Positions 1 through 64,000 of a DNA stretch of 64,000 nt are shown piece by piece. The DNA is from Thermincola carboxydiphila. Its GTDB lineage: Bacteria > Bacillota > Thermincolia > Thermincolales > UBA2595. A program made the translations under genes and the position numbers. Position 1 is the first letter of the stretch; the number at the start of each line of letters is the position of its first letter. The stretch lies in the NCBI GenBank assembly GCA_016841725.1, contig JAENYP010000013.1:62001-126000 (forward strand). The letters run 5' to 3'. The notes under the pieces are model-generated. The model saw only the letters and a list, made by a program, of their open reading frames with translations, ran no database searches and had not been told where the DNA came from.

Positions 1-339
1 TGAACGGGTAACAGGTTTTGTTAAGAGGAAATCGGCTGTTTTTTCACGTACTTCTTTAGATACAATGGATGTACCTAAATTAATCGCCTGAATTGCTCCC
101 AAAAGTGAAATATATAAAAAGATATAAGAATAAAATCCTAAAATCGAACCTATATTCTCCACAGAAAGCCCTAAGGCCATCCTTAGGGCCTCGGGAAAAC
201 CCTCCATTAATTTTTTGAACTCATCCGCTTCCCTGGAAATAGATGGAAACATTGAAAAGAGAAGAATAACTAACGTCACTAAGGCTGCTGTCCAGGTAAT
301 CGTGAAGTTCCTATAAAACTTCAATTCATGCAGAAACAT
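1..339 (-). CDS. ABC-2 type transporter permease, 5' part only (runs off the left edge)
   Basis: I translated the minus strand from an ATG at 337-339: it begins MFLHELKFYRNFTITWTAAL and continues open to the window edge (113 codons). A hydrophobic stretch (residues about 14-28) and a second membrane-like segment (about 55-75) match the N-terminal part of ABC-2 permeases, followed by a conserved-looking EVREKTADFLLTKPVTR loop. It starts 11 bases after the stop of the upstream ATP-binding subunit gene, so the two are almost certainly one operon and one exporter. The substrate cannot be told from sequence. The C-terminal half is outside the window. Confidence 0.8.
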   Translation of the reverse strand, partial: MFLHELKFYRNFTITWTAALVTLVILLFSMFPSISREADEFKKLMEGFPEALRMALGLSVENIGSILGFYSYIFLYISLLGAIQAINLGTSIVSKEVREKTADFLLTKPVTRS

Positions 340-350
340 ATTCACAGCTT

Positions 351-1235
351 TTAGACCCCCTTTTCATAATAATGCAGAAAGATTTCTTCAAAATCTGGCT
401 CCTCTATCCAGACATTGGCTATTTCTATTTCCGAAATTTTTTTCATGATCAAATTAATATTGCCTCTGAATAAAAAGCTGACAATGTTTTGCTTTACCTC
501 CAAATTACTCACTCCACCAATATTAAAGTAATCCTGATCTAAGTTTGTAGTTGTTTGAACTTTTATTTTTTTATAGTTGTTTTCCTGTAAAGTACTTATC
601 TTATCAAGCTGTATAATTTTACCTTCTTTAATAATAGCAACACGATCACACAATCTTTGAACCTCACTTAAAATATGGGATGAAAACAAGATTGTCGAAC
701 CCTTTTTATTCTCTTCCTGTAATAGTTCAAAGAACTTTTGCTGCATAAGAGGATCCAAGCCACCGGTAGGTTCATCAAGGATAATCAGTTTTGGCTCATG
801 CAGCAGTCCCTGGACAATTCCTACTTTCTTTTTATTGCCGTAGGACAAATCATCAATCTTTTTATGCAGATCAAGGTCCATGATTTCAGCCAACTCTTTT
901 ATTCTTTCGCTGCAATCTTTTTTATAAAAGCTGGCAGAATATTTTAAGAGATCAATCACTTTCATTTTGTCATAATAAAAAACTTCCGATGGCAGGTATC
1001 CTATTTCCTTTTTTATTTCCGGCCCATACTTTATACAGTCTTTCCCGAATATTTTGGCGCTTCCACTCGTGGGATAAATTAATCCTAATAAAGTCCGCAG
1101 GGTCGTTGACTTTCCTGCGCCGTTGGGGCCGATAAAGCCAAAAATTTCTTTCTCTTCAACATTAAAACTAACATCAGTAATGCCGCGCTGCTTACCATAA
1201 TATTTGGTCAAATTATTTATTTCTATAACATTCAT
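351..1235 (-). CDS. ABC transporter ATP-binding protein
   Basis: This 294-residue protein is the nucleotide-binding subunit of an ABC-2 type exporter. Visible motifs are Walker A GPNGAGKST near residue 37, a degenerate signature LSYGNKKK near 130, Walker B LIILDEPTGGLD near 150 and the H-loop SSHIL near 186. The last 80 residues form the accessory domain usual for BcrA/YhaQ-like subunits. The ATG start is preceded by GGAG at a good distance. The permease gene follows on the same strand. Likely roles are antibiotic, lipid or Na+ export, which I cannot separate from sequence alone. Confidence 0.9.
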   Translation of the reverse strand: MNVIEINNLTKYYGKQRGITDVSFNVEEKEIFGFIGPNGAGKSTTLRTLLGLIYPTSGSAKIFGKDCIKYGPEIKKEIGYLPSEVFYYDKMKVIDLLKYSASFYKKDCSERIKELAEIMDLDLHKKIDDLSYGNKKKVGIVQGLLHEPKLIILDEPTGGLDPLMQQKFFELLQEENKKGSTILFSSHILSEVQRLCDRVAIIKEGKIIQLDKISTLQENNYKKIKVQTTTNLDQDYFNIGGVSNLEVKQNIVSFLFRGNINLIMKKISEIEIANVWIEEPDFEEIFLHYYEKGV

Positions 1236-1366
1236 TATCGCGTCTCCTTGATGACTTAATTAGGAACAATCCTCTGTTTACCTGGTTTTACACCCAGAGG
1301 AGATGTTATCCCCTCTCAATTTTTCCATAACTTTGGCTAAATATCCATTTCCGCTGAAGATTTCAT

Positions 1367-2002
1367 TCAATATGAAAAGCCTCCTATGGTAATTATTATT
1401 GCCCCTGCCACACCGGCAATTAATAAACCAACGTCCTCCTTGATTCCTAAAGATAGTGCAGCAGAAAAACCGATTAACGACCATATTAATGGTATCCAAA
1501 GTATCCTTTTGGGCATTTTCAAAGTCCAAAGTAACATGCCAAATGTAAAAATGGTTGTGGGACAAGGAGCAATCCCAAACATAGGCGATTGAGGGTATCC
1601 GTGACCAAATAGATATCCCAGTACAGGATAAATGACCATAGCATAAACAATTAACAGGCTGCCAACAACACCTGATAAATTCATTTTGAACTGAAAGTGT
1701 ATAGAATCTTTTAGAACACCTAATACGAAAAATAATAAGCCCTGAACTATAAACAACACACCAAACAAGTAGGCTGGTTTATTGATAGAACTAAAACTTA
1801 GGATGTGGTACATTAAACCATTCCATAACCAGAGAAATGTCATCCCGGCACTAATAAGTTTCGATGAATACCTCTTATCTCGTACTGCTAATACAACCAT
1901 TATGATGCCTAGTATATAAGCTATTATTTGCATTGGATAAACAGCTTGATTGTATAATTTGAAAACCTCTAAAAACTCATCAACAGTAAAGGGAATTTTC
2001 AT
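1367..2002 (-). CDS. DUF6064-like integral membrane protein
   Basis: The protein is strongly hydrophobic, with about six membrane segments, and begins MKIPFTVDEFLEVFKLYNQA, the typical N-terminus of the DUF6064 family as I know it. I chose the ATG at 2000-2002, three codons inside the longest frame, because GGAGG lies about 7 bases upstream of it. The C-terminus ends in a Gly/Ala/Ile-rich helix. Function is unknown for the family. The gene has its own strong promoter and an odd start-stop mini-frame in its leader (see separate entries) and lies upstream of the ABC transporter genes on the same strand. Confidence 0.75.
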   Translation of the reverse strand: MKIPFTVDEFLEVFKLYNQAVYPMQIIAYILGIIMVVLAVRDKRYSSKLISAGMTFLWLWNGLMYHILSFSSINKPAYLFGVLFIVQGLLFFVLGVLKDSIHFQFKMNLSGVVGSLLIVYAMVIYPVLGYLFGHGYPQSPMFGIAPCPTTIFTFGMLLWTLKMPKRILWIPLIWSLIGFSAALSLGIKEDVGLLIAGVAGAIIITIGGFSY

Positions 2003-2082
2003 TTTTATCAACCTCCAAATTTATAATACAGAGTTCCTGGCATCAGGTGGAGCACTACCCATTGTTAAATGATTCATTTAAA

Positions 2083-2104
2083 TTACATTTTAACACCTCC
2101 TTGT
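2083..2104 (-). promoter_or_regulatory. Strong Shine-Dalgarno followed by a start-stop (ATG-TAA) mini-frame
   Basis: On the minus strand AAGGAGGTG is followed after 6 bases by ATG and immediately by TAA. It lies in the leader between the promoter and the DUF6064 gene, about 80 bases before that gene's start. It could be a ribosome-loading or stalling element, or the relic of a decayed gene start. Confidence 0.5.
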
Positions 2105-2128
2105 ATAACATTTAATCTATCTATTCTT

Positions 2129-2157
2129 ATTATAGTTATAACATGTTTATTTGTAAA
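2129..2157 (-). promoter_or_regulatory. Sigma-A type promoter of the DUF6064 gene
   Basis: The minus strand reads TTTACA, 17 bases, TATAAT, a near-consensus vegetative promoter. Its spacer contains AACATGTT, a perfect 8-bp palindrome inside a longer imperfect one (TATAACATGTTTAT), which is a plausible operator for a small dimeric repressor. Confidence 0.7.
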
Positions 2158-2223
2158 TAAATTATATGTTATATCTATTGAAAAGTTGCTGGTTTTTTGT
2201 TAATAACACAATAATTCTTTATA

Positions 2224-2260
2224 AAATCAAAAAGCGGCAAGAGTCATATACCCTTGCCGC
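2224..2260 (-). terminator. Rho-independent terminator (minus direction)
   Basis: A perfect 8-bp stem GCGGCAAG/CTTGCCGC with an 11-base loop is followed in the minus direction by a T-rich run (CTTTTTGATTTT). It sits just downstream, on the minus strand, of the tRNA-3'-end-like sequence at 2275-2294, so it may be the old terminator of a lost tRNA gene. Confidence 0.7.
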
Positions 2261-2274
2261 TGTAACAATCATAT

Positions 2275-2294
2275 TGGCGGAAACAAGCGGGATC
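2275..2294 (-). other. Possible tRNA 3'-end relic (acceptor and T-arm side)
   Basis: The minus strand reads GATCCCGCTTGTTTCCGCCA, like the 3' end of a tRNA with CCA, and matches 18 of 20 bases of the better preserved tRNA-Ala 3' half at 22451-22470. A terminator follows directly, as after a tRNA gene. Nothing of the anticodon arm or 5' half remains. The call rests on short similarity only. Confidence 0.35.
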
Positions 2295-2369
2295 AAATAT
2301 TTAAGCAAAAGAACGCACACTCATTTAGATCAAATTCGCAGTCTCCAGCATACGCATTATGACTGTTGC

Positions 2370-2407
2370 TGTTCCTGCTCTTGTAATCTGTTCCTGCTCT
2401 TGTAATC
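2370..2407. repeat. Perfect 19-bp tandem duplication
   Basis: TGTTCCTGCTCTTGTAATC occurs twice head to tail (2370-2388 and 2389-2407). It is non-coding in any convincing frame and lies just before the IS200/IS605 remnant. Confidence 0.85.
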
Positions 2408-2541
2408 TCTTCTTTCATGAGAGAGTTTTTTGCTATATTAATTTTTACCATAAGTGCCGTAAAGCCCCTGGCTTTAGCCATGGGGATATAAGGCACAGCG
2501 ACCGAGGGGCTCAATGCCCCGAAAGTTGCTATATTATTTAA

Positions 2542-3027
2542 AAGGCGAACATATTTTCCCCGAACATAGGTTTACTTGAGCCAGCCAAAGAACAGGCTGA
2601 ACGTCTTAAAACAACATTGGCAGCATATATTTGTCTGGTGAATCAAATCGTTGTTAACTACGTTGAGGCGGATATGAATCTCAAATATACAAGCAAAGAT
2701 GTAATCGCAAACCTGCCCAGCGCAGTTAAAAATCAGGCAATTCAAGATGCGAAAAGCGTTTTTGCCAAGTATAAAAAAGCTGTTCGTACAAATGGCAAAT
2801 TAAAGCCCGAAGACCAAAAGCAAATTAAAGTGCCTGTTCTCAAAAAACCTGTAGCTATTTGGAACAATCAAAACTACTCTCTCAAAGGAAACATCCTTTC
2901 TTTCCCTGTAATTGTTGACGGCAAGTCCAAACGGATTAAAGTTCAGGCTATTTTAACCGACTATCAACGAGAACGATTAACCGGTAAGTTGGGAGTGCGG
3001 TTGCGGATACAAAGCCCATCGGGATAG
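2542..3027 (+). pseudogene. tnpB: TnpB-like N-terminal fragment
   Basis: The frame is open from 2542, after an in-frame TAA. It reads EPAKEQAERLKTTLAAY, then a 130-residue stretch including LPSAVKNQAIQDAKSVFAKY and LTDYQRERLTGKLG, typical of the TnpB N-terminal helical and OB-like region. The normal methionine start is absent. After GKLG the frame leaves the family pattern and ends within 10 residues, directly fused to the right-end non-coding region. A full TnpB is about 370-420 residues with a RuvC DED site, so this copy must be inactive. Confidence 0.75.
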
Positions 3028-3029
3028 GG

Positions 3030-3200
3030 TTGGGGCTATGAATATTATATCTGCAACTGTGGTAGACGGTGTAGCGTAAGCGATAGTCTGCCAGCCCCGG
3101 GAGCTTATACGCTCTGCCCGGGGACGGGCTGATGGCACAGCCCTAAGCTTGGGGTCATACTCCGATACCAGAAATGGACTTCGGTTTAATCACCCAGGAA
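3030..3200 (+). ncRNA. Possible omega-RNA (right-end RNA) scaffold of the IS605 remnant
   Basis: The stretch between the TnpB stub and the terminal hairpin is G+C-rich and full of short inverted pairs, for example CCCCGGG/CCCGGGG around 3095-3123 and GGGCTG/CAGCCC around 3124-3144. In intact elements this position encodes the RNA that guides TnpB. Call made from position and foldability only. Confidence 0.4.
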
Positions 3201-3226
3201 TCCCCTGCCTTTAGGCATGGGGAGTG

Positions 3227-3544
3227 TCAAAAAAGCCATCTGTAGTCCTGCCTGCAGTCCACTACACAATCCACATAAACAACATCGCTCTTTACCTGAT
3301 AAATAAGCATATAACGCTTGCTCATCAGGAGCTTTCTGTACTTACCGTCAGGAATGAAAAGATCGGAAAGCCAAGGGTTTCGCTCCGGAAATTCCTCAAG
3401 AGATTTTGCTTTCTCGCTGAACTCAGCGATGAGATCCAATGCAGCTTTTTCACTAACCTGCGCCAGAAAGCGGGAATGAGATACCAGCATCTGAGTCGCT
3501 TCATCGGAAATAACCACCGTATACTTTTTACCGGCGGTTTCCAT
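3227..3544 (-). CDS. RelE/ParE-type toxin
   Basis: This 105-residue basic protein has the length and pattern of RelE/ParE-fold toxins: helical N-terminus (ATQMLVSHSRFLAQVSEKAA), SLEEFPERNPWL, then the strand block YRKLLMSKRYMLIYQVKSDVVYVDCVVDCRQDY. In such toxins the C-terminal basic/aromatic residues cut ribosome-bound mRNA or bind gyrase; which applies here is not clear. The start overlaps the 3' end of the antitoxin gene by 17 bases, the usual toxin-antitoxin layout. The stop codon lies right at the end of the IS605 remnant, so the last residues may have been altered by that insertion. Confidence 0.82.
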   Translation of the reverse strand: METAGKKYTVVISDEATQMLVSHSRFLAQVSEKAALDLIAEFSEKAKSLEEFPERNPWLSDLFIPDGKYRKLLMSKRYMLIYQVKSDVVYVDCVVDCRQDYRWLF

Positions 3545-3815
3545 CTAATACCTCCTTGACGGCTGATTTCATCATGGAGGATACCTCGTCGATGGAATAA
3601 CCGGTTTTGCCGCTTAACCGGCTTTCCTCAGCGGCGACCAGATTTTCTCTGAGGCGCAGCATGCTTTCGCGTCTTGCAAAGGTTTCAATATCCATCACAA
3701 CCAAGTCGCCTTCACCGTTTTTGGTTAGGTATACAGGCTCTCCGGACTTCTTGCATAGCTCGGAAATCTCGTTGTAATTTTTTCGAATTGCAGCTGATGG
3801 CTTTATGTTAATCAT
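3528..3815 (-). CDS. Phd/YefM-type antitoxin
   Basis: The N-terminal half (MINIKPSAAIRKNYNEISEL, then GEPVYLTKNGEGDLVVMDIETF) is the Phd/YefM DNA-binding fold. The C-terminal half is a charged helix that would wrap the toxin. I chose the ATG at 3813-3815 because GGGAG sits about 9 bases upstream; an in-frame GTG three codons earlier is possible. It precedes the toxin gene and overlaps it by 17 bases. Family members repress their own operon, and the A+T-rich 75 bases upstream are the likely control region. Confidence 0.85.
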   Translation of the reverse strand: MINIKPSAAIRKNYNEISELCKKSGEPVYLTKNGEGDLVVMDIETFARRESMLRLRENLVAAEESRLSGKTGYSIDEVSSMMKSAVKEVLDGNRR

Positions 3816-3979
3816 CTTGACCACTCCCTTTAATGTAGCAGTATTTTATCCTTATTGTATTCTTATTATACTACGTTAAAGTGGTCTTGTAAATTAATGG
3901 TGCCTTTTATCTGCCCTTTTGGCATTGAACCAAAAAAGCACACCACATCCCAACACGTGCAGCTTACGCACCCTCGAAG

Positions 3980-4017
3980 ATCATCAACAAAAGCCATCCC
4001 TTTCGAGATGACTTTTG
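3980..4017 (-). terminator. Terminator of the giant surface protein gene
   Basis: An 11-bp stem with one mismatch, CAAAAGTCATC/GATGGCTTTTG on the minus strand, with an 8-base loop lies 14 bases after the stop codon. It ends in a T-containing arm and TTG, so it is a moderate intrinsic terminator. Confidence 0.65.
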
Positions 4018-4030
4018 CTTATTTCGGTAT

Positions 4031-7000
4031 CTAAATGAATTCAGCCTTTATAAGCATCTTTCTTATCATCACGGCTGACTCCGCCCGGGTGCTGTTGGCC
4101 GCGGTGATAAAGCTGCCGTCCGGATTACCGTTGATAATCCCGTATTTTACGGCCAGGGCAACTGCTGTTTTAGCCCACGGGTCTATGGTGGCCCCATCCC
4201 TGAGCTGGGCCAGGTATTGGTCTTCTTCCGCATCCGTTATGTTTACGCTCACCCCGGCAGCCTTCAGAGCCTGGAACAGCATGGCTGCCGCTTCTTCCCT
4301 GGTAACTTGGGCATTAGGCCGGAACGTGCCGTCACTGTAACCTCTGATTATTCCGGCTTCAACTGCTGCACCGATGGCCCCGGCATACCAGTCGCCCGGC
4401 TGCACATCACTGAATCCAGTGCTTTCTGCATTGGCCTGAAGGCCCATGGCCCGCACCAGAATCACAGCAAATTCAGCCCGTGTTATCTTGTTGTCCGGGG
4501 CAAAGGTGTCTTGGGTCTTCCCACTAATGATCAGCTTGCTGGCTAGGATGTCGATATCATCCTTGGCCCAGTGGCCGTCTGTATCAGCAAACGATTTTTT
4601 GTTTTCGATAACGGTATACAGACTAGCTCTCAGGTTTTGGATTATGGCCATTGCATTTTCGTGTAATTGCTGGCTAATCGTAGTTGGTAACGGAATAATA
4701 ACACCGTCAGCGGTAATCTCAACACCTACAACATAGTTTGGGTCTACAGGGTCGGATAAGTTGATGACCCTTGATACATAACTGCCAAACTGGGTTATAT
4801 TAATACTTCTATCCCCTGCCACTATTTCGACTTTAAATTCGACAGGAGTTACTATCATCGATAAACCAGCTTTTTCGGCAGCTTCTGTTGCAGCCCTAAT
4901 TTGTTCCGGGGTCGGTTCAGAAACAGAGACATTCATGACGATATCACCGGATTCTATACCTAGTTGTTTAAGTAGATGTTCAGTGTTTAGCTCCACAGAA
5001 GGCAGTGTAAACGATGCAAAAGGTGTCCGGATTTCCAGCGAACTGCCTGAATCAAACAGAGTATCGAGCAGCCGTCCGCCTACCTCCACATTAATTACTC
5101 CTGTTGACTGGGCTACCTCTACTATAACCGTACTCACGGCAGAATTGTTGTTAGCAGAATTGTTATTAATAGCGTCTATGGTCCTGTTTTCATCAATGGT
5201 CACAGTTGTAACTGGCCTGTTGTCCTGACCCAGCCATGTATTCACGTTCGTGTGCGGGTTAATTATACCTCCGGTAGTTGAACCGGTACTGGAATCACTA
5301 TTATTGCTATTACCGCTGCTATTGTCACTGCTGCCTTCAGGGGGACCTGACTGGAGGATGGTACCGGACACACCCACCGCCACAAAGTTTTCACCGTCTG
5401 ATGCGATCTGTCTCAGGTTTCTTGCGGTACCTGTTGTCAGGCTGGCCCAGCTTATCCCGTCAGGGGAGGTCAGGACAGTGCCGTTCTGACCAACTGCCGC
5501 AAACAGGCCGTTGCGGTACGTCAAGCCATTAAGCTGTTTCACAGTAACCGGAGTCCTGATAGTCCAGGTAATGCCGTCGGCTGAAGTCAGGATACTGCTG
5601 CTTTCAACGTCACCGTGTACCCCTATTTTATATGCTGCAGCCGCAAAAATGCCGCTGCCATAAGTTACGTCAGTAATGATATCTGTGGTGCCCGAGGTCC
5701 TGAGAGTCCAGTTTATCCCGTCCGGTGAAGTCAGGATTGTTCCCCCGGCTCCTACTGCCGTAAAGACACCATTGCCATAAATTATGCTGTTGAGGTTCTG
5801 GGTGGTGCCTGATGTCCGGATAGTCCAGGTGATGCTGTCACCGGAGGTCACAATTGTCCCTTTGTTCCCTGCGGCCACAAAAATGCCGCTGCCAAAGGAC
5901 GCTCCATTAATGTTTTCAAAAGTGCCTGATGTCCGGTTGGTCCAGGTGATGCCGTCCGGGGAGGTCCTAATTATTCCGTTTCCTCCCAGGGCCAAAAAGG
6001 TGTTTCCGGAGTATACGACCCGGGAGGCGCCGGGAATCGCCGGCCGCTTGGTCCAAGTCCGCCCGTCCGGCGAGGTCAGCAGGGTTTGATTTCCTATCAC
6101 CACAAAGATGTTGTTGCCGTAAGCTATTCCGCTAAGTGTAGCTGTAACGCCTGATGGATTGGCCCAGGCTGTACCGTCAGCAGAGGTCATAATCATGCCT
6201 GAATCGCCTACCGCCACAAAATTGTCATTACCATATGTTATCCCGCTGAAATCACGGTCAGTACCCGAGGAAGCGTAGTTCCAGGTGATACCGTCAGCCG
6301 AGGTCATCAGTGTACCATCAGTTCCCACGGCCATGAAGGCGGAGCCGCTGTAAACCACCCCCTGCAGGTCGTTGTAACCGGTGCCGGGTGTCCGCGCAGT
6401 CCAGACTGCGCCGTCTGGGGAGGTCAGAACTAAACCTTTATATCCCACCGCTGCGAAGATGCTATTGCCGTAAGTCACCCCATAGAGTGGGTAGCTGTTA
6501 TATACTGAAACTTTGGTCCATGTAACACCATCAGATGAGGTAAGCATCAGGCTGTAATCGCTGCCGCCCACGGCCACAAATTTACCGCCGCCATAAGCTA
6601 TATCCGCGATTTCGTAAGTTGTGCCCGAGGTCCGGCCGGTCCAGGTGATACCGTCAGCTGAGGTCAGGATGGTTCCCCCGGCTCCCGCCGCCACAAATCT
6701 ATCGCTGCCATATTTTATACTCTTAAGGTCGTTGGTCGTGCCCGAGGTTCGGCCGATCCAGGTGATGCCGTCAGCTGAGGTCAGGATGATTCCTCCGGCT
6801 CCCACGGCTATGAATTTATTGCTGCTATATGTTACGCCCGCAAGGCTGGAGGTTGTGCCTGAGGTCCGAATGGTCCAGTTTGTGCCGTCAGTTGAGGTCA
6901 GGATTGTTCCCCCGGCCCCCACGGTCACAAATTTGCCGCTGCCAAATACCACTCTGGACAGATTACTGATATTACCTTCTGGCAGGGGATTGCGCCAGTG

Positions 7001-10000
7001 CCAGGTATCAAGGGAATCTACCCCTTTATTCACCGTCAGGCTCAGGGTCTTGCTGTCAGTTTGGCCGACGCTGTCACGCACCATAACTGTTACTGTTAAT
7101 GTGCCCGCAGCCGTTGGTGTACCGCTGATTACCCCGGTGGATTCATTAATATTAAGGCCCGCCGGCAGGCCGGCGACTTCCCAGGTATATGGAGATGTGC
7201 CGCCGCCTGCTGTCAGGGTAATGCTATAGGATGATCCGGCGGCGCCGTACGGCAGGCTGGCAGTGGTAATAGACAAGACTGCCGGCACCGCCACGTTCGC
7301 AGCTGTTCCAAAGTCATAACCTGTCTTCACTGCCGTTACAGTGTAAGTCTTGCCTGCGGTCAGCGCTGCACTTATGGCATAGGTTGCCCCTTCATCTGAA
7401 GTTTCTGCCGATGTAATTGTTACAGCGTTATCTTGGTCATCCTTCAGAATAAAATCACTGCCTGTCAAACCGGCCAATGCCGGGTTCAGGGTTATGGTGA
7501 ATCCTGTTGTGGAAGGATTGCTTACAGCCAATGATTCATTAATTATTGTCACATCGGTTGTCACATCGACAATATTAGACTCACCTTCATGGCTGCCACC
7601 TGTCACAACCAGTTTGAACTTGTAAGCCGTATTTTGTGTTAAACCGGTGACTGTGGCAGTTGTGGAGGCTGCAGTCAGTGCTCCGGCAGTAGAATCGGTC
7701 CAGGTCTCCCCGCCGTCTGTAGATTGCTGGACCTTCACCGCCGTCGCCCCGGCTGGTGCGGTAAAGCTAAAGCCAGCGGTCGTGTCGGTTTTGCCGGTGG
7801 AGGCAAAGTCGCTGATCCGAGGCGAATTCACAGTCAGACTTAAGATGGCGCTGGCGCTATGGCGGCCGACGCTATCGGATACCGAAACAGTCACGGTCGA
7901 TTCTCCCGCCGCCGCTGGGGTGCCACTGATTTCCCCGGTGAGGGCATTGATGCTCAAGCCCGCCGGCATGCCGACAGCTGTCCAGGTATATGGCGCTATA
8001 CCGTCATTTACAGCCAGGGTTGTGCTGTAGGGCACCCCGATTGTACCTGACGGCAGGCTGGGTGTTGTTATGGTTAATGATGGGTTCACTGTTATTTCAA
8101 CCACCATAATATCGGTTTTGCCGGGTACATTGTTATCAACGACCCGTAACGCCGCATGGTAAGTGCCGGCGAAATAATACGTGTATATCGGTTTTGCATT
8201 CGGATCCATCCCATGCCAGGCCTTTCCGTCTGAGCTGTAATGGCCGTCTGGAATTCCTCCTTGCCCCATATTATAAGAGTTCCAATTGATATTCTGAGGG
8301 TCAGGAACATCAAAGAGCCACTGATAATCAATTATTTGTTTATAGATACCCCCGGGATGGTAAGAATCCTTATGGCTAAAGGTTACCACTCCATTCCCGG
8401 GTCCGGAGGTACCTTCAGTTACAACTGACGGAGAAGCCGCCCCTTGTGCTACCGGACCGTAATCAATCAAATACGTTAGAACATCTACGTTAAGGCTGGT
8501 AATAGCACTCTGTCCTATGCTATCCCGTACCGTTATAGCTATGGTCGCAGGATTCTCCGTCGTAGGCGTGCCGCTTATTACTCCGGTGGAAGCGTTTAGG
8601 CTGAGGCCCTCGGGTAAGCCGGCAGCGCTCCATGTGTAAGGGGCTGTCCCGCCGATGGCTGCCAGGGTGGTACTATATACCATGCCAACCGGCAGGCTGG
8701 CCGTACTAATAGCCAATTCCGTGGTTACTGTCATGGTGGTTTGTGCCATGCCTGTTCCTTCGGGGCTGGTCACTTTCAGTCCGATGTCGTACTTGGGCTG
8801 CCCGGTTACCGGATCAACTGGAGTAAGCGGGTTGATCAAGGCAGTCAGTTGATCATAGTTTATGGTTACAAAAGCTCCTACGGCGTCATCATACGCTCCG
8901 TCCCCGTCAATATCCCATTCATAGTTTAATATGTTATAGTATGAACCAAGGCCGTCCAGTTTAAGTGATTCCCCAGGGCTAATAATATACGGCCCCCCGG
9001 CATTAGCCACCAGAAAAAATTCTTCTGTCCTGTTGATTGTAATCGTATAGGTTTTATCCGCCTTGCCCATTTCCTGTACTACCACTTCGATTGTGTTATC
9101 ACCTAAGGATAGCGCTACTATCCCATCCGGATATAAATCCTGTCCCTTCTTAACCAGGGCACTTGTACCCGACGCCGTAAAGGGAACTACTCTGATACTG
9201 GCTACCGCATTTGTTACGTTCGCCGTATAGCTGTAGATATTTCCATCGAACCTGCTGATCAGCTCTCTTCCTCTGCCATCAGCGTTTTCTTTCGCCCTCA
9301 GACCAATGAGGTCAGCCGCTTTCGGCTGATATATGGTCAAAGTGGTCTGTGCCGTGCCCGTTCTCCCGGTTGTGTCGGTTACTTTCAGTCTTACGTTATA
9401 CTTGGGCTGCCCGCTTATAGGATCGGCAGGAGTAAACGGGTTGATCAAAGCAGACAGTTGAGCATAGCTTTTGGTTGCATTCTCTCCTGCAGCATCATCA
9501 TATACTCCGTCCCCATCAATATCCCATTCATAACTTACTATGTAATCTCCGGCTGTCTCGTCAGAGTCATATGAACCGCTGCCGTCCAGTGCAAGCGATT
9601 GTCCCATGTTGATAATATATGGTCCCCCTGCATTAGCTACGGGAAAAGACAACATTTCAGGCGGACCCACCGTCAGGTCATAACTGGCGCTGGCGTTATG
9701 GCCAGCGCTATCCGATACTGTGACAAACACGGTCGTTGTTCCCGCCGCCGTGGGTGAGCCGCTGATAACTCCACCGGAACCGATATTGAGACCTGCTGGC
9801 AGGCCGGTGGCGCTCCAGATATGTGGTGATGTGCCGCCACTGGCGATTAGTGTGGTGTTATATGGCGATCCAACGATACCGTCAGGCAGGCTGGTTGTGG
9901 TGATTGACAATGGTGTTACAGCCGCCTCAGTTGTCACATCGACCACATTGGAATCACCGGCATGGCTGCCACCGGTCACCACCAGTTTGAACTTGTAGGC

Positions 10001-13000
10001 CGTGTTTTGCGTCAAACCGGTGACTGTGGCAGTTGTGGAGGCTGCAGTCAGTGCTCCGGATGTAGTGGAATCTGTCCAGGTCTCCCCACCGTTGTCAGAT
10101 TGCTGAACTTTAACTGCCGTCGCCCCTGCCGGCGCTGTGAAGCTGAAAGTTGCAGTCGTGTCGGTTTTGCCGGTGGAGGCAAAGTTGCTGATTGGAACTG
10201 CCGGTACTGCCACATTCACAGCAGTTCCGAAGTTATAACCTGTCTTCACTGCCGTTACAGTGTAAGTCTTGCCTGCGGTCAGCGCTGCACTTATGGCATA
10301 GGTTGCCCCTTCATCTGAAGTTTCTGCCGATGTAATTGTTACAGCGTTATCTTGGTCATCCTTCAGAATAAAATCACTGCCTGTCAAACCGGCCAATGCC
10401 GGGTTCAGGGTTATGGTGAATCCTGTTGTGGAAGGATTGCTTACAGCCAATGATTCGCTGATTTCGTCAGCGTTGGAGACAGTGACGGTGACGGTGTCGG
10501 TGGCCTCATGGCCGCCTGCATCCCTCACCCTTAGCGTCACCGTATAGGTGCCCAAGGCTTCAAAAGTATGGGCAGCAGTTTGCCCCGTACCATCATAAAT
10601 GCCGTCGCCGTCAAAGTCCCACTGCCATGCGGTGATGGTCTGCCCGGGGAACAGATGCCTGGATTCCGAACCGTCAAAGTTGATTTCGGTCCCTGGTTCT
10701 CCAACATTGGGCAGCGCCCTGCCTTTGGCGATCATGGCCTTTAGGTCGACGGTCAGCAGCACCGTATCCTGGGCTGCGACACCATTATTATCCGTCACAG
10801 TCAGCCGGATATAGTGTTGCCCGATCTGCTGTAAAGGGGGATAATCTGCCATCTCTTCCCAGGTCTTATGCAGCACATAGTTGGGGCCGGTATCAATGCT
10901 ATTGATTTGGCCATCGTTGTTGGTATCAGTCCTGGTCCAAACAATGTCGTCTGTTCCGTCGTTGTTCAGATCCCAGGCCAGGCGATTAACCCAGTCTCCG
11001 GGGTCTGGGTCGGCGGTCAGGTTTGCGTTGACCATAAAACCTTCGCCCTGCTCGATGAACTTGCCTCTCCTGTCTGCATCAAAGCGTATGTTCGGAGGTT
11101 GGGAAGGCAGGATATTAAAAACTACATCAAAAGAGTAATATTGAATCTCACCAAGAGAGTTGGTCACCGCCAAGCGCAGTGTTTTTTTGATCCCCTGTGG
11201 CGGTAAAGGGTTGGGCAGAGGTTTAAGATCTATCGTTAGCTCGGTCATCATGCCTGTCACGAATTTGGAGGGGTCACCGGTAAGTTCCCATTTCCAGCTG
11301 ACAACAGGGTAAGCCGGCATGCCGGAGTAAGAAGCTGAACCGTCCAGGCGTACGGTCGCTGTACCATCGGGCTTTATCGGGACATAAGGCTGAGGACCCC
11401 AAGCCGGAACCGGCACAGGTGTACTATTATAGAGAGTCAAGGTGGCGGTGTTGACATTGGTCCTCCCGGTGCCATCTGTCACCTTCAAGGCAATGGTTAC
11501 TTCAGGCAGCCCGGTACGGGGGTCGGCGGGGTACTGCAGAGGCTGTAACAAACTTTCCAGTTCGGTCCATGTTATAGACGTGACGTCCCCAGTAAAATCA
11601 TAAACGCCATCTCCATTTATGTCCCATTCATAACTTACGATGTGATCAGCCGACGCCTCGTCAGGGTCATATGAGCCACTGCCGTCCAACGTCAGTTCTT
11701 GTCCTTGTTCCAGTCCTATTATGCCGATAACATATGGCCCTCCGGCATCGGCGACCGGAGAATGCGGTCTCTGAACCGGATTCACCGTAATCGGCACGGT
11801 GACTTCTACCGACCCGCCATTTCCATCGCTGACTGTGACCTTCATTGAGGTGCTGCCTGCGGCTGCGCCTGTGATAGTTACCGTTCCACCGGTCAGGTTT
11901 GCCGTTGCTGTCGCTGTGGCAGGACTAGTCACAACGCCCGTGATGGTCAGTATATCACCATCCATATCCTCCGCTATATCTGAGGCTGTATAGCCGATAG
12001 TGCCATTTACCGCCACACTCTGTAGAGGTACAGGACTTTTAGCAGTGGGGATATTGTTAGATACGACAGCCTCAGTTGTCACATCAACCACATTAGAATC
12101 ACCTGCATGGCTGCCACCGGTCACCACCAGTTTAAACTTATAAGCTGTATTTTGTGTCAAACCGGTGACTGTGACCGTTGTGGAAGCAGCCGTCAGTGCT
12201 GCGGATGTAGTGGAATCCGTCCAGTTCTCCCCGCTGTCTGTAGATTGCTGTATTTTAACTGCCGCGGCCCCGGCCGGTGCGGTAAAGCTAAAGCTGGCAG
12301 TCGTGTCGGTTTTGCCTGTATTTGCAAAATCGCTGATTGGAACTGCCGGTACTACGACCGGCTGTCCGGCGTAGATTTTGCGGATGACATTGTTACCGGA
12401 GTCCGCGATGAAGATGTTCCCATCACTGTCCACGGTCACCCCGCGAGGGCCGTTTAGTTTGGCGTCACCTGCCAGGCTCCCATCACCGGTATAACCGGGG
12501 AAAAATGGCCCCTGGCCGGCTATAGTGGTAATGATGCCATTGGTATCTACCTTGCGGATGCAGTTATTGTAGCTTTCAGCAATGTACAGGTTGCCATCAC
12601 TGTCCAGCGCCAGGCCATCGGGGTAACTTAGTTGTGCTGCGATGGCCGGACCCCCGTCACCGGAATAACCATTAGTCCCGTTACCGGCCACAGTATAGAT
12701 ATACCCTTCGGTCATCGCTATCCCATATCTGGTTTGGTCAGAAGCAGCCACCATGCGGATACGGCTATTTGTGGCATCAGCAATGAAAAGGTTACCGTCA
12801 CCGTCCACGGTCACAGCATATGGATTTTGCAGCTTGGCAGCAGTGGCTGTGCCCCCGTCGCCGGAGAAACCCTGCATCCCATTTCCGGCTGCAGTAGTGA
12901 TGGTCCCGCCGGCATCTACCTTGCGAATGCAATGGTTATAGGTATCAGCGATGTAAAGATTACCGGAGCTATCCAAAGTTATACCAAAGGGCTTATTGAT

Positions 13001-16000
13001 ATCCGCACTGACAGCCGCAGACCCGTCACCTGAATAACCGCTAGTCCCGGTGCCGGCCACAGTATATATGTTTCCGGCAGTCATCGGGATTCCGTACCGG
13101 GACATGTCAGCGCCGGCTACCATCCGGATACGGCTGTTCTGCATGTCAGCTATGTAAATATTGCCGCCGCTGTCCACTGCCACACCGTGGGGATAGTACA
13201 GCATAGCGCCGGTGGCTGGACCGCCGTCACCGGAAAACCCGTCATTCTGTTCTCCACCGAGACCGGCCACGGTGGTGATAGTGCCATCAGTATCCACCAT
13301 GCGAATACAGTTGTTCCAGTCATCTGCAATGTAGTACCTGCCATTTTCGGCCACCGCCACGGCATAAGGCCGGTTCATCTGGGCGTCGGTGGCCGGACCG
13401 CCGTCGCCGGAATAGCCTCTGCCCAAGGCCTGGTTGCCGGCCACGGTGGTGATTGTCGCCGGCGGCCCTGCAATTGCTACTGTAACACTCGGTCCACCAG
13501 CACTCCAGTTACCTGCCGCGTCGCCCGCTTCAACTGTGAATGTATACGAAGTGCCGGCAGCCAGTCCGGTGACATCATATGTGCCGGTATTGCTGCTGAC
13601 TGCAGCCAGGAGGCTGTCGTCCCGGTATATCCTGTAGCCGGTCACACACACATTATCGATTGCCCCAGACCAGGACAGGGTCAGGCTTTCATCGTGGATA
13701 TTGCCTGCAGATAATGTCCCTCCTCCCGGCCAGTAAGGAGCTGTGGTATCCACAACCGGTGTGCTCAGCCAGTTATATATGAAGATACTGTCACTAGAAT
13801 AATAGGTGTCCTCATCCACAAGGTTTTCGGCATAGGAAACATAAGTGATGCACCTGCCGTTTCCGCTAATTGCAGGTGTCCTGCCGCCCTCGTCAGCTTC
13901 ATCGCCTGAAGCGTTTACACTTACCCTGGCAAGCTCACCTGTTTCCCGGTCATGGACAAAAACATCATCACTATAATTTGTGTCGCCTGTGACCAGGTTG
14001 TCAGCCCCTGATTCAAAAACCACATAGCGCCCGTCTGAGCTGATGGAAGAGTCATAACATCCGTAAAGGGGCTCAACACCCGCTGTGGAAACACTCACCC
14101 GCTCTGTGACACCGGTTGTGCGGTCCCGCACAAAAATATCATAATATCCGTTAGTATCGCCGCTTACCAGATTACTTGCCCTTGATTCAAAAGCAACATA
14201 CCGGCCGTCAGCGCTGATGGCCGGGTAATAGCTTATGCCGTCGCCAGCCACCCCGCCCGTTGATACACTGATCAACTCCGTGGTATGGGCGGTCCGGTCA
14301 TGTACGAAGATATCCCTGATAGAATTGGAATCATTGTTTACCAGGTTGCCGGCATTGGAATAGAAAGCCACACTGCTGCCGTCTGCACTTATAGCCGGCC
14401 CTGCGCTGTAGCTGTTGCCCTGGGCCCCGTCACTGGAAATGCTGACTATTTCAACTTCCCCGGTAAGGCGGTCATAAACAAATATGTCTTCATTTGAATT
14501 AGAATCTCCGGCCACCAGATTTTCGGCATAAGAAGCAAAAGCAATATACCGCCCGTCGGCGCTTATTGAAGGGGTATAGCTGTCACTGTCGCCTTCGGCA
14601 CCTTCGGCGGAAACACTGATCCGACCGGTTATGCCTGTCTGCACGTCATGCAGGAAAATATCATCAGACTGGTTATTGTCACCGGCCACGAGATTATCCG
14701 CACTGGATTCAAAGGCCATATAACGGCCGTCTGCGCTTATAGCCTGGTTTCTGCTGCTGCCGTTGCCTTCAACACCCTCTGAGGAAATACTGACACGTTT
14801 GGTTTCACCTGTTTCCCGGTCAAAGACAAATATGTCAGACCTCCAGTTATTATCATTGGATACCAGGTTGTCCGCATCAGAGGAGAATACCGTATACCTC
14901 CCGTCAAAGCTGACATCAGGGGTATCACTGTCATCATTGGCCTGCAGGCCGTCACTGGAAACACTTACCCGCTGAATTGTCTGATCCGATTGGTAAGAAG
15001 GTAAGGTAGTCCCGGTCCCTGACGGCCCGGCAGCGCTTATGTTGCCGGCAGCGTCCACCGCTTCAATCCTGAAAGTATATTGGGTCTCCGGTGTCAGACC
15101 TGTCACCGGGTAGGATCGATTTTCCCCTGGCGCGGTACCCAGAAGGGTCTCCCCCTGGTACACTCTGTATTCCGTTACTGCCACATTGTCCTCGGCTGCC
15201 CTCCATTGGAGCACGATACCGGTGCGTCCCGGGTAAACCCACAATTCCATCGAATCGTACCAGGCCGGGGGCTCCTCATCCTGGGTCAGTTCCAGGTCGG
15301 ATACATAAGTGGTTTGGCCGCTGTAAACATTTACTTCATTGTCCTCGTCAGGGATATAATTCGCCTCTGAAGCCCTGACGAGATATGCGCCGCTCCCTGA
15401 CGGGATTACGCCGGTAAAGCTGTAGGACCCGTCTGCAGCGGAAGTTGTCTGCATTATGGTTGTTAACTGTTCACCGAAATCTGAGATAAATTCGGACCAT
15501 ATTAATTCAACCGTAGCGCCGGGAAACGGATTTTCATCCCCGTCTGTTACCCGGCCAAGTATTGTTCCCGGTTGATGGCGCTCCATTTCGAGGTTAACAG
15601 TGACCTCTCCCCAAGGTAGTGAAGTCACTGTGGCTGACGCGCTGTCGTAACCGAAGACACCAAGAGCCGGGTTACTCTCACCTGATGCAGTCACGTCCAG
15701 GTCTCCATCGGCATAAATAATGAGTGTCCCATCATTGACTGAAGCATATTTATTCATCCCGGGTGAGACTGAAACGTAATCAAAATCGGCTGATGTAACC
15801 GGTTGGCCGGTATCAGCATCTTTTGCCAGGGCAGTGATTTTACCCAGCGGTCTGACTGCAATAGTCAGGTCTGTGGTCTGGCCGAGCTCAAAATCTAACC
15901 CCACAGGACTGTTAGATACCTCATAACGCATGTTGCCGGTCTGGTTAAGGCCTCCATATTGCTGGGTACCCGCAGGAAAAGCCATTCCATTATTAAAACT

Positions 16001-16615
16001 TGTATAGTATGCGACAAAGGTGATTGTGCCGCTTCCGTTAGTGAAATGCTCAGGGGTAACCCCATCAAAGGGGGCATTCCACGGCCAGTCATAACCACCC
16101 TGGTCAGGCAGGCAATACGAAAACCAGTACGGGACACCTGCTGGAGCAGGGTTCCCGGCCAGATCTGTAATATGTACGTTAAGGGTGCCATGGGTGACAA
16201 CGGTAAAGCCCAGGTTAAGGGTTGTCCCCGGGTTATAGAAGTACTCTCCCGAAACATAGCCGCCGCCGCCGCTCTTAAATGCCTCTACAATAAGTTTCCA
16301 GTTATTGTCGAAATAAGTTCTGACATATACGTCCGGAAAACTCCATAAACCATTGACATCGGAAGATGTTGTCTGGGTCTCACTAAATTGTGAACCATCA
16401 GGGCTTTCAAAATGATACCTGATGGTGCAGCCTAATAACGGGGCCCCCAGGTCGTCCTGAACCGTACCCTGGATAACCAGGTATCCTGGGTCGACCGCCT
16501 GGGCAGTTTGAACCGGCATCAATGACAATATCAGAAATATGTTCAAAAGTATGGCAACTGCCTTCACCCAACATGAGTAACCCGGTTTTTTCCTGAAAAA
16601 CATAAAACGCTTCAT
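4031..16615 (-). CDS. Giant (4194-residue) secreted SLH-anchored surface protein
   Basis: A signal peptide (basic start, then a hydrophobic core at about 19-38 ending near AQA) and three C-terminal SLH domains (about 4005-4194) mark it as exported and cell-wall bound. In between I see CnaB/carboxypeptidase-regulatory-like modules (about 45-440), fibronectin III (448-542), a TolB/PD40-like propeller with repeated FVYDRxTGxxxxVS units (about 545-940), FN3, an NHL propeller with repeated YSGDGGPA and IRKV motifs (1050-1420), several PKD and Ig-like (He_PIG) domains, a cadherin-like sandwich near 2460-2530, and a 13-14 blade BNR-like array of ILTSxDGxxW repeats (3208-3755). The gene is visibly richer in G+C than its neighbours and contains near-identical internal DNA repeats. 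It overlaps the upstream gene by ATGA. Likely role: adhesion or S-layer structure. Confidence 0.9.
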   Translation of the reverse strand: MKRFMFFRKKPGYSCWVKAVAILLNIFLILSLMPVQTAQAVDPGYLVIQGTVQDDLGAPLLGCTIRYHFESPDGSQFSETQTTSSDVNGLWSFPDVYVRTYFDNNWKLIVEAFKSGGGGYVSGEYFYNPGTTLNLGFTVVTHGTLNVHITDLAGNPAPAGVPYWFSYCLPDQGGYDWPWNAPFDGVTPEHFTNGSGTITFVAYYTSFNNGMAFPAGTQQYGGLNQTGNMRYEVSNSPVGLDFELGQTTDLTIAVRPLGKITALAKDADTGQPVTSADFDYVSVSPGMNKYASVNDGTLIIYADGDLDVTASGESNPALGVFGYDSASATVTSLPWGEVTVNLEMERHQPGTILGRVTDGDENPFPGATVELIWSEFISDFGEQLTTIMQTTSAADGSYSFTGVIPSGSGAYLVRASEANYIPDEDNEVNVYSGQTTYVSDLELTQDEEPPAWYDSMELWVYPGRTGIVLQWRAAEDNVAVTEYRVYQGETLLGTAPGENRSYPVTGLTPETQYTFRIEAVDAAGNISAAGPSGTGTTLPSYQSDQTIQRVSVSSDGLQANDDSDTPDVSFDGRYTVFSSDADNLVSNDNNWRSDIFVFDRETGETKRVSISSEGVEGNGSSRNQAISADGRYMAFESSADNLVAGDNNQSDDIFLHDVQTGITGRISVSAEGAEGDSDSYTPSISADGRYIAFASYAENLVAGDSNSNEDIFVYDRLTGEVEIVSISSDGAQGNSYSAGPAISADGSSVAFYSNAGNLVNNDSNSIRDIFVHDRTAHTTELISVSTGGVAGDGISYYPAISADGRYVAFESRASNLVSGDTNGYYDIFVRDRTTGVTERVSVSTAGVEPLYGCYDSSISSDGRYVVFESGADNLVTGDTNYSDDVFVHDRETGELARVSVNASGDEADEGGRTPAISGNGRCITYVSYAENLVDEDTYYSSDSIFIYNWLSTPVVDTTAPYWPGGGTLSAGNIHDESLTLSWSGAIDNVCVTGYRIYRDDSLLAAVSSNTGTYDVTGLAAGTSYTFTVEAGDAAGNWSAGGPSVTVAIAGPPATITTVAGNQALGRGYSGDGGPATDAQMNRPYAVAVAENGRYYIADDWNNCIRMVDTDGTITTVAGLGGEQNDGFSGDGGPATGAMLYYPHGVAVDSGGNIYIADMQNSRIRMVAGADMSRYGIPMTAGNIYTVAGTGTSGYSGDGSAAVSADINKPFGITLDSSGNLYIADTYNHCIRKVDAGGTITTAAGNGMQGFSGDGGTATAAKLQNPYAVTVDGDGNLFIADATNSRIRMVAASDQTRYGIAMTEGYIYTVAGNGTNGYSGDGGPAIAAQLSYPDGLALDSDGNLYIAESYNNCIRKVDTNGIITTIAGQGPFFPGYTGDGSLAGDAKLNGPRGVTVDSDGNIFIADSGNNVIRKIYAGQPVVVPAVPISDFANTGKTDTTASFSFTAPAGAAAVKIQQSTDSGENWTDSTTSAALTAASTTVTVTGLTQNTAYKFKLVVTGGSHAGDSNVVDVTTEAVVSNNIPTAKSPVPLQSVAVNGTIGYTASDIAEDMDGDILTITGVVTSPATATATANLTGGTVTITGAAAGSTSMKVTVSDGNGGSVEVTVPITVNPVQRPHSPVADAGGPYVIGIIGLEQGQELTLDGSGSYDPDEASADHIVSYEWDINGDGVYDFTGDVTSITWTELESLLQPLQYPADPRTGLPEVTIALKVTDGTGRTNVNTATLTLYNSTPVPVPAWGPQPYVPIKPDGTATVRLDGSASYSGMPAYPVVSWKWELTGDPSKFVTGMMTELTIDLKPLPNPLPPQGIKKTLRLAVTNSLGEIQYYSFDVVFNILPSQPPNIRFDADRRGKFIEQGEGFMVNANLTADPDPGDWVNRLAWDLNNDGTDDIVWTRTDTNNDGQINSIDTGPNYVLHKTWEEMADYPPLQQIGQHYIRLTVTDNNGVAAQDTVLLTVDLKAMIAKGRALPNVGEPGTEINFDGSESRHLFPGQTITAWQWDFDGDGIYDGTGQTAAHTFEALGTYTVTLRVRDAGGHEATDTVTVTVSNADEISESLAVSNPSTTGFTITLNPALAGLTGSDFILKDDQDNAVTITSAETSDEGATYAISAALTAGKTYTVTAVKTGYNFGTAVNVAVPAVPISNFASTGKTDTTATFSFTAPAGATAVKVQQSDNGGETWTDSTTSGALTAASTTATVTGLTQNTAYKFKLVVTGGSHAGDSNVVDVTTEAAVTPLSITTTSLPDGIVGSPYNTTLIASGGTSPHIWSATGLPAGLNIGSGGVISGSPTAAGTTTVFVTVSDSAGHNASASYDLTVGPPEMLSFPVANAGGPYIINMGQSLALDGSGSYDSDETAGDYIVSYEWDIDGDGVYDDAAGENATKSYAQLSALINPFTPADPISGQPKYNVRLKVTDTTGRTGTAQTTLTIYQPKAADLIGLRAKENADGRGRELISRFDGNIYSYTANVTNAVASIRVVPFTASGTSALVKKGQDLYPDGIVALSLGDNTIEVVVQEMGKADKTYTITINRTEEFFLVANAGGPYIISPGESLKLDGLGSYYNILNYEWDIDGDGAYDDAVGAFVTINYDQLTALINPLTPVDPVTGQPKYDIGLKVTSPEGTGMAQTTMTVTTELAISTASLPVGMVYSTTLAAIGGTAPYTWSAAGLPEGLSLNASTGVISGTPTTENPATIAITVRDSIGQSAITSLNVDVLTYLIDYGPVAQGAASPSVVTEGTSGPGNGVVTFSHKDSYHPGGIYKQIIDYQWLFDVPDPQNINWNSYNMGQGGIPDGHYSSDGKAWHGMDPNAKPIYTYYFAGTYHAALRVVDNNVPGKTDIMVVEITVNPSLTITTPSLPSGTIGVPYSTTLAVNDGIAPYTWTAVGMPAGLSINALTGEISGTPAAAGESTVTVSVSDSVGRHSASAILSLTVNSPRISDFASTGKTDTTAGFSFTAPAGATAVKVQQSTDGGETWTDSTAGALTAASTTATVTGLTQNTAYKFKLVVTGGSHEGESNIVDVTTDVTIINESLAVSNPSTTGFTITLNPALAGLTGSDFILKDDQDNAVTITSAETSDEGATYAISAALTAGKTYTVTAVKTGYDFGTAANVAVPAVLSITTASLPYGAAGSSYSITLTAGGGTSPYTWEVAGLPAGLNINESTGVISGTPTAAGTLTVTVMVRDSVGQTDSKTLSLTVNKGVDSLDTWHWRNPLPEGNISNLSRVVFGSGKFVTVGAGGTILTSTDGTNWTIRTSGTTSSLAGVTYSSNKFIAVGAGGIILTSADGITWIGRTSGTTNDLKSIKYGSDRFVAAGAGGTILTSADGITWTGRTSGTTYEIADIAYGGGKFVAVGGSDYSLMLTSSDGVTWTKVSVYNSYPLYGVTYGNSIFAAVGYKGLVLTSPDGAVWTARTPGTGYNDLQGVVYSGSAFMAVGTDGTLMTSADGITWNYASSGTDRDFSGITYGNDNFVAVGDSGMIMTSADGTAWANPSGVTATLSGIAYGNNIFVVIGNQTLLTSPDGRTWTKRPAIPGASRVVYSGNTFLALGGNGIIRTSPDGITWTNRTSGTFENINGASFGSGIFVAAGNKGTIVTSGDSITWTIRTSGTTQNLNSIIYGNGVFTAVGAGGTILTSPDGINWTLRTSGTTDIITDVTYGSGIFAAAAYKIGVHGDVESSSILTSADGITWTIRTPVTVKQLNGLTYRNGLFAAVGQNGTVLTSPDGISWASLTTGTARNLRQIASDGENFVAVGVSGTILQSGPPEGSSDNSSGNSNNSDSSTGSTTGGIINPHTNVNTWLGQDNRPVTTVTIDENRTIDAINNNSANNNSAVSTVIVEVAQSTGVINVEVGGRLLDTLFDSGSSLEIRTPFASFTLPSVELNTEHLLKQLGIESGDIVMNVSVSEPTPEQIRAATEAAEKAGLSMIVTPVEFKVEIVAGDRSINITQFGSYVSRVINLSDPVDPNYVVGVEITADGVIIPLPTTISQQLHENAMAIIQNLRASLYTVIENKKSFADTDGHWAKDDIDILASKLIISGKTQDTFAPDNKITRAEFAVILVRAMGLQANAESTGFSDVQPGDWYAGAIGAAVEAGIIRGYSDGTFRPNAQVTREEAAAMLFQALKAAGVSVNITDAEEDQYLAQLRDGATIDPWAKTAVALAVKYGIINGNPDGSFITAANSTRAESAVMIRKMLIKAEFI
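7316..7537. repeat. 222-bp exact repeat, copy 1 (inside the giant gene)
   Basis: Identical base for base, in direct orientation, to 10235-10456. Both code for the same module (SLAVSNPSTTGFTITLNPAL and following). Such identity in a protein otherwise built of diverged modules points to recent duplication or gene conversion. Confidence 0.9.
10235..10456. repeat. 222-bp exact repeat, copy 2 (inside the giant gene)
   Basis: Partner of 7316-7537, offset 2919 bases. The flanking FN3-type modules (about 7555-7800, 9920-10190 and 12060-12350) are also highly similar to each other but not identical. Confidence 0.9.
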
Positions 16616-16971
16616 CGCTTACCCTCTTTCTCCCATCGATCAGCCCTTTTTACTAAACGCTTTCCTATTTGGTCTTTTATCAACCTGCAATCCGTAAGAA
16701 TCGGTTTGCTTTGGTTTTCACCAACGAACCCTGTTTTGACCATCAATTCCAGCAGATACTCCGTTTCCAGCGCCAGCTTATATGCCTGCATACAGTGTTC
16801 CTGTAAGCTTTTGGGGAAATTATTTGATACTCGCAGGTATACACCTATTCCAGTTCCGCATTCAAGCAAACGAACCGCCAGTGGAAACGGCTTTTTTTCT
16901 TCATCCAGATATTTGGCAAGCTCAATGATCCTGATTCCAAAATCAAAAGCTTTTATCGAGAGCTCATCCAT
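16612..16971 (-). CDS. Four-helix-bundle protein (23S rRNA intervening-sequence protein family)
   Basis: A 119-residue all-helical protein with the pattern of the S23/IVP family: SIKAFDFGIRIIELAKYL, then LLECGTGIGVYLRVSNNFPK, then YKLALETEYLLELM. Members occur inside 23S rRNA spacers but more often as free genes next to diversity-generating or surface-protein loci; the biochemical role is unknown. Its stop overlaps the start of the giant surface protein gene (ATGA), so the two are translationally coupled. That suggests a function linked to the surface protein rather than to rRNA. Confidence 0.8.
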   Translation of the reverse strand: MDELSIKAFDFGIRIIELAKYLDEEKKPFPLAVRLLECGTGIGVYLRVSNNFPKSLQEHCMQAYKLALETEYLLELMVKTGFVGENQSKPILTDCRLIKDQIGKRLVKRADRWEKEGKR

Positions 16972-17134
16972 ATGGCATTGTCCTCCAAATAAAAGTTATA
17001 TCTATAATTGTAAGAATGGAACTATTAAAGCGCCATCCTCACGATGTGATGTTATAAGAATTTATTTTTCAGGAGATGTGAGATTATGCACTCTTGTCAA
17101 TCAGGATATCAGTTGAAAACTTATATCAATAATA

Positions 17135-17162
17135 TTCACAACGCCAATTGCTATGATATAAT
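17135..17162 (+). promoter_or_regulatory. Promoter of the MalT/LuxR-type regulator gene
   Basis: TTCACA, 16 bases, TATAAT, with TG one base before the -10 box (extended -10). The leader to the ATG would be only about 18 bases, with GGGAGG inside it. Confidence 0.6.
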
Positions 17163-17186
17163 GGGTAAAAGTGGGAGGAAATAAAA

Positions 17187-19712
17187 ATGAATTTCTTACA
17201 AATGGACAAGCAAATGCCTGTATCATTACCGGAAATTTGCGCCCCGCGTACGGAACTGCTGCAAACCTTCGATAAGGCGGCGAAAAATCAGTACATATAT
17301 GTTCATGCGCCCGCCGGTTATGGCAAAACTATTTCAACTCTTTTATGGCTTAAAAAATCGGGCTGCAAAACCATTTGGATGTCCCTCGATGCATATGACA
17401 ATGCCCTCGTGCTGTTTTACAGGCTTTTTTGCATGAGCATACTTTCCGTAATACCTAATAACTCAGAGATTTTGCAGGAAGTAAAATCTCCTGCTTTTAA
17501 TGCTGCTCCCGTCGAATGTACTATTGATTTGTTAACTCAGGTGACCTATGAAGATCTTAAATATGCGCTTGTACTTGATGATTTCCATTTGATTACGAAT
17601 GAGGAAATAAAAAAGTCGCTCCCATTTGTTATGAAGCGACTCCCCCTGGCGATCACAGTATTCGTTTTAAGCAGAAACAACATACCGGATTCATTTGCGG
17701 CTTTATATGAACAGCAAAAGATTTCCTGCATTGAAAGCGCTAATCTTGCGTTTAGCAGCGACGAGATAAGAAAACACTTTGCAAGCTATGGCCGGTTTAT
17801 CACAAAGGAAGAGGCGGACAATATCCATGCTTATACAGAGGGCTGGGTTATTGCGTTAAATGCAATGGCTGTGAGCGGCAATATAGACGTCTCCAATAAA
17901 AGCCAATCCCTGTCCTTTAACAGCTATATTGAAAAAAACATTTGGAATAAGCTTGATGTGACGATCCGTGAATTTCTGATCAAAACTTCGGTGCCGGACA
18001 AATTTTCTTTAGAGCTCTGCGAATACCTGACTGAAAACGGCAAGTGCCAGGAAACCCTGGATACATTAATCGGAAGCAACATCAATATTTCGCTTATGGG
18101 GTCGGAATATCGTTACCATAATCTGCTTCTGGAATTTTTACGTGACAAATTGGACCAAAGTCATTTGGATAAGCAGGCGCTTAATAAAAAAGTGGCGGAT
18201 TATTACTTAAAAAAAGGCGATTTCCTCACGGCCAAAAACTATGCCATGAAAAGCAAAGATATCAATGCCATTGTTCAGACGGTTCGCAGATTTTCTAATT
18301 TAAAAACTTTTTCACTTGATGAATATATTGAATTTCATAAGCTTTATGGTATACATGCCATACCGGATGCAATCTGTGACAAAATGCCGCTTTTATACCT
18401 TCCGCGCATATTTTATTCTTACGCGACTGGAGATATCATGAACGTTAATTATTATTTTGACAAGCTTTATCCCTTGATGCCGCTGATTGCCGATACCCAT
18501 CCGGAAGTAATGGAACACGTAAACAGCATGGTCATGCTTGATTGCAGGTTAAGGCTGTCCGAGCTTCCTTCCCGCATTGAAAAGCTGCCGGTCATAACGC
18601 ATGAGCACAAAGATTTACAATCTCCGACATTCACTTTTCAATTCCCGTTTTTACACCGGTGTGTCCGCGATTTCTATGAGCTAACAGACTCGCGGCTCAA
18701 TAGAATTATTACAGAATTTTCTTCAAATATTATAAAACAAAACGTTGATCTTATGTTTATAGGGGCAGAGTCGGGATTGCTGCTGGAAAAGAATAAATTA
18801 CATGAAGCCCTTGACATCGCCCTTTCATTAAAAAGCACTATAGACGAAGGCATGAGCCCGGAGTTTGTTTATGCCATTTATGTATTGACAGCCGAAATTT
18901 ATCTATTATTAAATCAAAGAGAAAAACACAAAACTACCATGAAAGAAGTAAAAGAGTACATTACTTTGCATTCATGTGAATATCTCTTAAAAAATCTGTC
19001 AGCATATGAAGCAAGAGCCTTAATAATGGACGGCGATAAGACTGCCGCCGAAAAATGGCTTAAAAACTATTTTGTCAATGATAGTTCTTTCAGCGAGTTC
19101 TATAAAATCTATAGAAATTTTACAACCGCAAGGGCTTATATTTTACTTGGGCAAACAGATAAAGCTTTCAGCTCGTTAAATAGGCTAAAATCGCTGGCGG
19201 AAAGTTATGACCGGCTGCTTGATACTGCCGAGGCTGATGTTCTCCTTGCTATCGTCGAATGGGTCTCAGGTAAAAGAAAAGAAGCCCAAAACAGGCTTCA
19301 AAATGTGTTTTTATCAATGCATCAATACGGCTTTATCCGGGTTGTCGCCAATGAAGGCAAGGCAGTTTTGCCGATATTGTCCTCCATTATTAAAAAGCTT
19401 AAAAAAGATACTAATCAGTTCCACGGTTTGTATAAATTTACAAAAGAAGTGTACTTTGCGGCATATGACCAATCAAAGCATTTTAAAGGCATAACATACA
19501 ATAACGAAGTAATGGCGATTAAGCTTTCTCCACAGCAGAAACGCGTGTTGGAGTTCCTGGCGAAGGGTTATAAAAACTCCGAGATAGTTGAACAAACAGG
19601 GCTAAGCCTTAACACAATCAGAACTCACACAAAGATTGCATATCAAAAGTTAGAGGTAAATAATTCTTTGGATGCGATTGTTCGTGCGAAGCAGTTGGGG
19701 ATAATCGAATAA
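17187..19712 (+). CDS. MalT-like LuxR-family ATPase transcriptional regulator
   Basis: An 841-residue STAND-class regulator. The N-terminal ATPase has a Walker A APAGYGKT near residue 43 and a Walker-B-like ALVLDDFHL near 125. The middle is a helical, TPR-like sensor region. The C-terminal HTH (about 778-841) reads LSPQQKRVLEFLAKGYKNSEI...LSLNTIRTHT, the LuxR/FixJ DNA-binding signature. The ATG has GGGAGG 8 bases upstream. It is divergent from the surface protein operon (215-bp gap), which makes that operon a candidate target. The inducer is unknown. The IS21 remnant begins directly after its stop codon, so its terminator may have been lost. Confidence 0.85.
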   Translation: MNFLQMDKQMPVSLPEICAPRTELLQTFDKAAKNQYIYVHAPAGYGKTISTLLWLKKSGCKTIWMSLDAYDNALVLFYRLFCMSILSVIPNNSEILQEVKSPAFNAAPVECTIDLLTQVTYEDLKYALVLDDFHLITNEEIKKSLPFVMKRLPLAITVFVLSRNNIPDSFAALYEQQKISCIESANLAFSSDEIRKHFASYGRFITKEEADNIHAYTEGWVIALNAMAVSGNIDVSNKSQSLSFNSYIEKNIWNKLDVTIREFLIKTSVPDKFSLELCEYLTENGKCQETLDTLIGSNINISLMGSEYRYHNLLLEFLRDKLDQSHLDKQALNKKVADYYLKKGDFLTAKNYAMKSKDINAIVQTVRRFSNLKTFSLDEYIEFHKLYGIHAIPDAICDKMPLLYLPRIFYSYATGDIMNVNYYFDKLYPLMPLIADTHPEVMEHVNSMVMLDCRLRLSELPSRIEKLPVITHEHKDLQSPTFTFQFPFLHRCVRDFYELTDSRLNRIITEFSSNIIKQNVDLMFIGAESGLLLEKNKLHEALDIALSLKSTIDEGMSPEFVYAIYVLTAEIYLLLNQREKHKTTMKEVKEYITLHSCEYLLKNLSAYEARALIMDGDKTAAEKWLKNYFVNDSSFSEFYKIYRNFTTARAYILLGQTDKAFSSLNRLKSLAESYDRLLDTAEADVLLAIVEWVSGKRKEAQNRLQNVFLSMHQYGFIRVVANEGKAVLPILSSIIKKLKKDTNQFHGLYKFTKEVYFAAYDQSKHFKGITYNNEVMAIKLSPQQKRVLEFLAKGYKNSEIVEQTGLSLNTIRTHTKIAYQKLEVNNSLDAIVRAKQLGIIE

Positions 19713-21014
19713 AAACTGTTGTGACAGATGAAGTGCTGAAATTCATTAAAGAGTGTCTCGCCGCAGACGATGCGGAAAATATAAAGAAGCAGAGGCATAC
19801 GGCAAAACGGATATACGACAGATTAGTGGACGAGAAAGGCTTTACTGGCGGCGAATCAACCATACGTGAGATAGTGGCCGAACTAAAAGCCAAACAGCCT
19901 AAAGTATTTATCCCCCTGTCCTACGACCCTGGCGAAGCAATACAGGTCGATTGGGGCGAAGCAACCGTATACCTTGCAGGGAAAAAGATAAAGGTTAATT
20001 TATGGTGCATGCGTGAATGTTACAGTGCAGATATGTTCTGCAAAGTGTTTTATCGGCAAAACGAGGAAAGCTTCCTTGATGGACAAGTAAGCGGTTTAGC
20101 CTACTTTTGGAGGCACCCCTCTTAAGGTAATATTTGATAATGCAAAAGTCGCAGTCAAAGAAGGTTTCGGGGTTCATACAAAGGCTCAGGACAGATACGC
20201 TGCCTTATCAGCCCATTATGCCTTTAAACCAGAGTTTTGTAACATAGCTTCTGGGCACGAAAAAGGCTTGGTTGAGGGTCTTGTCGGCTGGCTAAGGCGA
20301 AATATCCTTGTTCCAATACCGAGAGTTGAAACCTTAGAAGAACTAAATGCTGAAATTCTGCGACGATGTATAAAATACCGGGAACACAAAATCGCAGGAA
20401 GAAGTCAGACTGTCGGGATGATGGCTCAAAGTGCCCTAGCAAGCATGGCAGCACTACCAAAGTTTAAGTTTGATCCAAGCAAGAGCATAATTGCAAGAGT
20501 TGATGATTTCTCAACAGTTAAGTTTGATTACAACAGCTACTCAGTTCCAATCAAGTGTGCCAGCAAAGAAGTAACGGTAAAAGGCTACGGCAATGAGATA
20601 ATGATATTCTATCGTAGTTCTGAAATAGCTCGGTATCCACGGTGTTACGAAAGAGGCACTGTAAAATACCGACTTGAACATTACATAGATTTAATAGAAC
20701 AACGCCCCCGGAGCGCTTACAACGCAAAACCAGTCAAGAGCACTATCTCAGAAGAACTGATGGCGATAGGCAGACGCATGGCCGGTCCTCGTGAGATGGT
20801 AAAGCTTTTACGAATGTATATTGATTTTGGTGAGGAACGATTAATGACGGCCATCAAGGGCATACAGGGTTCGGAGATATCGATAGCAGAGATTCAGGCA
20901 CACCTAATCCCTGTTAATAAACCGGTCAAAATACAACCAATACTTAACATTAAAGTAGCCAGGCCGCAGTTCGGAAAATATGACAACCTTCTCACTGGGG
21001 GTGCTGCGGTATGA
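19713..21014 (+). pseudogene. istA: IS21-family transposase IstA, truncated and frameshifted
   Basis: Frame 1 from about 19713 gives DEVLKFIKECLAADDAEN...RHTAKRIYDRLVDEKGFTG and QVDWGEATVYLAG, the IstA integrase core start. The N-terminal HTH of about 75 residues is missing because the sequence joins the regulator's stop codon. At 20105-20108 a run of four T shifts the frame: with one T fewer it would read YFGGTPLKVIFDNAKVA and continue into 20268-21014. The catalytic D-D-E region is therefore split. The end overlaps istB by ATGA. Confidence 0.85.
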
Positions 21015-21100
21015 GTAAGGTTGCTGCCTTAATTGACAGAGTAACCTTTCGCTCACATATCCTTAACATGAATGTCAAGGATTCCTATCGGCTGGAGTAA
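21011..21100 (+). pseudogene. istB: Truncated IstB start
   Basis: ATG overlapping the istA stop gives MSKVAALIDRVTF and then stops after 29 codons. MSKVAALID matches the usual IstB N-terminus; the rest has no resemblance, so the element is cut near 21040. The AAA+ ATPase part is absent. Confidence 0.6.
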
Positions 21101-21494
21101 CCTTCTTTAATTTCAGGGGAATCAATTCGACAAGCTCTGATGCCAGCTCTGCCTTTTTCAGAGAACTTAAGTTTTTTAGATCAAGATTTATACGAATTCT
21201 AATCATTTCATTTTTCGATAACCCATTAACCGTATCAAAAAGATTGCATGGAATATTAATCTTCTTCCAAAGTCGTTGCTCTTTGTTTTCTTGTAGCTGT
21301 TGACCAAAAGCCTTCGTTCGTTCTAAAACATCAAAAACCCCGATTTCACTAAACTTTACGGTATTTCCCTTTTCCACGCAAAAACCCACCGTGTTTTTCT
21401 TACGGTGAGTTCGGTTTATTATTATCAGATTATAATGAAGGACTGTCCTGTGATTGGGATTTGTCCTGTTCTTCCGGCACCATCTCTGGAGCAA
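21075..21494 (-). CDS. Hypothetical protein, possibly a truncated gene
   Basis: The convincing part is the C-terminal 93 residues from KFSEIGVFDVLERTKAFG onwards. It includes a lysine/leucine-rich helical block near the end (LDLKNLSSLKKAELASELVE), which looks SAP/LEM-like. The true start is probably the GTG near 21378 rather than the upstream one, because a terminator hairpin lies at 21381-21410 inside the longest frame. The end is adjacent to the broken IS21 copy, so the gene may have been cut there. I do not recognise a family. Confidence 0.35.
   Translation of the reverse strand: MLQRWCRKNRTNPNHRTVLHYNLIIINRTHRKKNTVGFCVEKGNTVKFSEIGVFDVLERTKAFGQQLQENKEQRLWKKINIPCNLFDTVNGLSKNEMIRIRINLDLKNLSSLKKAELASELVELIPLKLKKVTPADRNP
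21381..21410 (-). terminator. Terminator of the MNT/HEPN operon
   Basis: On the minus strand CACCGT, a 9-base loop and ACGGTG are followed by GGTTTTTG. It lies 20 bases downstream of the HEPN gene's stop. Confidence 0.7.
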
Positions 21495-21867
21495 TGGCTA
21501 GAACAAAATCCCGAATCGCTTTTGCGCCGTTTAGCGCCTGTCTCATATCCTGTTCCTCCAGCATCAGCTCCATTGGATACCTCGGCTGAACACCGTAGGC
21601 TGTCAGGTCGGAGCATTGGTCGGCTATATCTTTAAAGGTATCGGACAATTTCGAACAGAGCTTGCGCAATTCATTTAAATCATGTATCTTGGGAGGGTTT
21701 AAACCATACAAAACAAGATAACCCTTTAGATATTTTTCGGCAGATTGCTGGCAGAGATAGCAGACAATTTCCAAAGGAACAGGACGCATATTAAGTAAAT
21801 ACCCGGCACTGTTTAAATCCTGTTCCGCAAGTCTTTGCCATTGCTGCGCCGGTATTCGGTTATCCAT
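21430..21867 (-). CDS. HEPN-domain protein (partner of MNT nucleotidyltransferase)
   Basis: A 145-residue helical protein. AEQDLNSAGYLL and YLCQQSAEKYLKGYLVLYG are the two typical HEPN helices, followed by IHDLNELRKLC. In this family the protein is an RNase-like toxin or a partner of an MNT AMPylase. A clean Rx4-6H motif is not obvious in the C-terminal part, so toxicity is uncertain. I start it at the ATG at 21865-21867 (MDNRIPAQQW); the longer open frame upstream overlaps the partner gene. It overlaps the nucleotidyltransferase gene by 8 bases. Confidence 0.85.
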   Translation of the reverse strand: MDNRIPAQQWQRLAEQDLNSAGYLLNMRPVPLEIVCYLCQQSAEKYLKGYLVLYGLNPPKIHDLNELRKLCSKLSDTFKDIADQCSDLTAYGVQPRYPMELMLEEQDMRQALNGAKAIRDFVLAIAPEMVPEEQDKSQSQDSPSL

Positions 21868-22183
21868 ACAGCACCATCCCTTCCTGGGCAATCTGTCTTT
21901 CAATAGTAGGGGTGGATTTGCGCTGGTTAAACTTATTTTTTTTGCTGACCACCACATCCACAGGCATTGTTTTTTTATCCCGAATTGCTTTGTGAATTAA
22001 TCTCATCGCATCAATTTCTCTAATATTAACATTATCCGACATTACAACATAGAGGTCTAAGTCCGAATCAGCATGCGGCGTACCGCCTGCATAAGAACCA
22101 AACAGGAATATCTGTTCTACAGGAACAGTTTCTACTATGATATCTTTTAGGATATTCAACTCATCCTGTATTCGTTTTTCCAT
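21860..22183 (-). CDS. MNT-type nucleotidyltransferase
   Basis: About 107 residues with the minimal nucleotidyltransferase motif FGSYAGGTPHADSDLDLYV (GSx10DxD) near residues 28-45 and a third acidic strand MPVDVVV. Known partners AMPylate HEPN toxins to silence them. The ATG at 22181-22183 has GGAGG 7 bases upstream, so I prefer it over a start 17 codons earlier. First gene of the two-gene module, ending at the terminator at 21381. Confidence 0.88.
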   Translation of the reverse strand: MEKRIQDELNILKDIIVETVPVEQIFLFGSYAGGTPHADSDLDLYVVMSDNVNIREIDAMRLIHKAIRDKKTMPVDVVVSKKNKFNQRKSTPTIERQIAQEGMVLYG

Positions 22184-22394
22184 ACCAGCACCTCCAGCTA
22201 TTAACAGCAACGCATGATAGTTTAGTATTGCCACCTATATTATGTATGATTATTATATCATGATTTGTTTTAAAAAACGCGAAAAAATTGTCACCATTTT
22301 CTGACCCCTTATCCGACTCCAGACTAAAAAAATCGCCTGTAGCAAGGCGTACAGTTTGACGCAGCTACAGCCGATTTTTATCAGCATGCACAAA

Positions 22395-22450
22395 CCAAAA
22401 AACAAATTAAAGGCACCCTGTCGATAAGACAGGGTGCCAAATTTGTTTTT
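22395..22450. terminator. Bidirectional intrinsic terminator after the tRNA-Ala relic
   Basis: Perfect 11-bp stem GGCACCCTGTC/GACAGGGTGCC (22412-22422 and 22428-22438) with a 5-base loop. T-rich runs lie on both sides. It sits directly 3' of the tRNA half on the minus strand, as a native tRNA terminator would. Confidence 0.85.
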
Positions 22451-22495
22451 TGGTGGAGACAAGCGGGATCGAACCGCTGACCTCTTGAATGCCAT
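22451..22495 (-). other. tRNA-Ala(GGC) 3' half: probable attachment-site scar
   Basis: The minus strand reads from anticodon loop ATGGCAT through TCAAG, variable loop, a perfect T arm (AGCGG TTCGATC CCGCT) to the acceptor GTCTCCACCA. The 5' side is not a tRNA: the anticodon stem partner is CCTGC, which does not pair with TCAAG, and no D arm or matching acceptor strand exists. Identity running from anticodon loop to CCA is what tyrosine-integrase islands leave at the far end of their insertion. The island would lie on the higher-coordinate side. Confidence 0.7.
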
Positions 22496-22934
22496 GCAGG
22501 TCAGGGACGTTTTACCCCGTCCACCTAGTAGGATGTAATCCATAAAATGCTGAATTATCAAGGCTCCCCGTCCTGGGAATTTCTGGTGCGTCCACGATTA
22601 AAATGTATTTTCCATGTAGTCCGTGAACTTTTTGTGAACTAAAAGTTTACCGAATGAATTTCCCTATTCTTCTTTTGAAATCCCGAATGTTTAAAATTCG
22701 TTCCTTTTCTCGTCATATTTCAGTGCTGAGTCAAGTCATATTACAAAAACCAATATCTATAGGGCAAGGAATTTCGCTCGTTTAAGCAACAAAAGTTTTG
22801 AAATTATTGCCCCTTTTTGTTTTTTTAAACAGAAATCCCCAGATAGTATTAATAACCACTTATGGGCATCCGTGATTTTGAAGCCAGATTATGAAACAAT
22901 TTGCCCGAAAATTAGTGCTCAGTTTTCCATTGAT
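22496..22934. other. Intergenic stretch at the proposed island end
   Basis: About 440 bases without a convincing gene. The first 30 bases on the minus strand fold as GGGGTAAAACGTCCC and are the foreign side of the tRNA scar. No integrase gene is visible here. The rest is A+T-rich. Confidence 0.5.
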
Positions 22935-24548
22935 CTATTTAAAGTCTTTATCACTTGCCTTTTCCTTAATTTGCTTAATAATTGCATCTATATTTGGCTT
23001 TTCTGAAGCCTTTATTGAATAATCTTTAGCTTCACTGTAGAATTTCGCCAATTCATCGATTAGGGATTCAGCTTTACTTATTAATGCTTTATCTTCAGGT
23101 CTAACCAAATAAGCGCTTTTTATTCTAAAAGCCAAATCTAACAGATACGGAATATCGTCTTCGTTAATATAACCGATTTTAAGAGCATCAATTTCATCTG
23201 TAAAAATGTTCAACAAGGATTCAGCACATAGAAAGAGTATTTTTTCACCTAAAAGTTTTTTCCAAGAAATATCTGTTTCTAAGAGATGTTTTCTAGTATT
23301 TTGTCTAATCAACCCTCCTACAACAACCGATGAAACCCAAGAGCTAAATCCATATTTTTTGATATATGAAATTGTAAATAGAATTAAGTCCTCAGATTTA
23401 CTTACCAGTCCGGGATTCTCTGCTATTTTTTCGAGAATTTTATCTAATTTGCCTCTAATTTCTGCTCGGATATCCCTTTCAGTTGCGGCAAGGAGACTTT
23501 CAAATTTATAGATTGTGGATGCGGATTTATCTTTTGCATCTATGGCATTCCTACAATCTTTTTCAACGCGGTTTAATAACGCCTCTGAACAAATCATCTG
23601 GATTGTCGAACCCGGAATAATTCCATCGGAGTGAGCTCGTCTTCCTAATTCGTGAAGGAAATCTGCAATTAGTTCAGTTTGAGCATCTTTGTTAACTATT
23701 TTTTTACCCTCAGAATCCAGTTTAATTTTACCGTCTGAATCTTTTTCGATGGTCTCACCATCAGGATCCAATACTATAACATCGATACCCGCAGCTTCAT
23801 AAAGGGTTTCCAAAACCGGGTCAGGTTCGAACCTAACTATATAAGAATTAGACCCTTTGATATCTTTTATCATTTGCATTAGTTTAAACCAAATAATACG
23901 AATATTTATGTCTCTGAAGCTGTAGCCCATAAACAGAACTGAGCGGCCAAGAAGGTCAGATCTGAATTTCAAGTCCATAGGAGATTCATAAGCTAATCTG
24001 GAAAAATATGAAGACTCAGTCAGCACCAAGGTTTTTTCATATCTTAAATCTCCATGATATTTTACGATTTGGGTTTTGTTATCGCTTGATTTGGCAATGT
24101 GCTTTGGTAACGCCACGACTTGATAAGGAAGACGTAGCTTCTTATAAGTTGTTTCAATTAGCTCATCGTAATTGGTAGTGTATATTTGTTGAGCACCCAA
24201 ATTAGCAAGTTCAACATGGGCCCCGGATTTAAAAGGGCTGAACTTTTCTTTGAATAAGTTACGTGCTATTGAATGTCTAATTGCACCGATGTCTTTTTCA
24301 TTTTTGACATAGTAATATTCAGCAATTTGCAGTGGATCGTTTAAACAAGACTTTTTAACTTCATTGTAAGGAATCTGGTTATGACAATCTTCACGACAAA
24401 AATATTCATGTTCCTGTTCCTCAGCGACTTTTTCTATCAATTCATTCCACATAGGTATATCTGCTGGCGCAGAAAACCCAGCTCCGATAAACGGGATTAC
24501 TTTTCTCTTGCCAATCATTCTAATTAAATCGGAAGGAATTTTATACAT
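22935..24548 (-). CDS. SIR2-like domain protein (probable NAD-consuming defence protein)
   Basis: The N-terminal 280 residues form a SIR2-type Rossmann domain: VIPFIGAGFSAPADIPMW (residues 17-34), TTNYDELI near 123 with the conserved Asn, YHGDL near 164 with the catalytic His, and SVLFMGYSFRD near 205. The C-terminal 250 residues are helical and unrecognised. Proteins of this build (SIR2 plus private C-terminal domain) degrade NAD+ during phage infection in several known systems. No ThsB-type TIR, Argonaute or HerA partner is adjacent, so it is a stand-alone type or a partner of an unknown sensor. RBS AAGAAGGG precedes the ATG. It lies 207 bases downstream of the peptide cluster on the same strand. 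Confidence 0.85.
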   Translation of the reverse strand: MYKIPSDLIRMIGKRKVIPFIGAGFSAPADIPMWNELIEKVAEEQEHEYFCREDCHNQIPYNEVKKSCLNDPLQIAEYYYVKNEKDIGAIRHSIARNLFKEKFSPFKSGAHVELANLGAQQIYTTNYDELIETTYKKLRLPYQVVALPKHIAKSSDNKTQIVKYHGDLRYEKTLVLTESSYFSRLAYESPMDLKFRSDLLGRSVLFMGYSFRDINIRIIWFKLMQMIKDIKGSNSYIVRFEPDPVLETLYEAAGIDVIVLDPDGETIEKDSDGKIKLDSEGKKIVNKDAQTELIADFLHELGRRAHSDGIIPGSTIQMICSEALLNRVEKDCRNAIDAKDKSASTIYKFESLLAATERDIRAEIRGKLDKILEKIAENPGLVSKSEDLILFTISYIKKYGFSSWVSSVVVGGLIRQNTRKHLLETDISWKKLLGEKILFLCAESLLNIFTDEIDALKIGYINEDDIPYLLDLAFRIKSAYLVRPEDKALISKAESLIDELAKFYSEAKDYSIKASEKPNIDAIIKQIKEKASDKDFK

Positions 24549-24755
24549 ATTTTAACCCTTCTTCCATCATTCGACATTTTCTAATTCATATTTGACGTTT
24601 TCCTCAATTATCCTTCTTTTTTCAGAGCCTCGTTTTTATATGGATTTTTATGTAAAAAATCTTCCCGTTTGGCTTAAAAATTTTTTCAAAAGCCATTCAG
24701 CAAGATTGTCGTTACTTAAATAAAATTTCTAAATTCAATATTGTCCCATCAAACA

Positions 24756-25685
24756 TTAACCCTTTACAAAATGGCTTTGTAAAAATTTTTTTGCATTACG
24801 CCAGAAAACATGTTCAATTTCAATTTCAGTCAACCCGCTTTGCTTAAGATACATTTCTAACATTACGAGCCCTGAGATTGAATCCATACTTCTGATACTA
24901 GAAGTTTCAACTCCATATAGGGTTTCGAGTTCTTGGTAATTAAAATAATCCGGTCCTAAAGCTACTCTGTTTAAGCCTACAACCTCAATTAGGTGAAGAA
25001 TATGTTTTGCTATTGTTTCAACCGTTGCATTTCTTTCATTTGGTTTCATTGACGCATTAGGTGAAATTGAGTCGTCAATGAAAGGTACTCCATACAGTTC
25101 TGCATCGCACATACACAATTCTTCATCGCTCATTGCATTGCTTCTGTGCATTAAACTCCAATTTAACAATGATTCACAAACCACATGCGATACAATCCGC
25201 TTACCAGGAAACTTCTTAATAATCTTGTAGAGTGCCTCACCATGCAAATGACTTAAATCCAGTTTTATTCCCAGTTCATGCATCATATTAAGTAAAAGTA
25301 TACCATCTTCTGTCAACCCAAGTACTTTATCAAAAAAACGGTTAGAACCAATATGAGCTATTTGTATAGAACATAAACCTAGACCTTTCATTGCAGCTAA
25401 TATTTTTAGATCTTCCAACAAATCAATGCCTTCCAAGGCAAAAGCTATTTCCGCTTCCTCCATAAGGTTTATTTCAGCTTTACAAGCAAAATTTCTCCAT
25501 TGATGCATAAAGTGGATAATTGCTTGCTCATAACCATTTGGCCAATGGTTGGACCAGTTATAATATTTATTTATCAGATCAGCATTCCACTCAATATTAA
25601 CTAGTGCTCCAAATACCGGTAACGATGTTATTCCGGCAGGCCAATCATGCAAATGAATTGGACACCATCCCTTCAACGACAACAC
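24756..25685 (-). CDS. Peptidase M19 (membrane/renal dipeptidase)-like protein in the RiPP cluster
   Basis: A 309-residue protein that follows the M19 amidohydrolase pattern. HLHD at 11-14 corresponds to the HxD metal motif, LEGI near 85 carries the bridging Glu, SIQIAH near 105-110 and DLSHLH near 142-147 match the two metal histidines, IVSHVVC follows, and LGPDYFN near 241 matches GSDFDG with the Asp. Family enzymes hydrolyse dipeptides, including D-residue ones. Similarity is distant and its usual EGGH motif is altered. It starts 7 bases after the neighbouring radical SAM gene, so it belongs to the cluster. Possible jobs: trimming the peptide or removing a dipeptide. Confidence 0.65.
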   Translation of the reverse strand: MLSLKGWCPIHLHDWPAGITSLPVFGALVNIEWNADLINKYYNWSNHWPNGYEQAIIHFMHQWRNFACKAEINLMEEAEIAFALEGIDLLEDLKILAAMKGLGLCSIQIAHIGSNRFFDKVLGLTEDGILLLNMMHELGIKLDLSHLHGEALYKIIKKFPGKRIVSHVVCESLLNWSLMHRSNAMSDEELCMCDAELYGVPFIDDSISPNASMKPNERNATVETIAKHILHLIEVVGLNRVALGPDYFNYQELETLYGVETSSIRSMDSISGLVMLEMYLKQSGLTEIEIEHVFWRNAKKFLQSHFVKG

Positions 25686-25692
25686 CTCAATC

Positions 25693-27081
25693 TTAATGAG
25701 CCTGATTTACGAAATAATCTCTGGCTTCGCCCATAATCATCTTAAAATAATTCACAGCATGGGTGTAGTTGGCGCTCCCCTGTATACCGTATTCGATTAA
25801 CTTTTCAGAGGCTTCCAAACACCAACTGTACCTGTTTTCAATGTCTGCAAAACCATTAGGACCTTGCCAAAATTTCCATCCTTTCGGTCCGTCAAGATGA
25901 TGCAGGCCAAATTTGTCGCGTTGTTTCCACAAAAATGTACCCTTCGGAATGCAGAGGGGGTTAACAGCAACACTTTTTAAACATCCAGCCAAGTTTTTAA
26001 TTGTAATTAGGTCATGTTCAAAATCGCTTCGACTCTGGAATGGATAACCGCCTATTATAAGTCCAATTGAAGGCTTAATTCCGGCTTTAGCAAGTTGCTG
26101 TACTACCTTTACAGAATTATCAGTTCTTGCGGCTTTGTTTATCTTCTTTAAAAATTTCCGAGAAAAAGTTTCAACTCCAATAAATACATCCTTACATCCA
26201 CAGACTGACATCATATCAGCAATTTCAGAATCAATTCCTTCAACCTGAACCATCCCATCCCAACTAATATTAAACCCGCTCAATAACTGCAATAGTTTTT
26301 TAAACTCTTCCTTTGATGCGTTAATGAGTGAATCACAAAACGATATATGTATATTCCTACTTTTACAACTAAGCAATTCAAGCTCCTTGTACAACCGAAG
26401 AAAAGACTTGTTCCGTCGTCTACCCCACATAAGCACATCATTACAAAATCCGCAACAATTAGTGCATCCCCTTGATGTCTCAATAGGAAAAACGTTTTTA
26501 CGAGCATATTTATCTAGTGGAAATTTACTGAAATCCGGTATTGGCAAATCATCTAAAGATTCCAATTGATTTTTGTGAATCATCACCCTATCATTTACTC
26601 CATTATTTTTAAGCCATTCCTCAAAAGCTGTTTCCCCTTCCCCACAAATAATTGCGTTATAAGGTCCGCACGACACGACTTCTCTAGGTACATTAAAAAA
26701 AGCCGGCCCACCGGCGACAATTTTTAAATTTGGGTATAATTTTAAAAACTCATGTGCACAAATATTTGCAATGTCCTTCGATGTATCATTTACATGAACT
26801 GCTAAAACTTCTGGAGAACTCCCCTGCCGCTCAGCGAAACATTTGATTTTCTCCCTCAAATAAATAGTGATATTCCGAACATATTCCGGTTCTGACCAGC
26901 AATCAAAGGATTCTTTCTGCCAATAATTCTTCTCTTTATAAGTCTCAGAATAAAGTATTGCATTCAAGTCGAAAACAGTTACTTCATGTCCCATTTTAAC
27001 CGCTATCGATACAAGAGAGGCTACACCTAATAAAGGATGATCCGGTGAAGCTGGTGGTGGAATAAAAAAAACAATCCTCAT
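25693..27081 (-). CDS. Cobalamin-binding-type radical SAM enzyme
   Basis: A 462-residue protein. The N-terminus (MRIVFFIPPPASPDHPLLGVASL, then GHEVTVFDLN) is the B12-binding Rossmann fold used by class-B-like radical SAM methylases. The cluster motif SRGCTNCCGFC near residue 205 is Cx3Cx2C for the 4Fe-4S cluster. Later blocks IGVETFSRKFLKKINK and PSIGLIIGGYPFQ are the usual core strands. Known relatives methylate unactivated carbon or rearrange rings; the substrate here is presumably the cluster peptide. It follows the UvrA-like gene after 47 bases. Confidence 0.85.
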   Translation of the reverse strand: MRIVFFIPPPASPDHPLLGVASLVSIAVKMGHEVTVFDLNAILYSETYKEKNYWQKESFDCWSEPEYVRNITIYLREKIKCFAERQGSSPEVLAVHVNDTSKDIANICAHEFLKLYPNLKIVAGGPAFFNVPREVVSCGPYNAIICGEGETAFEEWLKNNGVNDRVMIHKNQLESLDDLPIPDFSKFPLDKYARKNVFPIETSRGCTNCCGFCNDVLMWGRRRNKSFLRLYKELELLSCKSRNIHISFCDSLINASKEEFKKLLQLLSGFNISWDGMVQVEGIDSEIADMMSVCGCKDVFIGVETFSRKFLKKINKAARTDNSVKVVQQLAKAGIKPSIGLIIGGYPFQSRSDFEHDLITIKNLAGCLKSVAVNPLCIPKGTFLWKQRDKFGLHHLDGPKGWKFWQGPNGFADIENRYSWCLEASEKLIEYGIQGSANYTHAVNYFKMIMGEARDYFVNQAH

Positions 27082-27128
27082 TTCAATTTTCCTCGTACCT
27101 TATTTTTAGATTGTGATAACCAAAAAGC

Positions 27129-29324
27129 TTAGAAGTACATCTTCCAGACATTATCCGGACATTGGCTGCCTGGTCCTTCATACATTATAGTTAGAGCATT
27201 ACCTTTTCGCTCCCCAAGGAAAACAAGCCAATCTGCTTTTTTTGCAATAGCTGGATTATTTTCAGCAATGACTACTGTGTTTTTTCTTGCTGTTAACTGT
27301 CTCAAAATATCAGCTAAAATAGAAACAGCCGAATCTCCAATACCCCTAAAAGGGTTGTCTAAAAGATATAGCGCCCGATTACCGTATTTCTTACAAAGCT
27401 CAACTGTAAGCTTAACACGTTGACTTTCCCCTCCACTTAGTGAATTAGAAGGTTGACCCAAAATCAGGTACTCAAGCATTAAATCCGACAACCAATCAAG
27501 ATAATAACAAACTGCAGCAGTTTCTTTAAAGAACCCTTCGGCTTGCCTAACATCCATTTTGTTGATATCCGCAATACTCTGTCCATGATATAGACAGCGC
27601 AAAATATGTTGACGATACCGGGACCCATGACAACCAGGGCAAACTTCATATCCATGTTCAGTTTTTTCAAATCCCTGACCTTTGCATTTGCCACATTGTC
27701 CTTGTTTGGTATTAAAGCTAAAATGGCTTTCAGTTAATTTATGTTTTTTTGCCTCCGGCAGCCCCGCAAATAAATCTCTAATCTTACTCCACAACCCTAT
27801 GTATGTCGCCGGCGTACTGCCTGGATGCTGACCAATTGGATCAGGAGTTACCATATGAGGACGCCTAATTGCATCATGATTTTTTCTTTCAATCAACTTG
27901 CTACGCCCCTGCCATGCTACAGGCGTTTTATCGCAAATCGCATATGCTGCGTCAAGATAAGAAGTTTTGCCTGAGCCAATGGGTCCACAAATACAAGTCC
28001 ACCGTTCCATTGGTATATTTACTTCAAAATTCACAAAGTTATGCCATTGGCTGAACTGGCCAATAAGAAATTTAGGTTCATTTGGTCTTTTTGTACGGGA
28101 GTCTTTGAAAACATTTGGATACCGGCACTGCATTTGATTTAATTTTGGTGCCTTTTTGATAAAGTATTCTTTCGCTTTCCCCTCAAAAACAATTTTACCA
28201 CCCCGTGAGCCAGATTCGGGTCCAAAAGCAACCACTTTATCAGCCGCCGCAATTACTTCAGTCCTGTGCTCCACCACAACAACAGCATGTCCCTTTTCCT
28301 TAACATCCTGCAGAATTTCAATAATCTTTTCTGCCTCAGTTGGCAACAGTCCTGCCGTAGGCTCATCAATAATAATCAGTGAATTCTTTTTTGGACCTCT
28401 TAAAGATAGAAACAATCGTAAGTTTCGCATTTCGGAACCACTCAGCCCGAACACGGGATCAAACAAGTTTAGCTTTTCCAGTTTCAAAAGCTTCAACCAT
28501 TTCAACTCATCTGAATCGAAATTAATCAATCCCCGTTGTATCAGGTCGTCCAGTTCACCTTTGACATCATCCCCAAGATTACCTATAACGCCCTTTCCCT
28601 TACAAGTTCCACAAGCATGTTTTTTTAAATAATAGGGAATCTCTTCCTCTAAATCCTTTAGACTTTTACTTGAATATGGATGAGCCAAATACTCTTGTAG
28701 TGAAGGAATTATGCCCTTAAAATATTCCGTTCCCTCAAAGAGTATCTTTATGCGAATCTCTTCATTAATTTTTGACCATTCCAAAGATGGATTGCACAAA
28801 TATTTGCTGCAAAAACGTCTCCATGTTTGTGTATTCAATCCAGCTAGTTTTTTTACCGCAGGGGTAAATACACCGTTCGTTACTGCATAATTGCTTTTTT
28901 TAACAATACGTGATGGATCTATATCTTTTAAATATCCCTTACCATGGCAGATATGGCAATTCACTATATTTGAAGGATTAACCTTTGAGATATTATTTAT
29001 GACTTCTGCAGAAAAGCCTGTAAAATTACCTATATTTTCAATTTCACTATCTGAATACAACTGCTGCTCAATACCAATTGTTCTAGTAGGCAGTCCACTA
29101 ACTTTAAAATCACTGCCGCTCTTCCGGAAAAACTTCAGTACACCGGAAGCTGTTCCTTCGAAAGCCGCTGCTGCATAAAGCACATCAAAAGCAAGAGAAG
29201 ACTTGCCACTGCCGCTAGGGCCTACAAATACCGTCAGTGATCTGTATTCTATATCAATGTTAACATCCTTCAAATTATTCACTTTAGCGTTTCTAATCTG
29301 AATCGGTTTCCTTCCCACCGTCAT
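27129..29324 (-). CDS. UvrA-like double-ABC ATPase
   Basis: A 731-residue relative of excinuclease UvrA (usually about 940). First ABC: Walker A GPSGSGKSS at 35-43, zinc CxxC pairs at about 123-126 and 238-241, signature LSGSE near 294, Walker B IIIDEPTAGL near 322. Second ABC: Walker A GPIGSGKTS near 447, CGKC/CPGC zinc module near 541-560, signature LSGGES near 625, and Walker B LYLLDNPFRG near 650. In the last, the catalytic Glu of LLDEP is Asn. The region that binds UvrB in true UvrA is shortened. No uvrB or uvrC is nearby. UvrA-like proteins in antibiotic clusters can protect DNA from the product. Start ATG follows a 12-base gap from the previous gene. Confidence 0.85.
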   Translation of the reverse strand: MTVGRKPIQIRNAKVNNLKDVNIDIEYRSLTVFVGPSGSGKSSLAFDVLYAAAAFEGTASGVLKFFRKSGSDFKVSGLPTRTIGIEQQLYSDSEIENIGNFTGFSAEVINNISKVNPSNIVNCHICHGKGYLKDIDPSRIVKKSNYAVTNGVFTPAVKKLAGLNTQTWRRFCSKYLCNPSLEWSKINEEIRIKILFEGTEYFKGIIPSLQEYLAHPYSSKSLKDLEEEIPYYLKKHACGTCKGKGVIGNLGDDVKGELDDLIQRGLINFDSDELKWLKLLKLEKLNLFDPVFGLSGSEMRNLRLFLSLRGPKKNSLIIIDEPTAGLLPTEAEKIIEILQDVKEKGHAVVVVEHRTEVIAAADKVVAFGPESGSRGGKIVFEGKAKEYFIKKAPKLNQMQCRYPNVFKDSRTKRPNEPKFLIGQFSQWHNFVNFEVNIPMERWTCICGPIGSGKTSYLDAAYAICDKTPVAWQGRSKLIERKNHDAIRRPHMVTPDPIGQHPGSTPATYIGLWSKIRDLFAGLPEAKKHKLTESHFSFNTKQGQCGKCKGQGFEKTEHGYEVCPGCHGSRYRQHILRCLYHGQSIADINKMDVRQAEGFFKETAAVCYYLDWLSDLMLEYLILGQPSNSLSGGESQRVKLTVELCKKYGNRALYLLDNPFRGIGDSAVSILADILRQLTARKNTVVIAENNPAIAKKADWLVFLGERKGNALTIMYEGPGSQCPDNVWKMYF

Positions 29325-29335
29325 ACTCCCATCCC

Positions 29336-30904
29336 CTATTTAGAGTAAAGGCCTCTAGAAAACTTATCTGATAGAATTAACGTATGCGCTGTAGTTAAAC
29401 AATTCTTACTCCCACCATGTCTATCAAGAACCACATCAATGATTCCATCAACTTCAGCCATGTTCAAAATAATTTGTTCAAAGCCCTGGACATCAGGGTA
29501 AGTCCAGCAATCCGGGGTCGTCTTGGATATTACCTTGTCTGTTTTCAATAATTCCTGCCAGACTGGTGATTTCTCATAAAGAGTAAACCCGGACACGCTA
29601 ACCATATCAATCCATTGGGCATGATTTTTAATGAAAGTAACAGTTTTGCTCCAATCATTATCTGTTTCCATGGGAAAACCTTTCATCAAATAGACATGTA
29701 CGACAATATTCGACTCTCCCAAAGTTTTTAGTACTTCGGAAACTATGTTAAGATTTATTCCTTTATTCATACGGTCCAGCACTGAAGGTGATGCACTTTC
29801 GAGTCCCAAGCGCAATAGACGGCAGCCTGCCTGATATAAATTGTTTGCGGAGCCAGGATCAGTTAAAAAAGAAGAAAACCTAGCATTCCCCCCCCAGACT
29901 AGAGAATGGCATTCCGACTGGTTTATCAAAAACTTCATTGTTTCTTCGGTAAGTTCCGCATCAACAAAATATATTCCTTGTGCGCCATAACGCTTAGCTA
30001 TCAAGTACATTTGTTCAATTCGTTCCCTAATCAAGCTGCTCGTTTGATTTATTTTTTTAGAATAGCGGGCGTCAGCACAAAATGTACATTTGTTCCATGA
30101 ACATCTTGGAAGAACTCTATAAGGCAAAATTAGTCCTGGCGCCCAATAATGTTGAAGAGGGAACCTTCTGAAATCAGGAAAGCCTTCCGGCGTACTATGA
30201 TGAGTCAAGTAGTCCGCCAGCCACCATTTTTTAGCAAATCGGACGCTTCTGCCAGGAATCCACTGCCCTTCAAATTTTTCCATCCCTGTGAGCGCGTCTC
30301 CTCCTGGACCTATAACAATACCGTCAATCACATCCCAAAATGGAGTTGCCTCATCGATATAATCCTGAAATGTAGTAAATAAAGCTCCACCAAGAATTAC
30401 AGAGATATCTACGTTCTCTTGTTTTAACCTGTGAGCTATACATATTGCAGGTAGTAATTGGTCTTCATAAGTTACAGATATTCCTATCCAATCTGGGCGA
30501 AATAATCGGATACTTTCGAATATGTTTGATTGTCTGCTCCAAATAAAAAAAGGGTTAGTTGGATCATGTGATAGTTTCTTGATATTATTTAGGTTTTGCC
30601 ATCCTCCTGGTATTTTACATCCGTTTAAGGAAAAAACATATCCAGGAAAATTACAACCCAGATTTTTCAAACTACTAAACAGAACTTTCCCCATGTTATG
30701 GTATAAATCCTCTTCCGTAGCATCTTTTTTTTGGGGCCAAGGATAAATATTCTCAGTTAATATCCTGCTCTGCCAAAAATCAAGGTTTGCATCCAACACC
30801 AAGTGTTCAATTCCAGCCTTACTTAAAGCATCGGAGACATATGCCAAACCTAACACTGGCATGGAAGGATCTGAGAATGGTGGTTGAATCAAAACACCCC
30901 GCAT
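29336..30904 (-). CDS. Cobalamin-binding-type radical SAM enzyme
   Basis: A 522-residue protein. The N-terminal MRGVLIQPPFSDPSMPVLGLAY and the block DWIGISVTYEDQLL...VILGGALF form the B12-like Rossmann domain. The cluster motif PRCSWNKCTFC near residue 270 is Cx4Cx2C, a spacing seen in some B12/radical SAM proteins. LGLESASPSVLDRMNKG and YLMKGFPMETDNDW follow as core strands. It differs clearly from its two relatives in the cluster, so the three probably act on different positions. It lies 16 bases after the 451-residue gene. Confidence 0.85.
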   Translation of the reverse strand: MRGVLIQPPFSDPSMPVLGLAYVSDALSKAGIEHLVLDANLDFWQSRILTENIYPWPQKKDATEEDLYHNMGKVLFSSLKNLGCNFPGYVFSLNGCKIPGGWQNLNNIKKLSHDPTNPFFIWSRQSNIFESIRLFRPDWIGISVTYEDQLLPAICIAHRLKQENVDISVILGGALFTTFQDYIDEATPFWDVIDGIVIGPGGDALTGMEKFEGQWIPGRSVRFAKKWWLADYLTHHSTPEGFPDFRRFPLQHYWAPGLILPYRVLPRCSWNKCTFCADARYSKKINQTSSLIRERIEQMYLIAKRYGAQGIYFVDAELTEETMKFLINQSECHSLVWGGNARFSSFLTDPGSANNLYQAGCRLLRLGLESASPSVLDRMNKGINLNIVSEVLKTLGESNIVVHVYLMKGFPMETDNDWSKTVTFIKNHAQWIDMVSVSGFTLYEKSPVWQELLKTDKVISKTTPDCWTYPDVQGFEQIILNMAEVDGIIDVVLDRHGGSKNCLTTAHTLILSDKFSRGLYSK

Positions 30905-30920
30905 TCGATCACACCTTATC

Positions 30921-32276
30921 CTATCTTTTAATCCATAAAGCCAGCCGTTTAACTTGCCTGGGTAATAAGGGAGTTATACTGCCGACAATACACAACACTT
31001 CATTGAAATTTATCTCTTTTGAATGTAGGACATTCGGGCTAATCAAATATCGACCTGTTTCTATTTTTTGAGCGACCCTATCTAGCCAATCATGAAATAA
31101 ATAGTCCATATTGCTATCTAATATTATCGTGAGCCAATCCCGGTTTCTTGCCCATACAGTTTTAATGCCATTCGCTCCGTCCAGCAATGTGCTTATATGA
31201 AAATTACCTAATACAGTTAATTGAAATCCCGATTTTTTTTTATCTATAAGTCCCCATCTAATAGCATGCTGTAGATGCTTTTCAAATGATTCTTGAATTA
31301 ACAAAAGGCAAACTTGTCCTAGTCCATTATTGTAGATTCCGCTTTTTATATCCAGTTTATCAATAGTGCCTTTTCCTATCAGACAATACCACCATTCCAT
31401 AAAGTGCCTGAAAGTATTTACCGCACTAACATTTAAGGCCAGCCATTCACAATCCACACGTTCGAAATAATGTTCCCAGATTCTTTTATTTTCAAACTTT
31501 TTATTATAAATACATTTGTAAAAACTCAGCATTTTCTTAAAACTTACATCATCGCTAAATGAAGCATTATCATGAAAGCATTGTATTTCTCTTTTCATTT
31601 GCTCATATTGAAAACGCATGATTCTCCAATGCAATACCCCGTTTTCATTTTGCCATATCAACCGAATTAACCATTTTTCACAAAGGCTTTCTACTGTGTT
31701 GCTCAACAATTTTTCGTTTTCCCCGAAAACGCACGCCGCTTCCGCCAAAGTGAGCCCGGGTCCACTCAGAGCATTATACAGCGTCATTTGCTCTAAATTT
31801 AAACTATCCAAACAATTTCGCCGGTAAGATTCAAATGAATCTTGAGATTTAAAAATATCGCGAAAAAGTGACCATATTACTAATTCTTTGGGTTTGCGGC
31901 TTAATCTTTTGACGAAAGGCTTTAGAGACTGGCTTTGAAATAAGGAGGTTAGAGACCTTTTGGAAACTCTTTTAAAATCCGTATCGAGGGACCATGGTTC
32001 AAGACTCGGAAGAGCCCAATTCCTCCAAAAAGCTTCCAACGAATCTTTTACTTCTATTTTATTTAGACGCCTTAGCCCTCCACCCACATATTTTATTAAT
32101 CCAGCAGCTTCAAACGGTTCGAGCATAACGCGTACTTGTTCCGGATATAACTGAGATTTTTGGGCCAAGGTATAAACCTTTATCCTTCTGGAGCGTCTTT
32201 TCGTAGAAGTGATCCATCTTATTAAGTCGGCAAATAGAACTGGTACACCATCATGTATCCTTGCTAATATCATCAT
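30921..32276 (-). CDS. Unknown 451-residue protein with winged-helix-like segments
   Basis: I do not recognise this as a named family. The N-terminal 70 residues (LIRWITSTKRRSRRIKVYTLAQKSQLYPEQVRVMLEPFEAAGLI) look like a winged helix. A second one is suggested near 165-210 (LYNALSGPGLTLAEAACVFG...). The C-terminal 90 residues (WLTIILDSNMDYLFHDWLDR...GRYLISPNVLHS) vaguely recall the XPB/Ssl2 N-terminal-like domain of bacterial DNA-associated proteins. Its start overlaps the PqqD-like gene (ATGA), so translation is coupled. It may regulate the cluster, or work with the UvrA-like ATPase on DNA; both are guesses. Confidence 0.6.
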   Translation of the reverse strand: MMILARIHDGVPVLFADLIRWITSTKRRSRRIKVYTLAQKSQLYPEQVRVMLEPFEAAGLIKYVGGGLRRLNKIEVKDSLEAFWRNWALPSLEPWSLDTDFKRVSKRSLTSLFQSQSLKPFVKRLSRKPKELVIWSLFRDIFKSQDSFESYRRNCLDSLNLEQMTLYNALSGPGLTLAEAACVFGENEKLLSNTVESLCEKWLIRLIWQNENGVLHWRIMRFQYEQMKREIQCFHDNASFSDDVSFKKMLSFYKCIYNKKFENKRIWEHYFERVDCEWLALNVSAVNTFRHFMEWWYCLIGKGTIDKLDIKSGIYNNGLGQVCLLLIQESFEKHLQHAIRWGLIDKKKSGFQLTVLGNFHISTLLDGANGIKTVWARNRDWLTIILDSNMDYLFHDWLDRVAQKIETGRYLISPNVLHSKEINFNEVLCIVGSITPLLPRQVKRLALWIKR

Positions 32277-32581
32277 TCTATTGATTCCGTAGGGGATTTT
32301 GCATCAAGCAAAATTCCATTTTCAAGGTAGAATGTGAAATATTCCTCAAGCCGAGATATAAGTCCATCTTTTTCATATACCTCCTCAAGAAGGCGAGCGA
32401 TTTCTCCAATACTTCGTTTACCGTTGCATAACTCCCAAACAGCAACCGCGTCCTCATTAATTCTAAAAATTGGTAGGTTTCCACTAATTAGCATTCCGCC
32501 AAATGCTTCTTTTCTCATTTTTGTCCTGGGTGCAGCGACTGGAATAATCTTCTCTATTTCCTCAAAAATCAAAACCAACAC
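32273..32581 (-). CDS. PqqD-like peptide recognition protein (RRE)
   Basis: The 102-residue sequence follows the PqqD fold: three strands up to GGMLISGNLPIFRINEDAVAVWELC, then NGKRSIGEIARLLEEVY and a final wing. PqqD-type RiPP recognition elements bind the precursor leader and hand it to radical SAM enzymes. It sits between the two SPASM enzymes and the downstream genes and overlaps the next gene by ATGA. The presence of a discrete RRE is the strongest single argument that this cluster makes a ribosomal peptide. Confidence 0.85.
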   Translation of the reverse strand: MLVLIFEEIEKIIPVAAPRTKMRKEAFGGMLISGNLPIFRINEDAVAVWELCNGKRSIGEIARLLEEVYEKDGLISRLEEYFTFYLENGILLDAKSPTESIE

Positions 32582-32596
32582 CTCCCATCGCTATTT

Positions 32597-33592
32597 TTAT
32601 AGCTCCAACGAATCGTACCCGTCAATTTTGTTACAGTTAGCAACAGAAACTGCACGGCACCCTCCTCCACAGATATCCAAATATTTACATTGACGGCACT
32701 CCAATGGTATATGATTCCTTTCTAAATAACTATCCCTGATTTCCGATAATGCAAGTTCTGATAGTAGTCCTCCATTAAACACGTTTCCTAATTTTATTCT
32801 TGACATACCGCATGTAAGAATATTACCTTTTATATCAATATAAAACTTATCCACGCCGAATGAACACCGATTACATAAAGATTCATGGCGTTCTTCCAAC
32901 TCGCACCTTGGCATTGCATTAGCCAACAAAAATTGAACATCTGTTTTTTTGCTAATATTAACTAAATTGTCAAGTGCTTCAATAAATTTTAGTCTTGATA
33001 CTTTAAGTTCCAGTGCTTCCTGACCACATCCACAAGGAATAAAACGAGTTACCGTCATTTCGCGCATCCCTAGTTCACTATGAAGGGACATCAATTTTTC
33101 GAGATTATCGCGATCGGAATTCCAGGCCGTTAGTACCAGATTACTTGCAACACGTATTTTTGCGCCAATACACCATTTAATAGCTTGAACTGTTAAATCA
33201 AAACTCCCTGACACCTGAGTTAGTCTTTCATGAACAGATTTTGGTCCGTGTAAAGAAAAATTAACACACGCTACTGGTTCACTTATTAATCGTTCAAAAT
33301 TTTCCATTGTTCCAAAGTTAACCCCGTTACTTTGCACCATTACCCTGGGTATATGCTTACAAGCGTAATTTAATATATTAAAGAAATTCGGATGATTAGA
33401 AGGTTCTCCTCCTGTTAATACTAGTTCAAAAACGCCGTCGGACTCCAATCTGTCAATAATGTCGTATGCTTTCTCACAATATGTTGGCTCACACGAATTA
33501 TAGCAAAACTTACACTGAAGATTACATGCCTCAGTCAATTCCAATTCTATTTTTGTAACTGGAATTAATGCATTCATATTTATTTTCTCCAC
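32597..33592 (-). CDS. Radical SAM/SPASM peptide maturase (second)
   Basis: A 331-residue protein. CNLQCKFC at residues 23-30 binds the SAM cluster, VLTGGEPSNHP is the GGEP motif, and the C-terminal CNRC...CGMS...CRQCKYLDICGGGC is a SPASM-type set of cysteines for auxiliary clusters. Such enzymes install thioether or C-C crosslinks in peptides such as sactipeptides, ranthipeptides and PQQ. It overlaps the preceding SPASM gene by 13 bases and precedes the PqqD-like gene by 15 bases. Confidence 0.88.
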   Translation of the reverse strand: MEKINMNALIPVTKIELELTEACNLQCKFCYNSCEPTYCEKAYDIIDRLESDGVFELVLTGGEPSNHPNFFNILNYACKHIPRVMVQSNGVNFGTMENFERLISEPVACVNFSLHGPKSVHERLTQVSGSFDLTVQAIKWCIGAKIRVASNLVLTAWNSDRDNLEKLMSLHSELGMREMTVTRFIPCGCGQEALELKVSRLKFIEALDNLVNISKKTDVQFLLANAMPRCELEERHESLCNRCSFGVDKFYIDIKGNILTCGMSRIKLGNVFNGGLLSELALSEIRDSYLERNHIPLECRQCKYLDICGGGCRAVSVANCNKIDGYDSLEL

Positions 33593-34587
33593 TTCCTTGT
33601 ATCTGGGGTCAAACAGGCCTTTTTCAAAGCATCATCATACCCTAAGCAACCTCCGCGACAGGAATTTAATTCTTCGCATTCAATACACGCTTTAGTCACA
33701 TGAATACAATTAGAAAACTTCTCCCATCCATCAGAATTCCAAATGTTTTCAAAAGAATTTTCCCTTAAATCACCCATTACTTCATCGGATAGAGGACATG
33801 GTGTAACAACTCCAATGGGAGAAATGCGACATACACCATATCCTACCTGACAAGGAGTATTCCAATAGCGTAGCTTTTCAACATATTCGGCGCTCAATTC
33901 ACAGTATGGAACAGGTCCTGGCAATTTTACTTCTTTATATGTTTTAAAGTCATTGGCTATTCGCTCCAGCGAATCCAATACTTCTATAGTTTCTTGTTGC
34001 CCAAGCAACCGACTTTGTTCCTTAGGATTGTTTAATATATATCTCGTTACACAAAAGACATGTAAACCTTCACTTGCAAACGATTTAGCTATCTCATAGA
34101 GCTCGCGGTAATTATCAGTAAATGTGCAAACGTTTATTTCTACCTTTACATTTTGTTTCAACAAATTATCTATACCTCTAGATACTCTATTATATGAACC
34201 AACATAACCAGTCAATTTATCATGTTTTTCTGGGTTAGATGATAATACCGAAACACATACACTAGGAAAATATTTGGCAATTTCAATCGCTTCATTTTCA
34301 CCTATTAACGTAGCGTTGGAGTTTAGATGTAAATCAAATCCAAGAGAATGAGCATAATGTGCTATTTCAAAAAAGTCTTTCCGAATTAAGGGCTCTCCTC
34401 CGTTAAAGTTAATAGAGTATACCCCGATTGCATGTAACTGATCAAGAATAGATTTAATTTCATTCAACGAAAGTTCACTATTACTTCTACCACCCATCTC
34501 ATTGTAGCAAAAGAAACAACTTTGATTACAGCTTGACGTCAATTCAAATTGTATGTAAAAAGGTGCCGATGGCCGTTGAATAATCAA
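33580..34587 (-). CDS. Radical SAM/SPASM peptide maturase (first)
   Basis: A 335-residue protein. SSCNQSCFFCY at 18-28 carries the Cx3Cx2C motif, NFNGGEPLIRKDF is GGEP, and the SPASM region has CQVGYGVCRISPIGVVTPC and CIECEELNSCRGGC. It is the first gene after the precursor peptide, separated from it by a terminator-like hairpin. A GGAGG lies upstream of the ATG. Likely reaction: crosslinks on the Cys-rich core, such as Cys-thioether bonds to alpha or beta carbons. The residue positions cannot be predicted from sequence. Confidence 0.88.
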   Translation of the reverse strand: MIIQRPSAPFYIQFELTSSCNQSCFFCYNEMGGRSNSELSLNEIKSILDQLHAIGVYSINFNGGEPLIRKDFFEIAHYAHSLGFDLHLNSNATLIGENEAIEIAKYFPSVCVSVLSSNPEKHDKLTGYVGSYNRVSRGIDNLLKQNVKVEINVCTFTDNYRELYEIAKSFASEGLHVFCVTRYILNNPKEQSRLLGQQETIEVLDSLERIANDFKTYKEVKLPGPVPYCELSAEYVEKLRYWNTPCQVGYGVCRISPIGVVTPCPLSDEVMGDLRENSFENIWNSDGWEKFSNCIHVTKACIECEELNSCRGGCLGYDDALKKACLTPDTRKWRK

Positions 34588-34612
34588 TCTGGATACCTCC
34601 TATATTGTGAAA

Positions 34613-34639
34613 ATAACCCGGGCTTTTGACCCAGGTTAT
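34613..34639 (-). terminator. Hairpin between precursor gene and maturation genes (attenuator)
   Basis: A 10-bp stem ATAACCTGGG/CCCGGGTTAT (one G-T pair) with a 7-base loop is followed by TTTTC on the minus strand, 23 bases after the precursor stop. It should stop most transcripts and let a fraction read on into the enzymes, giving the excess of precursor that RiPP clusters usually have. Confidence 0.75.
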
Positions 34640-34662
34640 CTAATCATTTATTTTTCTGATTT

Positions 34663-34809
34663 TTACCTGCAAGCGGTACAAGCGGTGCAAGCAGAACAGG
34701 CCATAGATTTTTCCCCTAATTTCAGAACAACCTTTTCAGACTTGTCGTCAAACGGCTTTTTAAAAGCATCAAAGACTTCTATTTTAGGGTTAAATACTTT
34801 CTTTTTCAT
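34663..34809 (-). CDS. Putative RiPP precursor peptide, 48 residues, C-x2-C-x2-C-x2-C core
   Basis: The minus strand frame starts at ATG 34807-34809 with GGAGGT about 10 bases upstream and ends at TAA 34663-34665. The leader begins MKKKVFNPKIEVFDAFKKPF and is lysine/aspartate-rich with spaced Phe/Val/Leu. The C-terminus is MACSACTACTACR: four cysteines (38, 41, 44, 47) at exact three-residue spacing separated by S/A/T. It has its own promoter and terminator hairpin and sits among radical SAM/SPASM and PqqD-like genes. The short repeating Cys core resembles thioether-forming peptides in general, but I cannot assign it to a named family. The opposite-strand frame covering this stretch is a shadow. 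Confidence 0.85.
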   Translation of the reverse strand: MKKKVFNPKIEVFDAFKKPFDDKSEKVVLKLGEKSMACSACTACTACR

Positions 34810-34846
34810 TCTTCATCTACCTCCACTTTACTGTTACATTACTATT

Positions 34847-34875
34847 AGAATATCATGATTGATTTTACATGTAAA
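34847..34875 (-). promoter_or_regulatory. Promoter of the precursor peptide gene
   Basis: TTTACA, 17 bases, TATTCT on the minus strand; the TATTCT box ends about 38 bases before the precursor ATG. It lies after the stop of the preceding radical SAM gene, so the precursor can be transcribed independently. Confidence 0.7.
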
Positions 34876-34901
34876 GGAAAATTTTGATGTCTCACTTTTC
34901 C

Positions 34902-34918
34902 CATTATTTCAATGGATT
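34902..34918. promoter_or_regulatory. Candidate operator, copy 1 (upstream of the precursor promoter)
   Basis: CATTATTTCAATGGATT, containing CATT-N5-AATG dyad symmetry, lies 27 bases upstream of the -35 box. The same 17-mer with one change occurs at 36623-36639. Confidence 0.5.
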
Positions 34919-34923
34919 TTCCC

Positions 34924-36495
34924 TTATATTAAATCACCACTCAAACCATGTCCTGATGACAATTTTGGCAAATCAACATTTAAGTATTTTTCTAAAAGTT
35001 CTTTTTTATAGGCTGCAATATTGTCTAACAGTTTTTCCTTAATTGAATTTAATTCCGTGTTATCAGGCAAACAATTTCCCATCGTAGCAACCAGTGCATC
35101 ATCAATGACGCTACCCATCCTGCGATAAGTTTTTTTCATCAGAAAAAGGAACTGATTTACGGAAATCTGCGACCGATAAAAATATTGCTTTAAATCGTTA
35201 AAAACTATGTCCAGTAGTGCCAACCTACAACTGTCCACTAGTTCCCAAAGTATTCTCATTCGATGGTCTTCAATTTCCCATCCATAATTTTCATTAATAC
35301 TGATTCCTCTTCCATCACAGTCCTTGTCTTTTGATATCATTGTTCCCTTATACATTTTCAAACGAAATAAAAGCTGCGTATGGTCATAACCGATCTTTTT
35401 CAAAATCGCATGGTCTCTATAAAATTGATCTATAGTTTTTCCTGGACTGAAGAGAATTGTTCCTAAAACATAATCAATACCCGCATTCTCTAGAATATCA
35501 ATGGCCTGCAGATTTCTTACAACCATCATACTTTTACCAAATAAATTTAACGTTACTTGGTCAAATGATTCTACGCCTAAAAAAACTTTAGATACACCTG
35601 CAACCTTTAAATAATTAATTATTTCTGGGTTAATTGTATCCGCCCGGGTATCAATTTCGATACTCATGTCTCCATCATTCAACTGTGCCAGCTTCTTTGC
35701 CAATAACATGTCAAGTTCTTTTTCGTTATTCTGTCCTAAGAAAGTTGCATCCATAAACCAATAGTCGCGTATTTTACTTTCCCTTTTAAGTACCGCTATC
35801 TCCTGCACTAAATCATCCGTATCCCGCACCCGTCTTCTTCGGGTATCTCCAGATAACATTTGCATTGAAGCAATACTACAAAATGAACAGTAATGATTAC
35901 ATCCTCTTGAGCGTTCAAGAGCAATTTTACGGCATCCTTTTTGAAATTTTTCTAACGACCCCAATAATTGTCTATCCGGTCTTACTAATGCAGATAAATC
36001 AGCAACCTTATTTAGACGATTGAGGACGGCTTTTCCATTATCATTAAAAGCAATTCCCGGTATCGTTTCAATCTGATTACGCTTTTCAAACGCATTACTT
36101 ACTGCAACTAATGCAAGTTCTCCATCACCAACAATACAATAATCGCACGCAGGATTAAGTACCAATTCATTCCAATGAAAAGTAGCAAAATAACCCCCAG
36201 AGATGCATAAAATCGAATTGTTTATTTCTTTAATTTGACCCATGACACGTAAAGATTCTTTCCAATTGGCATAGTTTAAGCTAAATGCAACTATATCAGG
36301 GTCCTCTGACAATATACAGTCAGCCAAACAATTCAACGAGATTTTTTGAATTAAGCTGTCAAACTGAACTGGATGATGTCCTGACTTTAGGAGAGAACTG
36401 GAAAGGATTTCGATGCCAAGATGATTTATCACGGGGGATGCAGGAGTAGCATCTACTCCCAATGTTAAATGAACCAAAGCAACTTTCAAGCTCAT
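34924..36495 (-). CDS. Cobalamin-binding-type radical SAM enzyme, first gene of the cluster
   Basis: A 523-residue protein with an N-terminal B12-like Rossmann domain (VALVHLTLGVDATPASPVINHLGIE...DPDIVAFSLNYANW...ISGGYFATFHWNEL) and the radical SAM motif RSRGCNHYCSFCS near residue 197 (Cx3Cx2C). VSKVFLGVESFDQVTLNLFGK is a core strand. The C-terminal 120 residues are helical. It stands alone upstream of the precursor promoter; its own leader carries the second copy of the 17-bp motif. GGAG precedes the ATG at 36493-36495. Likely a methylase or epimerase-like modifier of the peptide. Confidence 0.85.
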   Translation of the reverse strand: MSLKVALVHLTLGVDATPASPVINHLGIEILSSSLLKSGHHPVQFDSLIQKISLNCLADCILSEDPDIVAFSLNYANWKESLRVMGQIKEINNSILCISGGYFATFHWNELVLNPACDYCIVGDGELALVAVSNAFEKRNQIETIPGIAFNDNGKAVLNRLNKVADLSALVRPDRQLLGSLEKFQKGCRKIALERSRGCNHYCSFCSIASMQMLSGDTRRRRVRDTDDLVQEIAVLKRESKIRDYWFMDATFLGQNNEKELDMLLAKKLAQLNDGDMSIEIDTRADTINPEIINYLKVAGVSKVFLGVESFDQVTLNLFGKSMMVVRNLQAIDILENAGIDYVLGTILFSPGKTIDQFYRDHAILKKIGYDHTQLLFRLKMYKGTMISKDKDCDGRGISINENYGWEIEDHRMRILWELVDSCRLALLDIVFNDLKQYFYRSQISVNQFLFLMKKTYRRMGSVIDDALVATMGNCLPDNTELNSIKEKLLDNIAAYKKELLEKYLNVDLPKLSSGHGLSGDLI

Positions 36496-36691
36496 GTGTT
36501 CGTTTGTCTCCTAATAATTGTATATTAACGTAATTCTTATTTGGATGTATTTCGACAAAAATTTAACATATTCCTTGGGAGTGTAAATTATTTTATAAAG
36601 ATTTAACAGAATAATATATACTCATTGTTTCAATGGATTACCCCCTAACCCCTCCTTGAGTTTGGTTGTCTCCTCCTACAACTTGGTTTTG
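36496..36691. other. Control region between the RiPP cluster and the BREX operon
   Basis: 196 non-coding A+T-rich bases. They hold the second 17-bp motif (36623-36639), a TTTACA box at 36582-36587 on the minus strand without a good partner -10, and GTTGT-N8-ACAAC (36666-36683), a weak hairpin after the BREX zinc-ribbon gene. Confidence 0.6.
36623..36639. promoter_or_regulatory. Candidate operator, copy 2 (upstream of the first radical SAM gene)
   Basis: CATTGTTTCAATGGATT differs from copy 1 by one base. It lies about 130 bases before the ATG of the first radical SAM gene. Confidence 0.5.
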
Positions 36692-36889
36692 TTATTTAAA
36701 CAAAGCACAACCTTGTTCTTTAAACTCCTCTATTTTCACAAGCAAATCGTCAACCGTACAATCTAAATAGTCCCCTAAGCACGAAAGACACATATATTTG
36801 TTAATATTTCTACCTAGTAATTTATGATTTAACGCTACATAGTCTTTTTTTAACTCACTATTACACAAATAACATATTACATGTTTCAA
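36692..36889 (-). CDS. Small zinc-ribbon-like protein at the end of the BREX operon
   Basis: A 65-residue protein with CYLC at 6-9 and CLSC about 25 residues later, a likely single zinc site, then an acidic helix. It starts at TTG with AAGGAGTTAAAGCA upstream (good spacing) only 4 bases after the BrxL stop, so it is the last gene of the operon. Not part of the textbook type 4 set; role unknown. Confidence 0.6.
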   Translation of the reverse strand: MKHVICYLCNSELKKDYVALNHKLLGRNINKYMCLSCLGDYLDCTVDDLLVKIEEFKEQGCALFK

Positions 36890-36893
36890 TGCT

Positions 36894-38369
36894 TTAACTC
36901 CTTGATTCTTTAAATTCAGCTTTTACTTTTATGTCCGGTATGGATTTTCCTCGAAACTCAGTGTCTATGATCCCTAGTTGTGTTTTTATGACTCCTCTCA
37001 TCTTAAGGGCCGGATGTAGACAATAATGTTCAAATTCTTCTATATTTAACTGGTTTGAATTTCTAATATTAGGAAAAATCAATTTTAAGAATCCTGTACA
37101 AATCCTTTTGATTGCCTCAGTATCTCTAGTAGCAGCATTTTTCGGTACATCTAATACCTCATCAACAACAGCACGGTAAATCAATTCACTTCTAAGTAAA
37201 TGTACTATTTCCGTAAAATACTCTACATTCAAAGCCCATCCATTTACTTTCAAACTTTCACGCATTTTAGGAATTTCCCAACCTTTAATAAATCCGTGGA
37301 AACGATCTATCAGTGCAGATTCATGAAATATTTCTGGCAAGTTAGTAAACATATTGACATTAACGTCCATCATACTTTCATCAATGTTTCCAAGTAAGAT
37401 GAGACCTGATTCGCCAATACCCCTATAATTGCCTATTCGATACTCACCAGTTGGGCTTTCCAAATACCCTTTTAACACGCCCTGCATTTCATTTTTATCC
37501 GGGAATGATATAGTTTGTATCTCATCAAATGCCACATAATCATAATGAGAAGCAAGACCTGTTGTTCTTTTTTGTTGATCATAAAACATCTTGGCTCTTG
37601 ATATACTGCCCCCGCTTACAAGCCATCCGTACTTACTAATTTGAGCAAAAAGATATGATTTCCCAGTCTCCTTTGGTGCGAGCTCGATTAGGTTAACTCT
37701 TTTCTCAACAAAAGGTAGGAGTCTACTAAGCATGGCCATTTTCTGTTCCTCACCTGTGTAGCCGTCAGGGTTGTAATCTATAGCAGCGAGGAGCACATCT
37801 ATCCATTCTTGTGTAGAAAATTGTTCCCGGGCCTCTACATAGTAATCAAGTTCAATATTATAAGGACAGAACGGGCTAAAATCAGTCATTTTAATAATAT
37901 TCTTTGCTTTTGAATCAGACTTTCTGTCACAGATTAGCTCTACAATTCCCCAAACCTCATTAGGGGAAAGAAGATATTCCTTGTTGGCTTCGACGACACT
38001 CCATTCGACAACAGCTTCGTCCTTTTTCTTGGGAACGCCAAAGTCAGGTAAGGAAAAGTATGCAGTACTTGTTGCGATGTCTATTTCAATTTTAACCTTA
38101 GCCAGAAAACGCTCACTTTGCATATTTCTTGTCATGTTATATTTTATTTCTTCCCACTGTTCTTGCTTAGGAATAACCTTTTTGACGTATGCGGCTACCT
38201 CTTGTTTGTCAATTTTACCATTCTCATCAGCAAACTTCATTAAAAGCCAGTCCCTCATAAAAGAAGGCAAACTCAAAGTCGAAAAAAATTTACCTTGTTC
38301 CGGTGATTTATACACCAACATATCTGGGAAGCATCGTTTTAATTTATCAGAAATCACAAGATCACCCAC
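36894..38369 (-). CDS. brxL: BREX protein BrxL (short form)
   Basis: A 491-residue protein of the Lon-like BREX AAA family: LIELAPKETGKSYLFAQISK is the P-loop, YDYVAFDEIQTI the Walker B, and GNIDESMMDVNVNMFTNLPEIFH...DRFHGFIKGWEIPKM the arginine-finger/sensor region. Classical BrxL is about 680 residues and ends in a Lon-protease-like domain; this one ends after the ATPase, so that domain is missing or very short. BrxL forms DNA-binding rings needed for phage exclusion. The start is GTG, overlapping the PglZ stop (TAGTG). Confidence 0.88.
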   Translation of the reverse strand: MGDLVISDKLKRCFPDMLVYKSPEQGKFFSTLSLPSFMRDWLLMKFADENGKIDKQEVAAYVKKVIPKQEQWEEIKYNMTRNMQSERFLAKVKIEIDIATSTAYFSLPDFGVPKKKDEAVVEWSVVEANKEYLLSPNEVWGIVELICDRKSDSKAKNIIKMTDFSPFCPYNIELDYYVEAREQFSTQEWIDVLLAAIDYNPDGYTGEEQKMAMLSRLLPFVEKRVNLIELAPKETGKSYLFAQISKYGWLVSGGSISRAKMFYDQQKRTTGLASHYDYVAFDEIQTISFPDKNEMQGVLKGYLESPTGEYRIGNYRGIGESGLILLGNIDESMMDVNVNMFTNLPEIFHESALIDRFHGFIKGWEIPKMRESLKVNGWALNVEYFTEIVHLLRSELIYRAVVDEVLDVPKNAATRDTEAIKRICTGFLKLIFPNIRNSNQLNIEEFEHYCLHPALKMRGVIKTQLGIIDTEFRGKSIPDIKVKAEFKESRS

Positions 38370-40639
38370 TAAATATTAAATTTATCACTATCAGTTCGAC
38401 CTTTAATAATTCTAAACTCAAATTCATCTATATTGCCCTTACTAGAGATTTTGGCTACGTAAAGTTCTTTTTTACCGATTTCCGGCTCAAAATACCAATA
38501 ATCATCTTCTTTCCGACAGACGTATTTTCTTGCATCAACAGTCGCATAAAGCTCGCTAAAAGGTTTGTCAATTTTAAATTTAACCTTTGGCAATAACCCA
38601 GCTTTCAGTTTTATTTCTGTGTCAATTGGTGTAACTACGGCCTTTTCTTCCAACGGGGTTCTTGACAGAATTATAATTGGAACCAATACTTCTTCTAGGG
38701 TTGCTCCGCCATGAATTTCACTTTTTTCATTACCGCCAATACTGAATCGGTCATAACTTGCAAAAACATGATATTCCTCTTTATCAATGCACCCGGAGTA
38801 CTGATTCTCGTATTGCACTTTGGAATCCTTGCAGTATCTGCCAAACCTTTCTACTTTTGCGTTATCGTCTGCTTTGAATGCAGTTCCCTTGTTTAATATC
38901 GCACCTCTACTTGCACCATGATCTGCTACAATCAATACCCTTTCATACACGTCTAGCTTTTGAACTGCAAACTTAATTACTTCTTCAACCAACCGCAATT
39001 CTTCTTCAATGCAAAAAGGGTAATTTCCTTTGTGTTTCAAATTATCTAAGTCCCTATAAGGTTCATAAGTTCTACCGGTAAGAAAATCTTTGTTAAACTC
39101 AGTGATTGTAGGAATGTCAGCATATCCAACATTTATGTTGTAATAAACACCCTTAAATCTCTGTTCTAAAACTGATTGTATTAAACTGAGAAATTCGACT
39201 CCAAGTGCATCAACCCAATAAATGAAAGAATTGTCAACGTAATTCTCGTTAACATAGCTATTTCTTGATCTTAGTTTCCACCAGACACCTTTTTCTGCCG
39301 CAAGCTCAGAGACCTTTTCGATGAATTCTTCGGTGAATGCATTTTTAATTTTTTGCATCTTATATTGTTTAAAATAAGTAGTGAGTAGTTCATCTTCAAA
39401 ACTAGATTCAGACATGTAGGCATGTAGACTCGGATATGCATATTCCAAATACTGAATTAACTTGTCATTAATGCTCGTTTTACCAATAAAACCTATGGCC
39501 TGTTCTCTTTCTGTTTGTGTGCAATATGTAAGATAATAAATTTTCTCGTTGTCTTTAACCTCTTCTAACTTCGCCCAAAATTGTAATGGTAAATCTTCTA
39601 TTTGCAAAGATTCAATTAACTTTCGGCGTTCAGAATAAACCTCTCTAAACAGAATTTCTTTATTTGAGTGCTTAAATATACTGTTTGTAATATTCTGTAT
39701 AAGTTCCTTGTAATTTTCAGTTTCGTTCACAACCGAATACAAGTAACCATTTTTAACTTCAAATTTAAGCCACAGCCAAATTAACCATTTTTCAAAATCA
39801 CCACTATCCTTCCATTTTGACAATAGGTGGGTTGCATCAATCTTGTCTATATTAAACTGGACTTCAAACAACGAATTTATATTGGTCTCAGTTTTCAATT
39901 TCACAAGTAAATCACGCCACTGCCAATCCTCTCCCATCTCTTCATTAAGATTATACGGCAACAACTTGTGAAACTTAATAATGTCATAGGCGTTTACAAG
40001 CACCCTAACATTGTCCGCAAATACATTTCTTTTATAAAATTTGGCATTATCAGTATACAATATGATAGGCTTCGCAGGATTATCTTCCCAATATTCGAGA
40101 TAACTTCTATAGCCTACTATAGAGTGACCTTTGATGGATATATCAATGTCCCTCGAAATTATTGTTAAAGAATAATCGTCGTCTTTGTCTTCAGCTTCTA
40201 AAAAAATCACGTTGTCATTTAAACGAGTATTTTGTGCCAAAAGCGATTGCAAGCAGTCTTTCATTCGGTACATTGGTATATAAACATGAATACAATTTGA
40301 AAAAACGTCATTCACATACTCAACGCTCATAATTTTGCTTAGAATTTCATCACTTTTAGTATTATTTATCCGCAAGTGTTCCGAAAGCGGGAAAAGCACC
40401 GTTCTATTATTTATTCCTTCTAATTCAGCACATAATCTATTTATTTTAGGGTTTAAATCTTCGCCAGCACAAAATTTTGAAAGACGTATCTGGTTTTGGC
40501 ATTTTTGTGCAAGATAATTTTTCACCTTAACCCATAAGTGCAAGCTCTCCACATTTATGAAACGAAATATTCGTAGGTCTCTACGTTTAGAATCTTCCGT
40601 TACAAATGCTTCAAATCCTTCAAAGGTAGAAATAATCAC
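38369..40639 (-). CDS. pglZ: BREX alkaline-phosphatase-like protein PglZ
   Basis: A 756-residue protein. The phosphatase core is visible as IYWVDALGVEFLSL near 475 (first metal Asp) and VLIVADHGASRGAIL near 570 (DHG metal motif), followed by EIHGGATLEEVLVPIIIL, the closing strand of PglZ domains. The N-terminal 350 residues are helical. PglZ is the marker gene of all BREX types. GTG start with a GGGGGGAAGCA box before it; the BrxC stop is 18 bases upstream. Confidence 0.9.
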   Translation of the reverse strand: MIISTFEGFEAFVTEDSKRRDLRIFRFINVESLHLWVKVKNYLAQKCQNQIRLSKFCAGEDLNPKINRLCAELEGINNRTVLFPLSEHLRINNTKSDEILSKIMSVEYVNDVFSNCIHVYIPMYRMKDCLQSLLAQNTRLNDNVIFLEAEDKDDDYSLTIISRDIDISIKGHSIVGYRSYLEYWEDNPAKPIILYTDNAKFYKRNVFADNVRVLVNAYDIIKFHKLLPYNLNEEMGEDWQWRDLLVKLKTETNINSLFEVQFNIDKIDATHLLSKWKDSGDFEKWLIWLWLKFEVKNGYLYSVVNETENYKELIQNITNSIFKHSNKEILFREVYSERRKLIESLQIEDLPLQFWAKLEEVKDNEKIYYLTYCTQTEREQAIGFIGKTSINDKLIQYLEYAYPSLHAYMSESSFEDELLTTYFKQYKMQKIKNAFTEEFIEKVSELAAEKGVWWKLRSRNSYVNENYVDNSFIYWVDALGVEFLSLIQSVLEQRFKGVYYNINVGYADIPTITEFNKDFLTGRTYEPYRDLDNLKHKGNYPFCIEEELRLVEEVIKFAVQKLDVYERVLIVADHGASRGAILNKGTAFKADDNAKVERFGRYCKDSKVQYENQYSGCIDKEEYHVFASYDRFSIGGNEKSEIHGGATLEEVLVPIIILSRTPLEEKAVVTPIDTEIKLKAGLLPKVKFKIDKPFSELYATVDARKYVCRKEDDYWYFEPEIGKKELYVAKISSKGNIDEFEFRIIKGRTDSDKFNI

Positions 40640-40657
40640 ACTGCTTCCCCCCTTAAC

Positions 40658-43600
40658 TTAGCATTTCATAATCTTAATACCTACTAATGGCTCATTTCTA
40701 ATTAGTTCTTTTAAGTAATTTATGACTTGTTCAGGAGGTAGTTTTTCTATTTTTTTAAAGACCTCGGTGTAATAGGTAGTTGTATACTTTTCAGTTGCGA
40801 ATTCTTTAATAATCGCATCAATGGAATTCTTATGAATAAACCATTCATACACATTGCTACCTAGTCGTTTGAATAATAAGTCTTTGATTTCTTCAATATC
40901 AGAAATCAGAACATCATATTCTCCGGAAACGAAACTTTTAAGTATCTCATTACATTTATCCATATCCTTTAAAAGGTTTATAGTTTTATTGGACTTAATA
41001 AATGATATGGCCTTTTCAATTTTTTCATCGCCCGTTGTAACTCTGCCTAAATTAATTAAGTCAAACACTTGTTTTGCTTCTTGTACCTGATCTTCAAATA
41101 AGCATAAGATAGGTATTTTATTTTTTGCAGACCAATCGAACGGAGTTTGAGTATCAGAACACAATTTCCAGGTTTCCACAAGTTCGTTATATTTTTTATT
41201 CTTTCGGTACCCCGCCAAGGCTTGTTTTAAAATTTGCTCATAGTCGTCTAAGGGTTTTAGAATGGCTTTTGATTCAGCTTGTAAATACAGGTAATCCACT
41301 TCATCGTCCAACAGCTCTGACCCGATTAAATCGTTAATACCGAATTTAAATACCTGTTGTTGTTTTGAATAAAAATTATTAAACTGGTCTGCGTTGGCCT
41401 CTAACCTATTTAAGAACACTGATTTATTTATCTCTTTAAAACTACTTGTCTTATAAATCATTATTAAATCCACGAACAGTTGGTTAAGGTCTGGGTTGTA
41501 GTTCTTGAAGAATTCGAATGGCATTTTTATTGCACTTATTCTGCTTCTAATGGTGTTTGCTGCATCATCCAACTTTGAAACTGGTTGAAATAGAATCTTG
41601 TTGACAGCATCAACTAGCTTATAATCAAAATAGACTTCCTCAATACGATCATCGATGGCACCTTTTTCCCAAAGCCATGAAGATGAAGCAGTAAGTTTAT
41701 TCTTTATTTCCCCGATGTAATCTTTACTGGCACCAAGTCTTTCAGCAATGGAAATTAGTTCAGGTTTATAATTTGATATATAGTAATCCATTCCCGCCTT
41801 TAGGTTATTACCGTTAAATACATTTTTTAAGTAATTCTTAATCCCAGCATCTTTCCTAAATAACTTAACGATTTCTTCTGCAATTTTTGTTTCATCTCGA
41901 CCAGGTTCTTTGTTGTAGGAAATAAATTCGCAATACAAGTCAATAACCGGTACAGTATCAGCAGCAAGTCCAAAATCATCATGCTTTTGGATATAATGCT
42001 TAAGCGCCCAAAGCGGGAAGTCGGTGTTAGGTAAGGCCGCTTTAATTCCCTTCATAATATCCTGAATGGAGTTCTGTTTATCCGAAGACAACTTGAAAAT
42101 CTCTCCTGAATACTTACAGAATAATTCGTGTTCCTCTGTCATTTTAACAATACAGAGTTTATCAGTATTCTTTAATCCTTTAATAACACCTACAATCATG
42201 TCTGCTAAATTATCATGTGTTAACGGTACATTATTGTTTATACCATCTTTTTTATAATAGCCACTGTCTGCGTATTCTCTGAGTAAAAAGCCGAGAATAA
42301 AGGCAGAACCGATACAGCCTAATAATCCAAAAGGTTTTTCTTTTAGAACGTTCCATATATCGATTACTGCAACACTACTCTTCGCATTAAAGTTATCCGC
42401 TACTAAATCCTCTACCGCAATTTTCATTTTAGACAAGGTATGAGCAGGAAGCACGGAGTAGTACTGCTCATTATTCCATATATTATCTTTAATCATGGCA
42501 TTTCTAAAAATTTGTAAATAATTAAAGTTAGCGGAAATCGCCATCTTATCCATTCCCATGGCTGGCACCGTTTCCTTGTAGCCAGATGGAGAAAACATTT
42601 TGTCGTGTGATGTGATACTCTCTAACCCATACGGATAAATCTTTGTATTTATTTCATTAAGCCGAACGTTAAACTGCCCAATTCCAATCAAAGAAATTGG
42701 TGAAACATTTTGAGAGTATAATTTAATTTGAGTATTGTTAATTTTGACCTTCCAAGTTTCAATCACCGTTTTAGCTTGACTCTCATTTAACTTCGCCTGG
42801 TTTACATCAACTTTTAGAAAATAACTAGATTTTACTTTACACTTGATAAAATTTTCGTATTCAAGTTCTGTCAAAGGCTGACTAGATATATCGGAAATCA
42901 CTATATCACGTTGCTGCTCCGAAAATGCGGTTTGAATTGCTGAATAGTTTTTTACGGAGTCTTCTTCATTTTTAGCAAATATGAAAATGAGAGGCACCTT
43001 ATTGGAATCTAAATTTTTAAGTCCTCCAAGTTTTAGTTTTAAGTCTCTATGCGTAGCACAGATAATCTCAAACCGAGCTAGCGCATAACCTGTAAGTGCG
43101 AAATTCCCAGTTACTGCGTAATTAGGACTATCAATTAGCTTTTCAAATGACAAGGTACTTCTTATTCCCGCTTCAATTTCTTTGTACCTACCCTCATCAA
43201 TAGACTGGGACTGAGTAACATAAAGGGTATCCGTTCCCTCAGGCATACTACCAAGTATACCTTTTTGGACAAACTTGTTCATAATATCGAGAACTCTATC
43301 AGCGATAGGTGTTCCAGCGAAGGCGGCAGATATATTTGAAAGCGTTGGTCTTAAGAGATTGGTAATCCCACGCCCTCTCTCTTGTTGGATGGCTGACAAT
43401 AGCAAAGCTACCTTCAATACCTTTATTTCATTATCATTATCACATTGCCCAACAAAGTTATTAAAATGACTTATCACATTCTTAGATTTTTCATCAAGGT
43501 CAATATTGTCTAATTCGAAAAAGTAATCCCAAATATAATCACAGGTGAGATATGCCCAATTGGTACTATCATGTTCCTCTATAAACCAACGGAAGTTATG

Positions 43601-44845
43601 TTTCATGGTTCCGTTTGCATTGGGATCGCCGCATAAAAATTGAAACATTGTACGTTGGTTAGAATTAATTTTAGAGGAAATATCCTGTAAAATAAACGCA
43701 GCATAGGGGTGCATAGGTAATAAACCTTTTAAATTGCCATTATCTATGTCTTCAGAATACTTGTTAATACTGTTTTTAACAGTTTTCTCTAATTTAAACC
43801 AAAGATTAGAGGCAATGTTTGTCCATTCCTCACGCAAATCTGGCTCAACATCAATTGCGTTACACATTAACATAAAGGCAGTGGTATCTGCCATTTCAAT
43901 TTTTCTCATTTTAAATCTTGCTTCTAATTTTTTTCTTGTGTCTGAGTCGTAAATAAATTGTTCGTGAGCCTTATGTGTAATCAGAAGAAAATAGAAGGGC
44001 ATTTTTCCGGATGAATGGGCTAGCTCCTGTAATCCTGTAATTGAATTTTGGTTCTTTTGAAAATACTCAGTAAACTCGTCCCAAATATACACGATTGAGT
44101 GCAACTTATTGGTTTTAATGATATCTTCAATCCACATTGCAACATCATCAGCAGTTTTTGCAAAATTAAAACCAGAGAGGTCAGCAACCTCAATAATTCG
44201 CTCAAGTAGCTCCAAACACTTGTCCGCACCCAACTCTTCAAGGTCTTCAATCACACTCTCAACATCCGCATGCTCTGTAAATTTCTCTTTATATTTATTG
44301 AATGCTCCTTTAAAGTTAAAGGGATTATCGGGATCTTTGATTATATCCAATATGTTATCGTACAGAGTCTTACCGCCAAAATATGTATAACCTCTAGCTT
44401 CTAATGCATCCTTAATGGATTGTTGTACCGCAGTAAATAGTCTATTGTCGCCAATTATACCTGATGACGAGGCACGATTTACCACTAGAATGTCACCTTG
44501 ACTTTTTACCCCTTCGAGACGTTTTTTCAGACTTTCGGAAATATTATATTTATCAAAATAACTACGGACATTTTCCTCTGTTTCTTCAATAACATGCTTT
44601 AGAGTGAAAGAAGCAAAGGATTTTCCCGTCCCATAAGCACCGTATATCCAGAGCGGTCTTCTATTCTCGGCAGTAGTACCCTCCAGCGATCCTACCAAAT
44701 CACCAAGTATTTTAATAAAGGTATCATGTGGATAGAAGCTTTTCCAATACTCCGGATTCTCTCTATCGGCATAGATATTAAAGACCGGCACAAATTCTTT
44801 GTTCACTGTCAAATAATCATTATACGGTCTTGGCACAATCAGCAC
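40658..44845 (-). CDS. brxC: BREX P-loop ATPase BrxC
   Basis: A 1395-residue ATPase. IYGAYGTGKSFASFTL near 68 is Walker A and IVYIWDEFTEYF near 250 is Walker B, followed by helical and coiled regions typical of BrxC/PglY. Two GTG starts are possible (44845 and 44836); the second has better spacing from GGGGAG. It lies 18 bases after BrxP. In BREX the protein is essential and acts in the host-DNA/phage discrimination complex. Confidence 0.9.
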   Translation of the reverse strand: MLIVPRPYNDYLTVNKEFVPVFNIYADRENPEYWKSFYPHDTFIKILGDLVGSLEGTTAENRRPLWIYGAYGTGKSFASFTLKHVIEETEENVRSYFDKYNISESLKKRLEGVKSQGDILVVNRASSSGIIGDNRLFTAVQQSIKDALEARGYTYFGGKTLYDNILDIIKDPDNPFNFKGAFNKYKEKFTEHADVESVIEDLEELGADKCLELLERIIEVADLSGFNFAKTADDVAMWIEDIIKTNKLHSIVYIWDEFTEYFQKNQNSITGLQELAHSSGKMPFYFLLITHKAHEQFIYDSDTRKKLEARFKMRKIEMADTTAFMLMCNAIDVEPDLREEWTNIASNLWFKLEKTVKNSINKYSEDIDNGNLKGLLPMHPYAAFILQDISSKINSNQRTMFQFLCGDPNANGTMKHNFRWFIEEHDSTNWAYLTCDYIWDYFFELDNIDLDEKSKNVISHFNNFVGQCDNDNEIKVLKVALLLSAIQQERGRGITNLLRPTLSNISAAFAGTPIADRVLDIMNKFVQKGILGSMPEGTDTLYVTQSQSIDEGRYKEIEAGIRSTLSFEKLIDSPNYAVTGNFALTGYALARFEIICATHRDLKLKLGGLKNLDSNKVPLIFIFAKNEEDSVKNYSAIQTAFSEQQRDIVISDISSQPLTELEYENFIKCKVKSSYFLKVDVNQAKLNESQAKTVIETWKVKINNTQIKLYSQNVSPISLIGIGQFNVRLNEINTKIYPYGLESITSHDKMFSPSGYKETVPAMGMDKMAISANFNYLQIFRNAMIKDNIWNNEQYYSVLPAHTLSKMKIAVEDLVADNFNAKSSVAVIDIWNVLKEKPFGLLGCIGSAFILGFLLREYADSGYYKKDGINNNVPLTHDNLADMIVGVIKGLKNTDKLCIVKMTEEHELFCKYSGEIFKLSSDKQNSIQDIMKGIKAALPNTDFPLWALKHYIQKHDDFGLAADTVPVIDLYCEFISYNKEPGRDETKIAEEIVKLFRKDAGIKNYLKNVFNGNNLKAGMDYYISNYKPELISIAERLGASKDYIGEIKNKLTASSSWLWEKGAIDDRIEEVYFDYKLVDAVNKILFQPVSKLDDAANTIRSRISAIKMPFEFFKNYNPDLNQLFVDLIMIYKTSSFKEINKSVFLNRLEANADQFNNFYSKQQQVFKFGINDLIGSELLDDEVDYLYLQAESKAILKPLDDYEQILKQALAGYRKNKKYNELVETWKLCSDTQTPFDWSAKNKIPILCLFEDQVQEAKQVFDLINLGRVTTGDEKIEKAISFIKSNKTINLLKDMDKCNEILKSFVSGEYDVLISDIEEIKDLLFKRLGSNVYEWFIHKNSIDAIIKEFATEKYTTTYYTEVFKKIEKLPPEQVINYLKELIRNEPLVGIKIMKC

Positions 44846-44863
44846 TCCCCTACACTAGATTCT

Positions 44864-47179
44864 TCAAAACAATCCTACCACGTCAAGAGATGATTTATCT
44901 TTTTTAAGGTCGATATTGTCTAAGTCTTTGTTAAAGGAAACACTAATAAAATCCTTGTAGTCTGTAGCAAGGCTCTGCAGCTTGTCCTTCATTGTTTCCC
45001 GATCAATGCCAAAAAGTTGGGTGGGACTAATTCCAATTCTCTCTATAGTATTATCGCAGAGGTACGACAGCGTAAAGCTATAATAACCATCACTTTTTTC
45101 TGCAAATTTGTATAGAGAATAAAGAATTATAAGTGGATCTGGATTATCCCAGGCTGTACGGGTCACGGAAACAACAGACTTGCCTTTGATATCACATATT
45201 CCAACTTCTAGATCTGTACCGATCGGTGAGTAACGAAAAGTTTCTTTTAGTGATGTTACCGCATTCTCCCTTGTTGAAATAGACTGTGTATCGCCTAATA
45301 ATGTTACAATGCTATTGGTGTCATAGGTCATATTAAATTTTATATTTTGTACGTACCATTTCACAATCGTGGAGTTGTATGCAATGTTATTAAAAATAAC
45401 AGCCCATACCTTTATATCATCAATGCCTATTTGTTCTAACTTAGCAGCTAAATCATTAAACATATTGTTACTTGTAATCTCAGCCTCTTTCAACCAAACT
45501 TTAAAACCATCAAACTGGTATTTCCCTAGCTTACCACATTTCCAGAAATCGTCTTTTTCTTCAAAAAAATAGCTTAGCCAAACTTTTCTAAAACCAAAAT
45601 GTTGATACCGATTTATTCCTTTTAGGTTCACATTATTCCCTCCCATATTTACTGATAATGAATTTGCAACCAAACAACCTTTCCGCATATCTAAGCAAGA
45701 TTCACAATGGATACATTTCTTGCTTATCTTAACCCCGTTTTCATTCATCTGTAATACTCCAAATCGGCACTCGACCTTACAAACTCCACATTTCACGCAA
45801 TACGCAGTTTTGTAAAATACATTCTTAAATAAATATATAAAGCGAATAGATGCCTTGGTCCTAACATCATTCTTGATCCTGACACTTAATCTCCCTTTGT
45901 CCTCATCGACACTAAAAATATAATTACTATTGTTATATTCGATAGAATATTCATTTTCACTTACTGCTGTAACCTCTCCTATTGCCTTAATCCATTCTTT
46001 CCAATCACTATTTTGTTCGGATACATTTAATATAAGATAATCTCCTGTCGTTTGCTCAAACACTTTATTTCCGCCGTTAATTAAGTCTCGTCCTCCCATT
46101 CTTCCTTTCCAACCGCCGGTATCCATAAATTTCTGAAGTTCATTTTCACCTTTAAACTTAATTTTTGCATTTTCCCTTATGATATCGACAAAACTCTGTG
46201 AGTCAGATGTATATTTTTTATTAACAATGTACTCCCACCATTGCGATGCCATTGGGCACATCGCACATCCGACTCTCGCAACCCCGTATCTGTATGCATC
46301 GTTTAAAAGCAAGCCTTTTTCAAAAATATACAAAAAAAGTTCGTCTGTTCCCCACGTCAGTATTGGACTACAGTTAATCTGAGTTGTATGCTTTTGGCCC
46401 TCCGAAACTATTGAATAAGTCGCTCTAGCCTCGCTTTCCTCGGCGCGAACGCCATCAAAAACTAAGGCTCGCAACTTATCTTTTTCGGTTATTTCTCTTA
46501 ATTTAAGAAGTGAAGGTGCTGATTTATGGACGCTACAACACCAGCGCTGTGTTCTTCCAGGGGGCCCAAACAACCCCCAGGATACTTCAGCATCAAGATG
46601 AGATTTTGCCGTATAAAACTTTAAATCAGGCCAACGTTCGGCAGCTCGCTTCACCGCCTTATATGTATCGGAAATTTCCATGGAGGTGTCACCAAATACT
46701 ACTCTAAATTCATTATGTGGAAGGGCTTCTTGAACTAAATCGAGTAGTACAATTGAATCTTTGCCACCACTAAATGCAACATAGGTTACATCTATGTTCT
46801 TCGTTTTGTATTCATTAAAGGTTTTATAAATTAAGCCTATCGATTCTTGTATCAAACCAGTCATCAAAGCCTTATTCTTTTCTATCATAGCATCAATTTT
46901 AACTGGCTCTAGTTCTAATCCTTCCTCATACATTTTGATTATTGGCTTAGTGAAAAGTCCACCGCCTCGTGTCTCAGCTACAAGTCTACCCTTGTAAATA
47001 TATCTTCTAGCCTCAGCCCACAAAAGTGGATGTTCGGATTTCTCATATTTCCAATATTCATTAAATCCAAAGAGTTCAAGCTCTTCAAAGAATACTGGAC
47101 GCACTTCTTTAGTAACTCCCGCAACCTTAGTTGTTAAAACATAGCCACCGGTATCAATATCCCATTCATAGTTATACAT
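44864..47179 (-). CDS. brxP: BREX type 4 PAPS-reductase-like protein BrxP with ferredoxin insert
   Basis: About 771 residues. YVAFSGGKDSIVLLDLV near 150 is the PP-loop of PAPS reductase/DndC-like enzymes, with CSVHK and CAMCPMASQWW as cysteine motifs. In the middle CVKCGVCKVEC and CIHCESC form two 4Fe-4S ferredoxin sets. The C-terminal 250 residues are unrecognised. I use the ATG at 47177-47179, 13 bases after GGAGGAG, not the longer frame. This gene defines BREX type 4. By analogy with DndC it may handle sulfur on DNA, an inference only. Confidence 0.88.
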   Translation of the reverse strand: MYNYEWDIDTGGYVLTTKVAGVTKEVRPVFFEELELFGFNEYWKYEKSEHPLLWAEARRYIYKGRLVAETRGGGLFTKPIIKMYEEGLELEPVKIDAMIEKNKALMTGLIQESIGLIYKTFNEYKTKNIDVTYVAFSGGKDSIVLLDLVQEALPHNEFRVVFGDTSMEISDTYKAVKRAAERWPDLKFYTAKSHLDAEVSWGLFGPPGRTQRWCCSVHKSAPSLLKLREITEKDKLRALVFDGVRAEESEARATYSIVSEGQKHTTQINCSPILTWGTDELFLYIFEKGLLLNDAYRYGVARVGCAMCPMASQWWEYIVNKKYTSDSQSFVDIIRENAKIKFKGENELQKFMDTGGWKGRMGGRDLINGGNKVFEQTTGDYLILNVSEQNSDWKEWIKAIGEVTAVSENEYSIEYNNSNYIFSVDEDKGRLSVRIKNDVRTKASIRFIYLFKNVFYKTAYCVKCGVCKVECRFGVLQMNENGVKISKKCIHCESCLDMRKGCLVANSLSVNMGGNNVNLKGINRYQHFGFRKVWLSYFFEEKDDFWKCGKLGKYQFDGFKVWLKEAEITSNNMFNDLAAKLEQIGIDDIKVWAVIFNNIAYNSTIVKWYVQNIKFNMTYDTNSIVTLLGDTQSISTRENAVTSLKETFRYSPIGTDLEVGICDIKGKSVVSVTRTAWDNPDPLIILYSLYKFAEKSDGYYSFTLSYLCDNTIERIGISPTQLFGIDRETMKDKLQSLATDYKDFISVSFNKDLDNIDLKKDKSSLDVVGLF

Positions 47180-47257
47180 TTGTTGTCTCCTCCAATTAAG
47201 CCACGTCATTTAAGTTATAATAAATTGAAAACCCCGGCCGTTATGAGCTAACGAAGA

Positions 47258-50074
47258 TTACTCGTCCCCAGCCAACATATCCTCAACAGTGTACCCTTTA
47301 TCAAAAAATGATTGAGGTATGCTATTGACAATTAAGTCTTGATTTAAGAGAAATTTTCTCATCTCTTCTATATTCTTAAACAAGTTGTACTTAGTTTCCT
47401 GCTTCAATGCATGGTATAAAAGTTCCTCATAATCATTGACTTCACTGCTAACGTCAACAATCACTTCATTTAAGTAGCGATAATCAGTTGCGGTGTTGAT
47501 AATTTTTAACCGCTTACAATAATACTTAACTATAGAAACCAGTAAAAATTGGTTCCATTTTATGTCAATATCCGGATAAAACATAAAATCCGAATCCTTT
47601 TTAACAGCAAGATAACCCTGACTACCAACCAAAACCAAGGTTATTTCCTCAATATTTTTTATTGTATCTTCCGGTAAATTAAGCCTGTCTGTTCTAAGTA
47701 GTACATCACTGTCAATCCGAATAAACTCATCACTTATTTCATCAAGCAAAGCACCTATGCTAATTGCTCCCCGTCTGATACTCTCGACATACTCCTTAAA
47801 ATCGGTAATAGAAAGCTCATCAAATCCTGATAGATATTCCCGTAATACCGTATTAAACGTAGTTGCCATCGAACCCCTTGGAGCAATATAAGGACGGTTA
47901 AACTCGTAATCTTCGGGGAAGAGATAATTAAAAACACTAAATAGTGCAGTAGGGTCATACACATTGTTAGTCGATAGAAATTCAGTTTCGTACGTGTATA
48001 TATCGCTGTATATTTTTTGAACAGAGGCGGAACCTTGGGCTGTATATTGATCTAGAAGTTTCTTAAAACGTCCTCTTGTCAGGGAGTCCAAAACAAGATG
48101 TTCCGAGTGAAGATATTTTCTATAGTCCCACATCAAGATATTCGGATTATTTGATATCGCCGAAAAAAGAACTGCTTCTGTTAATCCCGGAAATTGCGCC
48201 TTAATTTCTTCTTTAGTAACAATCTGTTTTTTTTCTTTAATAAAATCCTCAATCAAAGTTTTTATATCTTCTTCACTGTTCGTATCCTTAATTAAAGTAT
48301 CCTTTGTATAGAGGAAATCATTTGGATATTTGTATTTAATCACACCCTGTAAATAGAAACGATTGTTTACACTGGTCTTTTCTAACAGTTCAGTTTTAAA
48401 CCTCTCAAATAGCTCTGCGAACATGATGACATTTCTTTCGCTGCCAATGATAAAATCATATATTTGATCAAATGTTTTCTGATCATATCTAATTCTACTT
48501 GGTAAAATATATTTGCCCCTATCACAAAGGACGGTTAGTGCGGCTATCCTTGCACATATAGCCCTATCATTATCGGGTAGATCAATATCATCCCCGAAAA
48601 GAATTTTAGAATAATCTCTAAAACGCATCATCTCAAAATCGTCAAATAGCTTGATACCATAAGGGTAATATTTCTCCAATATTTTTAAATAAGCGTTAGC
48701 CTTATTTATTTTCTTTGTTGAAAAAATATTCCCTGTAAGAGTACAGTCAGACAAAATTACCTTTTCGATTAAATTGTAATTGACGTCAGTAGAAAGCGAT
48801 TCCAATGCTTTTTGAACGTAAGACCCAAGTTCTGATGCCTCAAAGACATCTGGTAACAATTCTATATATTTAGATATTTGGTTATACCATGCGCCATCAC
48901 CAACCGCAAAGCCATCAAGTTTCTCTAACCACTTTATTTCTGGGACGTCGCTTTGTCTCAAACAGTAAACAATAATGTTTGATAAATCTCCCATTAACTT
49001 CTTAATATCATCAGCAGATAAAAAACCAAAATTTTCACTAAATGCATAGCAAATATAATGGGGGGAGAATTTAGAGAGGTAGCGTTCAAACTGGCGTAAA
49101 ACTTTTAACTCTATTTGGCGAACTCGTTCACGTGTAATGTTAAATTCATTTCCGATTTCTTCAAGCGTATATCCTTCGATACGCTTTATTAAAACTTCTT
49201 TTTCTCTGTCCTTTTTAAAAATGGTCGGTAATTCTTTTAATATTAAATTTTTTATATCTTTGGACAGCCATTTCATAAAATCTGTTAAGTCGGTCACTTC
49301 AGTTGGATAAGTGTCTATGGAACATAAGTTCTTTAGCTGTTTTACATAGCTCACTCGATGTTCTTCCAATAACTGTAAAAGACCTTGATTCTCCTCGTTG
49401 CTTTTAAAGGCCAAAACCAGCGGTGGTATTTTTGCATCGTGGTTACTCACATCAATGGCTGAGAAAAGCTGATTTAATTCTGCCCTGACCTTCTGTACAC
49501 GTAAATACTCTTTCGAGTATGACTGTAATATAGAAATTAAATCTATAACTCCTTCATGGTTTTCTAAGCACCAGCTAAACATTTCTTCTCCTAAAATATG
49601 TAAAACTTTTTCATTAGTCTCGATACTTAACTTAACAGACTCAGTTGAATTTTCTTCAAGCGGGTCAGTTTTCATTACCTTTTTGTACTCATTTAAGTAT
49701 TTGTCCCTAATAGCTGAAAACCTATCGTATGTAAGATAATCTTTTGTTTCAAATAATTCGTGTAATTTGCCCCGATTAAATGAAGATACATCGAACTGTT
49801 TACTTAAATGTTCATAGACTTCCTCAACTTTAACTGTTTTCTTACCTTCGAAGATTTTCTCAGTGTCTTCTATTATCCATTTGATTAAAACAATACGCCT
49901 TGCACTGCACTTGTAAAATAATTTGGAATTTAGGTTTATAATTTTATACTCTTCATAAGTCAAACCATCCCACTTGTTAGGAAATTCAATTGCATAGACA
50001 GGTACAAAAGAGTGATTCATACAAAAGAAACCTTCAAATTTTTTTATTAATTCAGCTAAATGGTCAATGTTCAT
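47258..50074 (-). CDS. Large BREX-associated protein with sigma-70 region-4-like HTH
   Basis: About 938 residues from the ATG at 50072-50074 (MNIDHLAELIKKFEGFF); a longer TTG-started frame exists but lacks a ribosome site. Near residues 305-345 is a clear sigma region 4: IKRIEGYTLEEIGNEFNITRERVRQIELKVLRQF. The C-terminal two thirds are helical with winged-helix-like repeats and unrecognised. First gene of the BREX operon, 78 bases before BrxP. It could control the operon or bind DNA as part of the defence complex. Confidence 0.75.
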   Translation of the reverse strand: MNIDHLAELIKKFEGFFCMNHSFVPVYAIEFPNKWDGLTYEEYKIINLNSKLFYKCSARRIVLIKWIIEDTEKIFEGKKTVKVEEVYEHLSKQFDVSSFNRGKLHELFETKDYLTYDRFSAIRDKYLNEYKKVMKTDPLEENSTESVKLSIETNEKVLHILGEEMFSWCLENHEGVIDLISILQSYSKEYLRVQKVRAELNQLFSAIDVSNHDAKIPPLVLAFKSNEENQGLLQLLEEHRVSYVKQLKNLCSIDTYPTEVTDLTDFMKWLSKDIKNLILKELPTIFKKDREKEVLIKRIEGYTLEEIGNEFNITRERVRQIELKVLRQFERYLSKFSPHYICYAFSENFGFLSADDIKKLMGDLSNIIVYCLRQSDVPEIKWLEKLDGFAVGDGAWYNQISKYIELLPDVFEASELGSYVQKALESLSTDVNYNLIEKVILSDCTLTGNIFSTKKINKANAYLKILEKYYPYGIKLFDDFEMMRFRDYSKILFGDDIDLPDNDRAICARIAALTVLCDRGKYILPSRIRYDQKTFDQIYDFIIGSERNVIMFAELFERFKTELLEKTSVNNRFYLQGVIKYKYPNDFLYTKDTLIKDTNSEEDIKTLIEDFIKEKKQIVTKEEIKAQFPGLTEAVLFSAISNNPNILMWDYRKYLHSEHLVLDSLTRGRFKKLLDQYTAQGSASVQKIYSDIYTYETEFLSTNNVYDPTALFSVFNYLFPEDYEFNRPYIAPRGSMATTFNTVLREYLSGFDELSITDFKEYVESIRRGAISIGALLDEISDEFIRIDSDVLLRTDRLNLPEDTIKNIEEITLVLVGSQGYLAVKKDSDFMFYPDIDIKWNQFLLVSIVKYYCKRLKIINTATDYRYLNEVIVDVSSEVNDYEELLYHALKQETKYNLFKNIEEMRKFLLNQDLIVNSIPQSFFDKGYTVEDMLAGDE

Positions 50075-50192
50075 GTTGTTCTCACCACCAGACCGATTGT
50101 TGCTTGTAAAAAAACTACCAATTCTGTTTATATTCAACAAATCATTGCGTTTTCCTTGATAAAATTCCTATTTATCTCGACAAAATAGCTAA

Positions 50193-50205
50193 GTTCTGTC
50201 AGAAC
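50193..50205. promoter_or_regulatory. Palindrome upstream of the BREX operon
   Basis: GTTCTGTCAGAAC, a perfect 6-1-6 palindrome, lies about 120 bases before the first BREX gene. It is a candidate operator; the -10/-35 boxes are not clear. Confidence 0.35.
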
Positions 50206-50547
50206 AAGTATAGAACAATTCAGTTAGAGGTACCGCTAACTTGTTTAAGTCGAAATTAATTTTAATTCACGCATAAAGGGGCTAGCAGTGTTTAAGCTAA
50301 ACCACGGTTTAACCCCCCAATTTTGGAGTCATATACCCTTATTCTCAATAATTCGTAGAATCTCATTATTTTTTCTGCCGGATTAATTCTGTAATTAGGG
50401 GATTGGCCACCTGTGGTGTCCAACCGCCCTTTTCCATTATAATTCCAGGCGTTCCGTCAAGCACGAAGCCTCCTAGGGTCTCTAATCTCCCTGGCGGTCG
50501 ATAAGATTCCCTACGTCGATTACGAACTAGTATAGGGTGCTTTAATA
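50206..50547. other. Gene-free stretch between BREX and the IS3 copy
   Basis: About 340 bases. I see no frame, no hairpin with a T-run and no matching inverted repeat for the IS3 element. Confidence 0.4.
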
Positions 50548-51480
50548 CTATACCTTGACTACAAACGGTTTAACAAGGTTATGACTGAAGGCATCTGTAA
50601 ATTCTGCCGGTGATAAGTCGTAAAGACTGCCATGAATTCTACGATGGTTGTAGAAATAGATATAATCTGTTACAGCTTTATACGCTTGCTGATAGGTCAT
50701 AAATTCCTGACAGCTCAAACATTCACGTTCCAGGATTGAATGAAATGACTCAATATGTGCATTTTTATTGGGCGTCTTTGGTGGAATTCGCTCATGTTCT
50801 GTTTCTAAAGTAGAACAGGCTTCTTCAAAGGCATGGCTAATAAACTGGGGACCATTGTCTGAACGTATTATAGGCCGAGATGAGCGTTCAAATAATTGCC
50901 GCTTGAACAATGCCCTTTGTAATACCTGTGCTGCATGTCTGCCTTCACAGGATAACCCAATGTGATAATCTACAATGGCACGGTCGTAAACATCTATGAT
51001 ACACATGAGATAAAAGAATCGTTTTTCCCCAGTGATAAAACCATATTTATGATCTATTTCCCAAAGCTGATTAGGACTGGTAACCTCCCGGTTATTGGCA
51101 AGCCTTCTGGGGTGTTTGATTTTTATCCGCCTTTGTGGGCGTAAGATATCAAGTTCCTTACAGAGTCGGTACACCTTTTTCTTGTTAATCACCAGTTTAT
51201 ATTGTTTGCGTAAACAAACAGTCAGCTTGCGATATCCGTAAGCAAAGCCTTCCCCGGCAACAAGTCCCAGAAGCCATTCTCTAATTTGTTCATCACTTAC
51301 CGGAGTACCATTCCAGGTCATTGCAAAACCACGGAATCGGTCTTCCGCCATTATATTTGCGTTCCTTCAGCTCATGTTTACGCTGTTGGTAGTATGTGGC
51401 TTCATTTACACCGACAATCCGCAGTACCAGAGCAATTGCATATCCCCGCGCAATCCATTTGTCGGCTATTTCAATTTTGT
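50548..51480 (-). pseudogene. IS3-family transposase OrfB, frameshifted
   Basis: The 267-residue C-terminal frame contains the rve integrase core: NQLWEIDHKYGFITG, RSDNGPQFIS and ERIPPKTPNKNAHIESFHSIL (DDE). The N-terminal part lies in another frame (SDKIEIADKWIARGYAIALVL...KYNGGRPIP) and joins it only if one extra base near 51331 is removed; as it stands the frame runs into a stop after WYSGK. So this copy probably makes no full OrfAB fusion. Confidence 0.8.
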
Positions 51481-51813
51481 CCGAAAGGCGGGGTTGTTCT
51501 TTTTTAACAGATCACGAAGAATCTCTATCTCAAGGTCTTTTTCTCCCAATATGCGTTTTAACTTATCATTTTCATTCTCAAGTTGCTGATATTCCTGGGG
51601 AGACGGTAAATAAGCATTCACCTTTTTAGCATTCGGGGCTGCATTCTGCCATCCGCGATGTTTAGCCTCCCGAACCCAACGGTTAAGCATTTTAGGGTCA
51701 ATTCCATGACGTCTGGCAACCTGTGTTTGATTACCCGCTTCCGCTGCTTCCTGGATTAACTGTTGTTTAAATTCTTGTGTGTAACGTTTACGTTGCATGT
51801 TTATCCCCTCCAT
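51466..51813 (-). CDS. IS3-family OrfA (HTH protein)
   Basis: 115 residues: RKRYTQEFKQQLIQEAAEAGNQTQVARRHG is the insertion-sequence HTH and the tail ENENDKLKRILGEKDLEIEILRDLLKK is the leucine zipper. A-AAA-AAG at 51499-51505 on the minus strand is the classical -1 frameshift site joining OrfA to OrfB. Start at MQRKRYT (ATG near 51798) is also possible. Confidence 0.85.
   Translation of the reverse strand: MEGINMQRKRYTQEFKQQLIQEAAEAGNQTQVARRHGIDPKMLNRWVREAKHRGWQNAAPNAKKVNAYLPSPQEYQQLENENDKLKRILGEKDLEIEILRDLLKKNNPAFRTKLK
51499..51505 (-). promoter_or_regulatory. Programmed -1 ribosomal frameshift site (AAAAAAG)
   Basis: The heptamer AAAAAAG near the end of orfA lies where the OrfB frame (-1) opens. 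Standard for IS3 elements. Confidence 0.75.
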
Positions 51814-51934
51814 GTTTTTATTCTATCCAATAAGGGGATAAGACTCAAATCTTATTACGGGGCTATAGAGTTTTCAGGTAGTGTCAACGACAAAGACAAG
51901 GGGGACAAGCTCTACAAATTAAAAGATACCGTAA

Positions 51935-52306
51935 TTGCACGAACTTGTGAAACAAGGAAAGGCTCAAATAGAAGGGGTTCATACGCAGATTTTCCAAGTT
52001 GAGCAGAATACAAAACCCAGTCAGCAAAACTGGGAATACACAGAAGAATACGATGAAAATTTTGAAGATTACTTTTCCGATGATGAAGAAGAACCAGATA
52101 TCAGTATAATCGAAATACACAACCGTCTTGTACTAATGAATTTTTGCGGTTTCCGATTCCATATTGCCTTAGAATTATTTCGAGAAGATAAAAGCAACCT
52201 GCCTGATCTCGGTAAATTTGATGATTTAATCGATGTCAAACGTTCAGGCAACTTATCAATTGGATTTAACCAAGCGGTTGACATCTTGAGCAGTTCATCA
52301 AAGTGA
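51935..52306 (+). CDS. Hypothetical acidic protein, perhaps truncated at its start
   Basis: A 123-residue frame with an unusually acidic middle (EYDENFEDYFSDDEEEPDIS) and a folded-looking tail (NRLVLMNFCGFRFHIALELF...). It starts at TTG with no clear ribosome site, and the IS3 element ends about 50 bases upstream, so the original 5' end may have been lost. I do not recognise it. A terminator follows at 52658. Confidence 0.4.
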   Translation: MHELVKQGKAQIEGVHTQIFQVEQNTKPSQQNWEYTEEYDENFEDYFSDDEEEPDISIIEIHNRLVLMNFCGFRFHIALELFREDKSNLPDLGKFDDLIDVKRSGNLSIGFNQAVDILSSSSK

Positions 52307-52657
52307 ATGAATTAACTGCTTCAAAACCCAAGGCTTAATTTTTCCCGAAAGACAATCTTTAAAAGCGGGGATAAAAATCCCCCGGCCATCTCCCGGCAGA
52401 ACCCTGTCAGTGCTCAGGTTGCTCTCAAGCAGAGCCCTATCCCCCTGTCAGGCAAGAGCCATTTATACTATTGCCAAATTAACGAGTAAAAGTTTGACTT
52501 TTTAACTCTAGAGCAGTTATTTTCAACCTTTCCTTACCCATAGCTAGGTAGTGAATTTATTTTCAAGAATTTATCCCAATGGTAACCATTACGTTAGCTT
52601 CTTCTATTAAGCCATTTAAACAATAACTTTATTAATTCGTACCAGTCTTCAATAAAC

Positions 52658-52724
52658 GAGAAAACTCTAGATTTCTCTAGAGTTTCTCCAAGTTAGATTA
52701 GGTCCAGAGACCTTGGAGTTTTTT
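52658..52724 (+). terminator. Paired hairpins with T-run
   Basis: A strong hairpin (GAGAAAACTCTAGA...TCTAGAGTTTCTC, 52658-52688) overlaps a second one (CTCCAAG...CTTGGAG, 52686-52718) that ends in TTTTTT. The overlap of the two stems would let them compete, as in attenuators. Confidence 0.6.
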
Positions 52725-52951
52725 AACTCCCATATTAGTTACTTTTATTTTATCAGTCTTGTTTCATATTGTCAATTGGCCGAATGTCAATATTTTGAAG
52801 TGCTTTTGTAGATATTCGCTCTAGAGCAGAGCCACTTACCGCACGCCTGTCACTAAAGCGGATATCCTTTATTTGCTAACGTTTTTTTATATTCAATATA
52901 TTGTCCCAATATTTGTTATCTTGCTAAATGTATAGGGGAAAAGGTATTGTC

Positions 52952-52989
52952 AAACAAGGGCAGCCCACAAAAGAGGCCTGCCCTTGTTT
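52952..52989. terminator. Bidirectional terminator
   Basis: Perfect 12-bp stem AAACAAGGGCAG/CTGCCCTTGTTT with a 14-base loop and T/A tails on both sides. It would also end minus-strand transcription after the methyltransferase gene. Confidence 0.7.
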
Positions 52990-53193
52990 TCAGGAAAGAA
53001 AACTAATTATTATGTTCCCTTATATATCCGTTTGGTTCAACAATGAATTCTTTAAAATCCCACTCAATACCTAACTGAACACAAATCGAATATTGAATAA
53101 AGAGTCTTAAGATTTTTGTTGAGCTCATTGTAATTACTCAATATTTTTTTGTTTTTTAATCTTTGTTTAGCGCTATTTTCAAGTGGTCAGCCA

Positions 53194-54296
53194 TTAACAT
53201 ATAACCGTCCCTTCTGCCACAGCTTTAAGCACTTGCTCTACTGCCCTGCCAAGCCCTAGCGGAACAGCGTTACCAATTTGACGGTAACAGTTACCAACAG
53301 TGCCTTCAATTGTCCAAGAGTCAGGGAATTGCTGTATCCTCGCATATTCACGGACAGATAGGGGTCTGTCTTGAGTCGGATGGCAAAACATGGTTGCTTT
53401 TTGCACCGGACTCGTTACAAGAGTCGGGGATGGTTGTTCATAATCCAAACGGCGGTAAAAACCAACTTTACCTCCACCGCTTTTATACGCCCCGCCCATT
53501 GCTTGCTCCACCAAATCCGGTGGTAAGTTCCTCCAGTTCCCTCCCATCGGGACAAGGCGTAAATAATTCAACCTTGCTGGCGAGAATGTTGCACATAAAC
53601 CAGTGGTATTTTCTAAGTCCTCTATGGCTTTCCTTAATATAACCCATCTGTAATTAGGGTTTTGATGGAAGTGGAAATGTGTAGGCTTTGGTAGAAAAAT
53701 GTCCTCGTGGTCACGAGAACCGATTATTAAGAGCCGCTCCCGGAACTGTGGGACACCATAATGGACAGCATCAAGAATTCCGTAAGCCAGCTTATATCCC
53801 AATTCCTGAAAAGTGTCTTTTATAACTTGGAATACTGAGCCAGGTAATTCTTCAAGTTTCTGTGGCTTTCCTTTCCTTTCTTTCAGAGGAATATGCTTTA
53901 TAGCAGCAGATACTAAGCCTTTAACATTCTCCATGACGAAGAAACGAGGCCTGGAAACCCGTATTACGTGGCAAAATTCCATAAATAAGCTTCCACGGGG
54001 ATCATTTGTTCCTAAACGCTTCCCTGCAGTACTAAATGGCTGGCACGGGGGTCCACCAACTACGGCAAAAGCATCACGGGCGCTAATCCTGCTGGTTTTA
54101 GTAAAAAATTACAAAACTGGTCTTCAGCTATTAACTTACGTATATCCCCAAGGATAAAAGGTCTATTATTTGCAGAAGCAGTTTTGGCACACCAAGGGTC
54201 AAAGTCCTGTCCAATCTTAATCTCCAGACCGGCTTTTTCTAATCCTAGGTCTAACCCCATTGCACCACTGAAAAGAGATATTACCGGAAATGACAT
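53194..54296 (-). pseudogene. C5-cytosine DNA methyltransferase, frameshifted
   Basis: All major m5C-MTase motifs are present, in two frames: VISLFSGAMGLDLGLEKAG (motif I) in the first 78 codons; then, after a shift near 54065-54080, AVVGGPPCQPFSTAGKR (motif IV with the catalytic Cys), FVMENVKGL (VI), QFRERLLIIG (VIII), RPLSVREYARIQQFPDSW (IX) and QIGNAVPLGLGRAVEQ (X). A one-base loss (or two-base gain) just before motif IV makes the protein stop at VMLLP. Apart from that nothing is decayed, so the shift is recent or a sequencing error. GGAGG precedes the ATG. Confidence 0.88.
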
Positions 54297-54309
54297 CGTA
54301 TTGTGCCTC

Positions 54310-54477
54310 CTAAGCTATAGTAATATTTGATAGATAAGACTCAGGTATTTCCTTTGTGCAACGCAGCATTACTTTTATATCCCCTTTTCGCTGTTGATAT
54401 GTGTATGTAACATTGTCTAATAATTTTTCAAGCTTTCTAAAGGGGATATGCCCTATACCTCCATTGGATTTATGTTT
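54310..54477 (-). pseudogene. 3' fragment of an unknown gene upstream of the methyltransferase
   Basis: A 55-codon frame (SNGGIGHIPFRKLEKLLDNV...RCTKEIPESYLSNITIA, stop TAG 54310-54312) ends 13 bases before the methyltransferase ATG. Upstream, coding-like sequence (DNYFEDGGSNKNINP) continues in another frame, so the gene has decayed. Family unknown. Confidence 0.35.
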
Positions 54478-54600
54478 TTATTAGAGCCACCGTCTTCAAA
54501 ATAATTGTCAATACTTACTCATATCAAGTCTGGGCATTTTTATTTAACTATTCCGAAGGGTGAGAGCCACCGCTCCGACCAAGGAACCCCTTATCCATCT

Positions 54601-54702
54601 TAATAGAAATTTACTGAAATATTTTGATCAATCGAGGAATGCTATCGCCCCGAAATCGGCTGCGTCCTTGATAGAATCAAAATATTTCAGTCTTCTATTA
54701 TT
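54601..54702. other. Long-stem inverted repeat, possible structured RNA or small mobile element
   Basis: CTGAAATATTTTGAT (54614-54628) is exactly complementary to ATCAAAATATTTCAG (54676-54690); TAATAGAA/TTCTATTA flank it, and inside lie ATCGAGG/CCTTGAT and GCC/GGC pairs. The whole would fold into one roughly 100-nt hairpin. No gene overlaps it. Confidence 0.55.
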
Positions 54703-54926
54703 AAAATAGTGTAATGCTATAAATGATATGGCATTCAAACCGGAACGGTGAATCATTTCGCCGGAAGCCGGGCTCAATATTCAACGGAACGGTGGTTACT
54801 ATTGACCGATATTTTCACGGTAGAATCCACTAACTCTCCAGTGAACCTGTTAGTCTCATGGGGTGTGTGCCTAGGTCAAAATATTGACCGTTAATTTTCC
54901 CTTCGTACAGGTTCCATGAAATGACA
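54703..54926. other. Gene-free stretch with repeated GGAACGGTG
   Basis: GGAACGGTG occurs at about 54741 and 54785, the second followed by GTTACTATTGACCG. Repeats of this kind recur at the ends of some IS21-type elements, so an IS scar is possible. No frame is present. Confidence 0.3.
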
Positions 54927-55889
54927 TTAAAACAGAATTTTTAAAAATTTGTCTTTTATTTTTTTATATTCTTCACTAATTACTTCAAGCCACAGTTTGC
55001 TATACGCATTCCTCCCTGACCATTCCCTGCTATGGCCCAGAAGCATTACCTTTAGGTCGTTAATTTTCTCTAACTCTTCACACATATGCTTTGGGGCTTC
55101 TAACCAATACACTATTATCTTGTCTTTATTATTTTTATTTATATGTCTACACGCCTCTGTACTGTATTCATAGAATTTTCTTTTATTATCATCATAGTAC
55201 TCCTCAAGTCTCTCAAATAATGTTCTTTCTGTTTTTCCAACCTTTTTTATGTCACCTTCATAAGATAAAAAGTATATCCCAGGTTCTTTAGGGGCCAGAT
55301 GCCCTAAACAAGCATCTCTCAGATAAGCTTTACACATTAAATTCCCTGCCACATATTGTTTGGGTATATTATTAACTTTAAAATAGCTATATGCATCGTA
55401 AATAAAATCGATTTCTATATAGCTATTGTCATTAAAATTCCATTGATTAAAGTAAATTTCTTTTTTTTGCGGTGAAGTGTGTTTTATCGTATACAAAACA
55501 ACATCTTCTTTAGAAGAGAATCGGAACGACCGGTGATATTCTTCATTTGTTTCCTTCGTAAAGGGAACTAAAAAAACACTTTTAATATTATAATTAATGC
55601 CGTTAGAATCCACCCCCATATATTTTCTGCAACCAGTATAACAATCCGTATACTTATTTATTCCTGAATCAAAAAGTATATATTTTTCATATTCTTTTTT
55701 CTTAAGTATGTCCGCCTTTGTAGGCATCTTTTCTAAAATATAAACTTGTAACAAAATTCTATTATCAGGGTAATATAGCAGTAATGGCTCCTTATCAAAC
55801 TCTCTATTGAAAGATTTAATAACCAAATGAGCCTTCATCCTTTGCAGATTTTGGACATTATTTAAGACTGTATAAATCTCCATCTCCAC
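54927..55889 (-). CDS. GIY-YIG-like protein, possible restriction nuclease
   Basis: About 320 residues. Near residue 208, GIYFLSYEGDIKKVGKTERTLFERLEEYY has the spacing of GIY-(x10)-YIG (here VGK), and later strands KDKIIVYWLEAP fit the nuclease core. The first 200 residues are unrecognised. Because a C5-methyltransferase lies just downstream on the same strand (54296), it may be the partner endonuclease of a restriction-modification system, like other GIY-YIG enzymes with m5C methylases. Start either GTG 55889 or ATG 55883; AAGGAG precedes both. Confidence 0.6.
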   Translation of the reverse strand: MEMEIYTVLNNVQNLQRMKAHLVIKSFNREFDKEPLLLYYPDNRILLQVYILEKMPTKADILKKKEYEKYILFDSGINKYTDCYTGCRKYMGVDSNGINYNIKSVFLVPFTKETNEEYHRSFRFSSKEDVVLYTIKHTSPQKKEIYFNQWNFNDNSYIEIDFIYDAYSYFKVNNIPKQYVAGNLMCKAYLRDACLGHLAPKEPGIYFLSYEGDIKKVGKTERTLFERLEEYYDDNKRKFYEYSTEACRHINKNNKDKIIVYWLEAPKHMCEELEKINDLKVMLLGHSREWSGRNAYSKLWLEVISEEYKKIKDKFLKILF

Positions 55890-56289
55890 GTTCTCCTTCC
55901 TGCTGTCTTGAGTAACATAATACTATAAAGGCTGGTGAAATCTCCCCTTAGTTTTGGTTCCCTTTATAATTTCTACGGTTATAACGTTGCATACGTCAAA
56001 AGCAACCTGCTCCCAAAAATTAAACTCAAAAGCGAGTACGGATGATATAAAGACTCGCTCAGAGATTGGACTACCATCAGGGCTCAGGTCATAATCCCCA
56101 TCCCACCCTCACTTTGATCTAGAAGTCAGTACTTGGTAGTAAGTAATTACATTGACGAATACTCATGTAACAATACTGGACATCACTTGTCACAGGAACT
56201 AATCCCATAAGTATTGTCCCAATACCAACATAGGTATTTATCCTTTTAAGTTGTACTCGCCCTTCAGCAATCAAAGTTACCATCTGTTT
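55890..56289. other. Gene-free stretch with start of the tandem duplication
   Basis: About 400 bases. From 56124 on it resembles 58130 onward (shared AGTCAGTACTTGGTAG and later blocks). No frame. Confidence 0.55.
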
Positions 56290-56890
56290 TTATTGCATTA
56301 AATCAATAGTCCAGTTCTTTTCCTGAATTCTGGTGTCTAACTCCCTATACTGACGCGATAGTTCATCTACCTGTTTTTGCAGGTCCTTAACGTTAACTGT
56401 GCTCAGGTATCTTAGCTCGGACCTACTATACCTGTCATGCTTAATCATAGCTGCTTCTGTCAAATGGCTCAAAATCATGCGTTTGTTCCATATTTGCTCT
56501 CTTTCAGTTAAAATGTCAGAAATTGTATCCGTATCATTGAACTTAACCGTGCCATTTGTTCTATTTATTCTTTTGATTAATTCGGTCAATTGCTGCCTTA
56601 CCTTTTCCAACTCATCCAGTAAATCCTGGGGATTTTCAGCAGGTATTTCTCCTTCCTGAACCTTAGCATAACTAATCAATCTTGATTTAATTTGTTCAAC
56701 CCTCTTTTGAAGGTCTGCCCTCAAGATTAATGCCTCAGCTAATTTCACGACACTTCCTCCTTCACGTTAATATTTTTTTGTTCATTAACCGATTGAAATC
56801 AAATGAAGTTTAGTGACTAAAACAAACCTTATCCTGGCAATTATTACCGTTACATTATCTCGACTAACCAGTTCAACCCTTGGATCAGTT
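56124..56890. repeat. Diverged tandem duplication, copy A
   Basis: Covers the DIP1984-like gene, its 3' spacer and the 3' end of the DUF2325-like gene. It aligns with 58130-58880 at an offset of about 2.0 kb with many substitutions. Confidence 0.75.
56290..56748 (-). CDS. DIP1984-family protein, copy A
   Basis: A 152-residue helical protein beginning MKLAEALILRADLQKRVEQI and ending VDELSRQYRELDTRIQEKNW, the DIP1984 pattern. Function unknown; the family occurs with defence and DNA-repair-like neighbours. It starts at GTG after GGAGGAAGTGTC. It is 61% or so similar by eye to copy B at 58282. Confidence 0.85.
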   Translation of the reverse strand: MKLAEALILRADLQKRVEQIKSRLISYAKVQEGEIPAENPQDLLDELEKVRQQLTELIKRINRTNGTVKFNDTDTISDILTEREQIWNKRMILSHLTEAAMIKHDRYSRSELRYLSTVNVKDLQKQVDELSRQYRELDTRIQEKNWTIDLMQ

Positions 56891-58089
56891 ATATCTGCAA
56901 TGTCTAAAATGCCGTGGGGTATGTGTCTTTGACAGAGGATAACAACATTGGCGGAAGATAACTTACCCATTAAAGCATTCTCACCGTCTTCATAAGGATT
57001 ATGCCAGGTAACTTTGGCTCCTAAGTCGCTAAGCGCCTTTAAATATTTCTCCTTATTCCTAGACCCTACAATAAGAATCTTGATTCCTTGGAATTCATGT
57101 ATATCATCAGAATTTAACTCCTTATGTTTTCGTGATCGGTTGACAGTTGGGTTGGGCCCGGGGAAATCATTATTATATTCGATTGGGTAAATAGTCTTAA
57201 TTCTTGCTTTGCCATCGTTAATAACTGCACTGGCAGGTAAATCGTCAGTAGCTCCCAGTTCTTCGGACGAAATGTCAAGTCTATAGGCCTGTCCGTTTAA
57301 TGATGCGAACCAATGTTGTTCATGACTATATAATATATAACCCATTACAACCTCAACGGAGCCATTATTACTTTTCGCCATGTACCCCGTATACCTCCTA
57401 AGGAATTTCTTCATCCTAATCATCTTACTGAATAATCTATAGAGCGGCTCATACTCTGTAATGTTATCCATTCCTAATTTTTCATCCAACAGAAACAAAA
57501 GTTTACTAACAGGATAGCCCTTCTCTATTTCACGTTTAAGTGAATAGTATTTCCTCCTAAAAGAGTTTGCCAAGATTAAAGCCTCATTTAACTTGTTCAT
57601 TAATTTCAGGTTATCCTGGTTCAGGTCATTACTCTGAAGCTTTCTCACTTCCTGTTCTAAAGAATTAATTTGCTCCTTCAATTCCTGATTCATCTGTCTG
57701 AGCCTTCGGTTATCTTCAGTAACTTTTTTACGCCTATACTCCAGGTGTTTGTTTTCCGTCTCAATGCCTTTACCGGAAGATGTTCCTATCTCCTGTTGAA
57801 GGCTCTTTATTTTTTCCGTTAGCTTAGTAACTTTCCTCTCCCTTTCCGATAGAATCTGGTTCTGTATCGATATATCTTCGGCCATCTTACTTACCTTCAA
57901 TTGGGCTAGACGGACTTTAGCCTCTAAATCATTTTTTGCTTTCCTCAGTTCGGTAAGCTGATTAGCCATTTTTGCAACCTTTTTCTCAAGTTTATCTTTC
58001 ACGGCTCTGACATTTTTCAGTTGTCTTTTTAATAGATCCGAATTATTCGTACCGGTTGATTCTGATGTCTTACTATGCTTTGACTGCAA
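56785..58089 (-). CDS. Coiled-coil protein with C-terminal DUF2325-like domain
   Basis: 434 residues. Residues about 15-160 are an unbroken coiled coil (LKRQLKNVRAVKDKLEKKVA...). The C-terminal 95 residues (GIKILIVGSRNKEKYLKALSDLGAKVTWHNPYED...SSANVVILCQRHIPH) match the DUF2325 Rossmann-like domain. Start is TTG with AAAGGAGGTGAAAAC a little far upstream. The gene precedes the DIP1984-like gene with a 36-base gap; the pair is duplicated (see 58776). Confidence 0.75.
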   Translation of the reverse strand: MQSKHSKTSESTGTNNSDLLKRQLKNVRAVKDKLEKKVAKMANQLTELRKAKNDLEAKVRLAQLKVSKMAEDISIQNQILSERERKVTKLTEKIKSLQQEIGTSSGKGIETENKHLEYRRKKVTEDNRRLRQMNQELKEQINSLEQEVRKLQSNDLNQDNLKLMNKLNEALILANSFRRKYYSLKREIEKGYPVSKLLFLLDEKLGMDNITEYEPLYRLFSKMIRMKKFLRRYTGYMAKSNNGSVEVVMGYILYSHEQHWFASLNGQAYRLDISSEELGATDDLPASAVINDGKARIKTIYPIEYNNDFPGPNPTVNRSRKHKELNSDDIHEFQGIKILIVGSRNKEKYLKALSDLGAKVTWHNPYEDGENALMGKLSSANVVILCQRHIPHGILDIADITDPRVELVSRDNVTVIIARIRFVLVTKLHLISIG

Positions 58090-58281
58090 TGCCTTTTGTT
58101 TTCACCTCCTTTAGTTGACACTTATAAAAAGTCAGTACTTGGTAGAACTAATTATATTTAGCTGTTAACACTCGTGTACAATGCCGGACATCATATGTAA
58201 TGGGAACATTCCCAATACGTAACATAGGTATTTACCCGGTGTTGGACCCGTACTTCATTAAATCAAAGTTACCATCTGCTT

Positions 58282-58740
58282 CTATTCCACTAAATCAATA
58301 GTCCAGTTCTTTTCCTGAAATCTGTTATCTAACTCCCTATACTGGCGCGATAGTTCATCCACCTGTTTTTGCAACTCCTTAACGTTAACTGTGCGTAGGT
58401 ATCTAAGATCGGACCTCCTGTACCTGTCAGGCTTAATCATAGCTGCTTCCAAAAAATTGCTCAAAATCTCGCGTTTATTCAGTATTCCGTCTATTTTGGT
58501 TATTATATCGGAAATTGTATCCGTATCATTAAACTTTACCGTGCCAAGTGTTCTATTTATTCTTATTACTAAGTCAGTCAATTCCTCCGTTACCTGTTCC
58601 AAATCAGCCATTAAATCCTGAGGATTTTCAACAGGAATTTCTCCCTCCTGGACATTCGCATTATTGAGCAGTCTTACTTCAATCTTTTCAAGCCTTTCCT
58701 GAAGATCCTCCTTCAGTATTAATGCCTCAGCTAATTTCAC
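58282..58740 (-). CDS. DIP1984-family protein, copy B
   Basis: 152 residues, same length as copy A, starting MKLAEALILKEDLQERLEKI. The GTG start and GGAGGAAGTGTC box are conserved. Upstream lies only the tail of a DUF2325-like gene, so its expression context differs from copy A. Confidence 0.85.
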   Translation of the reverse strand: MKLAEALILKEDLQERLEKIEVRLLNNANVQEGEIPVENPQDLMADLEQVTEELTDLVIRINRTLGTVKFNDTDTISDIITKIDGILNKREILSNFLEAAMIKPDRYRRSDLRYLRTVNVKELQKQVDELSRQYRELDNRFQEKNWTIDLVE

Positions 58741-58775
58741 GACACTTCCTCCTTCACGTTACTATTCTTCTATTC

Positions 58776-58873
58776 TTAACCAACTGAAATTAAATGAAGT
58801 TTGGCAACCAAAACAAACCTCGTCCTGGCAATTATTATCATTATGTCATCTCTACTAATTGGTTCGACCTTTG
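58776..58873 (-). pseudogene. 3' tail of a second DUF2325-like gene
   Basis: The frame reads VEPISRDDIMIIIARTRFVLVAKLHLISVG and stops at 58776-58778, matching the last 32 residues of the 434-residue protein at 56785. The rest is gone. Confidence 0.7.
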
Positions 58874-58953
58874 GGGTCGTTTAGATTAAATAATTCATTT
58901 CTTTTGTTTTTCCAGTTCATCAGCATCGCCGCCTCCACAATCCTGAGTATTTC

Positions 58954-59130
58954 TTACACCAGAACCTCCAAAAAGTTTTTTCTCTTCTCCTTCCTCATTT
59001 CTCTTTTGGCTTCACACGCAGCAAGTTCAAGTTCCTCTAATGTAATTCCAGCCCGAATCATTTTTCTTGATATCTCATCTAATGATTTTTTTGCTTTCAG
59101 GAGTCTCAGGATTCTAGCCAAAACCTTCAC
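58954..59130 (-). CDS. Small basic helical protein (58 residues)
   Basis: GTG at 59128-59130 gives MKVLARILRLLKAKKSLDEI and a charged helix EELELAACEAKREMRKEK, then stop at 58954-58956. Too short for a family call; AGAAG upstream is a weak ribosome site. Confidence 0.4.
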   Translation of the reverse strand: MKVLARILRLLKAKKSLDEISRKMIRAGITLEELELAACEAKREMRKEKRKNFLEVLV

Positions 59131-59426
59131 CTTCTAATCAATCATAACAATAAAAAAAAGACAGCCACAACCAAAGGGGTAAACCCCCTAATGATTTAAC
59201 AGTCTTTAAGCATTCTTTTAAACAATTTTTATTCCGTTTTCAATTATTTTACTACATTATTTTAAAAAAGTAAATACAACTACGTGGTCTGATAGTGTCA
59301 AGATGTTTTGGGTTTTTTTAACCTTCAATGTTCCTAATAACCGCATTACTCCAAATGCTAAAAAAGTATATATATGGAAATGGACATTTGTATTACTCGT
59401 TCGTCCTTTTTCATATGTTTTGAGGA

Positions 59427-60317
59427 TTAGATAGGCCAGGGTGTTAGTTGGCCGATTAACCTTGCAAATTCTCTAGCCCTTTGTTCTGGTCCCTTGGCTG
59501 CTGCCAAAGATGCCTTACACCAGTCTGATGGATCTTTTTTTAGCAGTCCATCGGCTTGTTTTCTGGCCCAGTAACCGTTCGTTGTATCTATTCTTTCAAC
59601 TGTTTTTTCTTGCACCGCCGGTGGGCCTAGTAATCGCATTAGGTCTATTAGATTTTTGTTTCTAACGGCACACCTTACTTTAGCTAGGTTTATTGCTCCC
59701 GTGAGACTCCAAGACGCTCCCTGGTGTTTAAAACGTTTTGCTATGGCATGACCTACATTGGGTTCAATTACACCTAAACCTCGGGCGTCCTCTGAGTTTG
59801 TTTTGTTGCGCTCCCGCCAGTCCGTTATACCTTCCCACACGTTATTAATTAACGTCCTAAATTCCTCTATTTGTTTTTTTTGCTCTGACTTTTTTTCTTC
59901 GACTAGCAAAGCATCCATTATCATGTTGAACCCTTTATTATCGTTGTTTTGCAACGTTTTACTAATGCTCTTTTTTAGTTCAACTTCGTCACCAAATAAT
60001 TTCCTTAAATCTCTTTCTAAGTGAAAACGACAGTACTGATATTCGGCGCCAAGCTCTTCTGCACCTTGTCTGATCCAAGCCGCTCCATCACCCGCTACTA
60101 TTATTCTCTGACAACCTTCCAGGCAATAAATTCGGGCCAGATGTCTTTCCAATGCTGTCCAAAATTCTCTACCGGTTCCACCATGAACGAAGTAGACCGG
60201 ATTCTTCAGTTTAGCCTTTCCAGAAGGGGCCTGTTCCCATCCTTCGTATATTACTGCTGTTTTTAACTCGAACTTTTTGTCTGTCTTTCTTGGAGTGTCC
60301 AGTTTTTCGAGAAAGGG
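59427..60317 (-). pseudogene. ISLre2/UPF0236-family transposase, C-terminal part
   Basis: The frame is open from an in-frame TGA at 60318-60320 to 59427 (296 codons). It reads KTAVIYEGWEQAPSGKAK, YCLEGCQRIIVAGDGAAWIRQGAEELG, HLERDLRKLFGD and, at the end, NGYWARKQADGLLKKDPSDW, the typical UPF0236 blocks. Full proteins are about 450-480 residues, so the N-terminal third is missing. Confidence 0.8.
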
Positions 60318-60338
60318 TCATTGCGACACTCCCTTTTT
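60291..60338 (+). terminator. Inverted repeat GGAGTGTC/GACACTCC with T-run
   Basis: An 8-bp perfect stem with a 25-base loop is followed by CTTTTTTT on the plus strand. It overlaps the broken end of the transposase, so it may be an IS end rather than a terminator. Confidence 0.4.
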
Positions 60339-60686
60339 TTATTGGCAAGTACTAGAAATAAGAGGAAATCAATCAAATAATATCGAATAAGATTCAAAAT
60401 GACCATAATTAGCCAATAACAACAAATTGGAATCTTCGTACTGAAGGAATAAGATTACAGAAAATAAATAGCCCTTAGAGTGTTCAGTGCTTATAAAGTT
60501 TGTGATGTCTAATTACATTGGGGGAGCGTAGAAGTTTAAGTTTATATTATGGTTGATAACAGTTATGATTGCTCTAAACCCTGCCTTTAGCCTAACCAAT
60601 AAAAGGTAATAAAAATGATGACGCCTTTGGCTACCGAGTTATATGCAAAAATAAGCAAAATAAGCGATTAAGAAGGAGGTGATTAG
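60339..60686. other. Gene-free upstream region of the envelope genes
   Basis: About 350 A+T-rich bases. No convincing promoter; the only strong signal is AGGAGGTG at 60674-60681 before the L,D-transpeptidase start. Confidence 0.45.
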
Positions 60687-61427
60687 TTGAATATTGTTAT
60701 TTCCGGCCTTTTGTCATGTTCTCTGCTATTCTCCTCATTAACCATAAATAGTGTTAATCAATCGGTTTACCAGACAGTTTATAGTCAACCATCAGTCCCC
60801 GAAATTTCTGTTCCGGCATTTCCAACTAGTCTGATAGTTGGTAACACAGGAGAATTGTCATCAATTCCTGTATACTCTAAACCAAGCAGCAAGTCTAAAA
60901 TAGTCGGGAATTTTTATGGAAGTCTGATGGGTGTAAAGGTACTAAGTTATGGTGAAACTTTTAATTACATCGAAACAACATCTTATAACTCTAGCGTTAT
61001 AGTACAAGGGTATGCCCGCAAATCCCAGTTGAAAACCATTCATCCTAGAAAAGACTGGGGAGTTTTGGTAAACATCAACGAGCAAAAATTATATATCTAC
61101 AAAAACGGCAAACTAGTAAAATCATTCCTGGTTTCAACCGGCGATTCGAAAACAGGCAACGCAACTCCCAAAGGTCAATATGTATTGGGAAGCAGAGGGA
61201 AATCTTTTTATAGCTCCAAATATCAACAAGGTGCTTATAATTGGGTTAGATTTAATAAAGGCTATCTTTTTCACAGCATTGTTTATGACAAAAACGGCAA
61301 ATTTATCGAAAGTGAGATACAAAAGCTAGGCAAAGAAGCCTCTCACGGCTGCATAAGAATGCCGCTGGAAGAATCCAATTGGTTTTATAATAACGTTCCG
61401 GAGAATACCCCGCTCATTATTCAATAA
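60687..61427 (+). CDS. L,D-transpeptidase (YkuD) with SH3-like domain, secreted
   Basis: 246 residues. A hydrophobic N-terminus (VISGLLSCSLLFSSLTI) directs export; residues about 48-115 resemble a bacterial SH3 domain (IPVYSKPSSKSKIVGNF); the YkuD domain begins at VLVNINEQKLYIYKNGKLV and ends with the catalytic SHGCIRMP near 218-225. The enzyme crosslinks peptidoglycan 3-3 or attaches protein. TTG start at 60687 has a perfect AGGAGGTG. First of three envelope genes in the same direction. Confidence 0.9.
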   Translation: MNIVISGLLSCSLLFSSLTINSVNQSVYQTVYSQPSVPEISVPAFPTSLIVGNTGELSSIPVYSKPSSKSKIVGNFYGSLMGVKVLSYGETFNYIETTSYNSSVIVQGYARKSQLKTIHPRKDWGVLVNINEQKLYIYKNGKLVKSFLVSTGDSKTGNATPKGQYVLGSRGKSFYSSKYQQGAYNWVRFNKGYLFHSIVYDKNGKFIESEIQKLGKEASHGCIRMPLEESNWFYNNVPENTPLIIQ

Positions 61428-61492
61428 AATGGTTGTGTATAGTTTAATTATGGTTTTATCGGTTATAAAAGATTATGGACGGAGGAAACAAA

Positions 61493-62749
61493 ATGAAAAG
61501 TATTATTTCAAAATTAAGTATTTTTGCCCTGCTAATAACTTTTGTTTTTTCTACAGGGAATTACGCATTTGCTTTCACTTCAAATAGCAATAAACAGATT
61601 TATTTTGTTAATTATATGAGCGACTATGCTTTTTACGAAAATTCGGATGCTTATCGAATTTATTCTTACGAAGACGGAGCTATAAAAAAAATTAGTAAAA
61701 ATCCAGCTTATGCATTAACGACGATAAACGATTTAATATACTTTATGAAAATTGATTATTTGGAAAGAGAAGATGGCTTTGTACAAAGGGGAACTATTTG
61801 GCAAGTTAATAAAAATGGAACAAATGAAAAAGAAGTGTATTCTAAATCTATTTTCACGTTAACGTCTGACGGAGAATATATTTATTTTGTTGGAGATGAG
61901 TACGGAAATAATATTATGAGAATGAAGCCCGGCACAGCTCCAGAAGTGTTCTTAAGCAATACAAAATCATTTAGAATTCATTACAGTGATGGGTGGCTAT
62001 ACTTCAATGACTTCATCGATTCCGAAGACGTAAAAAGAGTTAATTTGAAAAGTAAGAACATCGAAACCGTGACAAAAAGATCTACAGATTACTATTCGAA
62101 TGATATTTTTGATGTGTATAATAATTATCTAATAATGGCAACTAGAATTAATGATCAAGTCGAATTTATAAAGGTTGACGTCAATACTAAGAAAGAAGAA
62201 TTGTTTGACGATTTTGACTATATTGGACGCTTTCTAGGCATCGAGAATGGGATATTAATTAGCTATAACGGTGAAGAAGACAAAATAGAGTTTTTAGATT
62301 TAAATAAAACCACGTATTTTCAATCAACAATAAATTTTAATAATTGGTTTCGACATGATACAGGAAATAGTATTTCATATACAGTTTCAAATAATACTTC
62401 GAATATGGATTCCGGAACATATGCACTGATTACACTTATGGATGATTATAGACCTATGAATGTACATTTTATTGACTACAGTCTTGGGGCGGGAGAGTCT
62501 AAAACTGGTTACTTATATGATGGTAGTAATTTAGACTTTGATAGTAAATATATATTTGTAAAGGTTTCAAACAATCTTGAAAAGCAACAAATTTTAGATG
62601 GGCTTCAGTGTGATAAGACTTATAATGAATTTTATAATGCCGAACACTATGGAAATGAAGATTATCCATGTGGGGGAACAGATTACGATGAGCGTGAACA
62701 AAAGATAATTTTAGCTGAAAAGTGGGTAATTGATAATTTTATAAAATAG
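61493..62749 (+). CDS. Secreted DUF5050-like beta-propeller protein
   Basis: About 418 residues from the ATG with GGAGG 7 bases before (an in-frame ATG 18 bases earlier is less likely). Signal peptide FALLITFVFSTGNYAFAF, then repeated IYF/LYF...DG-type strands (KQIYFVNYM, YIYFVGDE, WLYFNDFI) as in DUF5050 propellers. The tail has EQQKI... helices. Function unknown. Confidence 0.65.
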   Translation: MKSIISKLSIFALLITFVFSTGNYAFAFTSNSNKQIYFVNYMSDYAFYENSDAYRIYSYEDGAIKKISKNPAYALTTINDLIYFMKIDYLEREDGFVQRGTIWQVNKNGTNEKEVYSKSIFTLTSDGEYIYFVGDEYGNNIMRMKPGTAPEVFLSNTKSFRIHYSDGWLYFNDFIDSEDVKRVNLKSKNIETVTKRSTDYYSNDIFDVYNNYLIMATRINDQVEFIKVDVNTKKEELFDDFDYIGRFLGIENGILISYNGEEDKIEFLDLNKTTYFQSTINFNNWFRHDTGNSISYTVSNNTSNMDSGTYALITLMDDYRPMNVHFIDYSLGAGESKTGYLYDGSNLDFDSKYIFVKVSNNLEKQQILDGLQCDKTYNEFYNAEHYGNEDYPCGGTDYDEREQKIILAEKWVIDNFIK

Positions 62750-62766
62750 AGAGGCGTGTGAGTGAT

Positions 62767-63414
62767 ATGAACATTAAAAAAATAGCTTTCGGAATAGTTT
62801 TGATTTACTTTTTAACTTTAAGTAGTTTTGCATTTGCATTTGAGTTTCAGACTGGAGGTTTGAAGGATTTAGTTCCCCCAAGTAGCTGGGCCCAGGAACA
62901 AATAGATTTAGCAAGACAAGAAGGATTAATTACCAAGAATACAGATGGATTTTTTACAATGAATATTACTCGTGAGCAATTCGCTGAACTTGTTGTTAAT
63001 ATGACAGAAAAGGTAACTGAAAAGAAGATTATACCATCAACCGAAAATACTTTCACAGATACTAACAATGAGAACATACTCAAAGCATACAGTGCAGGTA
63101 TAGTAGCTGGTATAAGTCAAAATACTTTTGCACCAAAAGAATTAATAACTAGGGAACAAATAGCAACAATGTTATACAGGTGCATTCTTTATATAGAAGA
63201 ACAAAAAGGAAAAACTTATTTGAAAAATAATGAAAACATTGAACAATATACGGATAATAAGAACATATCAGATTGGGCAAAGAAAGCTGTTGGAATTTTG
63301 GCTAATAATGAAATCATGAAAGGAACGTCTGCGGCTACTTTGTCACCCAAACAAAACACGACTATCGAACAAAGCATAGTGTTGGTCTATAGGGTTTACA
63401 ATATTTTGAAATAG
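62767..63414 (+). CDS. Secreted SLH-domain protein
   Basis: About 215 residues: signal peptide (IAFGIVLIYFLTLSSFAFAF), then three SLH-like modules (SWAQEQIDLARQEGLITK, NILKAYSAGIVAGISQNTFAPKELITREQIATMLY, ISDWAKKAVGILANNEIMKG). It attaches to wall polymers. ATG at 62767 or GTG at 62758. It follows the DUF5050-like gene by a few bases, so the two are one operon. Confidence 0.8.
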   Translation: MNIKKIAFGIVLIYFLTLSSFAFAFEFQTGGLKDLVPPSSWAQEQIDLARQEGLITKNTDGFFTMNITREQFAELVVNMTEKVTEKKIIPSTENTFTDTNNENILKAYSAGIVAGISQNTFAPKELITREQIATMLYRCILYIEEQKGKTYLKNNENIEQYTDNKNISDWAKKAVGILANNEIMKGTSAATLSPKQNTTIEQSIVLVYRVYNILK

Positions 63415-63644
63415 ACCGCCAAATGGCTGACAAAATTCGGCTTGAAGACCAATTGAATAACAGCGCTAAGCAAGTACAAGAATCAGCCCAAGGCTATTGC
63501 TACGGCACTGGACAGCAAGCTAATTGACGGAGTGCTTCGAGCGGTTGGCGAAGGAGAAATCGGTAATGATACTGCCATTTTTCCGAGAATGTATTAAGTT
63601 TTGTGTAAATGGTTAAATTATCCAATAAAAGGAGATGACCATTT
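63415..63644. other. Gap holding the left end of the IS256-type element
   Basis: Short coding-like pieces in different frames (ADKIRLEDQLNNSAKQVQESA; ALDSKLIDGVLRAVGEGEIG) suggest a decayed gene. From about 63560 the sequence TTTTTCCGAGAATGTATTAAG looks like an IS256 terminal repeat. Confidence 0.4.
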
Positions 63645-64000
63645 ATGCAAGCCATGCAAGACAAAACCATCAAGGAATTAGCCAAAGAATGTAAGACAGT
63701 TGAGGATGTTCACGCAATGCTTAGAGACCTGTTTAAAGACACTCTACAGGGTATTTTCGAAGCAGAGATGGATGAACACCTTGGTTATCAAAAGAACAGG
63801 GTTGAAGGCAACAATACTGGCAATAGCCGAAACGGATATAGCAAAAAGAAAATTAGATCTAAGTTTGGCGAAAGCGTTCTAACTATTCCCAGAGACCGAA
63901 AAGGTGAATTTGAACCAAAGATTATCAAGAAATATGAGACAACATGCAATCACATAGAAGAGCAAATCATAGCCATGTATGCTAAAGGAATGTCTGTCCG
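63645..64000 (+). CDS. IS256-family transposase, 5' part (runs off the right edge)
   Basis: I translated from ATG 63645 (AAGGAGATGACC upstream): MQAMQDKTIKELAKECKTVE, then EMDEHLGYQKN, NSRNGYSKKK and LTIPRDRKGEFEPKIIKKYE, the classic IS256 N-terminal blocks before the first catalytic Asp. 118 codons are visible without a stop. Confidence 0.9.
   Translation, partial: MQAMQDKTIKELAKECKTVEDVHAMLRDLFKDTLQGIFEAEMDEHLGYQKNRVEGNNTGNSRNGYSKKKIRSKFGESVLTIPRDRKGEFEPKIIKKYETTCNHIEEQIIAMYAKGMSV

Follow-up and report, generated by a model that had tools for sequence, protein, structure and literature searches.

A predicted RiPP gene cluster with a tandem Ala-Cys-X precursor and two SPASM radical SAM enzymes in Thermincola carboxydiphila

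The precursor gene, its signals, and the genes around it

We analysed a stretch of 64,000 nt of Thermincola carboxydiphila (contig JAENYP010000013.1, positions 62,001-126,000), hereafter the window. The original prediction placed a 48-codon RiPP precursor frame at 34663-34809, with its own promoter and a good ribosome site, followed by an attenuator-like hairpin, two radical SAM/SPASM genes, and a gene for a PqqD-like protein. The frame lies exactly there, on the minus strand, with an ATG start, and it encodes the peptide MKKKVFNPKIEVFDAFKKPFDDKSEKVVLKLGEKSMACSACTACTACR. The features of the locus, in the direction of the precursor gene, are the following:

34924-36495, minus strand: B12-binding radical SAM enzyme upstream of the precursor, present in the window only, of uncertain cluster membership
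34875-34847, minus strand: promoter-like site TTTACA-17-TATTCT with TG, a pattern match not clearly above chance
34820-34824, minus strand: GGAGG ribosome-binding site of the precursor, identified in the sequence 10 nt 5' of the ATG
34663-34809, minus strand: very probable RiPP precursor peptide gene, ATG start, 48 amino acids and stop (homologue at L009:13766-13912, minus strand)
34750-34794, minus strand: conserved leader segment FNPKIEVFDAFKKPF, a probable recognition motif, from the alignment of the two precursors
34666-34701, minus strand: core of four Ala-Cys-X units, ACS-ACT-ACT-ACR, a 9-nt direct repeat at the DNA level
34611-34641, minus strand: hairpin with a 13-bp stem between the precursor stop and the maturase 1 gene, assessed by a shuffle test
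33580-34587, minus strand: radical SAM/SPASM maturase 1, TTG start, GGAGG at 34597-34601, 52% identical to the homologue in genome G041
32597-33592, minus strand: radical SAM/SPASM maturase 2, 40% identical to G041
32273-32581, minus strand: PqqD-like, predicted leader-binding protein (PF05402, E 2e-7), 31% identical to its G041 counterpart
30921-32276, minus strand: 451-aa protein with a probable N-terminal winged helix, window only
29336-30904, minus strand: B12-binding radical SAM enzyme, conserved in G041 (28%)
27129-29324, minus strand: UvrA-like ATPase that lacks the UvrB-binding region and has a degenerate second ATPase site, 32% identical to G041
25693-27081, minus strand: another B12-binding radical SAM enzyme, for which G041 has no clear separate counterpart
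24756-25685, minus strand: M19-type (membrane dipeptidase family) metallohydrolase, conserved in G041 (29%)

The GGAGG bears out the claimed ribosome site. A promoter-like site is present as well, but matches of this kind (14 observed) are not far above the number expected by chance (8.3 +/- 3.0). The hairpin is a stable structure (z of -4.4 to -4.8 against shuffles, none of 200 shuffles being equally stable), but it is followed 3' by only a weak U-tract (AUUUUC), and none like it was found in the G041 stretch between precursor and maturase 1; it is a possible attenuator or processing site.

Two radical SAM/SPASM genes and a PqqD-like gene do follow the precursor. The prediction had these four genes right but missed the conserved B12-type radical SAM enzyme, UvrA-like ATPase, and M19-type metallohydrolase. 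In both genomes, both SPASM enzymes carry CX3CX2C and the SPASM cysteines CX9-15GX4C ... CX2CX5CX3C, as read from alignments. The best model for maturase 1 is NirJ2 (130 bits against a cut-off of 500), and its nearest solved structures in the PDB are SkfB and PqqE. The PqqD-like proteins of both genomes score above the PF05402 gathering score (1.6e-5 in G041), and the B12-type enzyme has a CX4CX2C spacing in both; in G041 (L009:9329-11371, minus strand), it has a C-terminal extension of about 150 residues that the window enzyme lacks. In the M19-type protein, HxH replaces the HxD that is usual for the family, and the later Glu, His, His, and Asp positions are retained; these residue assignments are putative. 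The UvrA-like protein aligns with UvrA on either side of the UvrB-binding region and not across it, and its second Walker B/H-loop is altered (LDNP/ENN in one genome, LDSP/DNN in the other). A normal uvrA is present elsewhere in both genomes. PADLOC assigned the UvrA-like protein to mad3 and the maturases to viperins; we discounted both as matches at the superfamily level, because the scores of the UvrA and SPASM models are far higher.

The 451-aa protein has no match in Pfam or NCBIfam, and neither the 10 genomes of the window's class nor G041 gave a relative; its AlphaFold model (mean pLDDT of 36) was discarded for structure search. We recognised no transport gene or classical leader peptidase in the conserved set.

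A second copy of the cluster in another class

A scan with maturase 1 of 399 genomes drawn from the phylum gave one close homologue, 52% identical, in G041, which belongs to a different class from that of the window. The class of G041 was represented by 3 genomes, none of which is among the 10 of the window's class. Directly upstream of this maturase, in the syntenic position, lies a 48-aa homologue of the precursor, MKKEFSPKIEVFDPFKVPFSSESEVVFDIRDMDACCACTACTACSACK, with a ribosome-binding site of its own. In all, seven genes have counterparts in the two genomes, in the same order: the precursor, the two SPASM enzymes, the PqqD-like protein, the B12-type radical SAM enzyme, the UvrA-like ATPase, and the M19-type metallohydrolase. 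G041 has in addition a methyltransferase and a third SPASM enzyme. Close relatives of the M19 variant occur in the same 2 of the 399 genomes as maturase 1, with two weaker M19 matches elsewhere.

The two precursors align with a BLASTP E value of 5e-16, and 27 of the 47 aligned residues are identical (given as 55% in the cluster comparison), both in the leader and in the Cys tail. When only the leaders are aligned, the score is 85, whereas 5000 shuffles reach 51 at most. Substitutions at codon positions 1, 2, and 3 number 15, 15, and 28, and 15 of the 27 identical residues are encoded by different, synonymous codons. The third-position excess indicates that purifying selection acts on the precursor frame. 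Given the syntenic homologue, the leader score, and the codon-position and synonymous patterns, we count the conservation of the precursor as more than chance, and 34663-34809 is very probably a real RiPP precursor gene. Conservation of leader and Cys tail beside homologous enzymes in another genome had been proposed as a check, and leader, tail, and enzymes were found together in G041.

The leaders share the motif F-x-PKIEVFD-x-FK-x-PF. The Cys-spaced core of the original prediction, ACSACTACTACR, was confirmed, although its repeat of variable copy number had been missed: the tail is best read, from the comparison of the two peptides, as a tandem Ala-Cys-X array with four units in the window and five (ACC ACT ACT ACS ACK) in G041, X being Ser, Thr, or Cys inside the array and Arg or Lys in the last unit. 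No Pfam or NCBIfam model, including those of SCIFF and other named precursor families, matches either precursor, in line with the earlier failure to place the peptide in a named family. The Cys repeat by itself is not diagnostic of the family: written as a degenerate DNA pattern, it is found in at least 120 viral stretches, and among the matches listed, all are repeats in unrelated frames and none has the precursor leader.

The family thus has two members, the window and G041, from one phylum in the draw of 399 genomes. No further member was found in the classes of the window (10 genomes) and of G041 (3 genomes) or in two other classes (83 and 13 genomes); a second draw of the phylum gave nearly the same genomes as the first. 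A scan of one genome per species with maturase 1, which reaches close relatives only, gave no further member either. Its only match, a 29% identical enzyme from Bathyarchaeota, has no Cys-triplet peptide beside it and is not a family member. Two 31% matches (L007 and L008) likewise have no Cys-triplet peptide alongside. A 39% second match in the window's own genome (E 0.36, internal TGA) was set aside as chance. We found no close relative of maturase 1 in viral contigs and plasmids, nor of the precursor in plasmids.

A proposed pathway and its alternatives

We propose that the locus encodes a RiPP precursor that is modified by the adjacent SPASM enzymes, with a probability of about 0.9. We favour this reading because a 48-aa homologue with the same leader and repeat tail lies in synteny beside a 52%-identical maturase, because seven genes are conserved in order and the M19 variant is found in the same 2 of 399 genomes as maturase 1, and because the precursor frame appears to be under purifying selection. 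The SPASM motifs are kept, a PqqD-like protein is present in both genomes, and the nearest structures, SkfB and PqqE, are those of SPASM enzymes that modify peptides, all of which also argues for it. It is weakened by the small number of members (two), by the lack of a recognised transporter or classical leader peptidase, and because SPASM enzymes also modify non-peptides, the best model for maturase 1 being NirJ2.

Judging from the protein families, the stand-alone PqqD-like protein would bind the leader through F-x-PKIEVFD-x-FK-x-PF and pass the peptide to the SPASM pair, whose two radical SAM enzymes would work their way iteratively along the tandem Ala-Cys-Ser/Thr units. The conserved B12-type radical SAM enzyme may then methylate the product; enzymes of this type often add methyl groups to unactivated carbons. 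By the same kind of family evidence, the M19-type hydrolase would trim the product and may remove residues or release units, and the UvrA-like ATPase may protect the producer. The candidate modification is a Cys-sulfur-to-carbon thioether crosslink, within or between units; the repeated radical crosslinks of the original prediction are likewise a plausible guess. If the product is a RiPP, we give this chemistry about even odds, and it is our leading guess because nearly every unit has a Cys and a Ser or Thr, and because Thr, Asp, and Asn are acceptors in ranthipeptides (PMC8326336). The system is small and testable, with a substrate of 48 residues, a natural internal repeat that varies in length, and a pair of SPASM enzymes, and it is suited to asking how radical SAM enzymes work iteratively on adjacent units.

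The best-surviving alternative is a variant of the RiPP reading that differs in its outcome: the Ala-Cys-X units, or the end of the tail, would be cut out as in PQQ or mycofactocin, so that one precursor would give several copies of a very small product, freed by the M19-type hydrolase. The near-identical tandem tripeptides of variable copy number, the conservation of this hydrolase, the lack of an exporter in the conserved set, and the PqqD and SPASM logic common to PQQ and mycofactocin are all consistent with such excision. Yet the units are not strictly identical (X is Ser, Thr, Cys, Arg, or Lys), and M19 enzymes are usually dipeptidases rather than endopeptidases. We hold excision to be unlikely, while giving it real weight.

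It is very unlikely that the Cys tail is left unmodified and makes the peptide a small metal-binding (Fe-S, Zn, or Cu) carrier or redox peptide, with the radical SAM enzymes acting on another substrate. Metal knuckles typically show such regular C-x2-C spacing, and many Fe-S enzymes are encoded nearby, but a conserved leader beside a PqqD-like protein and a SPASM pair is the standard RiPP arrangement, and metal binding has no need of the Ser or Thr that nearly every unit has. Finally, a chance frame running across the 9-nt repeat, with no gene, is hardly credible: unrelated sequence often contains such repeats, and there is an open frame on the opposite strand at 34663-34809 too, but the codon-position pattern, which fits the precursor frame, and the score of the conserved leader make it very unlikely that a chance frame, or the frame on the opposite strand, is what has been conserved, and the G041 homologue, with ribosome-binding sites and synteny, largely refutes it.

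Both RiPP loci adjoin phage-defence-type genes. In the window, a BREX-type operon (BrxL, PglZ, BrxC, and BrxP; 36894-47209, minus strand), probably BREX type 4 given these four components, lies immediately upstream of the cluster, and a SIR2-domain protein resembling ThsA-type defence (22935-24548, minus strand) just downstream. Near the cluster, at 19721-21014 (plus strand), lie transposase ORFs that seem to be split and include a Mu-type C-terminal domain. In G041, the cluster comes after tRNA-Thr and genes for PLD-domain, TOTE primase, and Schlafen/AlbA proteins (L009:14271-18889, minus strand). This setting, with BREX and SIR2 in one genome and TOTE primase and Schlafen-type genes in the other, would be compatible with a role in anti-phage chemical defence, in which the Cys-repeat RiPP made by the cluster would bind DNA and the UvrA-like protein would protect the producer. 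We consider this very unlikely, and the neighbourhood may simply reflect genomic islands, given a similar tendency among lanthipeptide clusters (PMC12715929).

Comparison with known systems

Self-resistance proteins of the DrrC type lack the UvrB-binding domain (PMC10413001). Like the UvrA-like protein described here, DrrC/Ecm16-type proteins are UvrA-like ATPases without the UvrB-binding region that are encoded in a biosynthetic cluster, in addition to a housekeeping uvrA. The clusters differ in their products, a polyketide or nonribosomal drug there and a radical SAM RiPP set here, and the second ATPase site is degenerate in both members here, which makes a DrrC-like role uncertain. A self-resistance role for the UvrA-like protein would suggest that the RiPP targets DNA, which would be an unusual property.

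The combination of a PqqD-type chaperone with SPASM enzymes is shared with the PQQ, mycofactocin, and GeoRSP systems. Maturase 1 passes none of their cut-offs (104 bits against 400 for GeoRSP, 125 against 265 for mycofactocin, and 87 against 381 for PQQ), the precursor is unrelated to theirs, and here there are two complete SPASM radical SAM enzymes. Ranthipeptides (SCIFF, freyrasin, and NxxcA) and sactipeptides (SkfA, subtilosin A, and ruminococcin C) likewise have a Cys core, a leader, and a SPASM maturase. They differ from the present system, whose core consists of tandem Ala-Cys-X units and which combines a stand-alone PqqD with two SPASM enzymes and with additional B12 enzyme, UvrA-like, and M19-type genes; the enzymes here score far below the cut-offs of the SkfB, AlbA, StsB, and PapB models.

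Radical SAM RiPPs with repeat cores, of the TvgA type, and Asp-Cys repeat peptides are already known, and in these, too, short tandem units are modified singly by a radical SAM enzyme and vary in copy number (PMC9062424). The units are TVGG or Asp-Cys there and Ala-Cys-Ser/Thr here, and the partner genes differ. Since no model matches the precursor, the maturases score far below the cut-offs of the named systems, and repeat-core RiPPs are known, the sequence comparisons indicate that this small-peptide system represents a new family of RiPPs, of a general kind already known, rather than a new kind.
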